From Acidimicrobiales bacterium (GTDB lineage: Bacteria; Actinomycetota; Acidimicrobiia; Acidimicrobiales; VFJN01), in the NCBI GenBank assembly GCA_035316325.1, contig DATHJB010000118.1:1-64000 (forward strand): DNA of 64,000 nt. Direction: 5' to 3'. Below, in pieces: positions 1 to 64,000 of this stretch; positions within the stretch are counted from its first letter, which is position 1, and every line of letters begins with the position of its first letter. A program made the position numbers and the translations under genes. The notes beneath the pieces are model-generated. The model was not told where the DNA came from and ran no database searches. It saw only the letters and a list, made by a program, of their open reading frames with translations.

Positions 1-57
1 GAACCGCCGCAGAGTCGCCTGAAGACAGTTACCGGCGGAACGTTTCGCGACAGCCCA

Positions 58-324
58 CTAGCCGGACTCGCCGCGCTCCTCGCGGGCGATTCGAGCCTGC
101 ACGAGCAGGATGACGCCTCCGAGCGCACTCATTGCGAGAGCCCTCACATAGCCGCCTCCCAACGAAACATCACCGAGCCAGGCGAAGAGCGGCGCGGCCG
201 GAATGGCGACGATTGGCAGTAGCACCAGAGAACGCAGGAGGGACCGCCAACCCAACTCACCAAGAGCCTGTTGGCCCGGCGGAGGTGACTGACCGTTCAT
301 TGGCTCGTGAGTCTGGCAGGCCAT
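58..324 (-). CDS. small hypothetical membrane protein
   Basis: I do not recognise this 88-residue protein. It has a Gly/Pro/Gln-rich N-terminus, then two hydrophobic stretches (about residues 29-50 and 58-78) separated by a short Gly-rich turn, and ends in a charged tail. This looks like a two-pass membrane hairpin. The ATG at 324 has no clear ribosome binding site; a second in-frame ATG lies at 300. No neighbour overlaps it, so context says little. It could be a spurious ORF, but the clean hydrophobic pattern favours a real small gene. Confidence 0.4.
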   Translation of the reverse strand: MACQTHEPMNGQSPPPGQQALGELGWRSLLRSLVLLPIVAIPAAPLFAWLGDVSLGGGYVRALAMSALGGVILLVQARIAREERGESG

Positions 325-575
325 CGCAGCCGGAGTCCGTCACCCACGGGGGTCGCGAGGTCGCACCCCCCACGCTTCCCCGGGAAACGCCCGCAACTGG
401 TCGCGAGGTAGCTCGGTCGAACTGGCCTGATAACTGTGCGTGGCTCGCTCGCCCGAGACGTGCAAAGACGCAGGCCAGGACTTCGCATCGAGGGTGACGC
501 TCCACACGCGTAGGTCACTACGGCAAGGCAAGGGAACTGATGGAGCCAGATTCGGCAGCCCGTCCTCCTGCGTTG
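325..575. other. intergenic region with no recognised content
   Basis: About 250 bases lie between the small membrane protein and the end of the sigma-linked membrane protein, both leftward. I see no convincing ORF, tRNA or terminator hairpin here. It may hold the promoter of the small upstream gene. Confidence 0.4.
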
Positions 576-1490
576 CTACCCGTCGGCTGCGGGTAACCGG
601 ACGCCCTCGGCGATCTGGAGCAGCTCGTCGCGGTGGGTGAACGTGGGCGGGCCCTGCATCTCGCCCCGCGCCGTCATCGACACGCCTCCCTCGACCCAGA
701 CGATCGACTCCATCGTGTCGTTCATCTGGCCCGAGTAGCGCAGGCCCTCGATGCCGTGGACCGTCACGGGCGCCGGCGTCCCCTCCGGTGTGGTGGCGTC
801 GGACTCCGGCTGCTGGTCGACCGCGAAGTACCAGTCGGCGCCGTCCCGATGGAAGGTCTGCTGCCAGCCGTCCCCCTCGACACCGGAGATCATCGGCTCC
901 TCGGCGGTCCACCCGTCGGGCACGGTGGTGACGTCGACCAGCTCGGCGAGGCGGTGCACCGTCTGAGGCTCGGGCCCCACGCCGTCGTAGACCTGCCGGT
1001 CGCCGAGCGGTGCGCTGAGGTCGATGTCGAACCTCTGGGGCTGCGCCAGCGTGATGCAGGCGACATCCTCGGAGGCCGGAGGGCCGGGCAACTCCTCGAA
1101 CCCGACGGTCACGGACTCGCCGGTCTCGAGGACCTCGTGGACGAGGTTCTGGTCACATGGTCCGTCGCCGGCGGGCGAGGACCCGACCATGATCGTCAAC
1201 GTGCGCCCGTCCTCCGCGAGGACGGCGCCGGACCACGCTGTGTCCGGATCGACGTCGGCGCGATCGCCGACCCCTCCCTGGGCGACGAGGTCGTCGTCAT
1301 CGCCACCGGTCAACGTCCCGATGGTGCCGAAGGCACCGACGGTGGCCAGAGCGACGAAAGCGGTCGATCCGAGAGCACGACGCTGGGCTCGACGTCGGCG
1401 CACGAGGCGCTGGACCCGACTCCGGGCCCGGTCGGTGGTCTCGATCGAGGGGTCCTGGGCGGGGTGCACGAACGGCAGGTCGGCGGTCAT
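576..1490 (-). CDS. single-pass membrane protein coupled to an ECF sigma factor; possible anti-sigma factor
   Basis: A 304-residue protein with a basic cytoplasmic N-terminus (arginine cluster at about residues 22-40), one membrane segment (about 42-62), an acidic GGDDDD linker and a large extracytoplasmic domain. Its ATG overlaps the stop of the ECF sigma gene by one base (TGATG), so the two are translationally coupled. That arrangement is typical of sigma/anti-sigma pairs. However, there is no zinc-binding anti-sigma motif (HxxxCxxC) in the cytoplasmic part, so the anti-sigma role is inferred only from context and topology. The outer domain is not recognised. Confidence 0.65.
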   Translation of the reverse strand: MTADLPFVHPAQDPSIETTDRARSRVQRLVRRRRAQRRALGSTAFVALATVGAFGTIGTLTGGDDDDLVAQGGVGDRADVDPDTAWSGAVLAEDGRTLTIMVGSSPAGDGPCDQNLVHEVLETGESVTVGFEELPGPPASEDVACITLAQPQRFDIDLSAPLGDRQVYDGVGPEPQTVHRLAELVDVTTVPDGWTAEEPMISGVEGDGWQQTFHRDGADWYFAVDQQPESDATTPEGTPAPVTVHGIEGLRYSGQMNDTMESIVWVEGGVSMTARGEMQGPPTFTHRDELLQIAEGVRLPAADG

Positions 1491-1999
1491 CAGCGAAGCT
1501 CCTCGGGTTCTAGTTGGCCGTCAGGGGACTCTTCTTCGAGTCCTGCCCGCAGAGCGGCGAGGCCGCGGCTGGCATGGCTCTTCACGCTCCCGGGCGCGAC
1601 GCCCAGCTCGGCGGCGATCTCCCGTTCGCTCAGCTCGCCGAAGTAGCGCAGGACGACCACCTCGCGCTGGCGCTTCGGCAGCGCCTTCAACGCTCGGTGG
1701 AGGTCGACGCTGGCCTGGACCGACTCGATGCCGTCGGACGTCGTGCCGTGATGGGCCACAGGACGCTCGCGGGCACGGCGACGGGTCTGGTCGATGGCGA
1801 GGTTCGTCGCCACCCGCACGACCCACGGCAGCGATCGGCCGCTGATGCGACGCCACCGCAGCCCGGCCCGGACGAGCGCCTCGCTGGCCGCGTCCTCCGA
1901 CGCCGCAGCGTCACCCGTCACCCGGTACGCCGCGCGGTAAGCGACGCGGAACAGCTCGGGGAAGGCTTCCTCGAACGTTCGCTGCAGAACCGTCTCCAT
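1490..1999 (-). CDS. ECF-type RNA polymerase sigma factor
   Basis: A 169-residue sigma-70 family protein of the extracytoplasmic function group. Region 2 is visible early on (the FPELFRVAYRAAYRVTGD segment, then the WVVRVATNLAIDQTRRR helix). Region 4 follows in the second half, with LPKRQREVVVLRYFGELSEREIAAELGV and the GSVKSHASRGLAAL recognition helix (each quoted in part). Its length is that of small SigE-like actinobacterial ECF factors, with no C-terminal extension. The stop overlaps the start of the following membrane protein by one base. The pair probably responds to an envelope signal, but the regulon cannot be read from the sequence. Confidence 0.9.
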   Translation of the reverse strand: METVLQRTFEEAFPELFRVAYRAAYRVTGDAAASEDAASEALVRAGLRWRRISGRSLPWVVRVATNLAIDQTRRRARERPVAHHGTTSDGIESVQASVDLHRALKALPKRQREVVVLRYFGELSEREIAAELGVAPGSVKSHASRGLAALRAGLEEESPDGQLEPEELR

Positions 2000-2052
2000 G
2001 CCCAGATACGCCAGAGGAGGCTGGCTGGTTTACATGGGCACCGGGCTACTTG

Positions 2053-2125
2053 CTCCGGGGGTGGGGCTCGAACCCACGACAAACGGATTAACAGTCCGTC
2101 GCTCTGCCAGCTGAGCTACCCCGGA
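2053..2125 (-). tRNA. tRNA-Asn (GTT)
   Basis: Read leftward, the 73-base sequence folds as a cloverleaf. The seven-pair acceptor stem is TCCGGGG with CCCCGGA. The D arm contains AGCTCAGCTGG, and the anticodon loop CTGTTAA gives anticodon GTT. The T arm is GTGGG with CCCAC around TTCGAGC. The discriminator is G and the 3' CCA is not encoded. It lies 46 bases after rpoD on the same strand and may be read from it. Confidence 0.95.
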
Positions 2126-2171
2126 ATGAGCCTCTGGACTGTAGCAGTCGCCATGCCCAGCCCCGTGAGCG

Positions 2172-3436
<1,265 letters not shown>

Positions 3437-3440
<4 letters not shown>

Positions 3441-6238
3441 CCCCCGTCTCCAACCCGTTGATTGAGCCAGGCTAGCAACCGATCCAGCGCGGTCATGCTG
3501 GTATCGAGCCCGCGTAGGTCGTCGACCAGGTGACCCAGGAAGGCCGATTCGGCCAGGACGGCGCCCGGGTCGTCGTGGCTGGCGGCCCCGAGACGCAGTC
3601 CGGTCAGCTCGGTCCGGGCCACCTCCGTGCCGAGACGACGTACGGCGTCGAAGGGCTCGGAGTCGGGCTCGGCGACCACCAGGCGCGCCAGCAGGTCGGC
3701 GACATCGGGCGGCGCGGCGTCGATCGCCTCCCGCACCGAGGGGCCGACCGCGAGCGCTTCCAGCGCGGCCCGATGGGTGGGGTCGCGGAACAGCTCGACC
3801 CGCAGCCACGTCTCGACCTCGCCCCGGTTGTGCACGGCGTGCCCGAGGACCTCCAGCGCCGGCCGGCCGGTGCCGTCGTCGCGCCGCCCCGGTGCTGCGG
3901 GGCGCTGCCGCCCCTGCTGCTCACGGGGGCCGCGGCTGTCGCCGCCAGCGCCGTGGTCGCCGGGCGGCGGGGTGCTGCCGAACTCCTCCCAGCCGGCGGG
4001 GGGCGGGCCGTCGTCCCAACCGTCGGCGCGCTTCGGCTTGGTCGCGACCTTCTCGGGGGCCCGGGGCGCCTCCTTGGCGGCCACGATGGCCTTGTCGAGG
4101 GTGGGGCGCAGGCGCTCGGGGTCGAGCCGGCAGCGGCTGGCGACGTCCATCAGGTACTGGTCGCGCACCAGGTCGAGGGGGTGCTCGGCCACGATCGTCA
4201 TCGCCCGCTCGGCCATCCGGGCCCGACCCTCGGGGGTCGCCAGGTCGGCGGCGGCGAAGGCTCGGTCGAGCCGGAAGCGCAGGAACGGCGTCGCCCCGTC
4301 GACCGCCTGCTTCAGCCGCTCCGGCTCCGACTGCGCCACGTCCGCGGGGTCACGGCCGGGCGGCAGGTCGGCGACCGCGACCTCCAGGTCGTGATCGCGC
4401 TCCCACCGATAGAAGCGCTCGGCCGCGGCCTGGCCGGCACCGTCGGCGTCGAACGCCAGCACCAGGCGCTTGGCGTAGCGGCGCAGCAGCTTCACGTGCT
4501 CGTCGGTGAGCGCCGTACCGCAGGTCGCCACCGCCAGCGGCACCCCGCTGCGGGCGAACCCGATCACGTCCGTGTAGCCCTCGCACACCACCGCGGTGTC
4601 GGCCGAGACGATGTGGGCCTTGGAGCGGTCGAGCCCGTAGAGGATCTTGCTCTTGTGGTAGAGCGGCGTCTCCGGGGTGTTCTTGTACTTGCCGTGGTTC
4701 CGGGGGTCGTCGTTGCCGGGGAGGATGCGGCCGCCGAAGCTGACCGGGTCGCCCTGCGGGTCGCTGATCGGGAACAGAACCCGGCCCCGGAACGTGTCCT
4801 GCAGGCGGTTGCGGCTGTTGCGGAACCCGAGTCCGGTGTCGCGGGCGTCGTCCTCACTGAGGTGCAGCGCCCGGCACAGCTGGTCCCAGTCGTCGGGCGC
4901 CCAGCCGATGCGGTACTCCCGCACCACGTCGCCCTCGAGCCCCCGTTCCCGCAGGTAGCGACGGGCGCCGCCGGCGTCGGCCGACGACAGCAGCCGCTCG
5001 TGGTACCAGTCGACCGCCTGCTGCATGACCGTCACCAGCCTCGCCCGCCGCTTGCGCCCCTCCCCCTCGTTGCGCTCCGTGTAGTGCAACGACACGCCGG
5101 CCTTGCCCGCCAACCACTCCACGGCCCCCACGAAGTCGAGGTGCTCGATCTCCCGAACGAACGTGATCACGTCGCCCTTCGCCTGACACCCGAAGCAGTT
5201 GCCGGTGAGGATGTTGTCTTCGAGGGTGAAGTTGTGGGTCCCCTCGACCTGGGCGCAGTACACCTCCTCGACCCGGTCGGTCTCCTCCACCGACTGCACG
5301 ACCCACCCCCGGCGGCTCCACTTCTTCGACGACCCGGCGAAGCGACGCCGGTGCTCGTCGACGAGGAAGAACCGCTCGTCCAGGTCCTCGGCGATCAGGT
5401 GCACCCGGTGGAGCTCGCCGGGCTCACGCTCGACGCCGTAGGTGCCGATGCCGAGGCGGGTGCACACGTCGCGCACGAGCTCCAGGTTCGAGCGATCGGC
5501 CGAGTTGATGCTGCAGGTGCCGTCGGTGGCGACGTGACCATCGGCGGCGAGGTAGCCGGCCAGCCATCCGGCCAGGTACTGCGGGGACTCGTCGAGGTCC
5601 GGCTGCTGGCTGCCCGACCTCGGCCGTTCCAACACCGAGGTGGGCGTTCCGCCGGTGGAGGCGTGGTGAGAAACCGTGGGAGCGCTGCGACCGAAGAGGC
5701 TGCCGTCACCGAAGACGATCCCGTGGGCGATCCCGAACGGTGAGAGCTCCTCGAGGTTGCGGGTGCGGTTCGGGGTGAACGACCAGGCGAGCGACTGTCC
5801 CTTGCGAAGCTCGGCGGTGGTGCGCTCGTACCGGTGCGTCCCCCGCCCCCGCACGAACCAGCGATGCTCGGGCGTGGCGTGGATGACCTTCCGCTGACCG
5901 TTCCGGGTCAGGGTGACCCGCATCAGGGGCTGGACGCCGAACGACATGAAGGGGGCGTCGACCCACCGACCCTTCTCGGTCAGGATCCTCGCCGTCGTCC
6001 CCGCCAGCTCCCGGATCGGCTTGACACCCTCCCAGGTCAGTACCTGGGTCTCCCCTGCCAAGCAGTAGTAGAGCCCCTCCTCGGCGTTGACGGAGAAGCT
6101 CGGGGTGCGTTCGGGGTGGAAGGGGCAGAGGCCGGTCCAGCGGCGGCCGACCTTGCGGAGTTGGAGGTACTGGCTGACGATCCCGACGACGTCGCTGGCC
6201 GCACGGACGGCGACTACGTCCTCGTCGAGGATGCCCAT
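3437..6238 (-). CDS. dnaG: DNA primase DnaG containing an intein
   Basis: DnaG makes RNA primers for replication. The precursor has 933 residues; removing the intein leaves 644, a normal actinobacterial length. The N-terminal CHC2 zinc finger starts with CPFH (Cys38, His41) and is interrupted after GLYY by the intein, then resumes at CFGC, which supplies the last two ligands. The TOPRIM core shows CEGYTDV and LAFDADGAG. After it come a Pro/Gly-rich linker and a C-terminal helicase-binding region. The ATG at 6238 gives the usual N-terminus (MGILDEDVV); an upstream in-frame extension exists but looks unlike DnaG. The protein can bind zinc only after splicing. The stop overlaps rpoD by ATGA. Confidence 0.96.
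5198..6064 (-). mobile_element. 289-residue intein with LAGLIDADG homing endonuclease inside dnaG
   Basis: An in-frame protein intron. It begins at Cys1 ([13 protein letters not shown], splicing block A). Block B has ATPEHRWF with the TxxH residues Thr64 and His67. The first endonuclease motif is HGIVFGDG (about 114-121) and the second is [13 protein letters not shown] (164-176). It ends with block F (VEEVYC, then [14 protein letters not shown]). The terminal residue is Asn289 and the +1 residue is the DnaG zinc ligand Cys. The residue before Asn is Gly rather than the commoner His. All catalytic positions are present and both LAGLIDADG Asp residues are kept, so splicing and homing both look possible. 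Base use resembles the host gene. Confidence 0.93.
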
Positions 6239-6378
6239 GGCCGGCGAGGTTACCGAACGCATGTACCGAACCCCGGCCTCGGGGACAGCGGTCGCGGGAG
6301 CAAACCTTTCACCGCGCCTTCGACTGGGCGACACGGCGTCGCAAAGCCGCTGCCACCCCGGTGCCGGAGTCTGGGGGC

Positions 6379-7950
6379 ATGGACCGACGTGCCTTCATCA
6401 AGGCTGCCGGTGGCGCCGTCGCAGGAGCCAGCGCCGTCAGCATCATGGACCCGACCGCCGCGCTCGCTTCGACGGGACACAACCGACCCTCGCCGCCTCC
6501 GCCGCTGCCCGCCCCGCCCTTCACCCTCGGCGTCGCCTCCGGTGAACCGACCCACGACGGCGTCGTCCTCTGGACCCGCCTCGCCCCCGACCCGCTCATC
6601 CCCGGAGGCGGCATGCCCGCCACCCCCTACCGCGTCGACTGGGAGGTGGCGTCCGACGAGCGCTTCCGCCGCGTCGTGCGCCGCGGCCACGTCACCACCG
6701 TGCCCGAGGAGGGCCACAGCCTCCACCTGCAGCTCCACGGCCTCCGCGACGACGCGACCTACTGGTACCGGTTCCGCGCCGGCGGCGAGGTGAGCCCCAC
6801 CGGTCGCACCCGCACCGCGCCCCGACCCGGGAAGCGCCTCGACCACCTCCGCTTCGCCACCGCCTCCTGCCAGAACTACCAGGACGGCTACTACGTGGCC
6901 CACCGGGCCCTCGCCCAGGAGGACCTGGCGTTCGTCGTCTTCCTCGGCGACTACATCTACGAGGGCCGCCCCAGCGCCACCGCCCTCCGCCAGCACGACG
7001 GCGTCGACGAGCCGTACAGCCTCGACGACTACCGCGGCCGCCACGCCCGCTACCGCAGCGACGGCGACCTGCAGTCGTGCCACGCGGCGTTCCCCTGGCT
7101 CGTCACGTTCGACGACCACGAGGTCGACAACAACTGGGCCGACGAGATCCCCCAGGACCCCGCCAACCAGCCCCAGGAGGCGTTCCTCGCCCGCCGGGCC
7201 GCGGCGTTCCAGGCCTACTGGGAGCACATGCCGCTGCCGCCGAGCGCCAAGCCCCGGGGCATCGACATCCCGCTGTACCGCCGCTTCGGCTGGGGCGACC
7301 TCCTGCAGGTCGACGTGCTCGACACCCGCCAGTACCGCTCCGACCAGCCCGCCGACCTCGCCGGCGCCAACGACCCGGCGGCCACCATGTTCGGCGCCGA
7401 GCAGGAGGAGTGGCTGTTCCGGGGCCTGCGCCGGTCACGCGCCCGCTGGAACGTCCTCGCCCAGCAGACGATGGTCGCCCAGAACGACCGCTCGGCCGGC
7501 CCCGTCGAGGTGTTCGACTTCGACAACTGGGACGGCTACCGGGTCCCCCGCCAGCGGCTGCTCGGCGAGCTGGCCAGGGTGGCGAACCCCGTGGTCCTCA
7601 CCGGCGACCGCCACGCCACCTGGGTCTCCGACCTGAAGGCCGACTTCTACGACCCGGCGTCGCCCGCCGTCGGTGCCGAGCTGACCGGCACGTCGATCAG
7701 CTCCGGTTCCGACGGGAGCCGCGACGCCTTCCACGCCACCTACGACCCCATCAAGGCCGAGAGCCCCCACTGGAAGTTCATCGACAACGGGCGGGGCTAC
7801 CTGGTGTGCGACGTCGACCGCGAGCGCTGGCTGACCGACCTGCGCACCATGTCGACCGTCCGCTCCCAGGACGCCACCGTGTCCACCTACGCCCGGTTCG
7901 TCACCGAGGCCGGACGCAAGGGCGTCGAGGTGGTTGGAGGGGTGGCATAG
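6379..7950 (+). CDS. phoD: PhoD-family alkaline phosphatase/phosphodiesterase, Tat-exported
   Basis: A 523-residue metallophosphoesterase of the PhoD family, which releases phosphate from organic esters outside the membrane. The N-terminus MDRRAFIKAAGG is a twin-arginine signal followed by an Ala-rich hydrophobic stretch. A PhoD N-terminal beta domain follows (FTLGVASGEPTHDGVVLWTR). The catalytic domain has ATASCQNY, VVFLGDYIYEG, VTFDDHEVDNNWAD and LTGDRHATW, which carry the metal ligands. A GTG at 6361 would add six residues; the ATG at 6379 places the Tat motif at the very N-terminus. It is divergent from dnaG with a 140-base gap. No Pho box was identified. Confidence 0.93.
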   Translation: MDRRAFIKAAGGAVAGASAVSIMDPTAALASTGHNRPSPPPPLPAPPFTLGVASGEPTHDGVVLWTRLAPDPLIPGGGMPATPYRVDWEVASDERFRRVVRRGHVTTVPEEGHSLHLQLHGLRDDATYWYRFRAGGEVSPTGRTRTAPRPGKRLDHLRFATASCQNYQDGYYVAHRALAQEDLAFVVFLGDYIYEGRPSATALRQHDGVDEPYSLDDYRGRHARYRSDGDLQSCHAAFPWLVTFDDHEVDNNWADEIPQDPANQPQEAFLARRAAAFQAYWEHMPLPPSAKPRGIDIPLYRRFGWGDLLQVDVLDTRQYRSDQPADLAGANDPAATMFGAEQEEWLFRGLRRSRARWNVLAQQTMVAQNDRSAGPVEVFDFDNWDGYRVPRQRLLGELARVANPVVLTGDRHATWVSDLKADFYDPASPAVGAELTGTSISSGSDGSRDAFHATYDPIKAESPHWKFIDNGRGYLVCDVDRERWLTDLRTMSTVRSQDATVSTYARFVTEAGRKGVEVVGGVA

Positions 7951-7965
7951 CGGCCCACACGCGCA

Positions 7966-8004
7966 CGATCGTCGTCCCTCGCCCGGGGGCGGGGACGACG
8001 ATCG
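7966..8004. terminator. perfect 13-bp inverted repeat between convergent genes
   Basis: CGATCGTCGTCCC (7966-7978) is mirrored exactly by GGGACGACGATCG (7992-8004). The 13-base centre can form four more pairs with one bulged T. It sits 15 bases after phoD and 15 bases before the end of the DUF4389 gene on the other strand, so it is best read as a shared, bidirectional terminator hairpin. No T-run follows on either side, which is common in high-GC actinobacteria. Confidence 0.65.
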
Positions 8005-8019
8005 ATGGCGAGGCCTGGC

Positions 8020-8622
8020 TTACGGCTCGAGGCTGAACGGCGGGTACTCGTCGGTCATCAGCATGAAGTACGCATCCACGCGGAGCGACCAACGCATCGA
8101 ACCGACCACGAACCGTCGGATGCCCTCGGGCCACTGACCCGTGAACAGCACGGCGAAGAACCCGACGAGCCAGGCGACGGACGCCGCGATGCCGACGAAG
8201 AACAGCACGATCAGCTGCGGGATCACCAACAGCACCCGCAGCAGGACCGTCAGCCGGTTGCGATGCTCCAGCTGGGGCTCGAACTCGACGGTCTCGCCGA
8301 GGTAGTCACCCGGATCGTGGGTGGCTGTGTCGAAGCTGAACGGCGGGTACGCGTCCTTCAGGAACCCGGCATACGCCGTCACTCGGTTGGAGTAGCGGAG
8401 GTACATAGCCTGCACCCCTGCGACCCACGGTGGGAGCTTGCCGGTGAACAGCACGATGATCCAGCTGATGAACCCGACGACCCGGGACAGGATGGTCAGC
8501 GCGTAGAGGATCGCGAAGTGCGGCAAGGCGAGCAGCCACTGGACGAGCGGTCGCCAGCGCGCCATGCGCTCCGGCGAGTCGATCTCCAGCGCTGCGGGAT
8601 ATGGATGACCTACTGCTTCCAT
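8020..8622 (-). CDS. DUF4389 membrane protein with duplicated domain
   Basis: A 200-residue protein built of two DUF4389-like halves. Each half has a membrane-spanning hairpin followed by a characteristic tail. The first half has LALPHFAILYALTIL, VLFTGKLPPWVAG and AYAGFLKDAYPPFSFD. The second has RVLLVIPQLIVLFFVG, VLFTGQWPEGIRRFV and AYFMLMTDEYPPFSLE. The repeated FTGxxP and DxYPPFS motifs mark an internal duplication. The function of the family is unknown. The gene is transcribed alone, with its 3' end facing phoD across a shared hairpin. Confidence 0.85.
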   Translation of the reverse strand: MEAVGHPYPAALEIDSPERMARWRPLVQWLLALPHFAILYALTILSRVVGFISWIIVLFTGKLPPWVAGVQAMYLRYSNRVTAYAGFLKDAYPPFSFDTATHDPGDYLGETVEFEPQLEHRNRLTVLLRVLLVIPQLIVLFFVGIAASVAWLVGFFAVLFTGQWPEGIRRFVVGSMRWSLRVDAYFMLMTDEYPPFSLEP

Positions 8623-8667
8623 AGGCCGACGCGAATGCCCGTGAAAGACACGGGGGAAACCTCAGGC

Positions 8668-9705
8668 TTACGGCGCGTCCTCGACGAGCACCACGTCGTC
8701 ACGATCGGACTCGCCGTCGCCCCCGTCGCCGCCGTCGGTCTTGTTCTTGTCGACGAACCACGACACCCCGATCGCCCCCGCCAGCACCACGGCGATGAAC
8801 CCCAGGCTGTACACGGTGTCGATGTGGAACTGGTTGGCCAGGATCATCTTGATGCCCACGAAGGCGAGGATGACCGCCAGGCCCTGCTGCAGGTAGGTGA
8901 AGCGGTCGCGCAGGTCGGCCAGCAGGAAGTACAGCGACCGCAGGCCGAGGATGGCGAAGGCGTTCGAGCTGAACACGATGAACTGCTCGCGGCTCACCGC
9001 CAGGATCGCCGGGATCGAGTCGACGGCGAACACCACGTCGCTGGTCTCGATCACCACCAGCACCGCCAGCAGCGGCGTCGCCAGCTTCTTCCCGTCGATC
9101 CGCGTGAAGAGGTTCTGGCCGTCGTACCGGGTGGTCGACGGGACCACCTTCCGCACCAACTTCAACACCGGGTTGTTGTCGGGGTGGACCTCCTCGTCGT
9201 TCTGCCGCAGCAGCCGGATGGCGGTGACGATGAGGAAGCCGCCGAAGACGTAGAGCATCCACTCGAAGCGGTTGAGCAGCTCGACGCCGGCGAAGATGAA
9301 GACGAACCGCAGCACCAGGGCGCCGAAGACACCCCAGAAGAGGACCCGGAACTGGTACTCGCGGGGCACCGCGAAGTAGCTCATGATCAGGGCCCACACG
9401 AACACGTTGTCGACCGAGAGGCTCTTCTCGATCAGGTAGCCCGAGATGTACTCGCCCGCCGCGTCGCCACCGTGCCACCACCACATGACGAGGGTGAACG
9501 AGATGCCCAGGGCGATCCAGATCGCCGACTCGATCGCCGCTTCCTTGGTGGTGATGACGTGCGCCGTCCGGTGCACGAGCAGCAGGTCGACGATCAGCAG
9601 CGCCGAGATAACAGCGACGAACCCGATCCAGATGCCGATCGGCACGTCGAAGCTGGCGAAGTTCTCGCTGCTCGATGCCTCGGATGCGAGTAGGGCGATG
9701 GACAC
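8668..9705 (-). CDS. TerC-family integral membrane protein, probable manganese exporter
   Basis: A 345-residue polytopic protein of the TerC/Alx family, members of which export Mn(II) or other divalent metals. Roughly eight or nine membrane segments are visible. The family motifs SLSVDNVFVWALI and VIETSDVVFAVDSIPAIL each contain the Asp-rich metal-site core (DN and ETSD). FSSNAFAILGLRSLYFLL follows. The C-terminus is an acidic DGGDGGDGESDRDD tail that could bind metal. The start is GTG at 9705 with a strong CGGAGG site 8-10 bases upstream. A yybP-ykoY riboswitch occupies the leader, which supports manganese as the substrate. The exact substrate is still inferred. Confidence 0.92.
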   Translation of the reverse strand: MSIALLASEASSSENFASFDVPIGIWIGFVAVISALLIVDLLLVHRTAHVITTKEAAIESAIWIALGISFTLVMWWWHGGDAAGEYISGYLIEKSLSVDNVFVWALIMSYFAVPREYQFRVLFWGVFGALVLRFVFIFAGVELLNRFEWMLYVFGGFLIVTAIRLLRQNDEEVHPDNNPVLKLVRKVVPSTTRYDGQNLFTRIDGKKLATPLLAVLVVIETSDVVFAVDSIPAILAVSREQFIVFSSNAFAILGLRSLYFLLADLRDRFTYLQQGLAVILAFVGIKMILANQFHIDTVYSLGFIAVVLAGAIGVSWFVDKNKTDGGDGGDGESDRDDVVLVEDAP

Positions 9706-9745
9706 GTGGGGTTGCCTCCGGCTGCTGTCACCTGTGACGAATCAG

Positions 9746-9830
9746 CCGAAGGTCTCGCCCGCCACACGGGCCGACGCCACCGGGCCGGAGCCGTATTGAC
9801 GATGACGCCGTCAGGGCTACTCCCCTTCGG
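9746..9830 (-). promoter_or_regulatory. yybP-ykoY (manganese) riboswitch in the TerC leader
   Basis: Read leftward from 9830, the closing stem is CCGAAGG pairing with CCTTCGG (9824-9830 with 9746-9752). The conserved internal pieces of this class are all present in order: GGGGAGTAGC right after the first strand, then GTCATCGTCAATACGG, then GCGAGACCTT at the end. The element ends 40 bases before the GTG of TerC, with the ribosome binding site downstream. No U-rich terminator follows, so control of translation or Rho-dependent termination is more likely than an intrinsic terminator. The class is known to sense Mn(II). Confidence 0.87.
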
Positions 9831-9839
9831 TCGATACGC

Positions 9840-9867
9840 ACTATAGGCGGTCGGGGAACACAGTCAG
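9840..9867 (-). promoter_or_regulatory. candidate sigma-70 promoter of the TerC riboswitch transcript
   Basis: Read leftward, CTGACT (9862-9867) and TATAGT (9840-9845) are separated by 16 bases and match four and five of six consensus positions. Transcription would start within about 10 bases of the first stem of the riboswitch, as expected. The match is by eye. Confidence 0.55.
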
Positions 9868-9877
9868 TTATTCCTCC

Positions 9878-12520
9878 CTAACCGGTCTGGTGGATGACGG
9901 CCTGGGCGGCAGCCAGTCGCGCGACAGGTACCCGATACGGACTGCACGACACATAGTCGACGCCGGCCTCCAGGAACAGCGCGATCGACTCGGGGTCGCC
10001 ACCGTGCTCGCCGCACACGCCCACCTTCAGGTCCGGCCGCGTCGACCGCCCCCGCTCGACGCCCAGCCGCACCAGCTCGCCCACCCCGGCAGCGTCGAGC
10101 GTCTCGAACGGGTTGCGCCGCAGCAGACCCGCCGCCAGGTACGCCGGCATCAGGCGCGACTCCACGTCGTCGCGGCTGAAGCCGAACGTCATCTGCGTCA
10201 GGTCGTTGGTGCCGAAGCTGAAGAAGTCGGCCACCTCGGCGATCTCGGCGGCCCGCAGCGCGGCCCGGGGCGTCTCGACCATCGTGCCGACGGTGACGTG
10301 CTCGTTCCCGGTGCCGACGACCTCCTCCACCCAGCTCCGGGCCAGCGCCAGCTCCTCCCGCACGACGGTGAGCGGGATCATCACCTCGACGATCGGGGTG
10401 CCACCGTCGGCGAGGCGCTCGTCGACGGCCTCCAGCAACGCCCGCACCTGCATGGCGTACAGGCCCGGCTTGAGGACGGCCAGCCGCACGCCCCGCGTGC
10501 CCAGCATCGGGTTCTGCTCGTGCCAGGCCCGGGCCGCGGCGAGCATCTGCTGCTCCTCGTCGGAGAGCCCCGACGTCGCCTCCTTCACCTCCAGCTCATG
10601 GATGCTGGGGAGGAACTCGTGGAGCGGCGGGTCGAGCAGGCGGACGGTGACGGGCAGGCCGTCCATCGCCGCCAGCACGTCGACGAAGTCGGTCTTCTGC
10701 ACCACCCGCAGCTTCTCCAGGGCGGCCGCCTCGCCGTCGGGGTCGTCAGCCAGGATCATCTCCCGGACGACCGGCAGCCGGTCCTCGGCGAGGAACATGT
10801 GCTCGGTGCGGCACAGCCCGATGCCCTCGGCGCCGAAGTCGCGGGCGACCGTCGCGTCGTCACCGGTATCCGCGTTGGCCCGGACGCCGAGGCGCAGGCG
10901 GCCGGCGTTGTCACCCGTGCGCACCTCGTCGGCCCAGGCCAGGATCGTCTGCAGCTCGCCCGACGCCTCGGCGGCGCTCAGCTCGACCTCGCCGAGCACG
11001 ACACGACCGGTGGCGCCGTCGAGCGACACCACGTCGCCCTCGGCCACCTTCGTCTCGCCGACCGTGAGCTCCTTGCCGGCGATGCGGAGCGCCTCCGCCC
11101 CCACGACCGCCGGAATCCCCCAGCCCCGGGCGACCACGGCCGCATGGCTGGCCAGGCCCCCGCGGGCGGTGAGGATGCCCTGCGCCACCTGCATGCCGTG
11201 CACGTCGTCGGGGGACGTCTCGCTGCGGACGAGGATCACCGGCTCACCGCGCTCGGCGGCGACGACCGCGTCGTCGGCGGTGAAGTACACCTTCCCCACC
11301 GCGGCCCCGGGCGACGCGGGGAGCCCAGTGACGAGGACCGTCACCTCGGTGGCGGCGAACTGCGGGTGGAGCACCTGGTCGAGGTGATCCTCGGTGATCC
11401 GCAGGAGCGCCTCCTCCCGGGTGAGCGACCAGGCGCCGCCGGCGTTGTCGGGCGACGCCATCTCCACCGCCATCCGCAGGGCCGCCCGACCGGTGCGCTT
11501 GCCCACCCGGGTCTGCAGCATCCAGAGCTTGCCCTGCTCGATGGTGAACTCGGTGTCGCACATGTCGCGGTAGTGGGCCTCGAGGCGGGCGAAGACGTGG
11601 AGCAGCTCGGCGTGGATCTCCGGGAAGTGCCGGGCCATGTCGTCGAGGCTCTCGGTGTTGCGGATGCCGGCGACCACGTCCTCCCCCTGGGCGTTGACCA
11701 GGAAGTCGCCGTAGGGCCGGGCCTCGCCCGTGGCGGCGTCGCGGGTGAAGCCCACGCCCGTCCCGGAGTTGTCGTCGCGATTGCCGAACACCATCACCTG
11801 CACGTTCACCGCGGTGCCCAGGTCGTGCGGGATCTTCTCCCGCTCCCGGTAGGCCCGGGCCCGAGGGCTGTCCCATGAGGAGAACACGGCCTCGATGGCG
11901 CCCCGCAGCTGGGCCTCGGGCGCCTGCGGGAAGGCGCGGCCGGTGTGCTCGGCGACGATCGCCTTGTAGGTGGTGCACAGGCCCCGGAGGGTCTCGGCCG
12001 GGAGCTCGGCATCCGTGCGGACACCTGCCGCCGCCTTGGCCCGCTCCAGCTCGTCGTCGAACAGCTCGCCGTCGAGGTCGAGGACGATGCGGCCGTACAT
12101 CGCCACGAAGCGCCGGTAGGAGTCGTAGGCGAAGCGCTCGTCGCCGGTGGCCGCCGCCAAGCCGTCGACGCTGTCGTCGTTGAGGCCCAGGTTGAGGACG
12201 GTGTCCATCATCCCCGGCATCGAGAACTTGGCGCCCGACCGCACGCTCACCAGCAGCGGGTCGGTCACGTCGCCGAGCCGGCGCCCCATCACCTGCTCCA
12301 GCCGGGCCACCTGCGTCGCCACCTCGTCCCCCAGGCCGGCAGGCCAGCCGGACGCCATGTAGGCCCGACAGGCGTCGGTGGTGATCGTGAACCCCGGCGG
12401 TACCGGCAGCTCCAGCACCGAGGTCATCTCGGCCAGGTTGGCGCCCTTGCCGCCGAGGAGGTCCTTCATGTCCTTCGGCGGGTGCTCGTGGGCGTGGTCG
12501 AAGGCGTAGACGTGCGGCAT
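9878..12520 (-). CDS. ppdK: pyruvate, phosphate dikinase
   Basis: An 880-residue enzyme interconverting pyruvate, ATP and phosphate with PEP, AMP and pyrophosphate. The N-terminal ATP-grasp domain shows GGKGANLAEMTSV and SGAKFSMPGMMDTVLNLGLN. The central swivelling domain has RGGLASHAAVVARGWG with catalytic His459. The C-terminal TIM barrel has GFSRDDVESR and VCGEHGG with catalytic Cys836. The position two before His459, a regulatory Thr in plant enzymes, is Ala here, so that type of phosphorylation control is excluded. The ATG at 12520 follows AGGAGG and gives the family length; the long upstream open frame is antisense to the divergent ABC gene. Direction of use in this organism is unknown. 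Confidence 0.95.
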   Translation of the reverse strand: MPHVYAFDHAHEHPPKDMKDLLGGKGANLAEMTSVLELPVPPGFTITTDACRAYMASGWPAGLGDEVATQVARLEQVMGRRLGDVTDPLLVSVRSGAKFSMPGMMDTVLNLGLNDDSVDGLAAATGDERFAYDSYRRFVAMYGRIVLDLDGELFDDELERAKAAAGVRTDAELPAETLRGLCTTYKAIVAEHTGRAFPQAPEAQLRGAIEAVFSSWDSPRARAYREREKIPHDLGTAVNVQVMVFGNRDDNSGTGVGFTRDAATGEARPYGDFLVNAQGEDVVAGIRNTESLDDMARHFPEIHAELLHVFARLEAHYRDMCDTEFTIEQGKLWMLQTRVGKRTGRAALRMAVEMASPDNAGGAWSLTREEALLRITEDHLDQVLHPQFAATEVTVLVTGLPASPGAAVGKVYFTADDAVVAAERGEPVILVRSETSPDDVHGMQVAQGILTARGGLASHAAVVARGWGIPAVVGAEALRIAGKELTVGETKVAEGDVVSLDGATGRVVLGEVELSAAEASGELQTILAWADEVRTGDNAGRLRLGVRANADTGDDATVARDFGAEGIGLCRTEHMFLAEDRLPVVREMILADDPDGEAAALEKLRVVQKTDFVDVLAAMDGLPVTVRLLDPPLHEFLPSIHELEVKEATSGLSDEEQQMLAAARAWHEQNPMLGTRGVRLAVLKPGLYAMQVRALLEAVDERLADGGTPIVEVMIPLTVVREELALARSWVEEVVGTGNEHVTVGTMVETPRAALRAAEIAEVADFFSFGTNDLTQMTFGFSRDDVESRLMPAYLAAGLLRRNPFETLDAAGVGELVRLGVERGRSTRPDLKVGVCGEHGGDPESIALFLEAGVDYVSCSPYRVPVARLAAAQAVIHQTG

Positions 12521-12610
12521 CGGGCACCTCCTCTTCGTCCGGTTCGGTCGGAACCTAACGCGCCGAAAACCGTTCGGGCGGGCCGGGGCCCTCCCGGTAC
12601 CGTCGGGCGG

Positions 12611-13573
<963 letters not shown>

Positions 13574-13580
13574 CGGGGCC

Positions 13581-14360
13581 GTGGCCGTCCCCGTGATGCT
13601 CCGCTACACGGAGCGCGAGGCCCGCGGCTGGCTCAAGCTGTGGAAGGCGTGGGTGTTCTCGTTCTTCGTGGTGCCTCTGCTGTTCCTCGGCGGCATCGGG
13701 CTCGGGCTGGGCAGCTACGTCGACTCGGGCACCGGCAGCGGCAGCGTGGGCAGCTTCGACTACCTGACCTTCGTGGCGCCCGGGCTCCTGGCCGGCGGCG
13801 TGATGCAGAACATGACCGGCGACGGCCTGTGGGGCGTGATGGGCGGCCACAAGTGGCAGGGCACCTTCAACGCCGCCGTGGCCAGCCCGCTGCGGCCCGC
13901 CGACGTGTTCGGCGGCTGGCTGCTGTGGCGGGGCGTGATGAGCGGCGCGTCCGCGGTGTCGTTCGTGGTGACCGCGGCCCTGCTGGGCGCGGTCCCGTCG
14001 GTCTGGGGCGTGCTCGCGGTCCCGGCTGCCGTGCTCTGCGCGCTGACCTTCTCGTCGCTGCTGGCGGCGTGGTCGATCACCCGCGACACGGACGGCAGCT
14101 TCCCGGTGATCTTCCGCATCGTGATCATGCCGATGTTCGTCTTCTCGGGCACGTTCTTCCCGCTGTCGGACCTCCCCTCCGCGATCCGGCCGCTGGCGTG
14201 GGCCACGCCGCTGTGGCACGTCGTCGAGCTGTGCCGGGGCGCCACCACCGGCACGCTGGGCCTCGTCGAAGGCGTGGGCCACACCGCCTACCTGGCAACG
14301 GCCATCGCCCTCGGCTGCCTCCTCGCCGGGCGCGGCTTCACCCGGAGGCTGGCCGCGTGA
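13581..14360 (+). CDS. ABC-2 type permease
   Basis: A 259-residue membrane protein with about six spanning segments and the ABC-2 fold. The segment FVFSGTFFPLSDLPSAIRPLAWATPLWHVVELCRG (residues about 185-220, shown here only as a landmark) is the typical NodJ/DrrB signature before the last helix. Translation probably begins at GTG 13581, eight bases after the ATPase stop; ATG 13596 is possible. With the next gene it would form a heterodimeric channel for the ATPase upstream. Confidence 0.88.
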   Translation: MAVPVMLRYTEREARGWLKLWKAWVFSFFVVPLLFLGGIGLGLGSYVDSGTGSGSVGSFDYLTFVAPGLLAGGVMQNMTGDGLWGVMGGHKWQGTFNAAVASPLRPADVFGGWLLWRGVMSGASAVSFVVTAALLGAVPSVWGVLAVPAAVLCALTFSSLLAAWSITRDTDGSFPVIFRIVIMPMFVFSGTFFPLSDLPSAIRPLAWATPLWHVVELCRGATTGTLGLVEGVGHTAYLATAIALGCLLAGRGFTRRLAA

Positions 14361-14472
14361 GCGAGCGTCCGTCCGCGGCGAGGCCCACCGAGGCAAGGCG
14401 CTGGCCGGGTTCACAGCCGAAGAGCGAGCGTGGCCCGAGCGGCCCGGCGCGGAGCGCCAGGAGCGGGGAACA

Positions 14473-15303
14473 ATGACGCTGGTCGACGCGGTAACGGCGA
14501 CGCAGGTGGCGAGCGCCGTCCGCTCCCGGGTCGGGACGCCGCCGGAGCGGGCTCTGCGGATCCTCGAGCGCAACATGCGGGTGATGCGGACGTACTGGCT
14601 GGCGGTCGCGTCCGGGTTCGTCGAGCCGGTGCTGCTGCTCCTGTCGCTGGGCGTCGGCGTGGGCGAGCTGGTCGGCACGGTGCCCGGCCCCGGCGGCCGT
14701 CCCATCGCCTACGACCAGTTCGTCGCCCCCGCCATGCTGGCCAACGCCGCCATGAACGGCGCCATCCTCGACACCACCTTCAACTTCTTCGTGAAGTTCA
14801 AGTACTCCAAGGCCTACGACGCCATGCTGGCCACGCCGCTCGACGCCCAGGACGTCGCCCTCGGCGAGGTGGCCTGGTCGCTGCTGCGGGGCGCGGTGTA
14901 CGCCGTCGGGTTCCTGGTGGTGATGGCGCTGTTCGGGCTGACGCCGTCGTTCTGGGCGGTGCTGGGGTTGCCGATCGCCCTGCTGGTGGGCTTCGCCTTC
15001 GCCGGGGCGGGCCTGGGCGCCACCACGTACATGCGGTCGTACCTCGACTTCGACAAGGTCGGCATGGTGATGGTGCCGCTGTTCCTGTTCTCGGCCACGT
15101 TCTTCCCGCTGGAGCGCTACCCGGACGGCCTCGCCGCGGTGATCCGCTGGACGCCGCTGTACCAGGGCGTGGTGCTCACCCGGTCGGTCACGCTCGGCGA
15201 CCTCCACGCCGGCCTGCTGCTCAACGCGCTCTACCTGCTGGTCATGGGCTGGGTGGGGACGCGGGTGGCGTCCCGTCGGATCGCGAAGCTGCTCCAGCCC
15301 TAG
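14473..15303 (+). CDS. ABC-2 type permease (NodJ-like)
   Basis: A 276-residue membrane protein with an N-terminal amphipathic part (ERNMRVMRTYWL) and about six spanning segments. It carries the NodJ-type motifs FNFFVKFKYSKAYDAMLATP and FSATFFPLERYPDGL. It is similar in layout to the permease before it, so the exporter probably works as ATPase dimer plus two different permeases. A 112-base spacer with no recognisable element separates the permease genes. Its TAG overlaps the TAG of the convergent MMPL gene in a shared CTAG. Confidence 0.9.
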   Translation: MTLVDAVTATQVASAVRSRVGTPPERALRILERNMRVMRTYWLAVASGFVEPVLLLLSLGVGVGELVGTVPGPGGRPIAYDQFVAPAMLANAAMNGAILDTTFNFFVKFKYSKAYDAMLATPLDAQDVALGEVAWSLLRGAVYAVGFLVVMALFGLTPSFWAVLGLPIALLVGFAFAGAGLGATTYMRSYLDFDKVGMVMVPLFLFSATFFPLERYPDGLAAVIRWTPLYQGVVLTRSVTLGDLHAGLLLNALYLLVMGWVGTRVASRRIAKLLQP

Positions 15304-17477
15304 CCTTGGCCGACGGGCTCCGGCTGGCGCGACCCGGCGGGGTCGTCCTTGCCGGCCTCGACGTGGATCGTCGGCAGGATGCGGTCGAGCCACTTCGGCA
15401 GCCACCAGTTGCGGTCGCCGAGCAGCTCCATCGTCGCCGGCACCATCACCATGCGGACCACCGTGGCGTCGAGGAACACGGCCACCGCCAAGCCGACGCC
15501 CATCTCCTTGATGGCGATCATCGGGCCGAGCGCGAACGACCCGAAGACGAACACCATGATCACCGCCGCGGCCGTGATCACCCGGGCCGTCGACGCCAGG
15601 CCCTTGGCCACCGCCGAGGCGTTGTCGCCGCTGCGGTCGTACTCCTCACGGATGCGCGACAGGAGGAACACCTCGTAGTCCATCGACAGGCCGAAGACCA
15701 CGGCGAACAGCATCATCGGCAGCCACATCTCGATCGGCCCCTTCGTGTGGACGCCCACCAGACCGGCGCCCCAGCCCCACTGGAAGATCGCCACCAGCAC
15801 CCCGTAGGCCGCGCCGATGGAGATCAGGTTCATCACCACCGCCTTGAGCGGCACCAGCAGCGACCGGAACACGGCCATCAGCAGGACGAACGACAGGAGC
15901 AGCACGGTCCCGATGAACAACGGCAGCCGCTCGGCCATGTAGCTGGAGAAGTCGACGATCATCGGCGTGTAGCCGCCCACCAGCACATCCAGATCGGTGC
16001 CGTCGGTGACCGACGGGATCGTGTCGTCGCGCAGCGTGTGCACCAGGTCGCTGGTCGCCTGGTCCTGCGGAGCGCTGCTCGGGACCACCTGCAGCAGCGC
16101 GGCGTCACCAGCGTCGTTGGGGATCGGCGGTGATGCGAACGCCACGTCGTCGGTCTGGTTCAGCTTCGTGGACAGCTTGCCGAGGGTCGCCAGGTCCGAC
16201 TGACCGCCCGGCGTCTCGGCGACCAGCAGGAAGGGGCCGTTGAAGCCCGGGCCGAAGCCTTCGGCCAGCAGGTCGTAGGCGCGGCGGGTGGTGTCCGACT
16301 TCGGGTTAGTGCCGGTGTCGCTGTTGCCGAGCCGCATCGACAGCAGCGGCGTCGCCAGCAGCAGGAGGAACAGCGTGCCGATGATCAGCGGCGGCCACGG
16401 CCGCTTCTGGATCACCTGGCTCCAGCGATACCAGATCGACCGGTCGTCGGCGCCCTCCTTGCGGGCCCGGTGCGGCAGGCCGAGCTTGTCGATGTTGCGG
16501 CCCACGTAGCCGAGCACCGCGGGCAGCAGCGTGACCGCCGCCAGCATCGTCATCAGCACGCCCAGGGCGATGCCGACGGCAAGTCCGTTCATCATGCTCA
16601 TGCCCATCGTGAACAGCCCCAGCACCGCCAGGATCACGGTGGTGCCGGCGAAGATGACCGCCCGGCCCGCCGTGTCGATCGCCCGGACCACCGCCCGCTC
16701 CGGATCCTCACCGGCGTGGAGGTTCTCGCGGTAGCGGGTGACGATGAACAGGGCGTAGTCGATTCCCACGCCGATGGCGATCATCATCACGGCCTGGTTC
16801 GAGAAGCTGGGCATGCCGATCACGTTCACGGCCAGGCCCACCAGGGCGATGCCGGCGGCGATGCCGAACAGGGCGGTCATGATCGGGAGGCCCATCGCCA
16901 GCACGGAGCCGAAGGCGATCAGCAGGATGACCATCGCCGCCCCGATGCCGATGATCTCGCTGGAGAACTCGGGCTGCTCGACGAAGATCGCGCCGCCCAG
17001 ATCCACGTCGGTGCCGGGGATGTCGGCGGCGGCGGCCAGCTTGCGGGCCGTCTCGGCCGCCGTCTCGTACTGCGTGGAGTCGCGGTCGGCCAGGTTGACC
17101 TCGGCGTAGGCGATCGTCCCGTCGGGCGAGATCTGCCGCGCGGTCTCCGGGGTGAAGGGGCTGACCACCGTGGTGTCGGGGATCTCCTTCTCGAACCGGT
17201 CGAACAGGCTCTGCGCCTCGCGGCGGACGGCCGAGTCGTCGAAGCCGGCGTCGTTGTGCAGCACGATCTGGCCGCTGAAGCCGGCCTGGTCGCCGAAGCC
17301 CTTCTCCTTCATCAGGGTGAAGGCGTCGTCGCTCTCGGAGTCGGGCAGCGAGAACTCGTCCTTGAACGTGCCGCCCGCGACGGTGTTGGCCACCTGCAGG
17401 GCGATCACGACGGCGATCCATGCCACCACCACGACAGCTCGACGGTGGTAGCAGAAGCGGGCGAGACGTTGCAGCAC
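15300..17477 (-). CDS. MMPL/RND-superfamily transporter
   Basis: A 725-residue polytopic transporter with the two-fold RND layout: one membrane segment, a periplasm-facing domain (about 35-190) and a block of five segments, then the same order again. Hallmarks are GVGIDYALFIVTRYREN in the first half and FGLSMDYEVFLLSRIREEY in the second, each with the Asp-Tyr pair used for proton coupling in MMPL proteins. Translation starts at GTG 17477. Mycobacterial relatives export lipids; here the substrate is unknown. The gene faces the ABC exporter and is divergent from the PrsW-toxin gene. Confidence 0.92.
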   Translation of the reverse strand: MLQRLARFCYHRRAVVVVAWIAVVIALQVANTVAGGTFKDEFSLPDSESDDAFTLMKEKGFGDQAGFSGQIVLHNDAGFDDSAVRREAQSLFDRFEKEIPDTTVVSPFTPETARQISPDGTIAYAEVNLADRDSTQYETAAETARKLAAAADIPGTDVDLGGAIFVEQPEFSSEIIGIGAAMVILLIAFGSVLAMGLPIMTALFGIAAGIALVGLAVNVIGMPSFSNQAVMMIAIGVGIDYALFIVTRYRENLHAGEDPERAVVRAIDTAGRAVIFAGTTVILAVLGLFTMGMSMMNGLAVGIALGVLMTMLAAVTLLPAVLGYVGRNIDKLGLPHRARKEGADDRSIWYRWSQVIQKRPWPPLIIGTLFLLLLATPLLSMRLGNSDTGTNPKSDTTRRAYDLLAEGFGPGFNGPFLLVAETPGGQSDLATLGKLSTKLNQTDDVAFASPPIPNDAGDAALLQVVPSSAPQDQATSDLVHTLRDDTIPSVTDGTDLDVLVGGYTPMIVDFSSYMAERLPLFIGTVLLLSFVLLMAVFRSLLVPLKAVVMNLISIGAAYGVLVAIFQWGWGAGLVGVHTKGPIEMWLPMMLFAVVFGLSMDYEVFLLSRIREEYDRSGDNASAVAKGLASTARVITAAAVIMVFVFGSFALGPMIAIKEMGVGLAVAVFLDATVVRMVMVPATMELLGDRNWWLPKWLDRILPTIHVEAGKDDPAGSRQPEPVGQG

Positions 17478-17644
17478 GACGGACCTCTCGAATGGTCGTT
17501 CGCCCGCCGTCGCCCATCGTGCCCGATCAGGCCCCCGCTCAACCGCTGGTCAGGGTTGTGGCCGGAAGGCAGGCGCCGGGCCGGCCGCCCGGACAGGTCG
17601 TACGGTGGTGGCACGACGACGGGTCGTGTCGAGGCGGGCGGGCG

Positions 17645-20083
17645 ATGGCAGCTGTGGGGCTGGGAGTCGAGGCGAACGGGGCGTGGGCGGCGTGGGCCGC
17701 GCGCGTCCGCGCCTGGTCCGGCCGCCATGCGGTGCTCGTGCGACGGCTGCGCCTGACGTGGACGATCTGGTCGTGGGCCTCGTTGGCGGTGTTCGTCACC
17801 GGCCTCGTGGTGGTCGACTCGGCCCGCCCCGGACTGCGCCCGTGGCTCTGGGCCTACTACGGCATCGTCCAGCTGTTCCTCGTCGCCCGGACCAAGACGG
17901 TGTCGTGGCGCTTCGTCGCCCTGGTCTTCAGCGTCGGGATCGTCACCGCGCCGCTGATCGGGCTCCTCGAGGTCGTCATCAGCGGCCGGATCGACGCCGA
18001 CATCAACGCCGCCGACGGCGCCGTGTACGTGGCTGGTCCGGTGGAGGAGTCGCTCAAGCTCGTACCGCTGCTGGCGATCCTGCTGTTCGCCCGGCGGCGC
18101 GCGCAGGGCTTCGCGGTGGTGGACTTCCTGCTCGTCGGCTACGCGGCCGGGTTCGCGTTCCAGGCGGTCGAGGACACGGTCCGCCGGATCGTCGAAGGGC
18201 AGCGGACCACGACCGGGTTCGCCTCGCTCGGCGAGTTCCTCTTCGCCGACCTGCCCCTGGGCGACGCGAGCTACGGCTGGGGGTGGCTGCAGGGCGGATC
18301 CCACGTCGACATCAGCTCGGTCGTCGAGACGTCGGAGCCCGCCTGGTTCGCCGGCCACGCGGTGCCGACGGCTCTGGCGGCAGTGGGCATCGGGCTCGCC
18401 GTCCGGCTGCGCTGGCGCCTGGGACCACTCGTCTGGCTCCTGCCGGTGGCCCTGTTCGGCCTCGTCACCGTCGACCACGCGATGTTCAACGAGGTCGCCA
18501 ACCGTCCGATCGTCGAGCTCCCCGAGGTCCAGGTCGACGAGGAGCTGGCCGAGCGCTTCGACATCGAGGTCCCCGGCCAGCACGAGGCCGACGTCCCGGA
18601 CTCGCTGCAGGACGCCTGGCGGACCTGGGGCCGCGGGCGCTTCGAGGGCCCTCTGCTGACCCTTCTGCTGGCCGCGGGGATGGTGCTCGACGTCCGGCGG
18701 CTCCGCCGGGCGCGCACCACCCTGCCGCCGCTGCCCGCCGTGCCCACTGCCACCCGGCTACAGCGCCTGGCCGACCGGGCGGGCGACGCGCTCGCGCTCT
18801 CGGCCCGCGGAACCACGAGGTCGCGGCGCGTCGTGGTGGGCGCCGTCGCCGAGAGCGTCCGCTGGACCATCGCCACCCTGGCCGACATCTGGCACCACCT
18901 GGTGCTGGCGGTCGTCGGGGCCGCACCCGACGGGACGTCGGGCCGGAGCCGGCTCCTCGTCACGTTGCGCCACCTCCGGCTGCAGCGCCAGGTCGGTCAG
19001 CAGGCCGAGACCCTGGCCGACCGCCGTCGGCCCCGCACCGGCCTGCGCGGCATCTGGCGCGGCCTCGCGGCCGCGGGCGTCGGCCTGGTCGTCGTCCTCG
19101 CCGGGGTCGCGGTCGTCGCCGCCGCGGTCGAGGGCGGGGGCGGCAGTGGCGGGGGCGGGGCCGACGGCGTGTTCCTCGCCAACCTTCTGGAAGAGCTCGG
19201 CGAATGGTGGTCCGGCCTGTCGTTCGCCGAGCAGATGATCCTCATCGGCGGTGCCGCCTTCCTGCTGAGCTTCGGCTTCGGTTGGGCGTTCCTGCCGACG
19301 CTGGGCTACGTGAGCATGGCGTCGGCGGTGCCCGAGCACGGCCGGGGCGCCGCCGACTTCGTCCGCGACCCGAACGAGGCGACCCGGCGGTTCTTCCGGG
19401 ACCTCACCCCTGCCGACGTGCTCTGGTACGCGGGCAGCGAGGCGGCCGGGCGCCTGGTTCCCCGGGGCAGCTCGTTCGTGCGCAACCGGTTGCGGCGCAA
19501 CGTCGACGAGATCATCGAGGCCGGCGACGACCGCGTCCGCCGGAGCGTCGACGACGAGGTCGCGCCCGATGCCGACGCGCCCCCTCGACCGCGCACCGGC
19601 AACCCCCGGGAGGAGGGCCGTTGGATCACGCCGGGCCAGGAGCCGGGCGTCCCGACACGCAGCCACGGCAACCCGTTCAACCGCGACTACGAGGACTGGG
19701 TCCGCACCCAGGCCGGCGGTCCCCACGGCCAGGAGTTCCAGCACAACGACGTGAACTTCGACGGCATCGACACCCACCACTTCGACGGCACCCCGGGCGA
19801 CGTCCTCCTCGACGCGAAGGGCGACTACTCCCGCTTCGTCGACCCGAGAACCGATGAGTGGCATGAGTGGTGGGGCAACAACCCGAACCCGAAGAAGGGC
19901 CTCAAAGGGGAGCTGAACCAGGCGCTCGACCAGGTGCGGGCGGCGGACGGCGCACCGGTGGAGTGGCGCTGCGCCCAGGAGGACGTCGCCGAGCTCCTCA
20001 ACGAGGCCTTCGAGGACGACAATCGCCTGCATGGGAGGATCACCGCAGTGTTCGTCGCACCACCGGAAGGGATGGCACCGTGA
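17645..20083 (+). CDS. PrsW-like intramembrane protease fused to a C-terminal nuclease-toxin domain
   Basis: An 812-residue two-part protein. Residues about 35-300 form a polytopic PrsW/CPBP-type protease. It has GPVEESLKLVPLL (Glu134-Glu135), FQAVEDTVR (Glu176), FAGHAVPTA (His238) and VDHAMFN (His278), which would hold the catalytic metal. A charged linker follows, then a membrane segment (about 475-497), a Gly-rich loop and another segment (about 530-555). The tail from about 670 has NPFNRDYEDWVR, NDVNFDGID and DVLLDAKGDYSRF (Asp722 and Lys724 region). This resembles restriction-endonuclease-fold toxin domains (Tox-REase-5 type). An overlapping immunity-like gene follows. The start is ATG 17645; the toxin class is by motif only. 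Confidence 0.8.
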   Translation: MAAVGLGVEANGAWAAWAARVRAWSGRHAVLVRRLRLTWTIWSWASLAVFVTGLVVVDSARPGLRPWLWAYYGIVQLFLVARTKTVSWRFVALVFSVGIVTAPLIGLLEVVISGRIDADINAADGAVYVAGPVEESLKLVPLLAILLFARRRAQGFAVVDFLLVGYAAGFAFQAVEDTVRRIVEGQRTTTGFASLGEFLFADLPLGDASYGWGWLQGGSHVDISSVVETSEPAWFAGHAVPTALAAVGIGLAVRLRWRLGPLVWLLPVALFGLVTVDHAMFNEVANRPIVELPEVQVDEELAERFDIEVPGQHEADVPDSLQDAWRTWGRGRFEGPLLTLLLAAGMVLDVRRLRRARTTLPPLPAVPTATRLQRLADRAGDALALSARGTTRSRRVVVGAVAESVRWTIATLADIWHHLVLAVVGAAPDGTSGRSRLLVTLRHLRLQRQVGQQAETLADRRRPRTGLRGIWRGLAAAGVGLVVVLAGVAVVAAAVEGGGGSGGGGADGVFLANLLEELGEWWSGLSFAEQMILIGGAAFLLSFGFGWAFLPTLGYVSMASAVPEHGRGAADFVRDPNEATRRFFRDLTPADVLWYAGSEAAGRLVPRGSSFVRNRLRRNVDEIIEAGDDRVRRSVDDEVAPDADAPPRPRTGNPREEGRWITPGQEPGVPTRSHGNPFNRDYEDWVRTQAGGPHGQEFQHNDVNFDGIDTHHFDGTPGDVLLDAKGDYSRFVDPRTDEWHEWWGNNPNPKKGLKGELNQALDQVRAADGAPVEWRCAQEDVAELLNEAFEDDNRLHGRITAVFVAPPEGMAP

Positions 20084-20778
20084 TCATGAACACGCACTGG
20101 CTGTTCGGCGCCACGTCCCTAACGCCCTCGCCGTCGTGGGAGGCCTACGCCGAGCGCTACTCGGATCTGCTCAGGGCGATCACTTCCGGGCTCCCAGGTG
20201 AGACAACGTGGGTCGGCCACGTAGACGGCCTCGACGACGCACCGATCGATCCCGACGACCGAGCGCTCCTCACGAAGGTGCTGGTCGACGGACGTCTCCG
20301 CAACGACCTCGGCCAACTGATGGAAGGCGCCATCTCGCACCAGTGGCTCGTCGGACGCCGCAACAGCCCGAACGGTGAACACAGCGTCGTCCTCTCCGGG
20401 GGCTGGGGCAGCGACGAGGACCTCAAGGTCACTGTCTCCCTCAAGGTGAACGAACCCGGCCAGCTTCTGTGGTCGTACCCCGACGAGACCATCGCCGAGC
20501 TCTTCGCCGCCGTCCTCGACGCGATCGACGGCACCAGGGCACGGATCCGCGACCGGCTCCTCCACCGTCTGATCGTCAAGCGCTACAACCCCTCCTGGGA
20601 GATCGGGTCGCACGTCTACATGTCGGCACCGCTGGACGATCCGGGGAAGTTCCCGCCGGAGGCCCGGCAAGTGCCATGCGGGCGGGGGTTCCTGCTGATC
20701 GTGCCGCCCGGGCCCACCGACGACGACACCCTCGCCCGGATGCGCTGGGTCGCGGCGGCCATCGGCGCCACCGACTGA
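20080..20778 (+). CDS. probable immunity protein of the nuclease toxin (Imm52-like)
   Basis: A 232-residue soluble protein with no signal or membrane segment. It starts by TSLTPSPSWEAYAERYSDLL, has a mid-part GGWGSDEDLKVTVSLKV and ends with RGFLLIVPPGPTDDDTLARM. This matches my memory of the Imm52 family, which is usually found next to REase-5 toxins; I could not search to confirm. The GTG at 20080 overlaps the toxin stop (GTGA) and has GGAAGGG upstream, giving tight coupling. An ATG six bases later is the alternative start. A cytoplasmic neutraliser of the toxin tail is the simplest role. Confidence 0.75.
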   Translation: MIMNTHWLFGATSLTPSPSWEAYAERYSDLLRAITSGLPGETTWVGHVDGLDDAPIDPDDRALLTKVLVDGRLRNDLGQLMEGAISHQWLVGRRNSPNGEHSVVLSGGWGSDEDLKVTVSLKVNEPGQLLWSYPDETIAELFAAVLDAIDGTRARIRDRLLHRLIVKRYNPSWEIGSHVYMSAPLDDPGKFPPEARQVPCGRGFLLIVPPGPTDDDTLARMRWVAAAIGATD

Positions 20779-20787
20779 ACCCGAGCG

Positions 20788-22131
20788 TCAGGTGAGCTTG
20801 GCGGTGAGGTGCGACGCCAGGTCGTCGAGCGGGACGCGCTCCTGGGCCATCGAGTCGCGGTCGCGCACGGTCACGGCCCGGTCCTCGAGGGTGTCGAAGT
20901 CGATCGTCACGCAGTACGGGGTGCCCAGCTCGTCCTGGCGGCGGTAGCGACGGCCGATCGCCTGGGTCTCGTCGTAGTCACACATGAACAGCGGCTGGAG
21001 CATCCCCAGCACCTCACGGGACACGGGGACCAGCTTCTCGTTCTTCGACAGCGGCAGGACCGCCACCTTGTAGGGGGCGATGCGGGGGTGGAAGCGCAGG
21101 ACGACGCGGCTCTCGCCCTTGCCCTGCCCCTCGCGCACGACCTCCTCCTCGTCGTAGGCGGCCATCATGAACGCCATCGCCGTGCGGGTGGCGCCCGCGG
21201 CCGGCTCGATCACGTGCGGCACGTAGCGCTCGCCCGCGGCCTGGTCGAAGTACTCGAGCTTCTCGCCGGAGTGCTTGGCGTGGGCGTTCAGGTCGTAGTC
21301 GCCGCGGTTGGCGATGCCCTCCAGCTCGTCCCAGCCCCAGGGGAACAGGAACTCCACGTCGGACGTGCCCGACGAGTAGTGCGACAGCTCGTCGTCGTCG
21401 TGGGGGCGGAGGCGCAGCTTGTCGGCCGGGATGCCCAGGTCCGTGTACCAGCGGTAGCGCTCCTGGCACCAGTACTCGTACCACTGCTGCGCCTCGGCGG
21501 GCGGCACGAAGAACTCCATCTCCATCTGCTCGAACTCGCGGGTGCGGAAGACGAAGTTGCCGGGCGTGATCTCGTTGCGGAACGACTTGCCGATCTGGGC
21601 GATGCCGAACGGCGGCCGCTTGCGCGACGTCTCCAGCACGTTCTTGAAGTTGACGAACATGCCCTGCGCCGTCTCGGGCCGCAGGTAGGCGACCGCGCCC
21701 TCGTTCTCGACCGGACCGGCGTGGGTCTTGAACATCAGGTTGAACTGGCGGGCCTCGGTGAAGCTGTCCTTGGCGCCGCAGTTGGGGCACAGCCGGGGGT
21801 CGTCGAGCTTGTCGAGGCGGAAGCGCTCACGGCAGTTGCGGCAGTCGACCAGCGGGTCGGTGAAGCTGGCCAGGTGCCCCGAGGCCTCCCAGATGGCCGG
21901 GGGCGACAGGATCGCCGCGTCGAGGCCCACCACGTCGTGGCGCAGCTGCACCATCGAGCGCCACCACGCCTCCTTCACGTTGCGCAGCAGGAGGACGCCG
22001 ACCGGCCCGTAGTCGTAGGTGGAGCGGAAGCCGCCGTAGATCTCGGCCGAGGGGAAGACGAAGCCGCGCCGCTTGCACAGGTTGACGACCTTGTCGAAGA
22101 GCTCAGGGGTGGTGGTGGCCTCGTCGGGCAT
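20788..22131 (-). CDS. glyS: glycine-tRNA ligase (single-chain class II)
   Basis: A 447-residue GlyRS of the alpha-2 type. It shows YDYGPVGVLLLRN and a zinc-finger insert with two Cys pairs (CRNC and CPNC, about residues 98-120). Class II motifs are around LRPETAQGMFVNFKNV and GKSFRNEITPGNFVFRTREF, and the C-terminal anticodon-binding domain holds APYKVAVLPLSKNE. The ATG at 22131 gives the usual start PDEATTTPELFDKVVNLCKRRG. It is convergent with the immunity gene (9 bases apart) and divergent from the RDD gene (99 bases, presumably both promoters). No T-box leader was seen. Confidence 0.95.
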   Translation of the reverse strand: MPDEATTTPELFDKVVNLCKRRGFVFPSAEIYGGFRSTYDYGPVGVLLLRNVKEAWWRSMVQLRHDVVGLDAAILSPPAIWEASGHLASFTDPLVDCRNCRERFRLDKLDDPRLCPNCGAKDSFTEARQFNLMFKTHAGPVENEGAVAYLRPETAQGMFVNFKNVLETSRKRPPFGIAQIGKSFRNEITPGNFVFRTREFEQMEMEFFVPPAEAQQWYEYWCQERYRWYTDLGIPADKLRLRPHDDDELSHYSSGTSDVEFLFPWGWDELEGIANRGDYDLNAHAKHSGEKLEYFDQAAGERYVPHVIEPAAGATRTAMAFMMAAYDEEEVVREGQGKGESRVVLRFHPRIAPYKVAVLPLSKNEKLVPVSREVLGMLQPLFMCDYDETQAIGRRYRRQDELGTPYCVTIDFDTLEDRAVTVRDRDSMAQERVPLDDLASHLTAKLT

Positions 22132-22230
22132 GAAGGCCGAGTCTACGAGTCGCCGCGGAAGCCCCGGAACATGGTTTCCACGGGGCAGAGAGGCACAGAG
22201 CAGTAACGATCGAGTGCTAGAACCACCCAG

Positions 22231-23730
22231 GTGAGCGCCCCCGGCTACCCGATGCCTGCCAACAACCTCGCGGCAGCAGCCCACGATCCCACGGCCGTCA
22301 TCGGTGTACGGACCGCCGCCTGGATCGTCGACGCCCTGCTGTACGTGCTGCTGATCGCCTTCATCAGCGCCACACCGCTGAGCCCGCTGGCCGAGTACGA
22401 CGACAACCCTCAAGGTCTCGACCAGGAAGACGCGTGCCAGATCCTGACCGACACCCAGGACGCCACGACGTGCGTGAAGTTCGGCGACAAGGTGTACTGG
22501 ACCGACGGCGACGACTTCGCCATCCAGGCCGCCGCTTGGCTCGCGTTCGTGGTCGCCTACATCGTGCTGCAGGGGGTCACCGGCTGGACGCCCGGCAAGC
22601 TGCTGCTGGGTCTGCGGACCGTGAGCGACGACGGCCAGAAGCCGGGGATCGTCAAGTCGCTGATCCGCTCGGTGCTGTGGATCGTCGACGGCCTGCCGTG
22701 CATCCCGCTGGTCGGCTTCATCTGCGCGCTGACCACCACCGGGCATCGCCGGGTGGGCGACATGGCGGCCAAGACGTTCGTGGTGCGCAAGCGCGACGCG
22801 GGTCGGCCGGTCGTCGTGCCGGGGATGGCGCTGACGGCGGTCGCCCCGGCGCCGTACGGGGCGCCTCCGGGCTACCCGGGCGCGCCGCCCTACCAGCCGC
22901 CGGCTCCGGCTCCGGGTGCGCCGGGCGCTCCCGGTGCGTGGGGTGCGCCGCCGGCGCCGAACGCGCCGCAGCCTCCGGTGTGGGGGACGGCGCCGCCTGC
23001 GTCCCCGCCCACCGCTCCCCCGGCGCCGACACCCGGCCCGGGCGACACCGCCCGCTACGACGTGCCCTTCGGCTCCGGTGCCGCCCCCGTCCCGGCCGCG
23101 CCGATCCCCGGGCCCGACGACACGGGCCAGACCGAGATCGTCCCGGTGCTCACCCCCCGGCCTGACGACACTGCGCAGACCGAGATCGCACCGGTCGCCC
23201 CGGCACCAGTGCTGGATCCAGAACCCAGCCGGCCCGAGCCCAGCGAGGCGAGCAGCGACGAGACCCCCGTCGTCACGCCCGACGACCCGCCCGCCGAGAG
23301 CCCGGCCGACGAACCAACCCCGTCCGACGAAGCCGCCGCCGAGTCCGACGAGGCTGCCGAGTCCGACGAAGGCACCGCCGAGGCCGACGACGCTGCCGAG
23401 TCCGACGAGGCCCCCGCCGCCACCGAGTCCGAGGACGCTCCCGCCGACGAGGATCCCGCTGGCGCCCTCACGCCGCCCGAGGGCAACGAGCTGCCGAGCG
23501 TCGAGGCACCCGCCGAGGAACCCGCTGTCGACGAGCCGTCGGACGCGGAGCCGGCCACGGCCGAGCCCGCCACTGCCGCCGGGGCGTCACCCGCCGAGGC
23601 CCAGGAGCAGGGCGACTCGCCGTACCAGCCGCAGTGGGACGCCGCCCGCGGCGCCTACATCCAGTGGGACCCGAACCGCAGCCGCTGGCTCCAGTGGGAC
23701 GACACCGCCAAGGAGTGGAAGCCCATCTGA
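22231..23730 (+). CDS. RDD-family membrane protein with long Pro/acid-rich tail and WW-like C-terminus
   Basis: A 499-residue protein in three parts. Residues about 20-190 form an RDD membrane domain with three or four segments; the Arg is in GVRTAAWIVDALLY, and GWTPGKLLLGLRTV and TTGHRRVGDMAAKTFVV are typical. Residues about 200-300 are Pro/Ala/Gly-rich. Residues about 300-460 are Asp/Glu/Ser-rich, with the repeated units PDDTGQTEIVP and PDDTAQTEIAP. The end (YIQWDPNRSRWLQWDDTAKEW) resembles the short Trp-rich domains found in actinobacterial membrane proteins. GTG 22231 is the start. The role is unknown; the tail looks made for protein contacts. Confidence 0.85.
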   Translation: MSAPGYPMPANNLAAAAHDPTAVIGVRTAAWIVDALLYVLLIAFISATPLSPLAEYDDNPQGLDQEDACQILTDTQDATTCVKFGDKVYWTDGDDFAIQAAAWLAFVVAYIVLQGVTGWTPGKLLLGLRTVSDDGQKPGIVKSLIRSVLWIVDGLPCIPLVGFICALTTTGHRRVGDMAAKTFVVRKRDAGRPVVVPGMALTAVAPAPYGAPPGYPGAPPYQPPAPAPGAPGAPGAWGAPPAPNAPQPPVWGTAPPASPPTAPPAPTPGPGDTARYDVPFGSGAAPVPAAPIPGPDDTGQTEIVPVLTPRPDDTAQTEIAPVAPAPVLDPEPSRPEPSEASSDETPVVTPDDPPAESPADEPTPSDEAAAESDEAAESDEGTAEADDAAESDEAPAATESEDAPADEDPAGALTPPEGNELPSVEAPAEEPAVDEPSDAEPATAEPATAAGASPAEAQEQGDSPYQPQWDAARGAYIQWDPNRSRWLQWDDTAKEWKPI

Positions 23731-23804
23731 CGGGACCTTGCGGCGTCAGGTGACGGCCGACCCTTTCGGTCGCCGGGCGCCGCACCGACGGCTGAGCCGC
23801 CGGG

Positions 23805-24521
23805 TCAGGAGCGATGGAGCGTCGCCACCGAACGGAGCCGGCGCTCCAGGTGGTGCTCCAACGCCTTCGTCGCCAGGTGGTCGATCTCTGCGGTGTGCGG
23901 CGACGGCGGCTCGTTGAGGGCATCGCTCAGCTGGCCACCCAGGATGCGCTGCAGCACGACGACGGCCTCCGGGCTGATCGCCGGCCCCTGCCGGTGGGCC
24001 GAGCAGCGCAGCCCGCCCTCCTCGATCGCCCACGAGACGAGGCCGTCCTCCGCCCCGCAGAGCGCGCACTCGTCCACCTGGGGCCGGTAGCCCTCCAGCG
24101 ACAGCACCTTCAGGAAGAACGCCGGCACCACCAGCGGCGTGTCGCGGGAGGCGAGCGCCTGCAGCGCCCCCACCAGCATCCGGTAGAGGCGGGGGTTGGC
24201 CTGGCGCTCCTGGACCACGTGGTCGGCCGCTTCCAGCATCGACACCGCCCGGGACAGCCGCTCGTAGTCGTCCCGCAGCGGCCCGAAGTGGTCGAGGGTC
24301 TCGGCCTGCGTGACGATGTCCAGCTCACGACCCTCGTAGAGCAGCAGCTCGACGTGCGACGGCGGCTCCAGTCGTCCCCCGAAGCGGCTCTTGGTCTTGC
24401 GCACGCCCTTGGCGACGGCCCGCACCTTGCCGCGGTCACGGGTCAGGAACGTGACGATGCGGTCGGCCTCACCCAGCTTGTAGGTCCGCAGGACCACCCC
24501 GCGCTCGTGGTAGAGCGACAC
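23805..24521 (-). CDS. recO: DNA repair protein RecO
   Basis: A 238-residue RecO, the annealing and mediator protein that loads RecA at gaps. It shows the N-terminal OB fold (YHERGVVLRTYKLGEADRIVTF, quoted as its first part) and KGVRKTKSRFGGRLEP. The helical domain has a zinc site of CALCG and RCSAH type (about 150-176). The start is GTG 24521, 10 bases after the uppS stop, so both are one unit. The recO-uppS order is that of the conserved housekeeping cluster. Confidence 0.94.
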   Translation of the reverse strand: MSLYHERGVVLRTYKLGEADRIVTFLTRDRGKVRAVAKGVRKTKSRFGGRLEPPSHVELLLYEGRELDIVTQAETLDHFGPLRDDYERLSRAVSMLEAADHVVQERQANPRLYRMLVGALQALASRDTPLVVPAFFLKVLSLEGYRPQVDECALCGAEDGLVSWAIEEGGLRCSAHRQGPAISPEAVVVLQRILGGQLSDALNEPPSPHTAEIDHLATKALEHHLERRLRSVATLHRS

Positions 24522-24531
24522 GCCTCAGAAA

Positions 24532-25245
24532 CTAGACCCCGCCGAAGCGTCGGTCCCGCTGCTGGAACTGCCGGATCGCCGCGAACAGGTCCTCGCGCCG
24601 GAAGTCGGGCCACAGCACGTCGGTGAACACCAGCTCGCTGTAGGCCAGCTCCCAGAGCAGGAAGTTGGAGATCCGGTGCTCGCCGGAGGTGCGCACCACC
24701 AGGTCGGGGTCGGGCATCTCGGGGTCGTAGAGGTGCGCCCGGAGCGCCTTCTCGCTCACCTTGCCGGCCGGCACCCCGGCCGCCATCATCGCCTTCACCG
24801 CGTCGATGATCTCGGCCCGGCCGCCGTAGTTGAAAGCCAGCGTGAGGGTCATGGCCTGGTTCTTGCGGGTCATCTCGACCGACTCGTCGATGTGCCGCAG
24901 CAGCCGCCGCGGCACCCGCCAGTCGCGCCGGCCGATCACCCGCACGCGCACGTCGAGGTCGTGCAGCTCGTCGCGCCGGCGCAGCAGCAGCGACTCGTTG
25001 AACCGCATCAGGTAGCGGACCTCGTCGGCCGGGCGCTTCCAGTTCTCGGTGGAGAAGGCGTAGACGGTGAGCCACTTCAGGCCCACGTCGAGCGCGCCGT
25101 GGACGGTGTCGAACAGCGCGTCCTCGCCCGCGGCGTGGCCGTCGGTCCGCTGCAGCCCCCGGCGCTGCGCCCAACGCCCGTTGCCGTCCATGACACACGC
25201 GACGTGCACCGGCACGCGATTGGGATCGATGGCCTCGGGGAACAC
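24532..25245 (-). CDS. uppS: isoprenyl transferase (undecaprenyl diphosphate synthase family)
   Basis: A cis-prenyltransferase making the lipid carrier for cell-wall synthesis, 237 residues from GTG 25245. Motifs in order: VACVMDGNGRWAQRRG (catalytic Asp), GLKWLTVYAFSTENWKRP, LAFNYGGRAEI, DPDLVVRTSGEHRISNFLLW and the ELVFTDVLWPDF end. The open frame continues to 25317, but the added residues are His/Pro-rich and unlike the family. The shorter start also leaves about 90 bases for the divergent promoters shared with the YihY gene. Confidence 0.93.
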   Translation of the reverse strand: MFPEAIDPNRVPVHVACVMDGNGRWAQRRGLQRTDGHAAGEDALFDTVHGALDVGLKWLTVYAFSTENWKRPADEVRYLMRFNESLLLRRRDELHDLDVRVRVIGRRDWRVPRRLLRHIDESVEMTRKNQAMTLTLAFNYGGRAEIIDAVKAMMAAGVPAGKVSEKALRAHLYDPEMPDPDLVVRTSGEHRISNFLLWELAYSELVFTDVLWPDFRREDLFAAIRQFQQRDRRFGGV

Positions 25246-25337
25246 GACAGGCAAACTACCTGCCCGGTGACCGGGCCTGTGAGGCGAAAGGCCACCGTGC
25301 GGGCAGTGCGGCGACAACTCCCAGCGGTGTTCGCAAA

Positions 25338-26261
25338 ATGTTCAAGAGGCTCACACAAACGGTGCCGCGGCTGCGGCAGCGGGTCGGCTTCCTCGACATG
25401 CTCCTCACCGTGCACGAGCGCGTCGGTGCGGTGGGAGGCGGCGCCTACTCGTCGGCCCTGGCGCTCGCCGGGCTGCTGTCGCTGTTCCCGTTGGTGCTGG
25501 TGGGGATCGCCGTCGTGGGGTTCTTCTCGGCGAGCAACGTCGACCTCGCGGCCGAGACCGTCGACCAGCTGGGCCTCGACGGCAACGCGGCCGACACGCT
25601 GGTCGAGGCCTTCTCCACGGCCGAGCGGACCCGCGGCACCGTCACCGTGGTCGGCTTCGTCGGCCTGCTGTGGGCGGGGCTCGGCGTGGTCGACGCGATG
25701 TCGGCGATGGTGAACACGGTGTGGCAGGTCACGGGTCGGGGCCTCGTCGGCAAGCTGCACGAGTTGGCCTGGGTGGCGGGTGCGGGGAGCGTCTTCCTGG
25801 TGTCGTTGGGCGTCGCGTCGCTGGTGCGGATCGTGCCGGGGCCGGCGATCGTCACCTCGGTGATCTTGGGGTTCGTGATCGACGCGCTGCTGGTCATGTG
25901 GACGTTCCGCGCCCTCACGAACGTGGGCGTGCCGTGGCGGGCGCATCTCCCGGGAGCGCTCGTGGCCGCCGTCGGGTTCGGAGTGCTGAAGCTGGTGGCG
26001 GGGTTCTGGGTGCCCCGACTGGTGACGTCCTCGTCGGCGCTGTACGGGTCGATCGGGGTGGTGTTCGCCCTACTGGCGTGGTTCGTGCTGGGGGCGAAGC
26101 TGCTCATGTACGCGACCGCGTACAACGTCGTGCGCTACGAACGGGGCCACGGCACGGTGACGGTCCCGATCCAGGTGCCGCGCATCGAGGGCGAGGTGCC
26201 GCAGCGGGTGACCCGTGGGGGCGCGGTCGCCGAGTCGGCCCCGGAGGCGACGACGTCGTAG
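25338..26261 (+). CDS. YihY/BrkB-family membrane protein
   Basis: A 307-residue inner-membrane protein with six hydrophobic segments. It has the family features: YSSALALAGLLSLFPLVLVG near the start, VDAMSAMVNTVWQV, and LYGSIGVVFALLAWFVLGAKLLMYATAYN near the end. The C-terminal 45 residues are cytoplasmic and charged. The biochemical role of the family is unsettled (early reports as RNase BN were withdrawn in favour of another gene). It is convergent with the histidine phosphatase, only 8 bases apart. Confidence 0.88.
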   Translation: MFKRLTQTVPRLRQRVGFLDMLLTVHERVGAVGGGAYSSALALAGLLSLFPLVLVGIAVVGFFSASNVDLAAETVDQLGLDGNAADTLVEAFSTAERTRGTVTVVGFVGLLWAGLGVVDAMSAMVNTVWQVTGRGLVGKLHELAWVAGAGSVFLVSLGVASLVRIVPGPAIVTSVILGFVIDALLVMWTFRALTNVGVPWRAHLPGALVAAVGFGVLKLVAGFWVPRLVTSSSALYGSIGVVFALLAWFVLGAKLLMYATAYNVVRYERGHGTVTVPIQVPRIEGEVPQRVTRGGAVAESAPEATTS

Positions 26262-26269
26262 CTCAGGGG

Positions 26270-26920
26270 TCACGCCAGGGAGCGGCGGACCTCCAGGTGG
26301 GCGGCGTCGTTGAAGCGGGCCAGCAGCCAGCGGCCGCTGTCGTCGCGCACCCACTCGGTGAGCGACGTGTTGACGACCTCGGTGGTCACCCACTTCGGCA
26401 CCAGGCCGAGCAGCATGAGGACGCTGGCCAGGATCACGCCCCCGTGGGTGACGACGAGCACGGTCTGGTCGCGGTGGTCGTGGGCCAGCCGGTCGATGGC
26501 CCCCTTCACGCGCCGCAGGAAGGTGCTGTAGCTCTCCCCGCCGGGTGACAGGGCCCGGTCGGGCTCGGCGAGTGGGTCGAAGGTGCCGTAGTGGGTGACG
26601 AAGGACTCCCAGGTCAGCCCGTCGCCCTCGCCGGGGTGGCGCTCGCAGAGGTCGCAGAACTGGGGGATGCCGTCGACCTGGACGCCGATGCCCTTGGCCA
26701 GGATCTCCGCGGTCTCGAGGGCCCGCGGCAGCATGCTGGTGACGACGGCGTCGGCCGAGAAGGCGTTGCCGACGAAGCGGTCGCGCAGCGCCTCGGTCTG
26801 GCGCCGTCCCGCCTCGGTGAGGCCGGTGCACCCACGGTGACCGCCCACGATGCCGCGCTCGGCGACCGTGGCGTGACCGTGTCGCACGAGGATGAGCCGC
26901 GTCTTGCCCTGGATGCCCAC
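26270..26920 (-). CDS. histidine phosphatase family protein (phosphoglycerate mutase-like)
   Basis: A 216-residue enzyme of the histidine phosphatase superfamily. It shows LILVRHGHATVAERG (RHG with the phospho-accepting His), GLTEAGRRQTEALRDRF, a mid-domain acid region (HPGEGDGLTWESF) and VLVVTHGGVI with the second His. The start is GTG 26920; the open frame upstream runs into the divergent nuclease gene. The substrate cannot be told from the motifs; a broad phosphatase is as likely as a mutase. Confidence 0.88.
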   Translation of the reverse strand: MGIQGKTRLILVRHGHATVAERGIVGGHRGCTGLTEAGRRQTEALRDRFVGNAFSADAVVTSMLPRALETAEILAKGIGVQVDGIPQFCDLCERHPGEGDGLTWESFVTHYGTFDPLAEPDRALSPGGESYSTFLRRVKGAIDRLAHDHRDQTVLVVTHGGVILASVLMLLGLVPKWVTTEVVNTSLTEWVRDDSGRWLLARFNDAAHLEVRRSLA

Positions 26921-27014
26921 TCGGAGAGTCTGTCGTGTCGGCGACCCCCTGGTGGACACGAAGTTCCGGCGGGGTCGTCCTTCACTGTCACACCCCTCTC
27001 TTACGATCGGTCTC

Positions 27015-30000
27015 GTGGACATCGACCTCGTGCGGACGGCATACGGACTCCCGGCTCTCGACGCCCTGGCGCGGGTCGTGGGGCAGGCAAAGGCCGACGA
27101 GCCGCTCACACCGGTCACGGTGGTGGTGCCCTCGAACCACGTCGGGGTCACGGCCCGGCGAGCGCTGGCGTCCGCCACTCGGGCGGTCAGCGAGCGGGGG
27201 CGGGGGATCATCGGCGTCAGCTTCCTCACGCCGTTCCGGCTGGCGGAGCTGATCGGGGCGCCGGCGTTGGCGGCCGCCGGGCGGCGTCCGGTGTCCACGC
27301 CGGTGGTGGCCGCGGCGCTGCGTCAGGCGTTGCGCGAAGACCCGGGCGTCTTCGGTCCCGTGGCGCAGCACGCCGCCACCGAGGAGGCGCTGGTCGCGGC
27401 CGCGGCCGAGCTGGCCGACCTGTCGTCGGGCGCGTTGGATCGACTGGCCGCCACCAGCCCACGGGCCGGCGATGTCGTGCGGCTGTTCCGGCACGCCCGG
27501 GCGCATCTGGCCGCGGGCTGGTACGACGAGGCCGACCTGGTGCAGTCGGCCCGGTCGGCCTTGCGGGAGGGCCGGGCCGACCCATTGGGTCACCTGGTCG
27601 TCTACCTCCCGCAGGACCTGACCCGTCGCGCCGGGGCATTGCTGCGCGACGCCGCGTCCGCCGGACCCGCCACGGTGGTCGTCGGGCTCACCGGGCATCC
27701 CCGAGCCGACGCCGGCGTCGCCCGATCCCTGAGCCGGTTGGGCCTGGCTGCCGACGCCGCCGCCGCTGGACCTCTCGCCGACCGCGCCGGCTGGCCGGTG
27801 TCGGCCGAGGCGACGCGGGTGGTCTCCACCTCCGATGCCGACGAGGAGGTGCGGGTGGCGGTGCGGGCCGTCGTCGACGCCGCCCGGGCCGGCACGCCGC
27901 TGGAGCGCATCGCGGTGCTGTTCGCCACCCCGCAGCCTTACGCCCGGCTGGTCCACGAGCACTTGGCCGCGGCCGACATCCCCGCCAACGGCACCGCCGC
28001 CCAGAGCCTGTCCGGCCGGGCCCTGGGCCGCACGCTGCTCGACGTGCTGGCGCTGCGTCGCCACGGCTACCGCCGCAGCGACGTGCTCAGCCTGCTCACC
28101 GCCGCACCGCTGCGGCCCGACGGCGGTCATCCCGCCCCCACGGCCGAGTGGGAACGGCTGTCACGGGAGGCGATCGTGGTGGCAGGCCGGGGCCATTGGG
28201 ACGTCCGGCTCGAACGCCTCGCCGGCGAGTTCGAGCGCCGGGCCGCCGATGCCTATGTCGAGTTCGCCGCGGTGGCCGACGGCGACGACGCCGGCGGCGA
28301 GCCCGAGGAGTCGCCCTACGCGGCGTGGCTGCGGCGCCGGGCGGCCCGCGCCCGATCCTTGCGTGAGCTGCTGCTCGACCTGGTCGACCAGCTCGACTCG
28401 GCGGCCGCTGCTCCAGCCCCGTGGCACGAGCGGGTGGCCTGGGTGCGCCGGCTGGCCCGGCGGCTCCTCGGGGGGGATGCCGCCCGGGACGCCTGGCCGC
28501 AGGTCGAGCGCAAGGCGGCCGAGCGAGTGGAGGCCGCGCTCGACCGGCTGGTGGCGCTCGACGACGTCGACGCCCCCGCGACCCTCGACGTGTTCCACCG
28601 CACCCTCGAGCTGGAGCTCGACGCCGACCTGGGCCGGGTCGGGCGCTTCGGGGAGGGCGTCCTGGTGGCGCCGCTGTCGTTCGCGGTGGGGCTCGACCTC
28701 GACGTCGTGGTCGTGCTGGGGATGGCCGAGGGCTCACTGCCGGCCCGGGTCGCCGACGACTCGCTGCTGCCCGACCGCGAGCGCCGGGTCGCCGACGGCG
28801 AGCTCCCGCTGCGCCGCGAGCAGATCGACCGGCAGCGTCGCCAGCTCCACGCCGCGCTGGCCGGCGCCTCCCGCCACGTCCTGTGCGCGCCGCGGGGCGA
28901 CCTCCGGGCCAGCAACGAGCGGATGACCTCACGCTGGCTGGTCGAGATCCTGCAGCTGGTCCGCACCGCGGCCGCCGACGACGTGCCGTCCTTCGCCTAC
29001 GCGGTCACCCACCTGGCGTTCCCGGCCACCGAGCAGGAGTACCGCCTCGGATCGGGCGACTGGACCGAGACGCACGACCCGGTCGTCGTCGCCGGCAAGG
29101 CCTTGCAGTCGGCCCGGCGCAGCACCCGCTTCACCCGCTACGACGGCAACCTGCACAGCCACCCGGTCCGCTCTCCCCTCGACGACGTGGTCTCCGCCAC
29201 CCGCCTGGAGTCCTGGGCGAAGTGCCCGCACGCCTACTTCATGCGCCAGGTCCTGCACGTCGATCCCGTGGAAGACCCGGCCGACACGCTCTGGATCTCC
29301 CCGCTCGAGAAGGGCTCGCTGGTCCACGAGATCCTCGAGCGGTTCGTCCTCTGGGTGCTCGACCAGCCGCCGAGCCGGCGCCCCGCACCCGACGAGCCCT
29401 GGGACGACGAGCACCATGCCGTGCTGCGTGAGATCGGCGGTGCGCTGTGCGACAGCTACGAGGCGCGGGGCGTCGTCGGCCGCCAGCTGTTCTGGCAGCG
29501 CGACCGGGCGCGCATCCTGATGCGTCTCGACCGCCTGCTCTACGAGGACGACACCTACCGCCGCCGCACGCTGAGCCGGCCGGTCGCGGCGGAGATGTCC
29601 TTCGGTCTGCCGCACAGCACCGACGACCCCGTCGACGTCCCCATCGCCGGGGGCCGCACCCTGCGGTTCCGCGGCTCGGCCGACCGGGTCGACCTCACCG
29701 ACCAGGGCACGCTGCGGGTGATCGACTACAAGACCGGCCGACCATGGGACTACCGCAGCCTGTCGTCCGAGAGCCCCGACGACCGCGGCACCCACCTGCA
29801 GCTGGCCGTGTACGGCATCGCTGCCCGGGCGCACCACGGCACGCCCGACGTGCCCGTCGCCGCCGAGTACTGGTTCGTCACCGACCGCGAGGCGCTCACG
29901 ATGATCGGCTACGACGTCACCGACGACGTGCTCGACCGGGTCGGCGGCACCCTGGCCACCATCGTCGACGGCATCGAGCAGGGCCAGTTCATCGCCCGGC

Positions 30001-30161
30001 CCACGGCGTCGAGCAGCGATCCCTGGGTCCGCTGCCGCTACTGCGACCCCGACGGCCTCGGCGTCACCGACCGGCGGCGCGAGTGGGAGCGCAAACGCAG
30101 GGACCCGCTCGTGGCGCCGTACGCCGAGCTGGCCGAACCGAGCCTGGTGGTGCCGGCATGA
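27015..30161 (+). CDS. AddB-like helicase-nuclease subunit (PD-(D/E)XK nuclease)
   Basis: A 1048-residue partner of the AddA-like protein. The N-terminal two thirds follow the inactivated helicase of AddB/RecC: the position of Walker A reads VVPSNHVGVTARRAL and lacks a P-loop. The last 330 residues are a RecB-type nuclease with SWAKCPHAYFMRQ (Cys near 736), the GSADRVDL and RVIDYKTGRPW active-site pieces (about 890-906), and LQLAVYGIAARA. It ends with RCRYCDPDGLG (about 1005). The Cys positions suggest an Fe-S clamp, but only three Cys are visible where AddB has four. GTG 27015 starts it; the stop overlaps the next gene by ATGA. Confidence 0.85.
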   Translation: MDIDLVRTAYGLPALDALARVVGQAKADEPLTPVTVVVPSNHVGVTARRALASATRAVSERGRGIIGVSFLTPFRLAELIGAPALAAAGRRPVSTPVVAAALRQALREDPGVFGPVAQHAATEEALVAAAAELADLSSGALDRLAATSPRAGDVVRLFRHARAHLAAGWYDEADLVQSARSALREGRADPLGHLVVYLPQDLTRRAGALLRDAASAGPATVVVGLTGHPRADAGVARSLSRLGLAADAAAAGPLADRAGWPVSAEATRVVSTSDADEEVRVAVRAVVDAARAGTPLERIAVLFATPQPYARLVHEHLAAADIPANGTAAQSLSGRALGRTLLDVLALRRHGYRRSDVLSLLTAAPLRPDGGHPAPTAEWERLSREAIVVAGRGHWDVRLERLAGEFERRAADAYVEFAAVADGDDAGGEPEESPYAAWLRRRAARARSLRELLLDLVDQLDSAAAAPAPWHERVAWVRRLARRLLGGDAARDAWPQVERKAAERVEAALDRLVALDDVDAPATLDVFHRTLELELDADLGRVGRFGEGVLVAPLSFAVGLDLDVVVVLGMAEGSLPARVADDSLLPDRERRVADGELPLRREQIDRQRRQLHAALAGASRHVLCAPRGDLRASNERMTSRWLVEILQLVRTAAADDVPSFAYAVTHLAFPATEQEYRLGSGDWTETHDPVVVAGKALQSARRSTRFTRYDGNLHSHPVRSPLDDVVSATRLESWAKCPHAYFMRQVLHVDPVEDPADTLWISPLEKGSLVHEILERFVLWVLDQPPSRRPAPDEPWDDEHHAVLREIGGALCDSYEARGVVGRQLFWQRDRARILMRLDRLLYEDDTYRRRTLSRPVAAEMSFGLPHSTDDPVDVPIAGGRTLRFRGSADRVDLTDQGTLRVIDYKTGRPWDYRSLSSESPDDRGTHLQLAVYGIAARAHHGTPDVPVAAEYWFVTDREALTMIGYDVTDDVLDRVGGTLATIVDGIEQGQFIARPTASSSDPWVRCRYCDPDGLGVTDRRREWERKRRDPLVAPYAELAEPSLVVPA

Positions 30162-33100
30162 CGGGCGCGACGGGCCTCAACGGCACCCACCCCGACCACG
30201 CCGCCACCGAGCGGATCCGCACCGCCCTCGACGAGACCCTCTTCGTGGAGGCGGGCGCGGGCTCCGGCAAGACCCGGGCCCTGGTCGACCGCGTGCTGGC
30301 CCTGGTGCTCGACGCCGGCGAGCCGCTGAGCGCGGTCGCCGCGATCACGTTCACCGAGAAGGCGGCCGCCGAGCTGCGCGACCGGGTCCGCCGCCGCCTC
30401 GACGCCGCCGCCGACGACGCCCGCCGAGCCGACGACGCCGCGCTGCTGGCCCGCTGCCAGGCGGCCCTCGACGAGCTCGACGCCGCGGCCATCGGCACCC
30501 TGCACAGCTTCGCCCAGCGGATCCTGTCCGAGCACCCCGTCGAGGCCGGCCTGCCACCCCGGGTCGAGGTGCTCGACGAGGTGGCGTCGATGGTCGCCTT
30601 CGACGACCGGTGGACCGAGCTGGTCGACGACCTGCTCGACGACGAGGCCCTCGCCCGGCCCATCCTGCTGCTCACCGCGGCCGGGGTCCGGCTCACGGCC
30701 CTGCGCGAGATCGCCCTGTCGTTCAACCAGAACTGGGACCTGGTAGCCGAGCGGGCACCGGCCGACGCGCCCGAGCTGCCCGAGTGGGAGTCGCGCCTCG
30801 CCGCCATCGTCGCTGCCGTCGAGCAGGCGTGTGAGGAGCAGGCCCACTGCTTCGAGGGCGACGACCCGCTGTGCCGGCTGCTCAAGGAGCTGGAGCAGTG
30901 GGTGCAGCAGATGCGTACCGCACCCGACGAGTCGGCCCGGCTGGCGCTCACCCGTCCCGAGGGCGGACGCCCGAAGGCCAGTCCCAACGGCAAGGGCGCC
31001 AAGCCCCGCTGGACGAAGGGCTACGACCTGCCGGCGTTGCGCGCCCAGCTCAAGGACCTCATGGAGCAGTGTGACCAACTGGCCAACGAGGTCACCCACG
31101 CCGCGCTCCAGCGCATCGCCGTCCAGCTGCGCCGGTTCACGCTGGAGGCTGCGGAGCACCGCCGTCGCGACGGGCGCCTCGAGTTCCACGACCTGCTGGT
31201 GATGGCCCGGCAGGTGCTGCGCGACCCGCAGCAGGGGGTGGCCGTCCGAACGGCGCTGTACGAGCGCTACCGGCGCCTGCTGCTCGACGAGTTCCAGGAC
31301 ACCGACCCGATCCAGGTCGAGCTGGCGGTGCTGGTCGCCTCGCCCGACCCGGACGCCGGCCGGAAACCCTGGCAGGAGATCGAGCCTGCCCCGGGCCGCC
31401 TGTTCTTCGTCGGCGACCCGAAGCAGTCGATCTACCGCTTCCGCCGGGCCGACATCGCGCTCTTCCTCCAGGCCGCCGACCACTTCGGTGGCGACGGCCG
31501 GCGCCTGTCGCTCACCACCAACCACCGCTCGGGCAGCGACCTGGTGGCCTGGATCAACGCCACCTTCGGGCGGCTGATCACCGGTAGCCCCGACCTCGTC
31601 TCGCAGCCGACGTTCGAGGCGTCGGTCTCGGTCCGGCCCGACGCCCCTGTCGGTGCGACGGTCTCGATCATGGGCCGCACCGCCCACGGCGACGACCCGA
31701 CCGCCGACGACCTCCGCTCGCGGGAGGCCACCGACGTCGCCACGTCGGTCTGCCGCATCCTCAGCGAGGGGTGGCAGGTCGACCGCTCGGCCGACTGGCA
31801 GCAGCCCGACTGGCAACCCGCCCGCGCCGGCGACGTCACCGTGCTGCTGCCCACCCGGCTGTCGCTGCCGTTCATCGAGGATGCGCTGGCGGAGGCCGGG
31901 CTGGCGTTCCGCGTCGAGTCGGCGTCCCTCGTGTACAGCGGCCGCCTGGTGCGCGACGTGTTCCTCACGCTGCGGGCGATCGACGACCCGTCCAACGAGC
32001 TGAGCACAGTGGCGGCACTGCGCTCGGCCCTGTTCGGCTGCGGCGACGACGACCTGTTCATGTTCCGTGAGTCCGGCGGCCGCTTCGACCACACCGCGGA
32101 GCAGCCGGACACCGTGCCCGACGACGACGTGGTGCTCGCCGGTCTGCGGTACCTGTCGGAGCTCCACCGGGAGCGTCGCTGGCGAACGCCCAGCGAGATG
32201 GTCGACCGGGTCGTGCGCGACCGTCGGGTCCTCGAGCTGGGCGGCAACGAGGGTCGCGCCCGCGATCTGTGGCAGCGCATGCGCTTCGTGATCGACCAGG
32301 CCCGGGCGTGGACCGACACCACCCACGGCACGCTGCGCCAGTACCTCGACTGGGTGCGCCAGCAGTCGTCACCCGGCAGCCGGGTGGCCGAGGCGGTCCT
32401 CCCCGAGACCGACGACGACGCCGTCCGCATCATGACCGTGCACGCCGCCAAGGGCCTCCAGTTCCCGATCACGGTCGTCGCCGGGCTCTCGACCCTGCCG
32501 CAGAGTCGGCTGGCCGGCGCCCAGGTCGTGTGGCCGCCCGACGGCTCGTGCATCCTCAACGTCGGCAAGAAGGTGACGTCGCCGGCGTTCGAGGCCTGGC
32601 GCCCGCTCGACGAGCAGATGTCCCACGACGAGCGGATCCGGCTCCTCTACGTCGCCTGCACCCGGGCGCGCGATCACCTGGTCCTGTCGCTCCACCGGCG
32701 AGCCCGGGCCTACCCGGCGGCGACGCAGGCCCGGCTCAGCAACGCCGAGCTGCTGGCCGAGACGCTGGCGCCCGAGCTCGATGCGCTGCCCGACGCGTCC
32801 GTCGGCAGCGTCCTGCCGCTGGTCGACACCTCGCCGGGGGGTCGTGCGGCAGATGCGGCCGCTCCCCCGCCCTTCGACGAGTGGCAGGCTCAGCGGGCCA
32901 GGGCGCTGGCCGAGAGCGCCCGGCCCCGCACGGTCGCCGCCACCGCCCTCACCGACGAGGGCGAGCCCGACGCCGAGTCCGACCCCGGGCTCCGCAAGCG
33001 CCCGGGCGACCTCGACCTGCCGCCGTGGCGCAAGGGCCGCTACGGCACCGCCGTCGGCCGGGCCGTCCACGGCGTGCTGCAGCTGGTCGACCTCGGCTCC

Positions 33101-33580
33101 GGCCGCGGCATCGACGAGTTGGTGGCGGCGCAAGCGGCGGCCGAGGGTGTCAACGGCCACGAGGCCCACGTCACCACGCTCGTGCGGGCCGCCCTCGACT
33201 CCGCGATCGTCGCCGAGGCGGCGGCCGGGGCGCACTGGCGTGAGGTGTACGTGGCGGTCCCGCTCGGCGACGGCCAGACGCTGGAGGGCTACATCGACCT
33301 GCTCTACCGCCGGCCCGATGGGAGCCTGGTGGTCGTCGACTACAAGACCGGGCCGGAGACGCCCGACGACCCGCTCGACGAGCTCGTGGAGCGCTACCGG
33401 CTCCAGGGATCGTCCTACGCCCTGGCGGTCGGCGAGGCCACCGGCGAGCCGGTCGCCGACGTGGTGTTCCTCTTCCTGACGCCGCAGGGTGCCGTGGCCC
33501 GCCACCTCGACGACGTTTCCCAGGCGATCGAGAACACCCGAAAGATCGTCGAAGGAGGTGCATTCGCGGTCACCGACTGA
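30158..33580 (+). CDS. AddA-like UvrD/RecB-family helicase-nuclease subunit
   Basis: A 1140-residue ATP-dependent helicase-nuclease for processing double-strand breaks. Walker A is FVEAGAGSGKTRAL (Lys38), motif Ia is AAITFTEKAAAELRDRV, and Walker B is LLLDEFQDTDPIQ (about 373-385). Motif III-IV includes FVGDPKQSIYRFRRAD, motif V is VRIMTVHAAKGLQFPI and motif VI is LYVACTRARDHLVLS. The C-terminal nuclease has GYIDLLYR and VVDYKTGPE (about 1045-1067). It overlaps the AddB-like gene by ATGA and forms one two-subunit machine with it. The presence of two nuclease modules but only one helicase motor points to AddAB rather than mycobacterial AdnAB. Confidence 0.93.
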   Translation: MTGATGLNGTHPDHAATERIRTALDETLFVEAGAGSGKTRALVDRVLALVLDAGEPLSAVAAITFTEKAAAELRDRVRRRLDAAADDARRADDAALLARCQAALDELDAAAIGTLHSFAQRILSEHPVEAGLPPRVEVLDEVASMVAFDDRWTELVDDLLDDEALARPILLLTAAGVRLTALREIALSFNQNWDLVAERAPADAPELPEWESRLAAIVAAVEQACEEQAHCFEGDDPLCRLLKELEQWVQQMRTAPDESARLALTRPEGGRPKASPNGKGAKPRWTKGYDLPALRAQLKDLMEQCDQLANEVTHAALQRIAVQLRRFTLEAAEHRRRDGRLEFHDLLVMARQVLRDPQQGVAVRTALYERYRRLLLDEFQDTDPIQVELAVLVASPDPDAGRKPWQEIEPAPGRLFFVGDPKQSIYRFRRADIALFLQAADHFGGDGRRLSLTTNHRSGSDLVAWINATFGRLITGSPDLVSQPTFEASVSVRPDAPVGATVSIMGRTAHGDDPTADDLRSREATDVATSVCRILSEGWQVDRSADWQQPDWQPARAGDVTVLLPTRLSLPFIEDALAEAGLAFRVESASLVYSGRLVRDVFLTLRAIDDPSNELSTVAALRSALFGCGDDDLFMFRESGGRFDHTAEQPDTVPDDDVVLAGLRYLSELHRERRWRTPSEMVDRVVRDRRVLELGGNEGRARDLWQRMRFVIDQARAWTDTTHGTLRQYLDWVRQQSSPGSRVAEAVLPETDDDAVRIMTVHAAKGLQFPITVVAGLSTLPQSRLAGAQVVWPPDGSCILNVGKKVTSPAFEAWRPLDEQMSHDERIRLLYVACTRARDHLVLSLHRRARAYPAATQARLSNAELLAETLAPELDALPDASVGSVLPLVDTSPGGRAADAAAPPPFDEWQAQRARALAESARPRTVAATALTDEGEPDAESDPGLRKRPGDLDLPPWRKGRYGTAVGRAVHGVLQLVDLGSGRGIDELVAAQAAAEGVNGHEAHVTTLVRAALDSAIVAEAAAGAHWREVYVAVPLGDGQTLEGYIDLLYRRPDGSLVVVDYKTGPETPDDPLDELVERYRLQGSSYALAVGEATGEPVADVVFLFLTPQGAVARHLDDVSQAIENTRKIVEGGAFAVTD

Positions 33581-33634
33581 CCACTAGATTCAGTGTGAGT
33601 GGCGAACAGCAACAGGCTGGCGGAGACGACCTGA

Positions 33635-35545
33635 GTGGCGGACAGCAGGACAGTCGACGTCACGGGTGAGCTTCGCCAGGTCGTCGCCCAGCTCCCCGGC
33701 GGCGGAGAGGCTCGCGAAGGCCAGGTGGAGATGGCCGAGCGGGTCGCCGAGGCCATCCGCCGCGACAAGCACATCATCGTGCGGGCCGGCACGGGCACCG
33801 GCAAGACGCTGGGCTACCTGGTGCCGGCGATCCTGTCGGGCAAGCGGGTCGTGGTGGCCACGGCCACGAAGGCGCTGCAGGACCAGCTCGCCAGCAAGGA
33901 CCTGCCGTTCCTGCAGAAGCACCTCGACCGTCCCTTCACCTGGGCGGTGCTCAAGGGCCGCGCCAACTACCTCTGCTCCCAGCGCCTCGCCGAGATGACC
34001 GGCGGCGGCACCGGCAAGGCGGCACCGCAGCTGGCGCTCGACGGCTTGGCGGAGCGCGCCGATCCGAAGCAGCTCGCCGCCCTGGTGGCGTGGGCCGCCA
34101 CAACCACGGTCGGCGACCGCGCCGAGCTGGAGCAGGAGCCGTCCGACGCCACGTGGATGGCGGTCAGCACCACGTCCCGCGACTGCCCCGGCGCTCGCCG
34201 CTGCCCGCGGGGCGACTCGTGCTTCGCCGAGAAGGCCCGGATCGCCGCCGGCCAGGCCGACGTCATCGTCGTCAACCTCCACCTCTACGGGCTCGACATC
34301 GCCTCGGCCGGCGCGATCCTCCCGGAGCACGACCTCGCCATCATCGACGAGGCCCACGTCCTCGACGACGTGATCTCCGCCACCTGCGGCGTCGAAGTGG
34401 GCCCGGGACGCTTCGGGCACCTGGGTCGGTTGCTGCGCGGCATCCTCGCCGAGGCCGGTACGACAGTCGCCGACGTCGACGCCTCCGGCGGGCTGCTGGC
34501 CGACGCGCTCGCCCCACACCTGGGCGACCGTCTCGTGCCACCGCTGCCCGACGACGTCACCACCGCCCTGACCGCGGTGCGCGAGCGGGTAGCCAGGGCG
34601 CAGGCGTCGCTGGGCGGGCTGCCCGACGGCGTCCCCGAGGACGCGGCGGCCCGGGCGCTGCGGGCCAAGCAGGCCGCCTCGGCGCTGATGGACGACCTCG
34701 ACGCGCTGGGCCAGCCGACCGATGCGCAGGTGGTGTGGGTCGAGGGCAGCGAGCGCTCGCCGGCGTTGCGGCTGGCCCCGATCGACGTCGGTGGCCTGCT
34801 GCGCGGCGCCCTCTGGGAGCGCCGGCCGGCGGTTCTGACCAGCGCCACGATCGCCGCCAGCTTCGGCAGCCAGGTCGGCCTGCCGGCCGAGGCCGCCGTC
34901 CCCCTCGACGTCGGCAGCCCCTTCGACTACGCCAACAACGCCCTGATCTACTGCGCCGCCCACCTCCCCAAGCCGACGGCACCGGCCTGGGGCGACGCCG
35001 CCGCCGAGGAGCTGGCCCAGCTGATCGAGGCCGCCGGGGGACGCACCCTGGCGCTGTTCACCAGCTTCCGGGCGATGGGCCACGCCATCGAGGTGCTGGG
35101 CGACCGGCTGCCGTACCCGATCCTGGCCCAGGGCGACATGCCCAAGGCCCGGCTGGTCGAGCGCTTCACCGCCGAGCCCGAGACCTGCCTGTTCGCCACG
35201 ATGAGCTTCTGGCAGGGCATCGACGTCCCGGGCTCGTCGCTGTCGCTGGTCACCATCGACCGGCTGCCGTTCCCCCGCCCCGACGAGCCGCTGCTCCAGG
35301 CCCGCCGCGAGCGGGTGGGCGCCAACGCCTTCGCCACCATCGACGTGCCCCGGGCCGCCACCCTCCTCGCGCAGGGCGTGGGCCGCCTGATCCGCACCGC
35401 CACCGACCGCGGCGCCGTCGCCGTGCTCGACCCCCGCCTCGCCACCGCCAAGTACGGCCCGAAGATCGTCGCGGCCCTCCCCAAGATGCCCCGCACGAAG
35501 GACCTCTCCGAGATCCTGGCCTTCCTCCGCGAGCTGCCCCGCTAG
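33635..35545 (+). CDS. ATP-dependent DNA helicase, DinG/XPD family
   Basis: A 636-residue superfamily 2 helicase. Walker A is RAGTGTGKT (about 50-58). Four Cys (in ANYLCSQR, RDCPG, RRCPRG and DSCFAEK, about 113-198) form the iron-sulfur cluster site of the XPD group. The DEAH box is AIIDEAHVLDD (about 235-245). The C-terminal motifs include FATMSFWQGIDVPG and LAQGVGRLIRTATDRG. GTG 33635 starts it, 54 bases after the AddA-like gene, so it may be part of the same repair operon. The stop region overlaps the end of convergent era by four bases. Confidence 0.92.
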   Translation: MADSRTVDVTGELRQVVAQLPGGGEAREGQVEMAERVAEAIRRDKHIIVRAGTGTGKTLGYLVPAILSGKRVVVATATKALQDQLASKDLPFLQKHLDRPFTWAVLKGRANYLCSQRLAEMTGGGTGKAAPQLALDGLAERADPKQLAALVAWAATTTVGDRAELEQEPSDATWMAVSTTSRDCPGARRCPRGDSCFAEKARIAAGQADVIVVNLHLYGLDIASAGAILPEHDLAIIDEAHVLDDVISATCGVEVGPGRFGHLGRLLRGILAEAGTTVADVDASGGLLADALAPHLGDRLVPPLPDDVTTALTAVRERVARAQASLGGLPDGVPEDAAARALRAKQAASALMDDLDALGQPTDAQVVWVEGSERSPALRLAPIDVGGLLRGALWERRPAVLTSATIAASFGSQVGLPAEAAVPLDVGSPFDYANNALIYCAAHLPKPTAPAWGDAAAEELAQLIEAAGGRTLALFTSFRAMGHAIEVLGDRLPYPILAQGDMPKARLVERFTAEPETCLFATMSFWQGIDVPGSSLSLVTIDRLPFPRPDEPLLQARRERVGANAFATIDVPRAATLLAQGVGRLIRTATDRGAVAVLDPRLATAKYGPKIVAALPKMPRTKDLSEILAFLRELPR

Positions 35546-36420
35546 AAGCCGAGGCGGTCGAGCGAGCCCGGCCGTCGCTGCCAGTTCTTGTCGACGGTGA
35601 CGTGGAGGTCGAGGTAGGCGCCCTCCGGGAGCTGCGCCCGGACGGCCGTGCCGACCTTCTTCAGCTGCTCGCCACCCTTGCCGACCACGATGCCCTTCTG
35701 GGAGTCCCGCTCGACCACGATCTCGCAGCGGATGTACGGCCACTCCCACTCGGTGACCCGCGTCGCGATCGAGTGGGGCAGCTCCTCCCGAGCCACGGCG
35801 AGCAGCTGCTCCCGCACCAGCTCGGCCACCCAGAACGCCTCGGGCGAGTCGGACACCATGCCCTCGGGGAAGTAGCGGGGGCCTTCGGGCAGCAGCTCCA
35901 CGAGATGGTCGACCAGTGCCGTCACGCCGTCGCCGTTGCGGGCCGACACGGGGAAGTACGCGGCCATCTCCAGCTCACCGGTCCGCGACAGCTGGCTCAG
36001 GACGTTGGCCGGGCTGGCGATGTCGGTCTTGTTGACGACCACGATCGCTTCCCTGGGCAGGCGCTCCGCGACCCAGGTGTCGCCCTTGCCGAAGGGCTGG
36101 GTGGCGTCGACCACGAAGACCACGGCGTCGACGTCGCCGATGGTCGCCCGGGCCGTGTCGTTGAGCCGCTCTCCCAGCGTCGTGCGGGGCTTGTGCAGGC
36201 CGGGCGTGTCGACGAACACGATCTGCACGCCGGGCCGGTTGAGCACTCCCTGGATGCGATGCCGGGTCGTCTGCGGCTTGTCCGAGACGATGGTGACCTT
36301 CTGCCCGAGGATCTGGTTGAGCAGCGTCGACTTCCCGACGTTGGGCCGGCCGACGAGCGTCACGAACCCCGAGCGAAAGTCACCCTCCTCGTCAGACATG
36401 TCACCGACGCTACCCACCAT
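35542..36420 (-). CDS. era: GTPase Era
   Basis: Era assists maturation of the 30S ribosomal subunit by binding the 3' end of 16S rRNA. It has G1 GRPNVGKSTLLN, G2 KPQTTRHRI, G3 VDTPGLHKPR and G4 VVVNKTDIA. The C-terminal KH domain contains IRCEIVVERDSQKGIVVGKGG. ATG 36420 shares one base with the stop of the TadE-like gene (TGATG); GTG 36423 and ATG 36399 are other possible starts, and homologues often begin near the last. Era is therefore read from the end of the tad pilus operon, although it may have its own promoter. Confidence 0.94.
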   Translation of the reverse strand: MVGSVGDMSDEEGDFRSGFVTLVGRPNVGKSTLLNQILGQKVTIVSDKPQTTRHRIQGVLNRPGVQIVFVDTPGLHKPRTTLGERLNDTARATIGDVDAVVFVVDATQPFGKGDTWVAERLPREAIVVVNKTDIASPANVLSQLSRTGELEMAAYFPVSARNGDGVTALVDHLVELLPEGPRYFPEGMVSDSPEAFWVAELVREQLLAVAREELPHSIATRVTEWEWPYIRCEIVVERDSQKGIVVGKGGEQLKKVGTAVRAQLPEGAYLDLHVTVDKNWQRRPGSLDRLGF

Positions 36421-36845
36421 CACACGACACGCTCGACGCGCACCCGTACACCCACGCGGATCTCCTCGAAGCCGACCATGCCGCCGACCGACGACGGCAC
36501 GACCCGCGGCGGCTGGCTGACGGCCCGACCGACGACCGCGTCGGCCACACCGTCGCCGTCGTCGTCGACCACCGACAGGACGATCGTCGTCCGCTCACCC
36601 ATCTCGCCGAGGCTCGCCTCGGCCTCGGCGGCGAGCCGCGCCAGTCCCGACGGAGTCGCCGCACCCTGGTTCGCCGCCCGGGACGCGGCATCGTGCAGCG
36701 TCGCGCGCACCGTCGAGGTGGCGTAGAGCCCGAGCATCACCTGCACGGCGAAGGCGAGGAACATGATCGTGACGACGAGCCCCGCGACGGCCCCCACCAT
36801 CCCGACACCCCGATCGTCACTGCCCGATCTCGGCGACCTTGGCAC
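36420..36845 (-). CDS. TadE/TadG-like pilus assembly protein
   Basis: A 141-residue protein with a short charged N-terminus (RSGSDDRGVG) followed by one membrane segment (about 17-38) and a small outer domain with the run VVDDDGDGVADAVVG. The DRG then hydrophobic layout with ATLHDAASRAANQG resembles TadE-type pseudopilins. GTG 36845 overlaps the end of the pilin-like gene by 29 bases; an ATG at about 36800 would avoid the overlap but would remove the conserved DRG. It is the last tad gene before era. Confidence 0.7.
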   Translation of the reverse strand: MPRSPRSGSDDRGVGMVGAVAGLVVTIMFLAFAVQVMLGLYATSTVRATLHDAASRAANQGAATPSGLARLAAEAEASLGEMGERTTIVLSVVDDDGDGVADAVVGRAVSQPPRVVPSSVGGMVGFEEIRVGVRVRVERVV

Positions 36846-37011
36846 GCGTGTTGGCCTCGGCGTCCAACCAGATCGTCCTGAACCCCACCCACATCAACGA
36901 TCCGATGGCCGCCATGATCAGGACGGCGATCGCGGCGGAGATCACTCCTTCGCCGACATCGCCGCCTCGACGGCGGCGCACCCGGTGGTCACGACCTCGA
37001 CGGCGCAGCAT
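36817..37011 (-). CDS. small Flp/TadE-like pilin
   Basis: A 64-residue protein: an arginine-rich leader (about 1-17), then GGDVGEGVISAAIAVLIM and one long hydrophobic helix to about residue 47, and a short soluble tail (DAEANTRAKVAEIGQ). The basic leader, Gly before an acidic residue and hydrophobic helix are those of type IVb pilins processed by a TadV-type peptidase. It sits 14 bases after tadC, where pilin-like genes often lie in actinobacterial tad operons. The ATG is at 37011. The assignment rests on size, pattern and context. Confidence 0.7.
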   Translation of the reverse strand: MLRRRGRDHRVRRRRGGDVGEGVISAAIAVLIMAAIGSLMWVGFRTIWLDAEANTRAKVAEIGQ

Positions 37012-37025
37012 GGGGCAGTCCTCCT

Positions 37026-37940
37026 TCACGCTTCGGAGAAGAGGCGCAGGGCCTCGATGAACGGAACGGCCAGGAAGATGACGCCGGGCACGAGCGTCGC
37101 GACCGTCACCGGGATCCAGACCTGTTGGCCGCGGCGCTCCATCGTCGCCACGATCTGCCGGTGCAGCTCGCGCCGCATCGACCGGGCCTCGTCGCTGGTC
37201 AGCCGGCCGAGATCGCCCGCCTTGCGGTTGAGGGTCAGCACGTTGACCAGGCGGTGCAGGGCCGGCACGTCGGCCACCTCGGCCCACTCGCGCAGCGCAG
37301 CCGTCTCGCTGAGGCCCAGCCCGATCCGCTCGCACACCCGGGCCAGGTCGCGCCCGCAGGCACCCCGACCCCGCTGCGCCAGGCGGCTGAGCGCCGCCGA
37401 CAGGGAGTAGCCGGCGCCCAGCAGCATGCCCAGCTGCTCGGCGACGATCGGGAGCTCGATGGACAAGCGGCGTTTCCAGCGGTCGGACTCGGCGGCCAGT
37501 CCCTGCTCGACCACGAGGAAAGCCAGCAGCGGACCTCCCACCACGAACAGCAACCCGACCGGCCCGACCAGTCCCAGCGCCGCCGCCACCAGCGTCCCCG
37601 TGACCAGACCGCCCCCGACCCAGGCGAGCTGACGCACCCGGAACTCGGTCACCCCGAGCGGCGAGTGCACCCGCCGCAACCGCACCGCGAGCGGCTCGGC
37701 GACCCCGAACAGCGCCGCCAGCCGCCCACCGACCTGCCGGGCGAACGGCTCCAAGAGCTCCCGCCACGACCCGGCCGCCCGGAAGTTGACCACCTCCCGA
37801 CGCCGCGGCACCCCGCCGGCAACGTAGGGACCGATCCGATCCACCAGCGCCCGCCTTCGAAACCAGGGCAGCTCCCCCAACACCAAGGCCCACCCCAAGA
37901 ACCCGACCAACCCCCCGATCGCCAACCATCTCAAAGCCAT
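37026..37940 (-). CDS. tadC: type II/IV secretion F-family protein TadC
   Basis: A 304-residue inner-membrane platform protein of the T2SSF family. It has one N-terminal segment, a second pair (about 105-150) and a C-terminal one. The cytoplasmic F domain contains ELPIVAEQLGMLLGAGYSL, LSRLAQRGRG and LNRKAGDLGRLTSDEARSMR. The order tadA-tadB-tadC and the 94-base gap after tadB are usual. Together with TadB it would anchor the ATPase and extrude pilin. Confidence 0.88.
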   Translation of the reverse strand: MALRWLAIGGLVGFLGWALVLGELPWFRRRALVDRIGPYVAGGVPRRREVVNFRAAGSWRELLEPFARQVGGRLAALFGVAEPLAVRLRRVHSPLGVTEFRVRQLAWVGGGLVTGTLVAAALGLVGPVGLLFVVGGPLLAFLVVEQGLAAESDRWKRRLSIELPIVAEQLGMLLGAGYSLSAALSRLAQRGRGACGRDLARVCERIGLGLSETAALREWAEVADVPALHRLVNVLTLNRKAGDLGRLTSDEARSMRRELHRQIVATMERRGQQVWIPVTVATLVPGVIFLAVPFIEALRLFSEA

Positions 37941-38034
37941 GACCGCCCATCCCCAATACCGCGCGCCGCGGCGTAGATGGCGAGCTGGCGGCTCGTCCGG
38001 TCGCTCGGCACGGCTCGCGGGATCCGGCGGGCGG

Positions 38035-38928
38035 TCATTGGAACACTCGCTCCTCGTCGGGGAGGCGAAGGAGCACTCCGGCCCAGACCCAGCAGAGGCC
38101 GACCGAGAGGAGGCCGAGCACGACCAACACCTGCCCGAAGGTCGTCTGGTAGGCGGCGCGACCGGTGCCGATGCTCATCCCGGCCAGCGCCATGCCGCAC
38201 GGCACCAGCAGGACGAACCGACGGGCGAAGCGGACACCCGCCTGCTTCGCCACGGCGTCCTTGCGGCCCTGCACGTCGATCACCCGGTCGCGGGCCAGGG
38301 CCTCGAGGCGCCGGTCGAGGTCGGCACCGCCCACCTCGTGGGCCACCAGCAACGTCTCGCAGGCGGAATCGGCCGTCGGATCCGCGAGCCGCGCCTTGAG
38401 CACCGCCGTCGTCCGCTCGAAGTCGGTCGACAGCACCCACTCCCGGTGCGCCGCCTCGAACGCCGGTCGCAGCTGCGACGGAGCCCGCTGGCCCGCCTCG
38501 AACAGCGCCTGCGGCACCGACCGTCCCACCGACGACGTCAGCAGCCGTATCTCCTCGATGATGTGGGGCCACGCCTCCTGCGCCGCGGTGCGGAGCGATC
38601 GTCGTCGCCCCCGCCACGCGGCGACCGGCCAGGCGGCGCCGCCCAGCGCCAGGGCGATCGCCGGTGACGGCGACCCGAAGAGCGCCAGCCCGAGGAAACC
38701 GCCGGCCAGCCCTGCCCCGACCACGGCGACGGCAAGATCCCGCACCCGCACCTCGGCGAGCCCCGCCTGCGCCATCCAGTCGCGCAGGCGGGCCACCCGC
38801 GCCTGCCACGATCCCGATCCCGACGGACGCGACGCGGCGCCGCCGAAGCCCCGCCAGCCGAACGCGATCGAGGTGTAGATCAGGTAGGTGCCGGCCGACG
38901 CCGTGCACGCCAGGAGCAGGCCAGTCAC
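38035..38928 (-). CDS. tadB: type II/IV secretion F-family protein TadB
   Basis: A 297-residue F-family platform protein. It has an N-terminal membrane segment (LLLACTASAGTYLIYTSIAF), a second hydrophobic block (about 60-100) and the cytoplasmic F domain. That domain contains EAWPHIIEEIRLLTSSVGRS, ADPTADSACETLLVAHEVGG and LEALARDRVIDVQGRKDAVA. Two C-terminal membrane segments follow. GTG 38928 overlaps the tadA stop (GTGA), preceded by AGGAGA. GTG 38931 is possible. Confidence 0.88.
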   Translation of the reverse strand: MTGLLLACTASAGTYLIYTSIAFGWRGFGGAASRPSGSGSWQARVARLRDWMAQAGLAEVRVRDLAVAVVGAGLAGGFLGLALFGSPSPAIALALGGAAWPVAAWRGRRRSLRTAAQEAWPHIIEEIRLLTSSVGRSVPQALFEAGQRAPSQLRPAFEAAHREWVLSTDFERTTAVLKARLADPTADSACETLLVAHEVGGADLDRRLEALARDRVIDVQGRKDAVAKQAGVRFARRFVLLVPCGMALAGMSIGTGRAAYQTTFGQVLVVLGLLSVGLCWVWAGVLLRLPDEERVFQ

Positions 38929-40250
38929 CACGGGTCTCCTCCCGTCGCGTCGCCCAGCAACTGCCGTACGTCGTAGCCCGCCGCGGCGAGCCGGCGACCG
39001 ACCCGGATCGGCACGTCGCCGCTCCACACCAGCGGCCGGTCGGCACCGCTGCGGCGGAAGACGTCGGTGACCGTGAACTGCGTCGCCTCGGGACCGCCGG
39101 CCTGGTCCTCCACCGCCACGACCTCGCTGACGATCGGCCCGGACGCCGAGCGCACGCAGTGGACCACGAGGTCGACGCTCTCGCTGACCAGGCTGTTCAG
39201 CGCGGCCAGCGGCAGCGCCGTCGACGTGTCGGACAGCTGACAGACGAAGCGCAGTCGGGTCAGCGCCTGCCGGGCCGAGGCGGCATGGATGGTCGTGTAG
39301 CCGGTGACCCCCGACGAGAGCGTCAAGAGGAGGGGCAGCGCTTCTCGATCCCGGACCTCGCCGACGATCGCCACGTCGGGCGCCATCCGCAGGAACCCGG
39401 CGACCAGACGGCGCAGGTCGACCGCCGGTCGGTTGCCGCGGGACGGGCGAGTCTGCATCTGGGCGACGTTCGGCAGCGGCACGTCGGCCTCGAACACCTC
39501 CTCCGCCACGACCACCCGCAGGGCCGGGTCGAGCAGCGCCGTGACGCAGGACAGCAACGTCGTCTTGCCCGCACCGGGCGGCCCGGCGAACACGATCGAG
39601 CATCGCGCCCGCACGCAGGCCCTGACGAAGGCGGCGACCCCGTCGCTCAACATCCCCCGCTCGACCAGCTCGCCGATGTCCTTGTAGGGGATGCCGGTGA
39701 ACTTGCGGATGTTGACCAGCACATGGCCGCCCCGGGCCACGTCGCCATGGACGATGTGGACGCGGGCGCCGTCGTCGAGCTGGGCGTCCTGCAGGCCCTC
39801 CGCCGGGTCGAGCTTGCGGTGGGCGCTGTCGCTGTCGTCGAGCAGCTTGGTCAGGACGCGAGCGACGTGCGCGTCGTCGTGGAAGACCTCGTCGTGGTAG
39901 CCCGAGTTGCCGCGATGGCGGCGGACGAAGATGGACGCCGGGGCGTTGACCATCACCTCCCACACGTCGTCGTCCTCCAGCAGCGACGTGAGCGGGCCGT
40001 ACCGGGCCAGGTTCCGGAACGCCCGCTCGGCCACGGCCGCCGGGTCGGGCAGGGCGAACGCCCGATGCCCACGGCGGTGCTCGTCGGCCCACCGCGACAC
40101 CTCGTCGTCGATCAGCTGTCGCAGACGCCGCTCGCCGTCCGGCGCCGACACCTCCAACGAGATCTGCTTGGCCTGCTCCTGCACGGCACGCTCGATCTCC
40201 GCCAACGGCAACGGCGTCTCCACCAGCCGATCGTCGGTGCCCGCACTCAT
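38925..40250 (-). CDS. tadA: TadA/CpaF pilus assembly ATPase
   Basis: A 441-residue secretion ATPase of the CpaF family. The N-terminal domain has YGPLTSLLEDDDVWEVMVN and RKFTGIPYKDIGELVERGML. Walker A is FAGPPGAGKTTLLS; the Asp box VVVAEEVFEADVPLPN follows, then Walker B-like RMAPDVAIVGEVRDREAL and the His box GYTTIHAASARQALTRL. All catalytic elements are intact. ATG 40250 overlaps the upstream gene by ATGA. It powers pilus or secretion-like assembly in the tad system. Confidence 0.93.
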   Translation of the reverse strand: MSAGTDDRLVETPLPLAEIERAVQEQAKQISLEVSAPDGERRLRQLIDDEVSRWADEHRRGHRAFALPDPAAVAERAFRNLARYGPLTSLLEDDDVWEVMVNAPASIFVRRHRGNSGYHDEVFHDDAHVARVLTKLLDDSDSAHRKLDPAEGLQDAQLDDGARVHIVHGDVARGGHVLVNIRKFTGIPYKDIGELVERGMLSDGVAAFVRACVRARCSIVFAGPPGAGKTTLLSCVTALLDPALRVVVAEEVFEADVPLPNVAQMQTRPSRGNRPAVDLRRLVAGFLRMAPDVAIVGEVRDREALPLLLTLSSGVTGYTTIHAASARQALTRLRFVCQLSDTSTALPLAALNSLVSESVDLVVHCVRSASGPIVSEVVAVEDQAGGPEATQFTVTDVFRRSGADRPLVWSGDVPIRVGRRLAAAGYDVRQLLGDATGGDPW

Positions 40251-41569
40251 CCGGCCGTCTCCGTCGGGAGGGTGGCCCACGAGCCGAGCGAACCCGGCGG
40301 CACCGCCACAGGCCCGGCAACCGCAGCCGAGTGCTCCGACACCCGCTCCAGCACCGCTCGCACCGCGGCGGCCAGCGGCAACGTCATCGCCGGCGGGAGC
40401 CCGGCACCGTCGCGCAGCAGCTCGTCGAGCCGCCGACGCTCCGGCACGAACACCGGCGAGCTGGCCAGCTCGGCCCCGCCGAGCACACCGCTCGACAGCG
40501 CGCCCAGGGTCCGGACCAGATCCGCCCGCGCCCGCGGGTTGCGCGGCGCCCGGTTGACCAGCGGAACGATCCGACCGGGCTCGACACCCAGCTCACGCAG
40601 GTCGGCGAGCACCCGCAGCAACGAATGGACGCCGCCGATGCCGGGAACGCCCGCGGCGAGGACGACGTCGGCCGCCGTCAGGCAGCTGCGAGCCAGCACG
40701 TTGCGCTCCTCGACGTCGACCGAGCCGCACTCGGCCTCGCCCTCGACGTCGGCATCCACCTCCACCACGACCGCCCGGTACGAGCGCCGCAACCCGTCGA
40801 GCGCCGCGCCCACGGCACGAGGCCGCAGCGCCGCCCAGTCGCGCTGCCGCCGCAGCCCGAGCAGCAGGTCGTAGCCGCTCTCGGCGACGACGAAGCACGT
40901 CTGACGCACCTGGTCGGGGTCGAGATCGCCCGACCGATGCGCCTCCACCAGCTCGGACAGCCCCGGCACCACATCGCCCGCATCGTGGAGCAGGTGCTGC
41001 TGCGCGTGGAGCGCGGCGTCGGCGAGGACGACCGCTCCCCGGTCACGGGGATCCGAGGCCAGCCCCGCCGCCAGCGCCATCGCCAACGTGGACCGCCCCG
41101 TACCGCCGGCGCCGGTCAGGACGACGAGCGGGGCCCGCCACGACGGGCGGGACCCCGGCGGCTCGGCGGGCGACACCCGCAGCTCCGCGTCGTCGACCCG
41201 TTGCACCGGCCGGGCGACGGCCCGCAGCGAGGCGAGCACGTCGTCGCGCGCCGGTGCCGGCGGCAGCACCGCGGCCGCTCCGAGCTCGACCCACGACCGT
41301 CGGTTCGGCAGGTCGTCGATCACCACCACCGCACAGCCGGCCCCCGCCGCCAGGTCGAACAGGTCGCGATCGCAGCCGGACACCCCGGCGTCGATCAGGA
41401 GAGCCGAGAAGATCCGTCCCGAGCGCAGCCGGGCGTACAGCTCCTCCGTGCTCAGAACCATCAGAAAATCGACCGGGAGCGCTCCGGAGTTGGCCCAGCG
41501 CGCCACGTCGCCGAACCACGGCGCCTGCGGCCGTGCCATGCCCAGCACCACGTACTGCCCCGACGGCAT
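40247..41569 (-). CDS. CpaE/TadZ-like ParA-family protein with degenerate Walker A
   Basis: A 440-residue protein with a receiver-like N-terminal domain (about 1-125, with SALLIDAGVSG and AVVVIDDLPN) and a MinD/ParA-like ATPase domain. In tad systems such proteins place the pilus machine at the cell pole. The P-loop reads LTGAGGTGRSTLAMALAAGL. The signature Lys of the deviant Walker A is missing and the catalytic Lys position is Arg159, so ATP hydrolysis may be lost. VVVEVDADVEG stands where Walker B is expected. It overlaps genes on both sides (TGATG before, ATGA after). Confidence 0.83.
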   Translation of the reverse strand: MPSGQYVVLGMARPQAPWFGDVARWANSGALPVDFLMVLSTEELYARLRSGRIFSALLIDAGVSGCDRDLFDLAAGAGCAVVVIDDLPNRRSWVELGAAAVLPPAPARDDVLASLRAVARPVQRVDDAELRVSPAEPPGSRPSWRAPLVVLTGAGGTGRSTLAMALAAGLASDPRDRGAVVLADAALHAQQHLLHDAGDVVPGLSELVEAHRSGDLDPDQVRQTCFVVAESGYDLLLGLRRQRDWAALRPRAVGAALDGLRRSYRAVVVEVDADVEGEAECGSVDVEERNVLARSCLTAADVVLAAGVPGIGGVHSLLRVLADLRELGVEPGRIVPLVNRAPRNPRARADLVRTLGALSSGVLGGAELASSPVFVPERRRLDELLRDGAGLPPAMTLPLAAAVRAVLERVSEHSAAVAGPVAVPPGSLGSWATLPTETAG

Positions 41570-42273
41570 CAGTCACCCTCCTCGCGAGCGGAGGCGGACG
41601 GGCTGCGGGTGAAGGTCACCTCGGCCCGCCGCACGGCGTGGATCAACGGGCTCCGGTCGGCGGCGTCGGCGAGGCCGAGCGTCACGACGATCTCGGCATC
41701 GGTCGTGAAGGAGCCGCCGGCGCCTTCGTCGAGGGCCACGACCTGGGCTCTCGACACGATCTGTGTGGTCGCCTCGTCGTCGGACGCGAACACGTCGACC
41801 CGATCGCCCGGCCTCAGCCGGCCGTCGAGCAGGCGGTCACGTGGCAGGGAGAAGGCGACCTCGACCGGCGACGTGCTCTCCCCCACCTCACCGAGCTGGG
41901 CCGTCTGGAGCAGCTCACCCTCGCCGACCGGTCCGAACGTGGAACGCCCGACCACGGCGTCGACGTCGGGGAACGCCTGGCCGGCGACGGCGGCGGGAAG
42001 GTCGAGGGCGACCAGGCGCACGTCGGACGCGGTCACCGTCTCGCCAGGGCGCAACGCCCGGCCGGCGACCACGTAGGGCTCGCCCGCATCGCCCGTCGCG
42101 CCCTGCCACGCGGCGAACGTGGCCACCCCGGAGATGGCCAGGAGCAGCGCACCCACGAGCGCCCTGCTGCTCGGCAGGACGGCACGACTCGTGGTGCGCA
42201 GGCGAGCGCGCAACCCCGCATCGTCGTCGTCGAGGAACCGTCCTCTGCCGAGGACACCTTCAGTCCGCACCAT
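41569..42273 (-). CDS. SAF-domain protein (CpaB/RcpC-like)
   Basis: A 234-residue protein at the head of the tad operon. One N-terminal membrane segment (ALVGALLLAISGVATFAAW) is followed by an SAF domain (YVVAGRALRPGETVTASDVRL, then ELLQTAQL) and a second beta domain with RPGDRVDVFASDDEATTQIV. CpaB proteins act outside the membrane in pilus biogenesis. ATG 42273 follows GGAGTG; the frame is open to 42327, which would add 18 Gly/Arg-rich residues. The upstream 250 bases are unusually AT-rich for the window and probably hold the operon promoter. Confidence 0.82.
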   Translation of the reverse strand: MVRTEGVLGRGRFLDDDDAGLRARLRTTSRAVLPSSRALVGALLLAISGVATFAAWQGATGDAGEPYVVAGRALRPGETVTASDVRLVALDLPAAVAGQAFPDVDAVVGRSTFGPVGEGELLQTAQLGEVGESTSPVEVAFSLPRDRLLDGRLRPGDRVDVFASDDEATTQIVSRAQVVALDEGAGGSFTTDAEIVVTLGLADAADRSPLIHAVRRAEVTFTRSPSASAREEGD

Positions 42274-42524
42274 CTGTCCGCACCCACTCCGCCGTCCGCG
42301 TTCCGCACCTTCGTCGTAGTCCACCACTCAAACGAGTGGCAGCACCACAGTACGCAGTGGAATCCGGGAATGGAAGAGCCCGCAAAGGAATTGAAAATAA
42401 TCTACGTCATCCGAAGGGCTCGACCTGCTCACACGGGGTGCGACCGAAGTAATCTGCGGAACTGTCGAAAGAGTTGTATCGAAAGGCGCCCAAACGACAC
42501 AGCGGGCGTGTAATCTGCCGATTC

Positions 42525-42836
42525 GTGAACACAGACGAGGTCGGAACCGTCAGCTCAGCGAGCGTCTCCGGCGGTGACGACGACATCACGAGTGAAGTGT
42601 CCGTGGGCTCCGACGAGACCGAGTGGCTGTCGACGCAAGAAGCTGCTCGCCGGCTCGGCATCACCCCACGCACGCTGTATCGCTTCATCGACCACGGCGA
42701 TCTGCCGGCGTACCGGTTCGGACGCGTGATCCGACTCCGCGCGCACGAGGTCGAAGCCTTCATCGAGAGCTCCCGCATCAAGCCCGGCGAGCTCGAGCAC
42801 CTGTACCCGGAACCCGTCAGTCGCGAGGACTCCTGA
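42525..42836 (+). CDS. excisionase/MerR-like helix-turn-helix DNA-binding protein
   Basis: A 103-residue protein with an acidic, Ser-rich N-terminus and a winged HTH_17 domain (about 33-90): EWLSTQEAARRLGITPRTLY, FIDHGDLPAYRFGRVIRLRA and HEVEAFIESSRIKPGEL. Such genes are widespread in actinobacteria and are usually chromosomal regulators, not phage excisionases; nothing phage-like lies nearby. GTG 42525 lies 10 bases after TGTAAT (42509-42514), a good -10 box, so the mRNA may be leaderless or nearly so. It is divergent from the tad operon and could regulate it; that is inference. Confidence 0.8.
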   Translation: MNTDEVGTVSSASVSGGDDDITSEVSVGSDETEWLSTQEAARRLGITPRTLYRFIDHGDLPAYRFGRVIRLRAHEVEAFIESSRIKPGELEHLYPEPVSREDS

Positions 42837-42938
42837 CCCCGCCTACCGACGAAAACCCAGCGATCTGTGGACAAATCCTCGAGATCCACAGAGTTGCACC
42901 TCTCGTAGCTCACAGGGCAGGCGTCGTACCGTCGGCAC

Positions 42939-43157
42939 ATGCCGCAGTTCGAGGTCACGCTCCACGACCAGACGATCGAGGTCATCGAGGGCGCCGACGC
43001 GTACCAGCAGGAAGGGCCCATGACCACGTTCTTCCGCTGCGGCAACGGGCGTGACGTCATCGACTCGTGGAGCACCCGCGTGGCCAGCTTCCGCACGGCG
43101 GACCTTCGAGTGATCCGGCGGCGGGAGCGGGCCGCGCGCCCCGCGAAGGTCGCCTGA
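42939..43157 (+). CDS. small hypothetical protein
   Basis: A 72-residue soluble protein with MPQFEVTLHDQTIEVIEGAD, a core TTFFRCGNGRDVIDSWSTRVASF and a basic tail rich in Arg. I do not recognise a named family, though the compact mixed fold and codon use look genuine. It lies 102 bases after the HTH gene on the same strand and faces the next gene across four bases. No function is suggested. Confidence 0.6.
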   Translation: MPQFEVTLHDQTIEVIEGADAYQQEGPMTTFFRCGNGRDVIDSWSTRVASFRTADLRVIRRRERAARPAKVA

Positions 43158-43161
43158 CGCC

Positions 43162-43791
43162 TCAGTCGATCGTGAGCTGGCTGATCGCGTCGAGCGGGAC
43201 GTACACGGTGGCCGCGATCGCCTCGCCGTCGACGCGCACGACCACCACGTCCTGACCGACCGACCACAGCGTCCCCCGCACCACCTCCTCGCTCCCGGCC
43301 AGCACCAGAACCGCACGCTCCCGGTCGCCGGCGAGACCGATGACCACCTCGGTGAGGGTCATCCGGCTGCGGACCGACCGGTCGCCGATCGACACCGGCT
43401 CCCCGGGCTGGGTCCCCACCGCCACCACGGCCCGCATGGCGACCAGCACCTCGCCACCACGACCGTCGACGTCGCCCACCGGCGCCAGCGCCACGAAGTC
43501 GGCGCCGATGAGCCGCACCCGCCCCCGGCGAGGCCGTGCCGATCGCAGCTGCAGCGTCACCACCGTGCCCCGCTCGGCGAGGTCGGCCAGGATGCCGAGC
43601 AACGTCGCCTCCTCCCGCGCCTGCTGCTCCAACCAGCGCTCCCGGGCCCGCCGACGTGCCGCCTCGTCGATGCGGGCGTCCGCCGCCCAGCGCTCCAACC
43701 GCCGCGCCAACCCCTCCCCCAGCAGGCCCGACAGACCCTCCAGGTGCTCGGCATCGGGCAGTCCGCCGAGCGGATCGTACGGGTCGTTCAC
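43162..43791 (-). CDS. hypothetical protein, coiled N-terminus and LSm/SAM-like beta domains
   Basis: A 209-residue soluble protein. Residues about 10-75 are helical and charged (EGLARRLERWAADARIDEAARRRARERW, quoted only as landmark 22-49). Residues about 85-205 form two similar beta-rich units, each with a VVxLxxxG pattern followed by VAL or VVV and an acidic turn: GTVVTLQLRS and LIGADFVALAPVGDVDG, then GTLWSVGQDVVVVRVDGEAI. This recalls small-barrel domains but no family is certain. GTG 43791 follows GGGAGAG. It is divergent from phoH. Confidence 0.6.
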   Translation of the reverse strand: MNDPYDPLGGLPDAEHLEGLSGLLGEGLARRLERWAADARIDEAARRRARERWLEQQAREEATLLGILADLAERGTVVTLQLRSARPRRGRVRLIGADFVALAPVGDVDGRGGEVLVAMRAVVAVGTQPGEPVSIGDRSVRSRMTLTEVVIGLAGDRERAVLVLAGSEEVVRGTLWSVGQDVVVVRVDGEAIAATVYVPLDAISQLTID

Positions 43792-43903
43792 ACCCGGAAC
43801 TCTCCCAGACCACGCCGCATCGGAACAGAAGGGTACGGAGCGCGCTGAAAACGGACGTGAGAGCGAGCGCGGGCCTGCGGCCACCCTCTAGGCTTGCGCC
43901 GCG

Positions 43904-44869
43904 GTGACAAGCACGCAGATCAAGATCTCCGTTCCCGGCAACCATCTCATGGCCGATCTCCTCGGCCACCGAGACGAGCTTCTGCGGGTGGTCGAGTCCG
44001 CCTTCGAGGGTGTGGAGATCCACGTCAGAGGCAACGAGATCGCGATCGCGGGCGAAGAGGCGCCGCGCGTCGGCCACCTCTTCGAGGAGCTGGTCCTGCT
44101 GTTGGAACAAGGCCATCGACTGGAGCCGGCCAGCGTGACACGAACGATCGAGATGGTCCGCTCCGACGAACGACCCTCCGAAGTCCTGACCTCCGAGGTG
44201 CTGCGGGCCTCCCGAGGGCGCAGCGTCCGGCCCAAGTCGAGCGGCCAGAAGCGCTACGTCGACGCCATGGGCGGCAACGTCATCACCTTCGGCGTGGGCC
44301 CCGCAGGCACGGGCAAGTCGTGGCTGGCGGTGGCCATGGCGGTGCAGGCGCTGCAGGCCAAGTCGGTCGACCGGATCATCCTCACCCGTCCCGCGGTCGA
44401 GGCCGGCGAGCGCCTCGGCTTCCTACCCGGCGACCTGGCGGCGAAGATCGACCCCTACCTCCGCCCGCTCTACGACGCCCTGTTCGACATGGTCGAGCCC
44501 GAGGGCGCGCAGCGGCTGCTGGAGCGCGGCATGGTCGAGGTGGCGCCGCTGGCGTTCATGCGCGGCCGCACGATCAACCGCAGCTTCATCATCCTCGACG
44601 AGGCCCAGAACACCACGCCCGAGCAGATGAAGATGTTCCTCACGCGCATCGGCTTCGGATCACGGGCGGTCGTCACCGCCGACATGACCCAGGTCGACCT
44701 CCCGGTCGGCCGCAGCGGCATGACCGGCCTCGACAAGGTGCTCGCCGGCATCGACGGCCTCGCGTTCGTCCACCTGACGTCGAAGGACGTGGTCCGGCAC
44801 CGGATCGTCCAGGACATCGTCGACGCCTACGAGCGGGCCGACACCACGGCGCCCAAGGCCGACAAGTGA
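43904..44869 (+). CDS. phoH: PhoH-family ATPase
   Basis: A 321-residue PhoH-like protein, a P-loop ATPase linked to RNA metabolism. It has an N-terminal KH-like part ([20 protein letters not shown], then [10 protein letters not shown]) and Walker [16 protein letters not shown] (about 131-145). [20 protein letters not shown] and Walker [21 protein letters not shown] follow, then [21 protein letters not shown] 43904 starts it. The stop overlaps ybeY by GTGA. The phoH-ybeY-corC order is conserved in bacteria. Confidence 0.94.
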
Positions 44870-45462
44870 CCGGCCCTCTCTCCGACCGCGGTCGTCCCGG
44901 TGACGACGGGGAGGGCCCGCCGTTCTCCCGACGCCCCCGGCGCCGGGGGCCCGAGGAGGGCGAGGTCCAGGTGTTCGGCGCCGACGAGCAGGACCAGAGC
45001 CCGGTCGAGGTCGACCGCTGGGTGCTCCTGGCCCACGAGGTGCTGATCGCCGAGGGGGTCGAGGGCGACGCCGAGCTGTCGCTGCTGTTCGTCGACGAGC
45101 TGGCGATGTCGGAGCTCAACGAGCGGTTCATGGAGAAGACAGGGCCGACCGACGTCCTGGCCTTCCCGATCGACGAGACCGGTCCGATCGGTCGCTGGCC
45201 CGATGCCGGCAGCACCGGCCCTGACCGCACCGATCCTGACGGCGATGATGCCCCCCTGCTGCTGGGCGACGTCGTCCTGTGCCCCGCGGTCGCGGCCCGC
45301 CAGGCGCCGGAGCACTCCACCACGGCCGACGACGAGATGGCCCTGCTGGTGGTGCACGGCGTGCTGCACGTGCTCGGCTACGACCACGCGGAGGACGACG
45401 AGGCGGCGCGCATGAAGGCTCGCGAGCGCGAGCTTCTCGACCAGTTCCACCGCAACCAGTGA
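44866..45462 (+). CDS. ybeY: endoribonuclease YbeY
   Basis: A 198-residue rRNA maturation endonuclease. The catalytic zinc site is VVHGVLHVLGYDH with its three His. ELNERFMEKTGPTDVLAFP is the other family signature. The N-terminus carries an extra 40 residues rich in Gly, Arg and Pro, and an insertion (about 105-128, GRWPDAGSTGPDRTDPDGDD) interrupts the usual FPID-to-LLGDVVLC stretch. GTG 44866 overlaps the phoH stop (GTGA). Confidence 0.92.
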   Translation: MTGPLSDRGRPGDDGEGPPFSRRPRRRGPEEGEVQVFGADEQDQSPVEVDRWVLLAHEVLIAEGVEGDAELSLLFVDELAMSELNERFMEKTGPTDVLAFPIDETGPIGRWPDAGSTGPDRTDPDGDDAPLLLGDVVLCPAVAARQAPEHSTTADDEMALLVVHGVLHVLGYDHAEDDEAARMKARERELLDQFHRNQ

Positions 45463-45469
45463 GCCGTTC

Positions 45470-46873
45470 GTGCGGAGGCCGGCACTACCCCACCCGACCC
45501 TGCTCGTAGTTCTCGGCGGCTCCGTCGCGGGGGCGGCGGCGATCGTCGGCCTGGCGGGCGTGGCCTACGGGAGACCCGGGGAGTTCGTCGCGGCCCTGCT
45601 CTGCGTGGCCGGCGGATTCGTCGCCGCGAGCGTGGCGAACGTCCGCCTCGGCGGCACGGCGGCACGGCCCCCGGGTTCTGGCACCGGCACCGGCGAGGCA
45701 CGCATCGATGTCGAGGAGCGGGCGCTGGTCGACTCCATCATCGACTTCGGCGACACCGTCGCGCGCGAGGTGATGGTGCCCCGCCCCGACATGGTCACGG
45801 TCGAGGCCGACTTCCGCGCCGCCGACGTGGTCGAGGTCATGCTGCTCAACGGCTACAGCCGCCTGCCAGCCTGCGGCAGCACCATCGACGACGTCGTCGG
45901 CCTCGTCTACGCCAAGGACCTCATGCGGGCGGAGCGCGACGGCCTCCAGGACCGCCCGGTGTCCGAGATGCTGCGCCCGGCGACGTTCGTCCCCGAGACC
46001 AAGCGGCTGCCGGAGCTGCTGCGGGAGATGCAGCAGAACCAGTTCCACATGGCGATCGTCGTCGACGAGTACGGCGGCACCGCCGGCCTGGTGACCCTCG
46101 AGGACATCATCGAGGAGCTGGTGGGCGAGATCGTGGACGAGTACGACGTCGAGGACCCGATGATCGAGCCGCTGCCCGGCGGCGGCGCCCTGGTGCGGGG
46201 TCGCACGCCGCTGGCCGAGGTCAACGACCTGCTCGACGCGCATCTACCGGAGGGCGACTGGGACACGGTCGGCGGGCTGGTCTACAGCCGGTTGAGCCAC
46301 GTGCCCGTCGAGGGCGAGACGGTCGAGGTGGCGGGCTGGCAGCTCACCGCCCAGCGCATCCAGGGGCGCCGCATCGGGCGCGTGCGCATGTCCCGGCTCG
46401 ACCGCAGCGGTGGCGACGAGGGCGTCGTCGGCGGCGCGGAGGCCCTGCCGATCGGCCTGCTGGTCTTCGTGGTCGGTGCGCTGATCGTGGCCAACGCGTG
46501 GAGCGTGATCGACGCCAAGCTGGCGGTGAACGCGGCGGCGCGGGAGGCGGCCCGGGCCTACGTCGAGGCCCCGGTCACCGACGCCGGAGGTGGTTCGCTG
46601 GCCGCGGACGAGGCGACGGCTGCGGGGCTCGCGGCGATCGCCGCGCACGGGCGCGACGCCGCTCGCGCCGACATCGGGCTGGTCGGGCTGGAGCACCCTT
46701 CGTCCGACGGCTACGTGCGCTGTGCCCGGGTGACGTTCAGTGCCTCCTACCAGGTGCCGGCGCTGTCCGTCCCCTGGATCGGCGGCTTCGGCGACGGGTT
46801 CGACGTGTCGGCGCAGCACAGCGAGCTGGTCGATCCGTTCCGCGACGGCGTCCCGGGTGAGGCGTCGTGCTGA
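45470..46873 (+). CDS. CorC/HlyC-like CBS protein fused in frame to a TadE-like domain
   Basis: A 467-residue open frame with two parts. Residues 1-60 hold two membrane segments rather than the four of full CNNM proteins. A CBS pair follows (VMVPRPDMVTVEADFRAADV, NGYSRLPACG, FHMAIVVDEYGGTAGLVTLE), then a CorC-type C-terminal domain (DLLDAHLP, TVGGLVYSRLSHVPVEG) to about residue 305. From Met307 (ATG 46388) the sequence is TadE-like: MSRLDRSGGDEGVVGGAEAL, a membrane helix, then AVNAAAREAARAYVEAP. No stop lies between. Either a true fusion or a corC gene that lost its stop, with TadE also made from 46388; no good ribosome site precedes that ATG. Confidence 0.82.
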   Translation: MRRPALPHPTLLVVLGGSVAGAAAIVGLAGVAYGRPGEFVAALLCVAGGFVAASVANVRLGGTAARPPGSGTGTGEARIDVEERALVDSIIDFGDTVAREVMVPRPDMVTVEADFRAADVVEVMLLNGYSRLPACGSTIDDVVGLVYAKDLMRAERDGLQDRPVSEMLRPATFVPETKRLPELLREMQQNQFHMAIVVDEYGGTAGLVTLEDIIEELVGEIVDEYDVEDPMIEPLPGGGALVRGRTPLAEVNDLLDAHLPEGDWDTVGGLVYSRLSHVPVEGETVEVAGWQLTAQRIQGRRIGRVRMSRLDRSGGDEGVVGGAEALPIGLLVFVVGALIVANAWSVIDAKLAVNAAAREAARAYVEAPVTDAGGGSLAADEATAAGLAAIAAHGRDAARADIGLVGLEHPSSDGYVRCARVTFSASYQVPALSVPWIGGFGDGFDVSAQHSELVDPFRDGVPGEASC

Positions 46874-47319
46874 GGCGGGGTCTCCGAGTCCGCCGAGACC
46901 GGGATCGCTCGGATCGGGGCAGCGTGCTGATCCTCGTGCCGGCCTGCCTGCTGATCCTGCTGGTGCTGGCGTCGATCGCCGTCGACATGTCGCTGGTCCA
47001 CCTGCGGCAGCGCCAGGCCCTCGACGTGGCGGCGTCGGCCGCCAACGACGCCGTGACCGCGGGCGCCGACCCGGTGGCACTGCGGTCGGGGGTGTTCCAC
47101 GTCGAGCCGGCGGCGGCCCGGCGAGTGGTGGCCCGCACGGTCGCGGCCAGCCAGCTGGCACCGCACCTGGCCGGTCCTCCCCGGGTCGAGGTCGACGGGG
47201 AGACGGTCGAGGTGAGCGTCACGCTGCGAGCGGACTACCTGTTCACCGCCGTCATGCCGGGAACACCCGACGCAACCACGGTGACCGCCACCGCCTCGGC
47301 AACCGCCGTATCTCCCTGA
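46867..47319 (+). CDS. TadG-like membrane protein
   Basis: A 150-residue protein: basic leader (LRRGLRVRRDRDR), SDRGSVLILVPACLLILLVL as the start of one membrane helix, then DMSLVHLRQRQALDVAASAANDAV and an outer beta domain. The DRGS-hydrophobic pattern and the AAxxANDA helix are typical of TadE/TadG pseudopilins. GTG 46867 overlaps the preceding stop by seven bases, so it is coupled to the TadE-like domain. This pair is a second tad locus, on the strand opposite the main operon. Confidence 0.75.
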   Translation: MLRRGLRVRRDRDRSDRGSVLILVPACLLILLVLASIAVDMSLVHLRQRQALDVAASAANDAVTAGADPVALRSGVFHVEPAAARRVVARTVAASQLAPHLAGPPRVEVDGETVEVSVTLRADYLFTAVMPGTPDATTVTATASATAVSP

Positions 47320-47382
47320 TAACTCTTATTTTTCTTCAAGTCCTCTCGACATCTTTCACGCTCCTCAGTATCCTCAGGCGTC

Positions 47383-48942
47383 ATGAGCGCACGAGTGAGA
47401 GTGGCGACGGACGAGGGCGGAGCGGTGGCGGTGAAGTCCGCCCGTACGACCGACGAGCGGACGGCGCTCCGTTACGAGGCCGAGCTCCTGCAGCGTTGTG
47501 GCCATCCCGGTGTCGTGGCGGTGGTGCGGCCGGACGACGTGGAGGAGCTGCTCGCGGCGGGTGAGCTGTGGCTGCGCTACGCCGGCGATCCGGTCGACCG
47601 CTGGCGGGGCGACCTGCGACAGACGGCCGGCCTGGCGGCGGCGATCGCGGCGACCGTGGGCGACCTGCACGACATGGACGTGGTCCACGGCCGTCTCGAC
47701 GGCAGCCACGTGCTGGTCGGTGCCGACGGACGCCCCCGGCTGTGCGGCTTCGCCCCACCGGGCGACCAGACGCCCGCCGACGACGTCCTGGCGCTGGGGC
47801 GCGTGGTCGCCGACCTGGTCGACCGCATCGCCCCGTCGGAGCCCCGCTGGCCGCTCTGGCGACGGGGCGACGTCGCCGACCGGCGGGCGCTCGACGACGT
47901 GGTGCGACGTGCGAACGACGAGGTGGCCGACCGTCGGCCCTCGGCCCGGACGATGGCCGCGGCGCTGTTGGCTGCGGTCCCCGGAGCGGCGCTGCCGACC
48001 TCGCCGCGAGCCGGCTCGGGGTTCACCCGGTCGCCAGGCGAGGCGACCGAGCGGCTGTCGGTGCCCCCGGCCGCCGACCCGGCGGAGGACCGCACGGAGC
48101 CGCTGGCACACCTCCTCGCCCTCCGCGCCGACGATCCGACCGAGCCGGTCGCGGCGGACGACGACGGCCACGGCGGCAGCAGTGGCTCGGATGCCGAGGC
48201 CGAGGCCGACGCCTTCGTGGCGGCGGCCGAGGCCGCGGAACGAGGCGGATTGCGCGGCCCCGGTGCGTTCGACGACCAGCGGTCGAGCGACGTCGACCCG
48301 CTGTTCGGCGACCAGCGGTCGGCCCAGGACGACGACGTGTTCGCCGACCGACCGTGGCCGGCGGTCCGTACCGACCGCCATCCGCCACGTCGTCCACCGT
48401 CGATGGAGCGACGTCCACCGACCCGGGAACGCTCCCTTCCGCGGGTCGTGCTGGCTACCGCCGTCGTCGGAGTGGGCGCGGTCGTCGCCGGGGCCCTGCT
48501 GCTGCAGGCAGGGCGCCCGGCGGCACGCGCCGCGTCCAGTGCAGCACCACCGACGAGCTGCCAGGCGGCGGCCGCGGCGGCCGACGCCGACCTGGTGGTC
48601 GCCGACATCGACGGTGACGGCTGCGACGACGGCGTCCGCATCGTCGACGGCGTGGTCCAGGTGGAGGACCAACGCTGGGCGGTCGCCGGTGCCGACGACT
48701 CGATCGCCATCGGCGATTGGGACTGCGACGGCCGGGCGACGCCTGCGGTCTACCAGCGGGCGACGGGCGACGTGTTCGTCTTCCCTGCCTGGGCCGACAG
48801 TTCCGGCCCGCTGGAGGTCGAGGCCGCGGCTTCGGTCCCCGGGGCCGACCAGATCGGTGCGTCGTCCGGCGACGAGCCCTGCCCCGAGCTCACCGTCGAG
48901 ATGCCGGGCGGCGAGCGGCGGACGGTCGAGGTGCCGAGATGA
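47383..48942 (+). CDS. membrane pseudokinase with outer repeat domain
   Basis: A 519-residue protein. The N-terminal 210 residues follow a Ser/Thr kinase: VAVKSA (Lys18), a helix-C EAELLQRCGHPGVV and LHDMDVVHGRLDGSHVLV. The HRD motif is HGR (102-104) and DFG is GFA (122-124), so catalysis is not expected. A long acidic, disordered linker (about 215-345) has repeats such as FDDQRSSDVDPLFGDQRS. One membrane helix (about 353-376) precedes an outer domain with DIDGDGCDDGV and IGDWDCDGRATP, which resemble calcium-binding FG-GAP-like blades. The ATG is at 47383 after an AT-rich 63-base gap. It overlaps the LysM gene by ATGA. Confidence 0.75.
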   Translation: MSARVRVATDEGGAVAVKSARTTDERTALRYEAELLQRCGHPGVVAVVRPDDVEELLAAGELWLRYAGDPVDRWRGDLRQTAGLAAAIAATVGDLHDMDVVHGRLDGSHVLVGADGRPRLCGFAPPGDQTPADDVLALGRVVADLVDRIAPSEPRWPLWRRGDVADRRALDDVVRRANDEVADRRPSARTMAAALLAAVPGAALPTSPRAGSGFTRSPGEATERLSVPPAADPAEDRTEPLAHLLALRADDPTEPVAADDDGHGGSSGSDAEAEADAFVAAAEAAERGGLRGPGAFDDQRSSDVDPLFGDQRSAQDDDVFADRPWPAVRTDRHPPRRPPSMERRPPTRERSLPRVVLATAVVGVGAVVAGALLLQAGRPAARAASSAAPPTSCQAAAAAADADLVVADIDGDGCDDGVRIVDGVVQVEDQRWAVAGADDSIAIGDWDCDGRATPAVYQRATGDVFVFPAWADSSGPLEVEAAASVPGADQIGASSGDEPCPELTVEMPGGERRTVEVPR

Positions 48943-49796
48943 GGCCCGGTCGCATCGTGGCGCCGGTGCTGCCGGCTGCCGGGCTGGTCCTGCTGGGTCG
49001 CACGGGAGGCGGCACCCTCGACGTCCCGCTGGGCTCGGCCGCTGCCGTCGCCGACTGGACGGCCACCACCGCGCCGGTCCCGCTGGCGATGGCGCTGGTC
49101 CGCCTCGCGGCCCAGTCCCTCTGCGGCTACCTGTTGCTGGCCACAGGGCTCCAGGCCCTCGCCGAAGCCCTCGGCTACCGCTGGCTGCACGCCCTGGCCA
49201 CTCGGGCCTTCCCCACGGTGCTCCGCCGGACCCTCGCCAGCGGCGCCGGGTTCGGCCTGGCCGCCGGATCCATCCTCTGGACCGGCGGCACCCCCGCCGG
49301 AGCCAGCATCCTGCCGGCCGTGAAGGTGCTCGCCGGGCACGAGGACCTGGCAGGCCAGTCGACGGCCACCATGGTGCTCCTCCCACCCGCGCCCTCCCAC
49401 GCCACCGCCACGATGACCCTGCTCGCACCGCCACCCGACACCACGACGCCGGGCACCGGCCCTCCGACGACGGCGGCTCCGGCCACCACGCCGAAGGCGA
49501 CGGCCACCATGCGGCTGCTCGAGCCCTTGCCGACGACGACCGCCCCGGCGTCGGGGCAGCCGTCGGTGCCGGTGGCGGGGGCGGACGACGACGAGATCTG
49601 GGTCGTCGAGTCGGGTGACTCGTTCTGGTCGATCGCCGAGGACATGGTCGGCGACGGTGCGGCGCTCGACGCCTACTGGCACCAGCTGATCGCCGCCAAC
49701 CGCGTGCGGCTCGCCGTCCCCGACCAGCCCGACCTGCTGTTCCCCGGCCAGGTGCTGACGCTGCCTAAGCCGGCGACCTCCGGATCGGGGGTGTGA
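48939..49796 (+). CDS. LysM-domain membrane protein
   Basis: A 285-residue protein with about three N-terminal membrane segments (to about residue 125), a Thr/Pro-rich linker and a C-terminal LysM domain (about 219-278: WVVESGDSFWSIAEDMVGDG, then LIAANR and LLFPGQVLTLP). The linker has three copies of a TATMxLLxPxP unit (TATMVLLPPAP, TATMTLLAPPP, TATMRLLEPLP). LysM binds peptidoglycan, so this would tether the membrane to the wall. It overlaps the pseudokinase gene by ATGA, which suggests a joint function, and runs 32 bases into the convergent carboxyltransferase gene. Confidence 0.8.
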   Translation: MRPGRIVAPVLPAAGLVLLGRTGGGTLDVPLGSAAAVADWTATTAPVPLAMALVRLAAQSLCGYLLLATGLQALAEALGYRWLHALATRAFPTVLRRTLASGAGFGLAAGSILWTGGTPAGASILPAVKVLAGHEDLAGQSTATMVLLPPAPSHATATMTLLAPPPDTTTPGTGPPTTAAPATTPKATATMRLLEPLPTTTAPASGQPSVPVAGADDDEIWVVESGDSFWSIAEDMVGDGAALDAYWHQLIAANRVRLAVPDQPDLLFPGQVLTLPKPATSGSGV

Positions 49797-51192
49797 CGTG
49801 GAGCCAACGATCCGTCGCCGCCGCGAAGCGACGCTCCCGATCGCCCACCACGGCGGTGTCGAGGGCCGCGGCCACCGCGGCGTCGAGGGCGTCCTGGCCG
49901 TCGCCGATCACGTCGTCGACGATGCCGAGCTCCTTCAGGTCACGGGCAGTCAGCTTGAGGCGCTCGGCCACCTCGGGAGCCTTGGCCGCGTCCCGTTCGA
50001 GGATGGCAGCGGCGCCCTCGGGCCCGATCACCGAGAACACGGCGTGCTCGGAGATCAGCAGCCGGTCACCGCAGCTCAGCGCCAACGCTCCCCCGCTGCC
50101 GCCCTCCCCGACGCACACCGAGACGATCGGGGTCGGGCAGGCGGCCATGGCGGCGAAGGTGCGGGCGATCTCCAACCCGATCCCGTTCAGCTCGGCCTCG
50201 GGCGACGGGTCGGCACCGGGGGTGTCGACCAGCGTCACCACGGGCAACCCGACCCGCCCGGCGAAGGCGAACGCCCGCTGGGCCAGCCGGTAGCCCTCGG
50301 GGGTCGGCCGACCGTCGGCGTGGTAGCGGTCGGTGGCGACCACGACGCAGCGCCGACCGGCGACGACGCCCAGCCCCGCCCGCACCGTCCGATCGCCGCT
50401 GTTGAGCTCCAGCCACGACGAGCACAGACGCGCCGCCCGGTCGATCCCCGTCGGGCGCCCGACGGCCCGGGCCCGCAGCACCTCACCCCAGGCGCCGTCC
50501 ACACCCGGATCGTCGACGGCCGGCAGCGGACGCGTCGGCAGGCCCTGCTCGCGCAGGCCCAGCGCCACCTCCACCCACGCCGCCTCCTCGCCCGGCTGCA
50601 CCAGCTCGTCGAGCAGTCCGATGTCGTAGAGCGACTGCGCCGAATGCGACCCCGCCGGCAGGCTCGTGCCCAGCGCCTCCTCGGCCACCCGGGGCCCGGC
50701 GAAGCCGATCGTGGCCGTCGGGTGGGCAGCCCGCAGGTCGACCAGCGAGGCGTACGAGACGAAGACGCCGCCGGTCGTCGGCGAGCCGTAGACCCCGAGG
50801 GACAGCAGCCCACCGGCCGAGTGCCGCTGCGCCGCCGCCGCCGTGCGCCCGAGCTGGGCCAGGGCGACCATGCCCTCCTGCACGCGGGCGCCGCCGGTGC
50901 GGGTGAACACCACCATGGGGAGCCGACGGTCGACCGCCCGGTCGTAGGCCCGCACCACCTTCTCCCCCGCGGCCGCTCCGATGGTCCCGCCGTGGACGTC
51001 GAAGCGGCTCTCGACGAACGCGTAGTGCTCGGTGCAGCCGGTCCTGACCGACTCGCCGTCGAGGTCGGCAAGGCGCGCCGCATAGCCGGGGAAGCCGAGC
51101 GGATCACCGGCGGTGAGGCCCGCATCCCATTCTTCGACCAGGGGGTGGAACGGCACGGGCGGAGAGTCTCGCGTCCGCGACCCCGCGCACAC
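49765..51192 (-). CDS. acyl-CoA carboxylase carboxyltransferase, fused beta-alpha subunits
   Basis: A 475-residue carboxyltransferase combining AccD-like and AccA-like halves. The first has TEHYAFVESRFDVHGGTIG, FTRTGGARVQEGMVAL and GVYGSPTTGGVFVSYASL. The second has GVVAGRRCVVVATDRY, GLPVVTLVDTPGADPSPEAE, VSVCVGEGGSGGALAL and VFSVIGPEGAAAILERD. It lacks the N-terminal zinc finger of AccD. GTG 51192 follows GGGGAGGG closely; a TTG lies one codon upstream and GTG 51156 is later. It carries no biotin domain, so it must use a biotin carrier encoded elsewhere. The substrate (acetyl- or propionyl-CoA) is uncertain. Confidence 0.87.
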   Translation of the reverse strand: MCAGSRTRDSPPVPFHPLVEEWDAGLTAGDPLGFPGYAARLADLDGESVRTGCTEHYAFVESRFDVHGGTIGAAAGEKVVRAYDRAVDRRLPMVVFTRTGGARVQEGMVALAQLGRTAAAAQRHSAGGLLSLGVYGSPTTGGVFVSYASLVDLRAAHPTATIGFAGPRVAEEALGTSLPAGSHSAQSLYDIGLLDELVQPGEEAAWVEVALGLREQGLPTRPLPAVDDPGVDGAWGEVLRARAVGRPTGIDRAARLCSSWLELNSGDRTVRAGLGVVAGRRCVVVATDRYHADGRPTPEGYRLAQRAFAFAGRVGLPVVTLVDTPGADPSPEAELNGIGLEIARTFAAMAACPTPIVSVCVGEGGSGGALALSCGDRLLISEHAVFSVIGPEGAAAILERDAAKAPEVAERLKLTARDLKELGIVDDVIGDGQDALDAAVAAALDTAVVGDRERRFAAATDRWLHVTPPIRRSPA

Positions 51193-51222
51193 CAAGACCC
51201 TCCCCGGCCTGGGCCGGAGCGC

Positions 51223-52347
51223 CTAACGGAGGCGCAGAGCCACTTCGTTGGCGAGCAAGCGTCCCTGGACCGTGAGCACCAGCCGCCCGCCGTCGTCAGG
51301 TACGTGACCGGCGCTCCCACCGGCCACCTCGACCAACCCGTCGAGCTCGTCGACGGGCAGCGCGCTCGCCGGCACCCCGGCTCGGGTGCGTACCGCCAGC
51401 TGCAACGCCTCCAGGCGACGGCCGTCGGCGTCGAGGCTCTCGTCCCCCGCCACCGGCGACACGTCGCGTCCGACGGCGTCGATGTAGCGCTCGGGGGTCC
51501 GCACGTTCCAGAACCGCCGGCCGGCCCGATGGGAGTGCCCCGCGCAGCCGACCGCCTGGTAGTCGCCCATCGACCAGTACAGCCGGTTGTGGCGGCACTC
51601 GTGCCCGGGTCGGGCCCAGTTGGAGATCTCGTACCAGGCCAGGCCCGCGCCCTCGAGGGCGTCGCACGCGGCGAGGTACTTGTCGGCCTGGTCGTCGTCG
51701 TCCGGGTGCCGGGCGACGTCGTCGGCCAGCGCCGTCCCGGGCTCGACCGTGAGCGCGTAGGCCGAGACGTGGGGCGGTTCCAGCTCGAGCGCCGCGTCCA
51801 GCGTGCGCCGCCAGTCGTCCAGCGTCTCGCCGGCCCCGCCGTAGATCAGGTCGAGGTTGAACGTCGGGATGCCGGCCGAGCGCAGGAGCTCCACGGATCG
51901 GCGGACGTTGTCCGGATCGTGCGTGCGACCCAGGCTGGCCAGCACGGACGGCACCATCGACTGGACACCGAGGCTCATGCGGGTGACACCGCCGCTGGCG
52001 AACACGTCGGCCAGCTCCGGGGTGACCGTGTCGGGGTTCGCCTCCACGGTGACCTCGCAGTTGGCCGAGCGCGGGATCAGGTCGAGGACCTCGACCAGCT
52101 CAGCCGGTGGCATCAACGACGGCGTGCCTCCCCCGACGAAGACGGAGGTGGCCGGAGGCATCCCTCCGGCCACCAACCGCTCGATGTCGGTGCGGCACGC
52201 AGCCAGGTAGTCCTTCTGGAGGTGGTGGCGATCGGTCCACGTGGCGAAAGCGCAGTAGTCGCAACGGGTCGTGCAGAACGGCACGTGCAGGTAGACACCG
52301 AACTGCTCGCCCCGCCCGGCGTGCTGGCCAAGGGGGACCGACACCAC
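51223..52347 (-). CDS. hemW: radical SAM haem chaperone HemW
   Basis: A 374-residue HemW (formerly called coproporphyrinogen III oxidase-like). The start of the domain has FGVYLHVPFCTTRCDYCAFA with the CxxxCxxC cluster motif and the HemW-type Phe after the last Cys. VFVGGGTPSLMP, VTVEANPDT, RMSLGVQSM and FNLDLIYGGAGET follow. The C-terminal HemN domain has YEISNWARPGHECRHNRLYW. GTG 52347 lies two bases after the bldD stop; GTG 52344 is the alternative. No ribosome site is obvious, so it is probably coupled to bldD. Confidence 0.92.
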   Translation of the reverse strand: MVSVPLGQHAGRGEQFGVYLHVPFCTTRCDYCAFATWTDRHHLQKDYLAACRTDIERLVAGGMPPATSVFVGGGTPSLMPPAELVEVLDLIPRSANCEVTVEANPDTVTPELADVFASGGVTRMSLGVQSMVPSVLASLGRTHDPDNVRRSVELLRSAGIPTFNLDLIYGGAGETLDDWRRTLDAALELEPPHVSAYALTVEPGTALADDVARHPDDDDQADKYLAACDALEGAGLAWYEISNWARPGHECRHNRLYWSMGDYQAVGCAGHSHRAGRRFWNVRTPERYIDAVGRDVSPVAGDESLDADGRRLEALQLAVRTRAGVPASALPVDELDGLVEVAGGSAGHVPDDGGRLVLTVQGRLLANEVALRLR

Positions 52348-52348
52348 C

Positions 52349-52894
52349 TCAGCGGACGAGGCTGAGCCCGAGGCTGTTGAGACGCGCCGGCACCTGATCC
52401 GGATGACAGTCCAGGATGCACGCGATGGCACGAAGGTCGTCGCGACGGATCGTCAGCATCCGCCCGTTGTAGTCCCCTCGCTGCACCTGGATCATCCGCA
52501 GGTACCGGGCGATCATCTCGCCCTCCTGCCCCCGCACCTGCTCCACAGCCGTGAGGTCGATCGTCACGGGACGATCGTCACGACGTGCACCACGTGCCCG
52601 CTCCGTCAGGTCGACGACCTGCTCGTCGGCTCGGCCGACACCGAAGTCGTCGTCGGCGGGGAGCATCTGGTCGACCGGCACCTGGTAGAAGCGAGCCAGG
52701 CGCTGCAACCTCGGGACCGAGATCGCACGCTCACCTCGCTCGTATGCACCCAGCACAGATGCCTTGAATTCGTGCTCCGACGCCGCTTCGACTTCCTGAA
52801 GCGACAGGTGCTTCTGACGTCGAATCGCACGGAGCCGGGCACCAACCCGTACGGCATAGCCTGTCTCGCGCTCGGCTTCGAGCTCGTTGTCCAT
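52349..52894 (-). CDS. bldD: BldD-type transcription regulator with c-di-GMP binding motif
   Basis: A 181-residue protein that lines up along its length with Streptomyces BldD, the c-di-GMP-controlled master repressor of development. The N-terminal XRE-type helix-turn-helix has GARLRAIRRQKHLSLQEVE, LGAYERGERAISVPRLQRLA and FYQVPVDQMLP. The C-terminal domain has the RxD-X8-RxxD ligand motif intact: Arg139, Asp141, Arg150 and Asp153 in QRGDYNGRMLTIRRDD. ATG 52894 follows AGGAGGAA by six bases. A candidate promoter lies 85 bases upstream. The family match is strong; the regulon in this organism is unknown. Confidence 0.88.
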   Translation of the reverse strand: MDNELEAERETGYAVRVGARLRAIRRQKHLSLQEVEAASEHEFKASVLGAYERGERAISVPRLQRLARFYQVPVDQMLPADDDFGVGRADEQVVDLTERARGARRDDRPVTIDLTAVEQVRGQEGEMIARYLRMIQVQRGDYNGRMLTIRRDDLRAIACILDCHPDQVPARLNSLGLSLVR

Positions 52895-52978
52895 CCTGTT
52901 CCTCCTGGCCACCTCGGCGGGAATTTCAAGCGGTGGCCTACGCCCGCCCACCCAGGAACGCGCGGTGGGACGTTGCCT

Positions 52979-53007
52979 ACTCTACGCACTGACCATAGGT
53001 CGAACAA
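52979..53007 (-). promoter_or_regulatory. candidate promoter of bldD
   Basis: Read leftward, TTGTTC (53002-53007) and TAGAGT (52979-52984) are 17 bases apart, a plausible sigma-70 pair just after the rsmE stop. It would give a leader of about 80 bases before bldD. Chosen by eye. Confidence 0.4.
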
Positions 53008-53739
53008 TCACGTCCCGTGCGGGCCTTTGACCTGGGCCGCAATAGAGGGTTCGACGATGTGGCTACGGATTGCGACGAGCAACGCACCTGCTGTGATAGC
53101 CGCAGTCTCGGAGCGTAAGGTGTGCGCGCCCAGCCGGACGAGAGGGAGTCCAAACCCCCGCTCCGAGGGTCCCCAGCCCCCTTCGGGACCGACCAGAACG
53201 GTCCGCACGGATAGTGAGGGCGCTTCGCCGGTCGCTTCGGCCATCGTCGCCCCCGGAAGCTGCGCCACCGTAGCGAAGTCCGTGAGCTCGCCCACATCCG
53301 GCAGGAACGTCCGTCGGCACTGCATCGCCGCCTGACGGGCGATGGCCCGGAACCGCTCGACCTGGCGCGCCGCCTTGGACGGGTCCCAGCGTGCCACGGA
53401 GCGCTCGGCCTCGAACGGCACCACGCGGTCGACGCCGAGCTCGGTCAGCTTCTGCACCACCAGCTCCGGACGGTCGCCCTTCACCACGGCGAAGGCCACC
53501 GTGACGGGTGGGTCGGGGCGCTCGTCGACGACGACGTCCCCCATCGGCTCCAAGGCCGCGCCGGCCGTCAGCCGGCACGGCCGCCAGCGCCCGGCGCCGT
53601 CGCCCGCCGTCACGTCGCTGCCCGGCCCGAAGCGCAACACCCGCTGGAGGTGCCGCTGGTCGTCGCCCCCCAGCTGCGGCGACGCCAGGTCGTCGACGAA
53701 CACGTGCGCCTTCGCGGAGCTGGGAGTGAAGTCGGGCAT
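53008..53739 (-). CDS. rsmE: 16S rRNA (uracil-1498-N3)-methyltransferase RsmE
   Basis: A 243-residue SPOUT methyltransferase. The N-terminal PUA-like part has AHVFVDDL and DQRHLQRVLRFGPGSDV. The knotted domain has ELVVQKLTELGVDRVVPFEAERSV (first part quoted), LVGPEGGWGPSERG and LGAHTLRSETAAI, the SAM-binding signatures. ATG 53739 lies 22 bases after dnaJ. The dnaJ-rsmE order is typical. It is followed by bldD after 113 bases. Confidence 0.94.
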   Translation of the reverse strand: MPDFTPSSAKAHVFVDDLASPQLGGDDQRHLQRVLRFGPGSDVTAGDGAGRWRPCRLTAGAALEPMGDVVVDERPDPPVTVAFAVVKGDRPELVVQKLTELGVDRVVPFEAERSVARWDPSKAARQVERFRAIARQAAMQCRRTFLPDVGELTDFATVAQLPGATMAEATGEAPSLSVRTVLVGPEGGWGPSERGFGLPLVRLGAHTLRSETAAITAGALLVAIRSHIVEPSIAAQVKGPHGT

Positions 53740-53761
53740 CCGACCGGTCGACCGGACGGGG

Positions 53762-54874
53762 CTACTTGAACGCCGAGCGGAGACGGGACATCAACCCCGC
53801 CGGCGGTGGCGCCACGTCGTCGCCCCGCAGCTCGGCCAGCTGCCGGATCAGGTCTTCCTCTTCCTCGTCCAGCTCGGTCGGCACCTCGACGACCACCGTG
53901 ACCAGCAGGTCGCCCCGGGCCCGGCGGTCGAGGTGCGGCACGCCCTTGCCCCGCAGGCGGAAGACCGTGCCCGACGCCGTGCCCCGGGGCACCTCCAGCT
54001 CGGTGGTCCCGTCGAGCGTGTCGAAGTCGAGCGTGGTGCCCAGCGCCGCCTGGGTGTAGGGCACCTCCACCTCCGACACGAGGTCGACGCCGTCGCGCTG
54101 GATGTACTCGTGCGGCCGGATCCGCAGGTGGACGTAGAGGTCGCCGGGGGCGCCACCCCGGGGCCCGGCGGCGCCACGACCCGACAGCCGCAGCGTCGAG
54201 CCCGTGTCGACGCCCGCGGGGATGTCGACCGTGTAGGTGCGCTCGTCGAGGTTGCGGCCCTCGCCCCGGCACTCCGAGCACGGCGAGGCGATCACCTCGC
54301 CGGAGCCGCTGCAGCGGGGGCAGGGCGACGTGGTGACCATCTGGCCGATGAACGACTGGCGGACGCGCTGCACCTGGCCCGTGCCCCGGCAGTCGACGCA
54401 GGTGACGGCCTTGGTGCCCTCGGCGGCGCCGGTGGCTCCACAGGCGTCGCACGGCACGGCCGTCTGCACGACGACGCTGTGCTTGCAGCCGAACACCGCG
54501 TCCTCGAAGTCGAGGTCGACCACCACCTCGATGTCGGCGCCGCGGGGAGGCCCGGACGGACCGCGACCCCGGCCGCCGAACGGGCTGCCGCCGAAGAACG
54601 CCTCGAAGATGTCGTTGAAGCTGCCGCCCATGAAGTCGCCCACGTTCGGGCCGTTGACCCCTTCGGGGCCGAGCTGGTCGTAGCGGCGGCGCTTCTCGGG
54701 GTCGGACAGCACCTCGTAGGCGAGTGAGATCTCCTTGAACCGTGCCTCTGCCTCGGGGTCGTCGGGCCGCGTGTCGGGGTGCAGCTGCCGGGCGAGCTTG
54801 CGGTAGGCCCGTTTGATCTCGTCCGGCGAGGCGCTGCGGCCCACACCGAGCAACTCGTAGTAGTCAGTCGCCAC
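53762..54874 (-). CDS. dnaJ: chaperone DnaJ
   Basis: A 370-residue type A J-protein, co-chaperone of DnaK. The J-domain has the HPD motif (32-34, [10 protein letters not shown]) and [19 protein letters not shown] Gly/Phe-rich part follows. Four zinc-finger repeats are intact: [24 protein letters not shown] and CSECRGEG. The C-terminal substrate domains have [17 protein letters not shown] and [14 protein letters not shown]. The start is GTG 54874, 11 bases after hrcA, in a heat-shock operon presumably controlled by HrcA. Confidence 0.95.
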
Positions 54875-54885
54875 AGCTCTCTTCT

Positions 54886-55890
54886 CTAACCCTCGGCCAA
54901 TCGGTCGGACAACCGGTCACTGACGACCGCAACGGCGGCCAGCGCCTGCGGGTAGTTCATCCTCGTCGGTCCGAGGACCCCGATGGTGCCCAAGCGCTCA
55001 CCTTCGATCTCGTACGGCGCCACCACGAGGGCGCACTCCGCCAGGGGCGCGACCCCCGTCTCGGACCCGATGGCGACGTGGAGGCCCCGATCGAGCACGT
55101 CGCGCAGCAGCGTCACCACCACGTACTGCTGCTCGAGGATGCCCAGGACCGACCGCACCGTCTCGATGGCGTCGAACGCCTGTGCGACCCGGGCGGCGCC
55201 ACCGACGTAGACGTGGTCGATCTCCGTGCGCCGCTCCTGGCCCGAGAGCGCCTCGAGCGTGCGGTCGACCAGCTGGTCGGTGGCCTCGTCGCCGGTCGCC
55301 GGTACAGCCGGGATCAACGACCGAGGCGCGTGTTGCAGCTGCGATGCCAGGTGCGCGGTGGCGGCACCGAGCCGCTCGTCGCCCACGCCCCCGGGCAGCT
55401 CCACGGCGTGCTTCTCGATCGTGCCGTCGCTGAGCACCAGCACGACCAGCGCCGCCGACCCGGTCAGGCCCACCAGCTGCACGGAGCGGATGGTCGCCTC
55501 GACGGACGACGGCGACACCACCACGCTCGCCAGGTCGGTGAGGTTCGACAGCAACCGCCCGGTCGCCACCAGCATCTGCTCCATCTCGCCGTGGGCCCGC
55601 TGGAAGAAGGCCTTGACCTGCTCGGCGGAGGCGCCGGGCAGGCGGACGGGGCTGCGCAGGTGGTCGACGAAGAACCGGTAGCCCTTCTCGGTGGGCACCC
55701 GTCCGGCCGACGTGTGGGGCTGCAGCAGGTAGCCGTCGGCCTCGAGCTGCGCCATCTCGTTGCGGATCGTGGCGGACGACACGTCGACCCCGGGAGCGGA
55801 CGCGACGTGACCCGAGCCGACGGGTTGCGCCGTCTCGATGTACTCCTCCACCACGGCCCGGAGGATCGCGGCCTTGCGGTCGTCGAGCAT
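54886..55890 (-). CDS. hrcA: heat-inducible transcription repressor HrcA
   Basis: A 334-residue repressor of the CIRCE regulon. The N-terminal winged helix has [20 protein letters not shown], then [20 protein letters not shown] and [18 protein letters not shown]. The GAF-like core and dimer region follow, ending with [20 protein letters not shown] and [22 protein letters not shown] 55890 is the family start and lies directly after a CIRCE-like element; no ribosome site fits, so the mRNA may be leaderless. TAGACT inside the operator could be its -10 box. Confidence 0.94.
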
Positions 55891-55917
55891 CTGGCAGTCG
55901 AGTCTACCGAGTGCCAA
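55891..55917 (-). promoter_or_regulatory. CIRCE operator abutting the hrcA start
   Basis: Read leftward: TTGGCACTC, nine bases (GGTAGACTC), GACTGCCAG, then the ATG of hrcA. The left arm is a classical actinobacterial CIRCE arm; the right arm keeps seven of nine positions. The position directly before hrcA-dnaJ supports autorepression by HrcA. Confidence 0.75.
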
Positions 55918-55949
55918 CTCGCTGGTAGAGGCCGGGAGCGCCTGCTCGC

Positions 55950-57734
<1,785 letters not shown>

Positions 57735-57863
57735 GGGGCCGATCGGATGGGGGCGTGAGCCGGGTTGGTCAAGGTTAGGTGTGACAGTGAGCCGGACGCA
57801 CAGCTAGCCTGTCCCGGCCGTAACCAGGCCAATTTCCGCTATCGCCAGGAGCAAAGGGTCAGC

Positions 57864-58130
57864 GTGGCCAACATCAAGAGCCAGATCAAGCGCAACAAGC
57901 AGAACGAGAAGCGCCAAGAGCGCAACAAGGCCGTCCGCTCCGAGCTGAAGACCCGCGTCCGCGTCGCCGTCGACGCCGCCGAGGCGGGAGCCGACGACAC
58001 CGCCGACAAGGTGCGCGCCGCGGTCAAGCGGATCGACACCGCGGCTGCCAAGGGCGTGATCCACAAGAACCAGGCCGCCCGCCGCAAGTCCCGCCTGATC
58101 GCCACCGTCAGCCGCGCAACGACCGACTGA
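57864..58130 (+). CDS. rpsT: 30S ribosomal protein S20
   Basis: An 88-residue, very basic S20. MANIKSQIKRNKQNEKRQER at the start, RSELKTRVRVAV in the middle and KGVIHKNQAARRKSRLIA at the end are all typical. GTG 57864 is preceded by AGGAGCAAAGGG. It is transcribed alone, divergent from lepA and convergent with holA, with a GC-rich hairpin between. Confidence 0.96.
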   Translation: MANIKSQIKRNKQNEKRQERNKAVRSELKTRVRVAVDAAEAGADDTADKVRAAVKRIDTAAAKGVIHKNQAARRKSRLIATVSRATTD

Positions 58131-58152
58131 CGCGTCGCCCTTCGCCCCGACC

Positions 58153-58174
58153 CCCGGCCCGAACGACGGCCGGG
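58153..58174. terminator. GC hairpin between rpsT and holA
   Basis: CCCGGCC (58153-58159) and GGCCGGG (58168-58174) form a seven-pair stem with an eight-base loop between the convergent ends of rpsT and holA. No T-run is present. A bidirectional terminator is the likely role. Confidence 0.45.
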
Positions 58175-58186
58175 CGGGACGGGTGG

Positions 58187-59185
58187 TCAGCGGCTGAGTT
58201 GGGTGAGGCGGGCGACGAGGACCTCCATCACCAGGTTCTCGGGCCAGGCCTTGCCGCCGCGGATGTCGAGGTCGGCGGTGGCGAGCAGGTCGACGGCGCG
58301 GACGACGCGGTCGTGGCCCATCTTGCGGGCCTGGTTGAGCGCCTTGCGGGCCGGGAACGTGGAGCCCTTCATCCCGAGCAGCGCGGCGGCGTCCTTCTCC
58401 CCCGACACCGAGGCGCCGTCGAGCGCCAGCATCCGGGCGTACTGGCCGTGGAGCGTGGCCATGATCTGCAGCGGGTGGCGATCCCCGCCGTCGAGCATCC
58501 GGTGCAGCTTGCCGAGCGCCCCCGGGATGTCGCCCCGGTCGATCGCATCGCTCAGCTCCCACGGTGGGATGCCCCCCGCCTGGCCGAGGAACGGCTCGAT
58601 CTCGTCGATCCCCACACGGGCACCCGGGCCATAGCTGCCGACCAGCGTCTCCACGAGGCCCACCAGCCGCTGGGGATCGTCGCCCAGCCAGTCGACCAAC
58701 CGCTTCTGCGCCGGAGCGTCGATCTTCAGCCCGGACTTCGTCAGCTGCTCGGAGACCCACTCGGCGACCTTCCGGCCCGGGCTGGTGTCGATCTGCTCGC
58801 CCTTGCAGGCCTTCACGGCGTCGACCACCGACTTGGGGATGCGCCCGCCCGACCAGGCCAGCACCAGGAACGTGGTGGGTAGCGGGTCGGCCAGGTAGGC
58901 GACGAGCGGGGCGACTTGATCGGCCCGGGTGAAGACGTCGAGGTCGCGCCCCACGACGACCCGGCGGTCGGTGAGGAACGGCGGTGTCTGCGCCGCGTCG
59001 ACGAGGGCGTTGAGCGTCGGTGAGCCGGCGTCGGACGGCTGGTGCTGGGTCCGACCGACCTCCTCGACGGTCAGGCTGGCATCGCGGTCGCCCACCAGCG
59101 CGTGGATGACGTCGCGCACGGCGTCGCGGGCGATGACCTCGTCGCTGCCCTTCACGAGGTAGACGGGCGCCTCCTTGACGCTCAT
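58187..59185 (-). CDS. holA: DNA polymerase III delta subunit
   Basis: A 332-residue clamp-loader subunit. It has the AAA-like fold without a P-loop: PVYLVKGSDEVIARDAVRDV, FLTDRRVVVGRDLDVFT, TTFLVLAWSGGRIPKSVVDA and GDDPQRLVGLVETLVGS. The C-terminal domain has PLQIMATLHGQYARMLALDG and RKALNQARKMGHDRVVRAVD. ATG 59185 overlaps the stop of the gene before it by ATGA. The order comEA-comEC-(orphan)-holA is close to the usual competence-holA cluster. Confidence 0.92.
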   Translation of the reverse strand: MSVKEAPVYLVKGSDEVIARDAVRDVIHALVGDRDASLTVEEVGRTQHQPSDAGSPTLNALVDAAQTPPFLTDRRVVVGRDLDVFTRADQVAPLVAYLADPLPTTFLVLAWSGGRIPKSVVDAVKACKGEQIDTSPGRKVAEWVSEQLTKSGLKIDAPAQKRLVDWLGDDPQRLVGLVETLVGSYGPGARVGIDEIEPFLGQAGGIPPWELSDAIDRGDIPGALGKLHRMLDGGDRHPLQIMATLHGQYARMLALDGASVSGEKDAAALLGMKGSTFPARKALNQARKMGHDRVVRAVDLLATADLDIRGGKAWPENLVMEVLVARLTQLSR

Positions 59186-59763
59186 CGCCGGGCCTCCAGC
59201 AGGTGCGCCATGACCGCGACGACCCGGCGGGTGCGACGCACGTCGGTGGTCCGGACCAGCCGCACGCCGACCGCCAGCGCCAGCGACTCCTCCGACACGG
59301 CGTCGACCCGGTCGTACGCCGCCGTGTCGAGCGCCACCGGCACGGGCCCGACGCGATCGCGGCCCTCCTGCGCCGTGGTGACCAGGACTGCCACCTGCCA
59401 CTCGTCGTCGACCCCCTGTCCGGACTCGACCGCGTCGACGTCGGCGGCCGGAACGAGCAGGAGCCGAGCACCTGCCGACCAGGCCGCCCGGGCTGCCTCG
59501 GGCGAGGTGGCCTGCGCGGCGATGGGCAGCTCGCCGCTCGCCGCCGCCGGGCCCAGCAGCCGCGACTCCGCCGGGACCTCGACGACATCAGCGCCGGCCA
59601 GAGCGGCCGCCCGCACCCCCGCGAGCACCTCGGCCTCGCGGCCGAACCGGGGCGTGGGCACGACCGCGACGACCACCGCCCGGGTGGCGAGGTCGACGCT
59701 CCGGCTGCCCAGCTGGAGGCTGAGCGACACGTCGGGAAGCGGTGGCGCAGGAGAAACCGTCAT
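59182..59763 (-). CDS. orphan protein resembling part of a dihydropteroate synthase-like TIM barrel
   Basis: A 193-residue soluble protein between comEC and holA, overlapping holA by ATGA. The stretch AVVVAVVPTPRFGREAEVLA with AALAGADVVEVPAESRLLGP follows the order of the start of FolP (a beta strand, an acidic turn and the AGAD-I-D-GG segment). However, it lacks the NxTPDSF and GGEST catalytic motifs, and the barrel is too short. It also has an ARLLLVPAADVDAVES strand. A divergent or inactive barrel is my best description; no function is claimed. Confidence 0.65.
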   Translation of the reverse strand: MTVSPAPPLPDVSLSLQLGSRSVDLATRAVVVAVVPTPRFGREAEVLAGVRAAALAGADVVEVPAESRLLGPAAASGELPIAAQATSPEAARAAWSAGARLLLVPAADVDAVESGQGVDDEWQVAVLVTTAQEGRDRVGPVPVALDTAAYDRVDAVSEESLALAVGVRLVRTTDVRRTRRVVAVMAHLLEARR

Positions 59764-59794
59764 CGCTCGTGAAGGTACTGGCTCCCTATGACAG

Positions 59795-61261
59795 TCAAGG
59801 GCCCGCCGGAGCGACGTCGGGAGAAATTTCTCGGCGACGCGACCCGAACCGGCGGACGAGCAGCGCCACCACGGCGAACACGGCAACGATCCCCAGCTCC
59901 CGCCCGCCGATCCGCCCGAGCGGCCACCGGGCTCCGGCGACGGCCACCCGTTCGATCCACGCCAGCAGCGCCCGCGTCGGCAGGTGGAGCAGCACCGCGG
60001 CCCGACCGCCCAGCAGCCCGGCGAGGAGGCCCGCCACCAGGCCCCAGGCCATCACCGGACCGGCAGCCGGAGCGGCGAGCAGGTTCGTCAGCACCGAGGC
60101 GACCGCCACCGAACCGAAGGCGGAGATCAGGAGCGGCGCCACCGCCAGCTGAGCCGCCAGCGTGACTCCCAGCGGCGACCGCAGCCACCCGGGCCCGGGC
60201 AGGACCCGCTCGATCGGCCGGGCGGCGACCAGGATGCCCGCCGCTCCCGCCACCGAGAGCCGGAAGCCCAGGGACGTGACCAGCAGCGGGTCGCAGAGCA
60301 CCAACGCCGTGATCGCGGTGGCGAGGGCCCGGAGCCCCGACGTCGGCCGACCGACGGCGGCACCGTACGCCGCCACCGCCGCCATGCCGGTGGCACGCAA
60401 GACCGAGGGTTCGCCGCGGGTGACCAGGGCGAACGCCGCCAGCAGGCCCAGCGTGAGCAGCAGCCGGGGCGCCAGCCGCAACCGCCGTAGGACCGGTGCC
60501 GCGGCCGCCAGGACGAAGGCCACGTTCTGGCCTGATACGGCCGTCATGTGCGACAGGCCGGCCTCCCGGAACGCCAGGGTCAGGTCGGCGGGTTGGAAGC
60601 GGTCGTCGCCGATGACCAGCCCGAGGAACAGGCTCCGTTCACGAGGGCGCAGGGACTCGGCGCCGCGCTCCAACGCCCGGCGCACGTCGTTGGCGGCGTC
60701 GAAGACTCCGTGGCCGGGGCGCCATCCCATGACGAAGTCGACCTCCAGCCGCCCGGCCAGGTGCCGGTGCCGCAGCCGCCGTTCGAACGTGCCCGGCGGC
60801 CCGACCGTCCCGTCGACCACGACGATCTCACCGGCGAGCCGATCGTCCAGCGCCGCAGCGGCCGAGCTGAACGCGATCAGGGCGACCCGTTTGCCGCGGT
60901 AGCGAGCCTCCGCCCGCACACCACCCCGCGGCAGCGGCGCCGGATCGCTCACCAACGTCATCTCCGCCCGCACGCGCCCCTCCCCCGGCGGCACGAGCCC
61001 CGCCACGGCCCGCTGCCCCAACACCCCCGCCACGCCTGCAAGCCCGAAGCACACGCAAAGGCCCACCCCCACCCACCACCTCGCCCGACCCCCACGGGTA
61101 GCAGCCAGAGCCGTGAGAGTGAGCCCCACGCCGGACAGGACGGCGAGGGTGAGGGCTTGAGGGGGGAGCCAGCGTGGGGGTGTGGTGCCGAGCCAGGCGC
61201 CCGTTGCGGTGGAGATCGCGATCGCCATGGCCCAGCGGTCGGTGGAGGGGTGCAGGGTCAT
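59795..61261 (-). CDS. comEC: ComEC/Rec2-family DNA uptake channel, short form
   Basis: A 488-residue polytopic protein. It has an N-terminal membrane pair, a soluble OB-like DUF4131-type domain (about 90-190) and the Competence domain with RERSLFLGLVIGDDRFQPAD and LSHMTAVSGQNVAFVLAAAA. RGEPSVLRATGMAAVAAYGA is also characteristic. About ten membrane segments follow. The C-terminal metallo-beta-lactamase domain of long ComEC proteins is absent. The ATG at 61261 overlaps comEA by ATGA. With ComEA it would import single-stranded DNA. Confidence 0.92.
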   Translation of the reverse strand: MTLHPSTDRWAMAIAISTATGAWLGTTPPRWLPPQALTLAVLSGVGLTLTALAATRGGRARWWVGVGLCVCFGLAGVAGVLGQRAVAGLVPPGEGRVRAEMTLVSDPAPLPRGGVRAEARYRGKRVALIAFSSAAAALDDRLAGEIVVVDGTVGPPGTFERRLRHRHLAGRLEVDFVMGWRPGHGVFDAANDVRRALERGAESLRPRERSLFLGLVIGDDRFQPADLTLAFREAGLSHMTAVSGQNVAFVLAAAAPVLRRLRLAPRLLLTLGLLAAFALVTRGEPSVLRATGMAAVAAYGAAVGRPTSGLRALATAITALVLCDPLLVTSLGFRLSVAGAAGILVAARPIERVLPGPGWLRSPLGVTLAAQLAVAPLLISAFGSVAVASVLTNLLAAPAAGPVMAWGLVAGLLAGLLGGRAAVLLHLPTRALLAWIERVAVAGARWPLGRIGGRELGIVAVFAVVALLVRRFGSRRREISPDVAPAGP

Positions 61262-61959
61262 GGCGCGACCAGGGGGCGGAGGTCTTCGAGCTTGGACTGG
61301 CCTATGCCGCGGACGTCGAGGAGGTCTTCGACGGACGTGAAGTCACCGTGCGTCTCGCGGTGGTCGACGATGGCCTGGGCGATCGCCGGACCGACCCCCG
61401 GCAGTTCGTCGAGCTGGTCGACCGAGGCCGAGTTGAGGTGCACCGGCCCCGACGGCGCGGCCGGGTCACCGCTGCCGCCGACCGCCGGCGCCGCCTCGCC
61501 CACCGTCGGCACGTAGACCTGCTGGCCGTCGTCCAGCAGGGCAGCCAGGTTGACCCGGCCCACGTCGGCGTCCGGCACCGCCCCACCCGCGGCGTCGACC
61601 GCGTCGACCACCCGTGACCCCGACGGCAGGCGCTGCACTCCCGGCTTCGCCACCGCGCCGGCGACGTGGACGACCACCTCCTCCGCCACGTCGACCGTCG
61701 TGCCGGGCACGGCCGAGCCCGCCGAGCCCGCCGAGCCCGCCGAGCCGGATGTCGTCGTCGTCATCGGCAGCTCCATCTCGACCGGAGGCGGCGGTGCGTC
61801 GAGCAGCCGCCACCCCACCACCGACAGCACGACGACCGCCGCCCCACCCACCAGCAGCCGCGCCGGCGTCATGTCGAGCGATTCGGCGAACGACAGGAGC
61901 CGCTCGCGCCACGTCGTCGGGCGCGGCGGACGGGTCAGCTCGGGCGGGAGATCGGACAT
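61258..61959 (-). CDS. comEA: ComEA-family DNA-binding protein
   Basis: A 233-residue membrane-anchored DNA receptor. A cytoplasmic N-terminus is followed by one helix (about 35-54), a short linker with SAGSAGSAGSA, and an SLBB domain (VVVHVAGAVAKPGVQRLPSG, VNLAALLDDGQQVYVP). The C-terminal helix-hairpin-helix pair has LNSASVDQLDELPGVGPAIA and FTSVEDLLDVRGIGQSKLED. ATG 61959 follows GGAGGG. It is the first gene of the comEA-comEC-orphan-holA unit. Confidence 0.93.
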   Translation of the reverse strand: MSDLPPELTRPPRPTTWRERLLSFAESLDMTPARLLVGGAAVVVLSVVGWRLLDAPPPPVEMELPMTTTTSGSAGSAGSAGSAVPGTTVDVAEEVVVHVAGAVAKPGVQRLPSGSRVVDAVDAAGGAVPDADVGRVNLAALLDDGQQVYVPTVGEAAPAVGGSGDPAAPSGPVHLNSASVDQLDELPGVGPAIAQAIVDHRETHGDFTSVEDLLDVRGIGQSKLEDLRPLVAP

Positions 61960-62048
61960 CGCAGCCCTCCGGGCGCGCTGAAGCGATAGGGAGGGGGGAG
62001 GTCCGACAACCACGCTACTACATCGAAAGCATGGAAAACTGCCGAAAG

Positions 62049-62360
62049 CTACCGGTAGCGCAGATCAGGCCGCCGGGCCAACCACTCGGCCTCGACCTCG
62101 GACGGGATCCGTCGGTAGGCGCCCCAGTGGGGATAGCCGCGCAGCCGCCAGCGGACGTACGCACCCAGGTAGAACAACAGGAACCCGAACACGCCCTGCT
62201 CCCGCCACTGCCGCACGTGCTCCAGCTCGTGACGCAGCAGCCGGGCGTTGCCGACGCCCCGCTCGCGCATGAGGATCAGCGGCCCGAACGTCGTTGCGGC
62301 CGCGCCCGGAGCGGCCACTCCGACCAGCAACCAGTAGCCCTCGTGTCGTTCGAGCCGCAC
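62049..62360 (-). CDS. small HExxH-containing membrane-associated protein
   Basis: A 103-residue protein with a hydrophobic N-terminal stretch (YWLLVGVAAPGAAATTFGPL), then NARLLRHELEHVRQWREQG with a HExxH motif (44-48), a second hydrophobic piece (VFGFLLFYLGAYVRW) and a tail with SEVEAEWLARR. The acidic EAE about 40 residues on could give the third metal ligand, so a very small metallopeptidase is possible. Such short HExxH proteins occur widely without known function. GTG 62360 starts it. It ends upstream of comEA. Confidence 0.65.
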   Translation of the reverse strand: MRLERHEGYWLLVGVAAPGAAATTFGPLILMRERGVGNARLLRHELEHVRQWREQGVFGFLLFYLGAYVRWRLRGYPHWGAYRRIPSEVEAEWLARRPDLRYR

Positions 62361-62392
62361 GCCCCGTGTCTAGCGAGTCACGCGGCGTTATG

Positions 62393-63115
62393 TCAGAACA
62401 GGCGGGCGGTGAGCTGCTTGCGGTACTCGGCGGTGCGGGGGTCGTCGGGGCCCAGCACCTCGAGCAGGTCGACGAACTCCTGCCGCGCCTCGTCGTCGCC
62501 CTTGACCCGCTCGAGCAGGTCGTCGAGCTTGGCGGTGATCTCGCTGGGCGGATGCTCGTCGCTGACGCCCGTGCGCACCAGCGCCGCGACCCGCCGGGTC
62601 TCCGCCGTCTCGGGGATGCGGTCGAGCAGCGCCGTCGCCTCCTCCAGATCGCCCTCGTTCCGCCGGGCCGCCAGCTGCTCGGCCAGGGCGACGATGGCGT
62701 CGTGGTGGTCGGGCCGCAGGTCGAGCACGCTGCGCAGGGAGTCCTCGTCGCCGGCGTCCAGCAGCTCCTGCACCTTCTCGTCCTCGGCGCTCGGCAGCAG
62801 CCGTCCGACGAACTCGCGCACCACCGGCTCGCCCTGGGCGCCGATGAAACCGTCGACCACCTTGCCGCCCGACAGGGCGTACACGGCGGGGATGCCCTGC
62901 ACCCGGAACGCGGCCGACACCTGCGGGTTGTCGTCGGTGTTGACCTTCACGAGGACGACCTTGCCGTCGGTGTCGTCGATCACCTTCTCGAGGATCGGCC
63001 CGAGCTGTCGACAGGGCCCGCACCAGGGGGCCCAGAGGTCGACCACGACGGGGGTCGTCTCGGAACGCTCCAAAACGTCGGTCTGGAAGGTGGCATCGGT
63101 GACATCGAGGGCCAT
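62393..63115 (-). CDS. thioredoxin-domain protein with TPR-like tail (CnoX-like)
   Basis: A 240-residue protein. The thioredoxin domain (1-110) has DLWAPWCGPCRQLGPILEKV with an active CGPC (32-35) and the cis-Pro in VQGIPAVYAL. Residues about 115-240 are helical, with TPR-like repeats (EDEKVQELLDAGDEDSLRSV, then DAIVALAEQLAARRNEGDLEEATALL, named by its start). This is the CnoX/YbbN layout, a redox-linked chaperone or holdase. It is transcribed alone. The ATG is at 63115, divergent from the phosphotransferase gene. Confidence 0.88.
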   Translation of the reverse strand: MALDVTDATFQTDVLERSETTPVVVDLWAPWCGPCRQLGPILEKVIDDTDGKVVLVKVNTDDNPQVSAAFRVQGIPAVYALSGGKVVDGFIGAQGEPVVREFVGRLLPSAEDEKVQELLDAGDEDSLRSVLDLRPDHHDAIVALAEQLAARRNEGDLEEATALLDRIPETAETRRVAALVRTGVSDEHPPSEITAKLDDLLERVKGDDEARQEFVDLLEVLGPDDPRTAEYRKQLTARLF

Positions 63116-63232
63116 CGGGCCAGGCTACCGACGGCGGGCTACCGTGCCGATCGAATGACGAACTGAGCGCGCCGGCCCGGCGGCCGTGGCCCGAACGGCC
63201 CGCTGCCACCAGCACCGAGAGGGCATGACGAC

Positions 63233-64000
63233 GTGACTGACGAGACGACGATCACCGGCATCGACACCGACAACGTGACCGCCTGGTTCGAGGCGCACGC
63301 GCCCGGCGTCGAGCCGCCGCTGACCTTCGGGCTCGTCACCGGTGGGCGCTCGAACCTCACCTTCCGGGTGGAGGACCGCGCCGGTCACGCCTGGGTCCTG
63401 CGGCGCCCGCCGCTGGGCCACGTGCTGGCGACGGCGCACGACATGGGCCGCGAGCACAGCATCCAGAGCGCCCTGGCGGCGACGGACGTCCCGGTGCCCG
63501 GCATCGTCGGCCTGTGCCAGGACGAGGCGGTGAACGGGGCGCCCTTCTACGTCATGGACTTCGTCGAGGGCGCGGTCCTCCGCGACCGCACCAGCGGCGA
63601 GACGCTCGACCTGGCGGCCCGCGAGCACGCCGGCGACCAGATCGCCGAGGTGCTGGCCCGCATCCACGCGGTCGACGTCGACGCCGTCGGCCTCGGTGAC
63701 CTGGGCCGCAAGGAGGCCTACCTCGAACGGCAGCTGAAGCGCTGGCACCGCCAGTGGGAGCAGTCGAAGACCCGCGACCTGCCGGTGGTCGACCAGGTGC
63801 ACGCCGAGCTCACCGCCCGGGCACCCGAGCAGGGCCCGGCGACGATCGTCCACGGCGACTACCGGCTCGACAACTGCCTGGTCGGCAAGGACGGCACGAT
63901 CGAGGCCGTGCTCGACTGGGAGCTGTGCACCCTCGGCGATCCGCTCGCCGACGTCGGCCTGCTGCTCGTCTACTGGGCCGAGCCCGGCGACAAGCACGCG
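63233..64000 (+). CDS. aminoglycoside phosphotransferase-family protein, truncated by the window edge
   Basis: The frame is open from GTG 63233 to the end of the window (256 codons), so the C-terminus is missing. It has an N-lobe with TGGRSNLTFRVEDRAGHAWV and VLRRPPLGHVLATAHDM, then FYVMDFVEGAVLRDR. The catalytic loop is IVHGDYRLDNCLV (Asp and Asn) and the metal loop is AVLDWELCTLGDPLADVG. Proteins of this group often sit with acyl-CoA dehydrogenases and act on small metabolites rather than antibiotics. The next genes are unseen. The 117-base gap before it is divergent from the thioredoxin gene. Confidence 0.9.
   Translation, partial: MTDETTITGIDTDNVTAWFEAHAPGVEPPLTFGLVTGGRSNLTFRVEDRAGHAWVLRRPPLGHVLATAHDMGREHSIQSALAATDVPVPGIVGLCQDEAVNGAPFYVMDFVEGAVLRDRTSGETLDLAAREHAGDQIAEVLARIHAVDVDAVGLGDLGRKEAYLERQLKRWHRQWEQSKTRDLPVVDQVHAELTARAPEQGPATIVHGDYRLDNCLVGKDGTIEAVLDWELCTLGDPLADVGLLLVYWAEPGDKHA

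Follow-up and report, generated by a model that had tools for sequence, protein, structure and literature searches.

An open reading frame of 467 amino acids at positions 45,470 to 46,873 (forward strand) of the window, by which the whole 64,000-nucleotide stretch of Acidimicrobiales DNA analysed here is meant, joins a CorC-type CBS protein to a TadE-like minor pilin. Taken as a whole, the locus is best explained by an inversion shared by the window and two genomes of a sister genus, together with fusion of a corC gene lacking both its stop codon and its CNNM domain to the TadE gene, and this account is rather likely to be correct. The fused frame itself is very probably genuine. The gene is a true chimera of a kind that is not in itself out of the ordinary, a fusion of neighbours that the inversion had brought together.

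The fused reading frame and its two parts

The frame runs from a GTG codon at 45,470 to a TGA codon at 46,871–46,873 without an internal stop, and the closest in-frame stop upstream lies at 45,413. Two CBS stretches (E 1.6e-16) and a CorC_HlyC domain at residues 237–310 (E 5.7e-20) were recognised with Pfam, and hydrophobicity indicated hydrophobic segments at residues 8–33, 37–61 and 317–351. The CBS pair and CorC_HlyC together occupy 45,704–46,387, preceded by a remnant of a CNNM domain (45,470–45,703), in which residues 8–58 can be aligned with the central portion of the Microthrix CorC CNNM domain. The TadE-like part (46,388–46,873), which includes the motif AAREAAR, begins at about residue 307–318 and ends at residue 467; the ATG codon at 46,388–46,390 (Met307), a possible internal start for TadE, lies on the last conserved CorC residue. 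A TadG-like gene follows on the same strand (46,867–47,319); its first 7 nt are shared with the fused frame, and it has a weak Pfam Tad match (E 0.0033, below the cut-off). The preliminary description of this locus, in which two CBS domains, a CorC domain and a TadE-like part from Met307 shared one frame with a TadG-like gene overlapping its end, is borne out by the coordinates, by Pfam and by the genes of relatives. As the relatives have the CorC and TadE parts as separate genes, so that orthologues exist for both, a chance reading of overlapping frames was rejected as the origin of the frame. In the AlphaFold model of the fusion the CBS and CorC blocks mostly have pLDDT values above 90, residues 314–326 are loose, and a long helix (328–366) is followed by strands.

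The loss of the CNNM domain was absent from the preliminary description and matters because the CorC protein is here no longer a complete transporter. CNNM (PF01595) had no Pfam match in the window CorC; it was found with E 4.2e-29 in G003, a genome of the sister genus, and with E 3.9e-23 in G002, of the Microthrix family. In the alignment about 50 residues after the remnant are missing, together with the part before it (the first helix), and the remaining architecture is a two-segment hydrophobic hairpin followed by CBS-CorC. One further CNNM match occurs in the window genome (contig C13). Gene order identifies the window gene as an orthologue of the CNNM/CorB/PaeA-type corC of other family genomes, with 65–72 % identity over the CBS-CorC part (six genomes). 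The CBS pair and CorC_HlyC are common to both, but the full CNNM transmembrane domain (tested in G003 and G002) and the stop codon of the family genes are lacking in the window. The best solved-structure match of the fusion model was E. coli-type CorC (PDB 4hg0). CorC (YbeX) of Enterobacteriaceae likewise consists of a CBS pair and CorC_HlyC without CNNM, and PMC12421838 presents this as a working form that is thought to be regulatory. YbeX differs from the window protein in that it is predicted to be soluble, with no transmembrane part, and ends after CorC_HlyC with neither hairpin nor TadE, whereas the window protein contains the three hydrophobic segments.

Residues 307–467 had no Pfam match, the TadE profile PF07811 included, and among 18 family members one matched at E 0.01. 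With tblastn the same residues matched stand-alone genes at 47–60 % identity in 11 of the first 20 loci. In relatives the stand-alone TadE mostly adjoins tadE2, flp and tadC and often precedes a TadG-like gene, and its proteins there give weak profile matches. When a profile of the 18 family members was compared with the TadE/G-like pseudopilin of the second tad locus in the same genome (hhalign), a probability of 98 and an E value of 1.4e-13 were obtained. All 13 invariant columns of the family (18 sequences aligned) are kept in the window TadE. Its predicted structure (model mf7ee35de54ab, pLDDT 84.7) has a long N-terminal helix followed by a stranded head; a fold search of this model against the PDB returned no solved match and nothing below E 0.7. 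Helix and strands, together with the gene place (ahead of TadG in the window, and flanked by tadE2 and TadG in the tad operon of relatives), are those of TadE minor pilins of Tad (type IVc) pili, such as NCBIfam TadE_Rv3655c. These minor pilins have a short leader at the N-terminus, whereas the window TadE has the CorC C-terminus there.

The second tad locus of the window genome (L113, contig C226) is diverged and contains TadA-like, prepilin peptidase and TadE/G-like genes. A further TadA-like match is found on contig C160.

The CBS-CorC part of the window differs by 24 % from the CorC of G003 and of G001, the other sister-genus genome. Over 228 columns of CorC the difference to 13 outgroups was 0.250–0.368 for the window, 0.259–0.368 for G003 and 0.263–0.355 for G001; over 147 columns of TadE it was 0.395–0.510 for the window and 0.415–0.544 for G003. 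Third codon positions have a GC content of 0.98 in CBS-CorC and of 0.93 in TadE. Judged by these sequence differences, neither half evolves faster than its unfused relatives, although relaxed selection could not show in such figures if the fusion were very recent, so that they argue against old decay only.

Gene order and the inversion

The un-inverted order is found at locus L034 of G002, where hemW (plus strand) is followed by TadG-TadE-tadE2-flp-tadC-tadB-tadA (minus), a kinase-like gene, tadZ-cpaB (minus), an HTH gene, orf43162, phoH-ybeY-corC-era (plus) and a dinG-like gene. The window has the order dinG-like gene, era (minus), tadE2 to cpaB (minus), phoH-ybeY-corC (plus), TadE-TadG (plus), kinase-like gene and, further on, hemW (minus). 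A single inversion of about 10 kb, whose breakpoints fall at the TadE/tadE2 and corC/era boundaries, converts the order of the relatives into that of the window; the position of the kinase-like gene varies. The inverted segment (36,424–46,387, ends approximate to a few bases) comprises tadE2, flp, tadC, tadB, tadA, tadZ, cpaB, the HTH gene, orf43162, phoH, ybeY and corC. The second TadE-like gene, tadE2 (36,420–36,845, minus strand), is the last of the inverted tad operon and adjoins TadE in relatives. The era gene (35,542–36,423, minus strand) adjoins corC in relatives and here lies behind tadE2 with a 4-nt overlap. Both the coordinates and the order in relatives thus confirm what had been read from the window at the outset, that the corC-era junction is gone and that era sits behind the tad operon on the minus strand. 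Arrival of the tad genes by insertion was considered and rejected, because the gene order on both flanks shows an inversion. In E. coli, too, corC (ybeX) adjoins phoH and ybeY.

The assessment of adjacency covered the window and 50 other loci from a set of over 100, with only loci holding at least three markers listed and pairs counted where both genes passed the cut-offs. The corC and era genes were adjacent on the same strand in 27 of the 27 loci in which both were found (25 distinct contigs, as in two cases the same contig is counted twice), as were TadE and tadE2 in all 13 loci with both; each of these links is broken in the window. The sister genus has the inversion as well. At locus L035 of G003, corC, TadE, TadG and the kinase-like gene are consecutive on one strand, which corresponds to the corC side of the inversion, and at locus L111 of G001 the dinG-like gene, era and then tadE2 to tadA lie on one strand, which corresponds to the era side. 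The corC-era link is retained in G002, G004, G005 and G006, which belong to the third genus of the family. Since G003 and G001 share the inversion, an assembly accident is ruled out for it, and the inversion is virtually certain to be real. A search for inverted repeats at the two breakpoints, as possible drivers, gave a longest exact match of 10 nt, the same as in shuffled sequences (8–13).

Several further features were observed around the block. The kinase-like protein (47,383–48,942) has weak kinase and FG-GAP matches, and lies near TadG or hemW in several relatives. Directly behind tadE2, G001 has a 471-amino-acid frame with no Pfam match (L111:2887–4302) and G003 has different genes (L112:3700–8194), which we take to be ectoine synthesis genes; as the genes differ between the two sister genomes, this junction may keep acquiring DNA. 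In G322 (C71), G212 (C64) and G139 (C184), matches of corC type and of TadE lie on one contig in the same orientation, a departure from the usual order and a sign that the block may have undergone other rearrangements there. At L052:14030–15601 (G049) corC is broken at residue 247 and the frame then continues into era, giving an 828-codon ORF that probably reflects a frameshift error or a frameshifted corC.

Distribution of the fusion and loss of the corC stop

When the end of CorC together with TadE was used as the query, a match through both halves was found only in the genome of the window. The search covered 397 genomes of the order, that of the window included, and 12 gave no match of any kind. 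A scan of named genomes yielded 28 loci, with no reported match spanning both halves in any of them. The literature searched contained no paper with both TadE and CorC; TadE with fusion and CBS domain returned an unrelated mouse study only, and searches for Microthrix with Flp pili and for fusions made by inversion found nothing.

In G003 a tail of about 60 residues precedes the TAG stop of corC, and a separate TadE lies about 140 nt downstream; the window has neither such a tail nor a stop before TadE. In G001 corC ends with TGA, and TadE was not found at E values up to 10 in this genome, the contig of which terminates just after that stop. Because G003 is inverted yet has a corC stop, the stop may have been lost later in the window lineage, or lost at once and then regained in G003. 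The rearrangement proposed in the preliminary description stands, as an inversion of about 10 kb with ends at the corC/era and tadE2/TadE boundaries, but its view that the same event removed the stop is only one of these two possibilities. Nor is fusion a required outcome of the inversion, as G003 has the same inversion and keeps two genes.

Directly after the corC TAG of G003 a stretch of 41 nt repeats, with 90 % identity, the TadE start 208 nt downstream (L035:4007–4047 and 4215–4255) and continues the corC frame. It may be the trace of an earlier, split fusion, or a small local duplication. A milder novel form would have the fusion originate together with the inversion, already in the common ancestor, and be split secondarily in G003; even taken jointly with the functional sensor reading discussed below, it is given only a slight chance.

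Alternative explanations and the fusion product

That corC and TadE are in truth separated by a stop or spacer, hidden by an assembly or base-calling artefact, is very unlikely. The source assembly consists of 244 contigs and the fusion was seen once, and a spacer tens to hundreds of bases long could conceivably have been missed, but the junction lies deep within a 73-kb contig and the inversion itself is present in two other assemblies. Hidden stops through sequencing error, which had been named beforehand as a way in which the fusion could prove false, are made improbable by the codons themselves: none of codons 299–316 is one substitution from a stop, the nearest being 298, in the conserved CorC end, and 317, in the leader of TadE itself, so that no single substitution can place a stop between the last conserved CorC residue and Met307, or one between the halves that spares their conserved parts. 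Nor would a one-base slip end corC, which would read on through TadE in a shifted frame and meet a stop only 31 or 156 codons later. Somewhat less improbable, though still unlikely, is decay, in which a dying corC, with CNNM and stop lost, carries TadE along while other tad loci do the pilus work. The loss of CNNM, the other CNNM gene on C13 and the TadE/G-like gene of the second tad locus are in keeping with this. However, the CBS-CorC part is no further from the outgroups than that of intact relatives and has a third-position GC of 0.98, TadE retains all its invariant columns, and CBS-CorC without CNNM works in enterobacteria according to PMC12421838.

Two nested genes with separate starts at GTG 45,470 and ATG 46,388, giving a normal free TadE with the long form as a side product or second isoform, have a probability only a little short of even. 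In relatives the TadE starts, read by eye, precede the VGG motif by 8–25 codons, and the ATG of the window precedes it by 13. At the position of Met307, Met occurs in one (L080) of 43 distinct CorC tails of relatives, most having Ile, Val or Leu, so an ATG at exactly 46,388 is unusual; for this count, rows below 50 % identity and duplicate tails were dropped, the window row and, of the two L052 rows, the frameshifted piece were excluded, and L072 and L074, which align unclearly, are among the 43. Met307 may nevertheless be a chance Ile-to-Met change in CorC, and the predicted pairing with the anti-Shine-Dalgarno sequence at 46,388 is −3.3 kcal/mol, near the random median of −2.7, although several well-conserved genes of the window likewise have no clear Shine-Dalgarno site. 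Separate genes in relatives combined with a clear internal ribosome site had been named beforehand as refuting the fusion; the separate genes were found, a clear site was not. Free TadE could also result if the fusion were made and then cut by prepilin peptidase, with the entire CorC part as a very long cytoplasmic leader, but this is as unlikely as decay. The two prepilin peptidase genes of the genome (C191 and C226) make cleavage possible, even though neither is on the contig of the window, and the peptidase acts on the cytoplasmic side on leaders of varying length (PMC10191384). The usual motif G/XXXXE, with Gly before the cut and Glu after four residues (PMC12075869), is not strictly present: the Glu is there, but Val would precede the cut (Gln in most relatives), and the conserved Gly lies one residue further upstream than the motif requires. 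Most unfused relatives also have a nonstandard motif.

The inversion with fusion of corC to TadE remains the preferred account. The inversion of about 10 kb turned the block from tadE2 to corC, bringing TadE-TadG behind corC and era behind the tad operon, and in this genome a corC without stop and CNNM forms one frame of a two-helix hairpin, a CBS pair, CorC_HlyC and TadE. Translation from GTG 45,470 would yield one membrane protein. With a cytoplasmic N-terminus, its CBS-CorC sensor part would remain in the cytoplasm, while the TadE helix would cross the membrane and carry its head outside, the orientation that each part needs. Less surely, TadE activity in the pilus might be kept through a start at ATG 46,388, a peptidase cut, or a fused form that joins the tip complex. 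The full-length fusion protein is probably made, and the chances that some free TadE is made as well are evenly balanced. Counting against this account are the occurrence of the fused form in a single metagenome-type assembly, and the fact that the window TadE would be without the usual coupling to an upstream stop.

Most likely the fusion is a by-product of rearrangement tolerated by selection rather than an evolved switch between sensor and pilus. A working device, in which CBS-CorC sensing Mg2+ or ATP is tied covalently to a Tad minor pilin and assembly or release of TadE follows the cation or energy state, is improbable; should the cell make use of the fused protein, this would be a minor pilin equipped with a cytoplasmic domain that senses nucleotides or cations. 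Un-inverted, inverted-but-separate and inverted-and-fused states are all found within one bacterial family, which provides a clean case of a small inversion building a chimeric gene from two unrelated operons. By the same inversion era, a broadly conserved GTPase gene normally linked to corC, was placed behind a pilus operon and, as it overlaps tadE2, may now depend on transcription of that operon.
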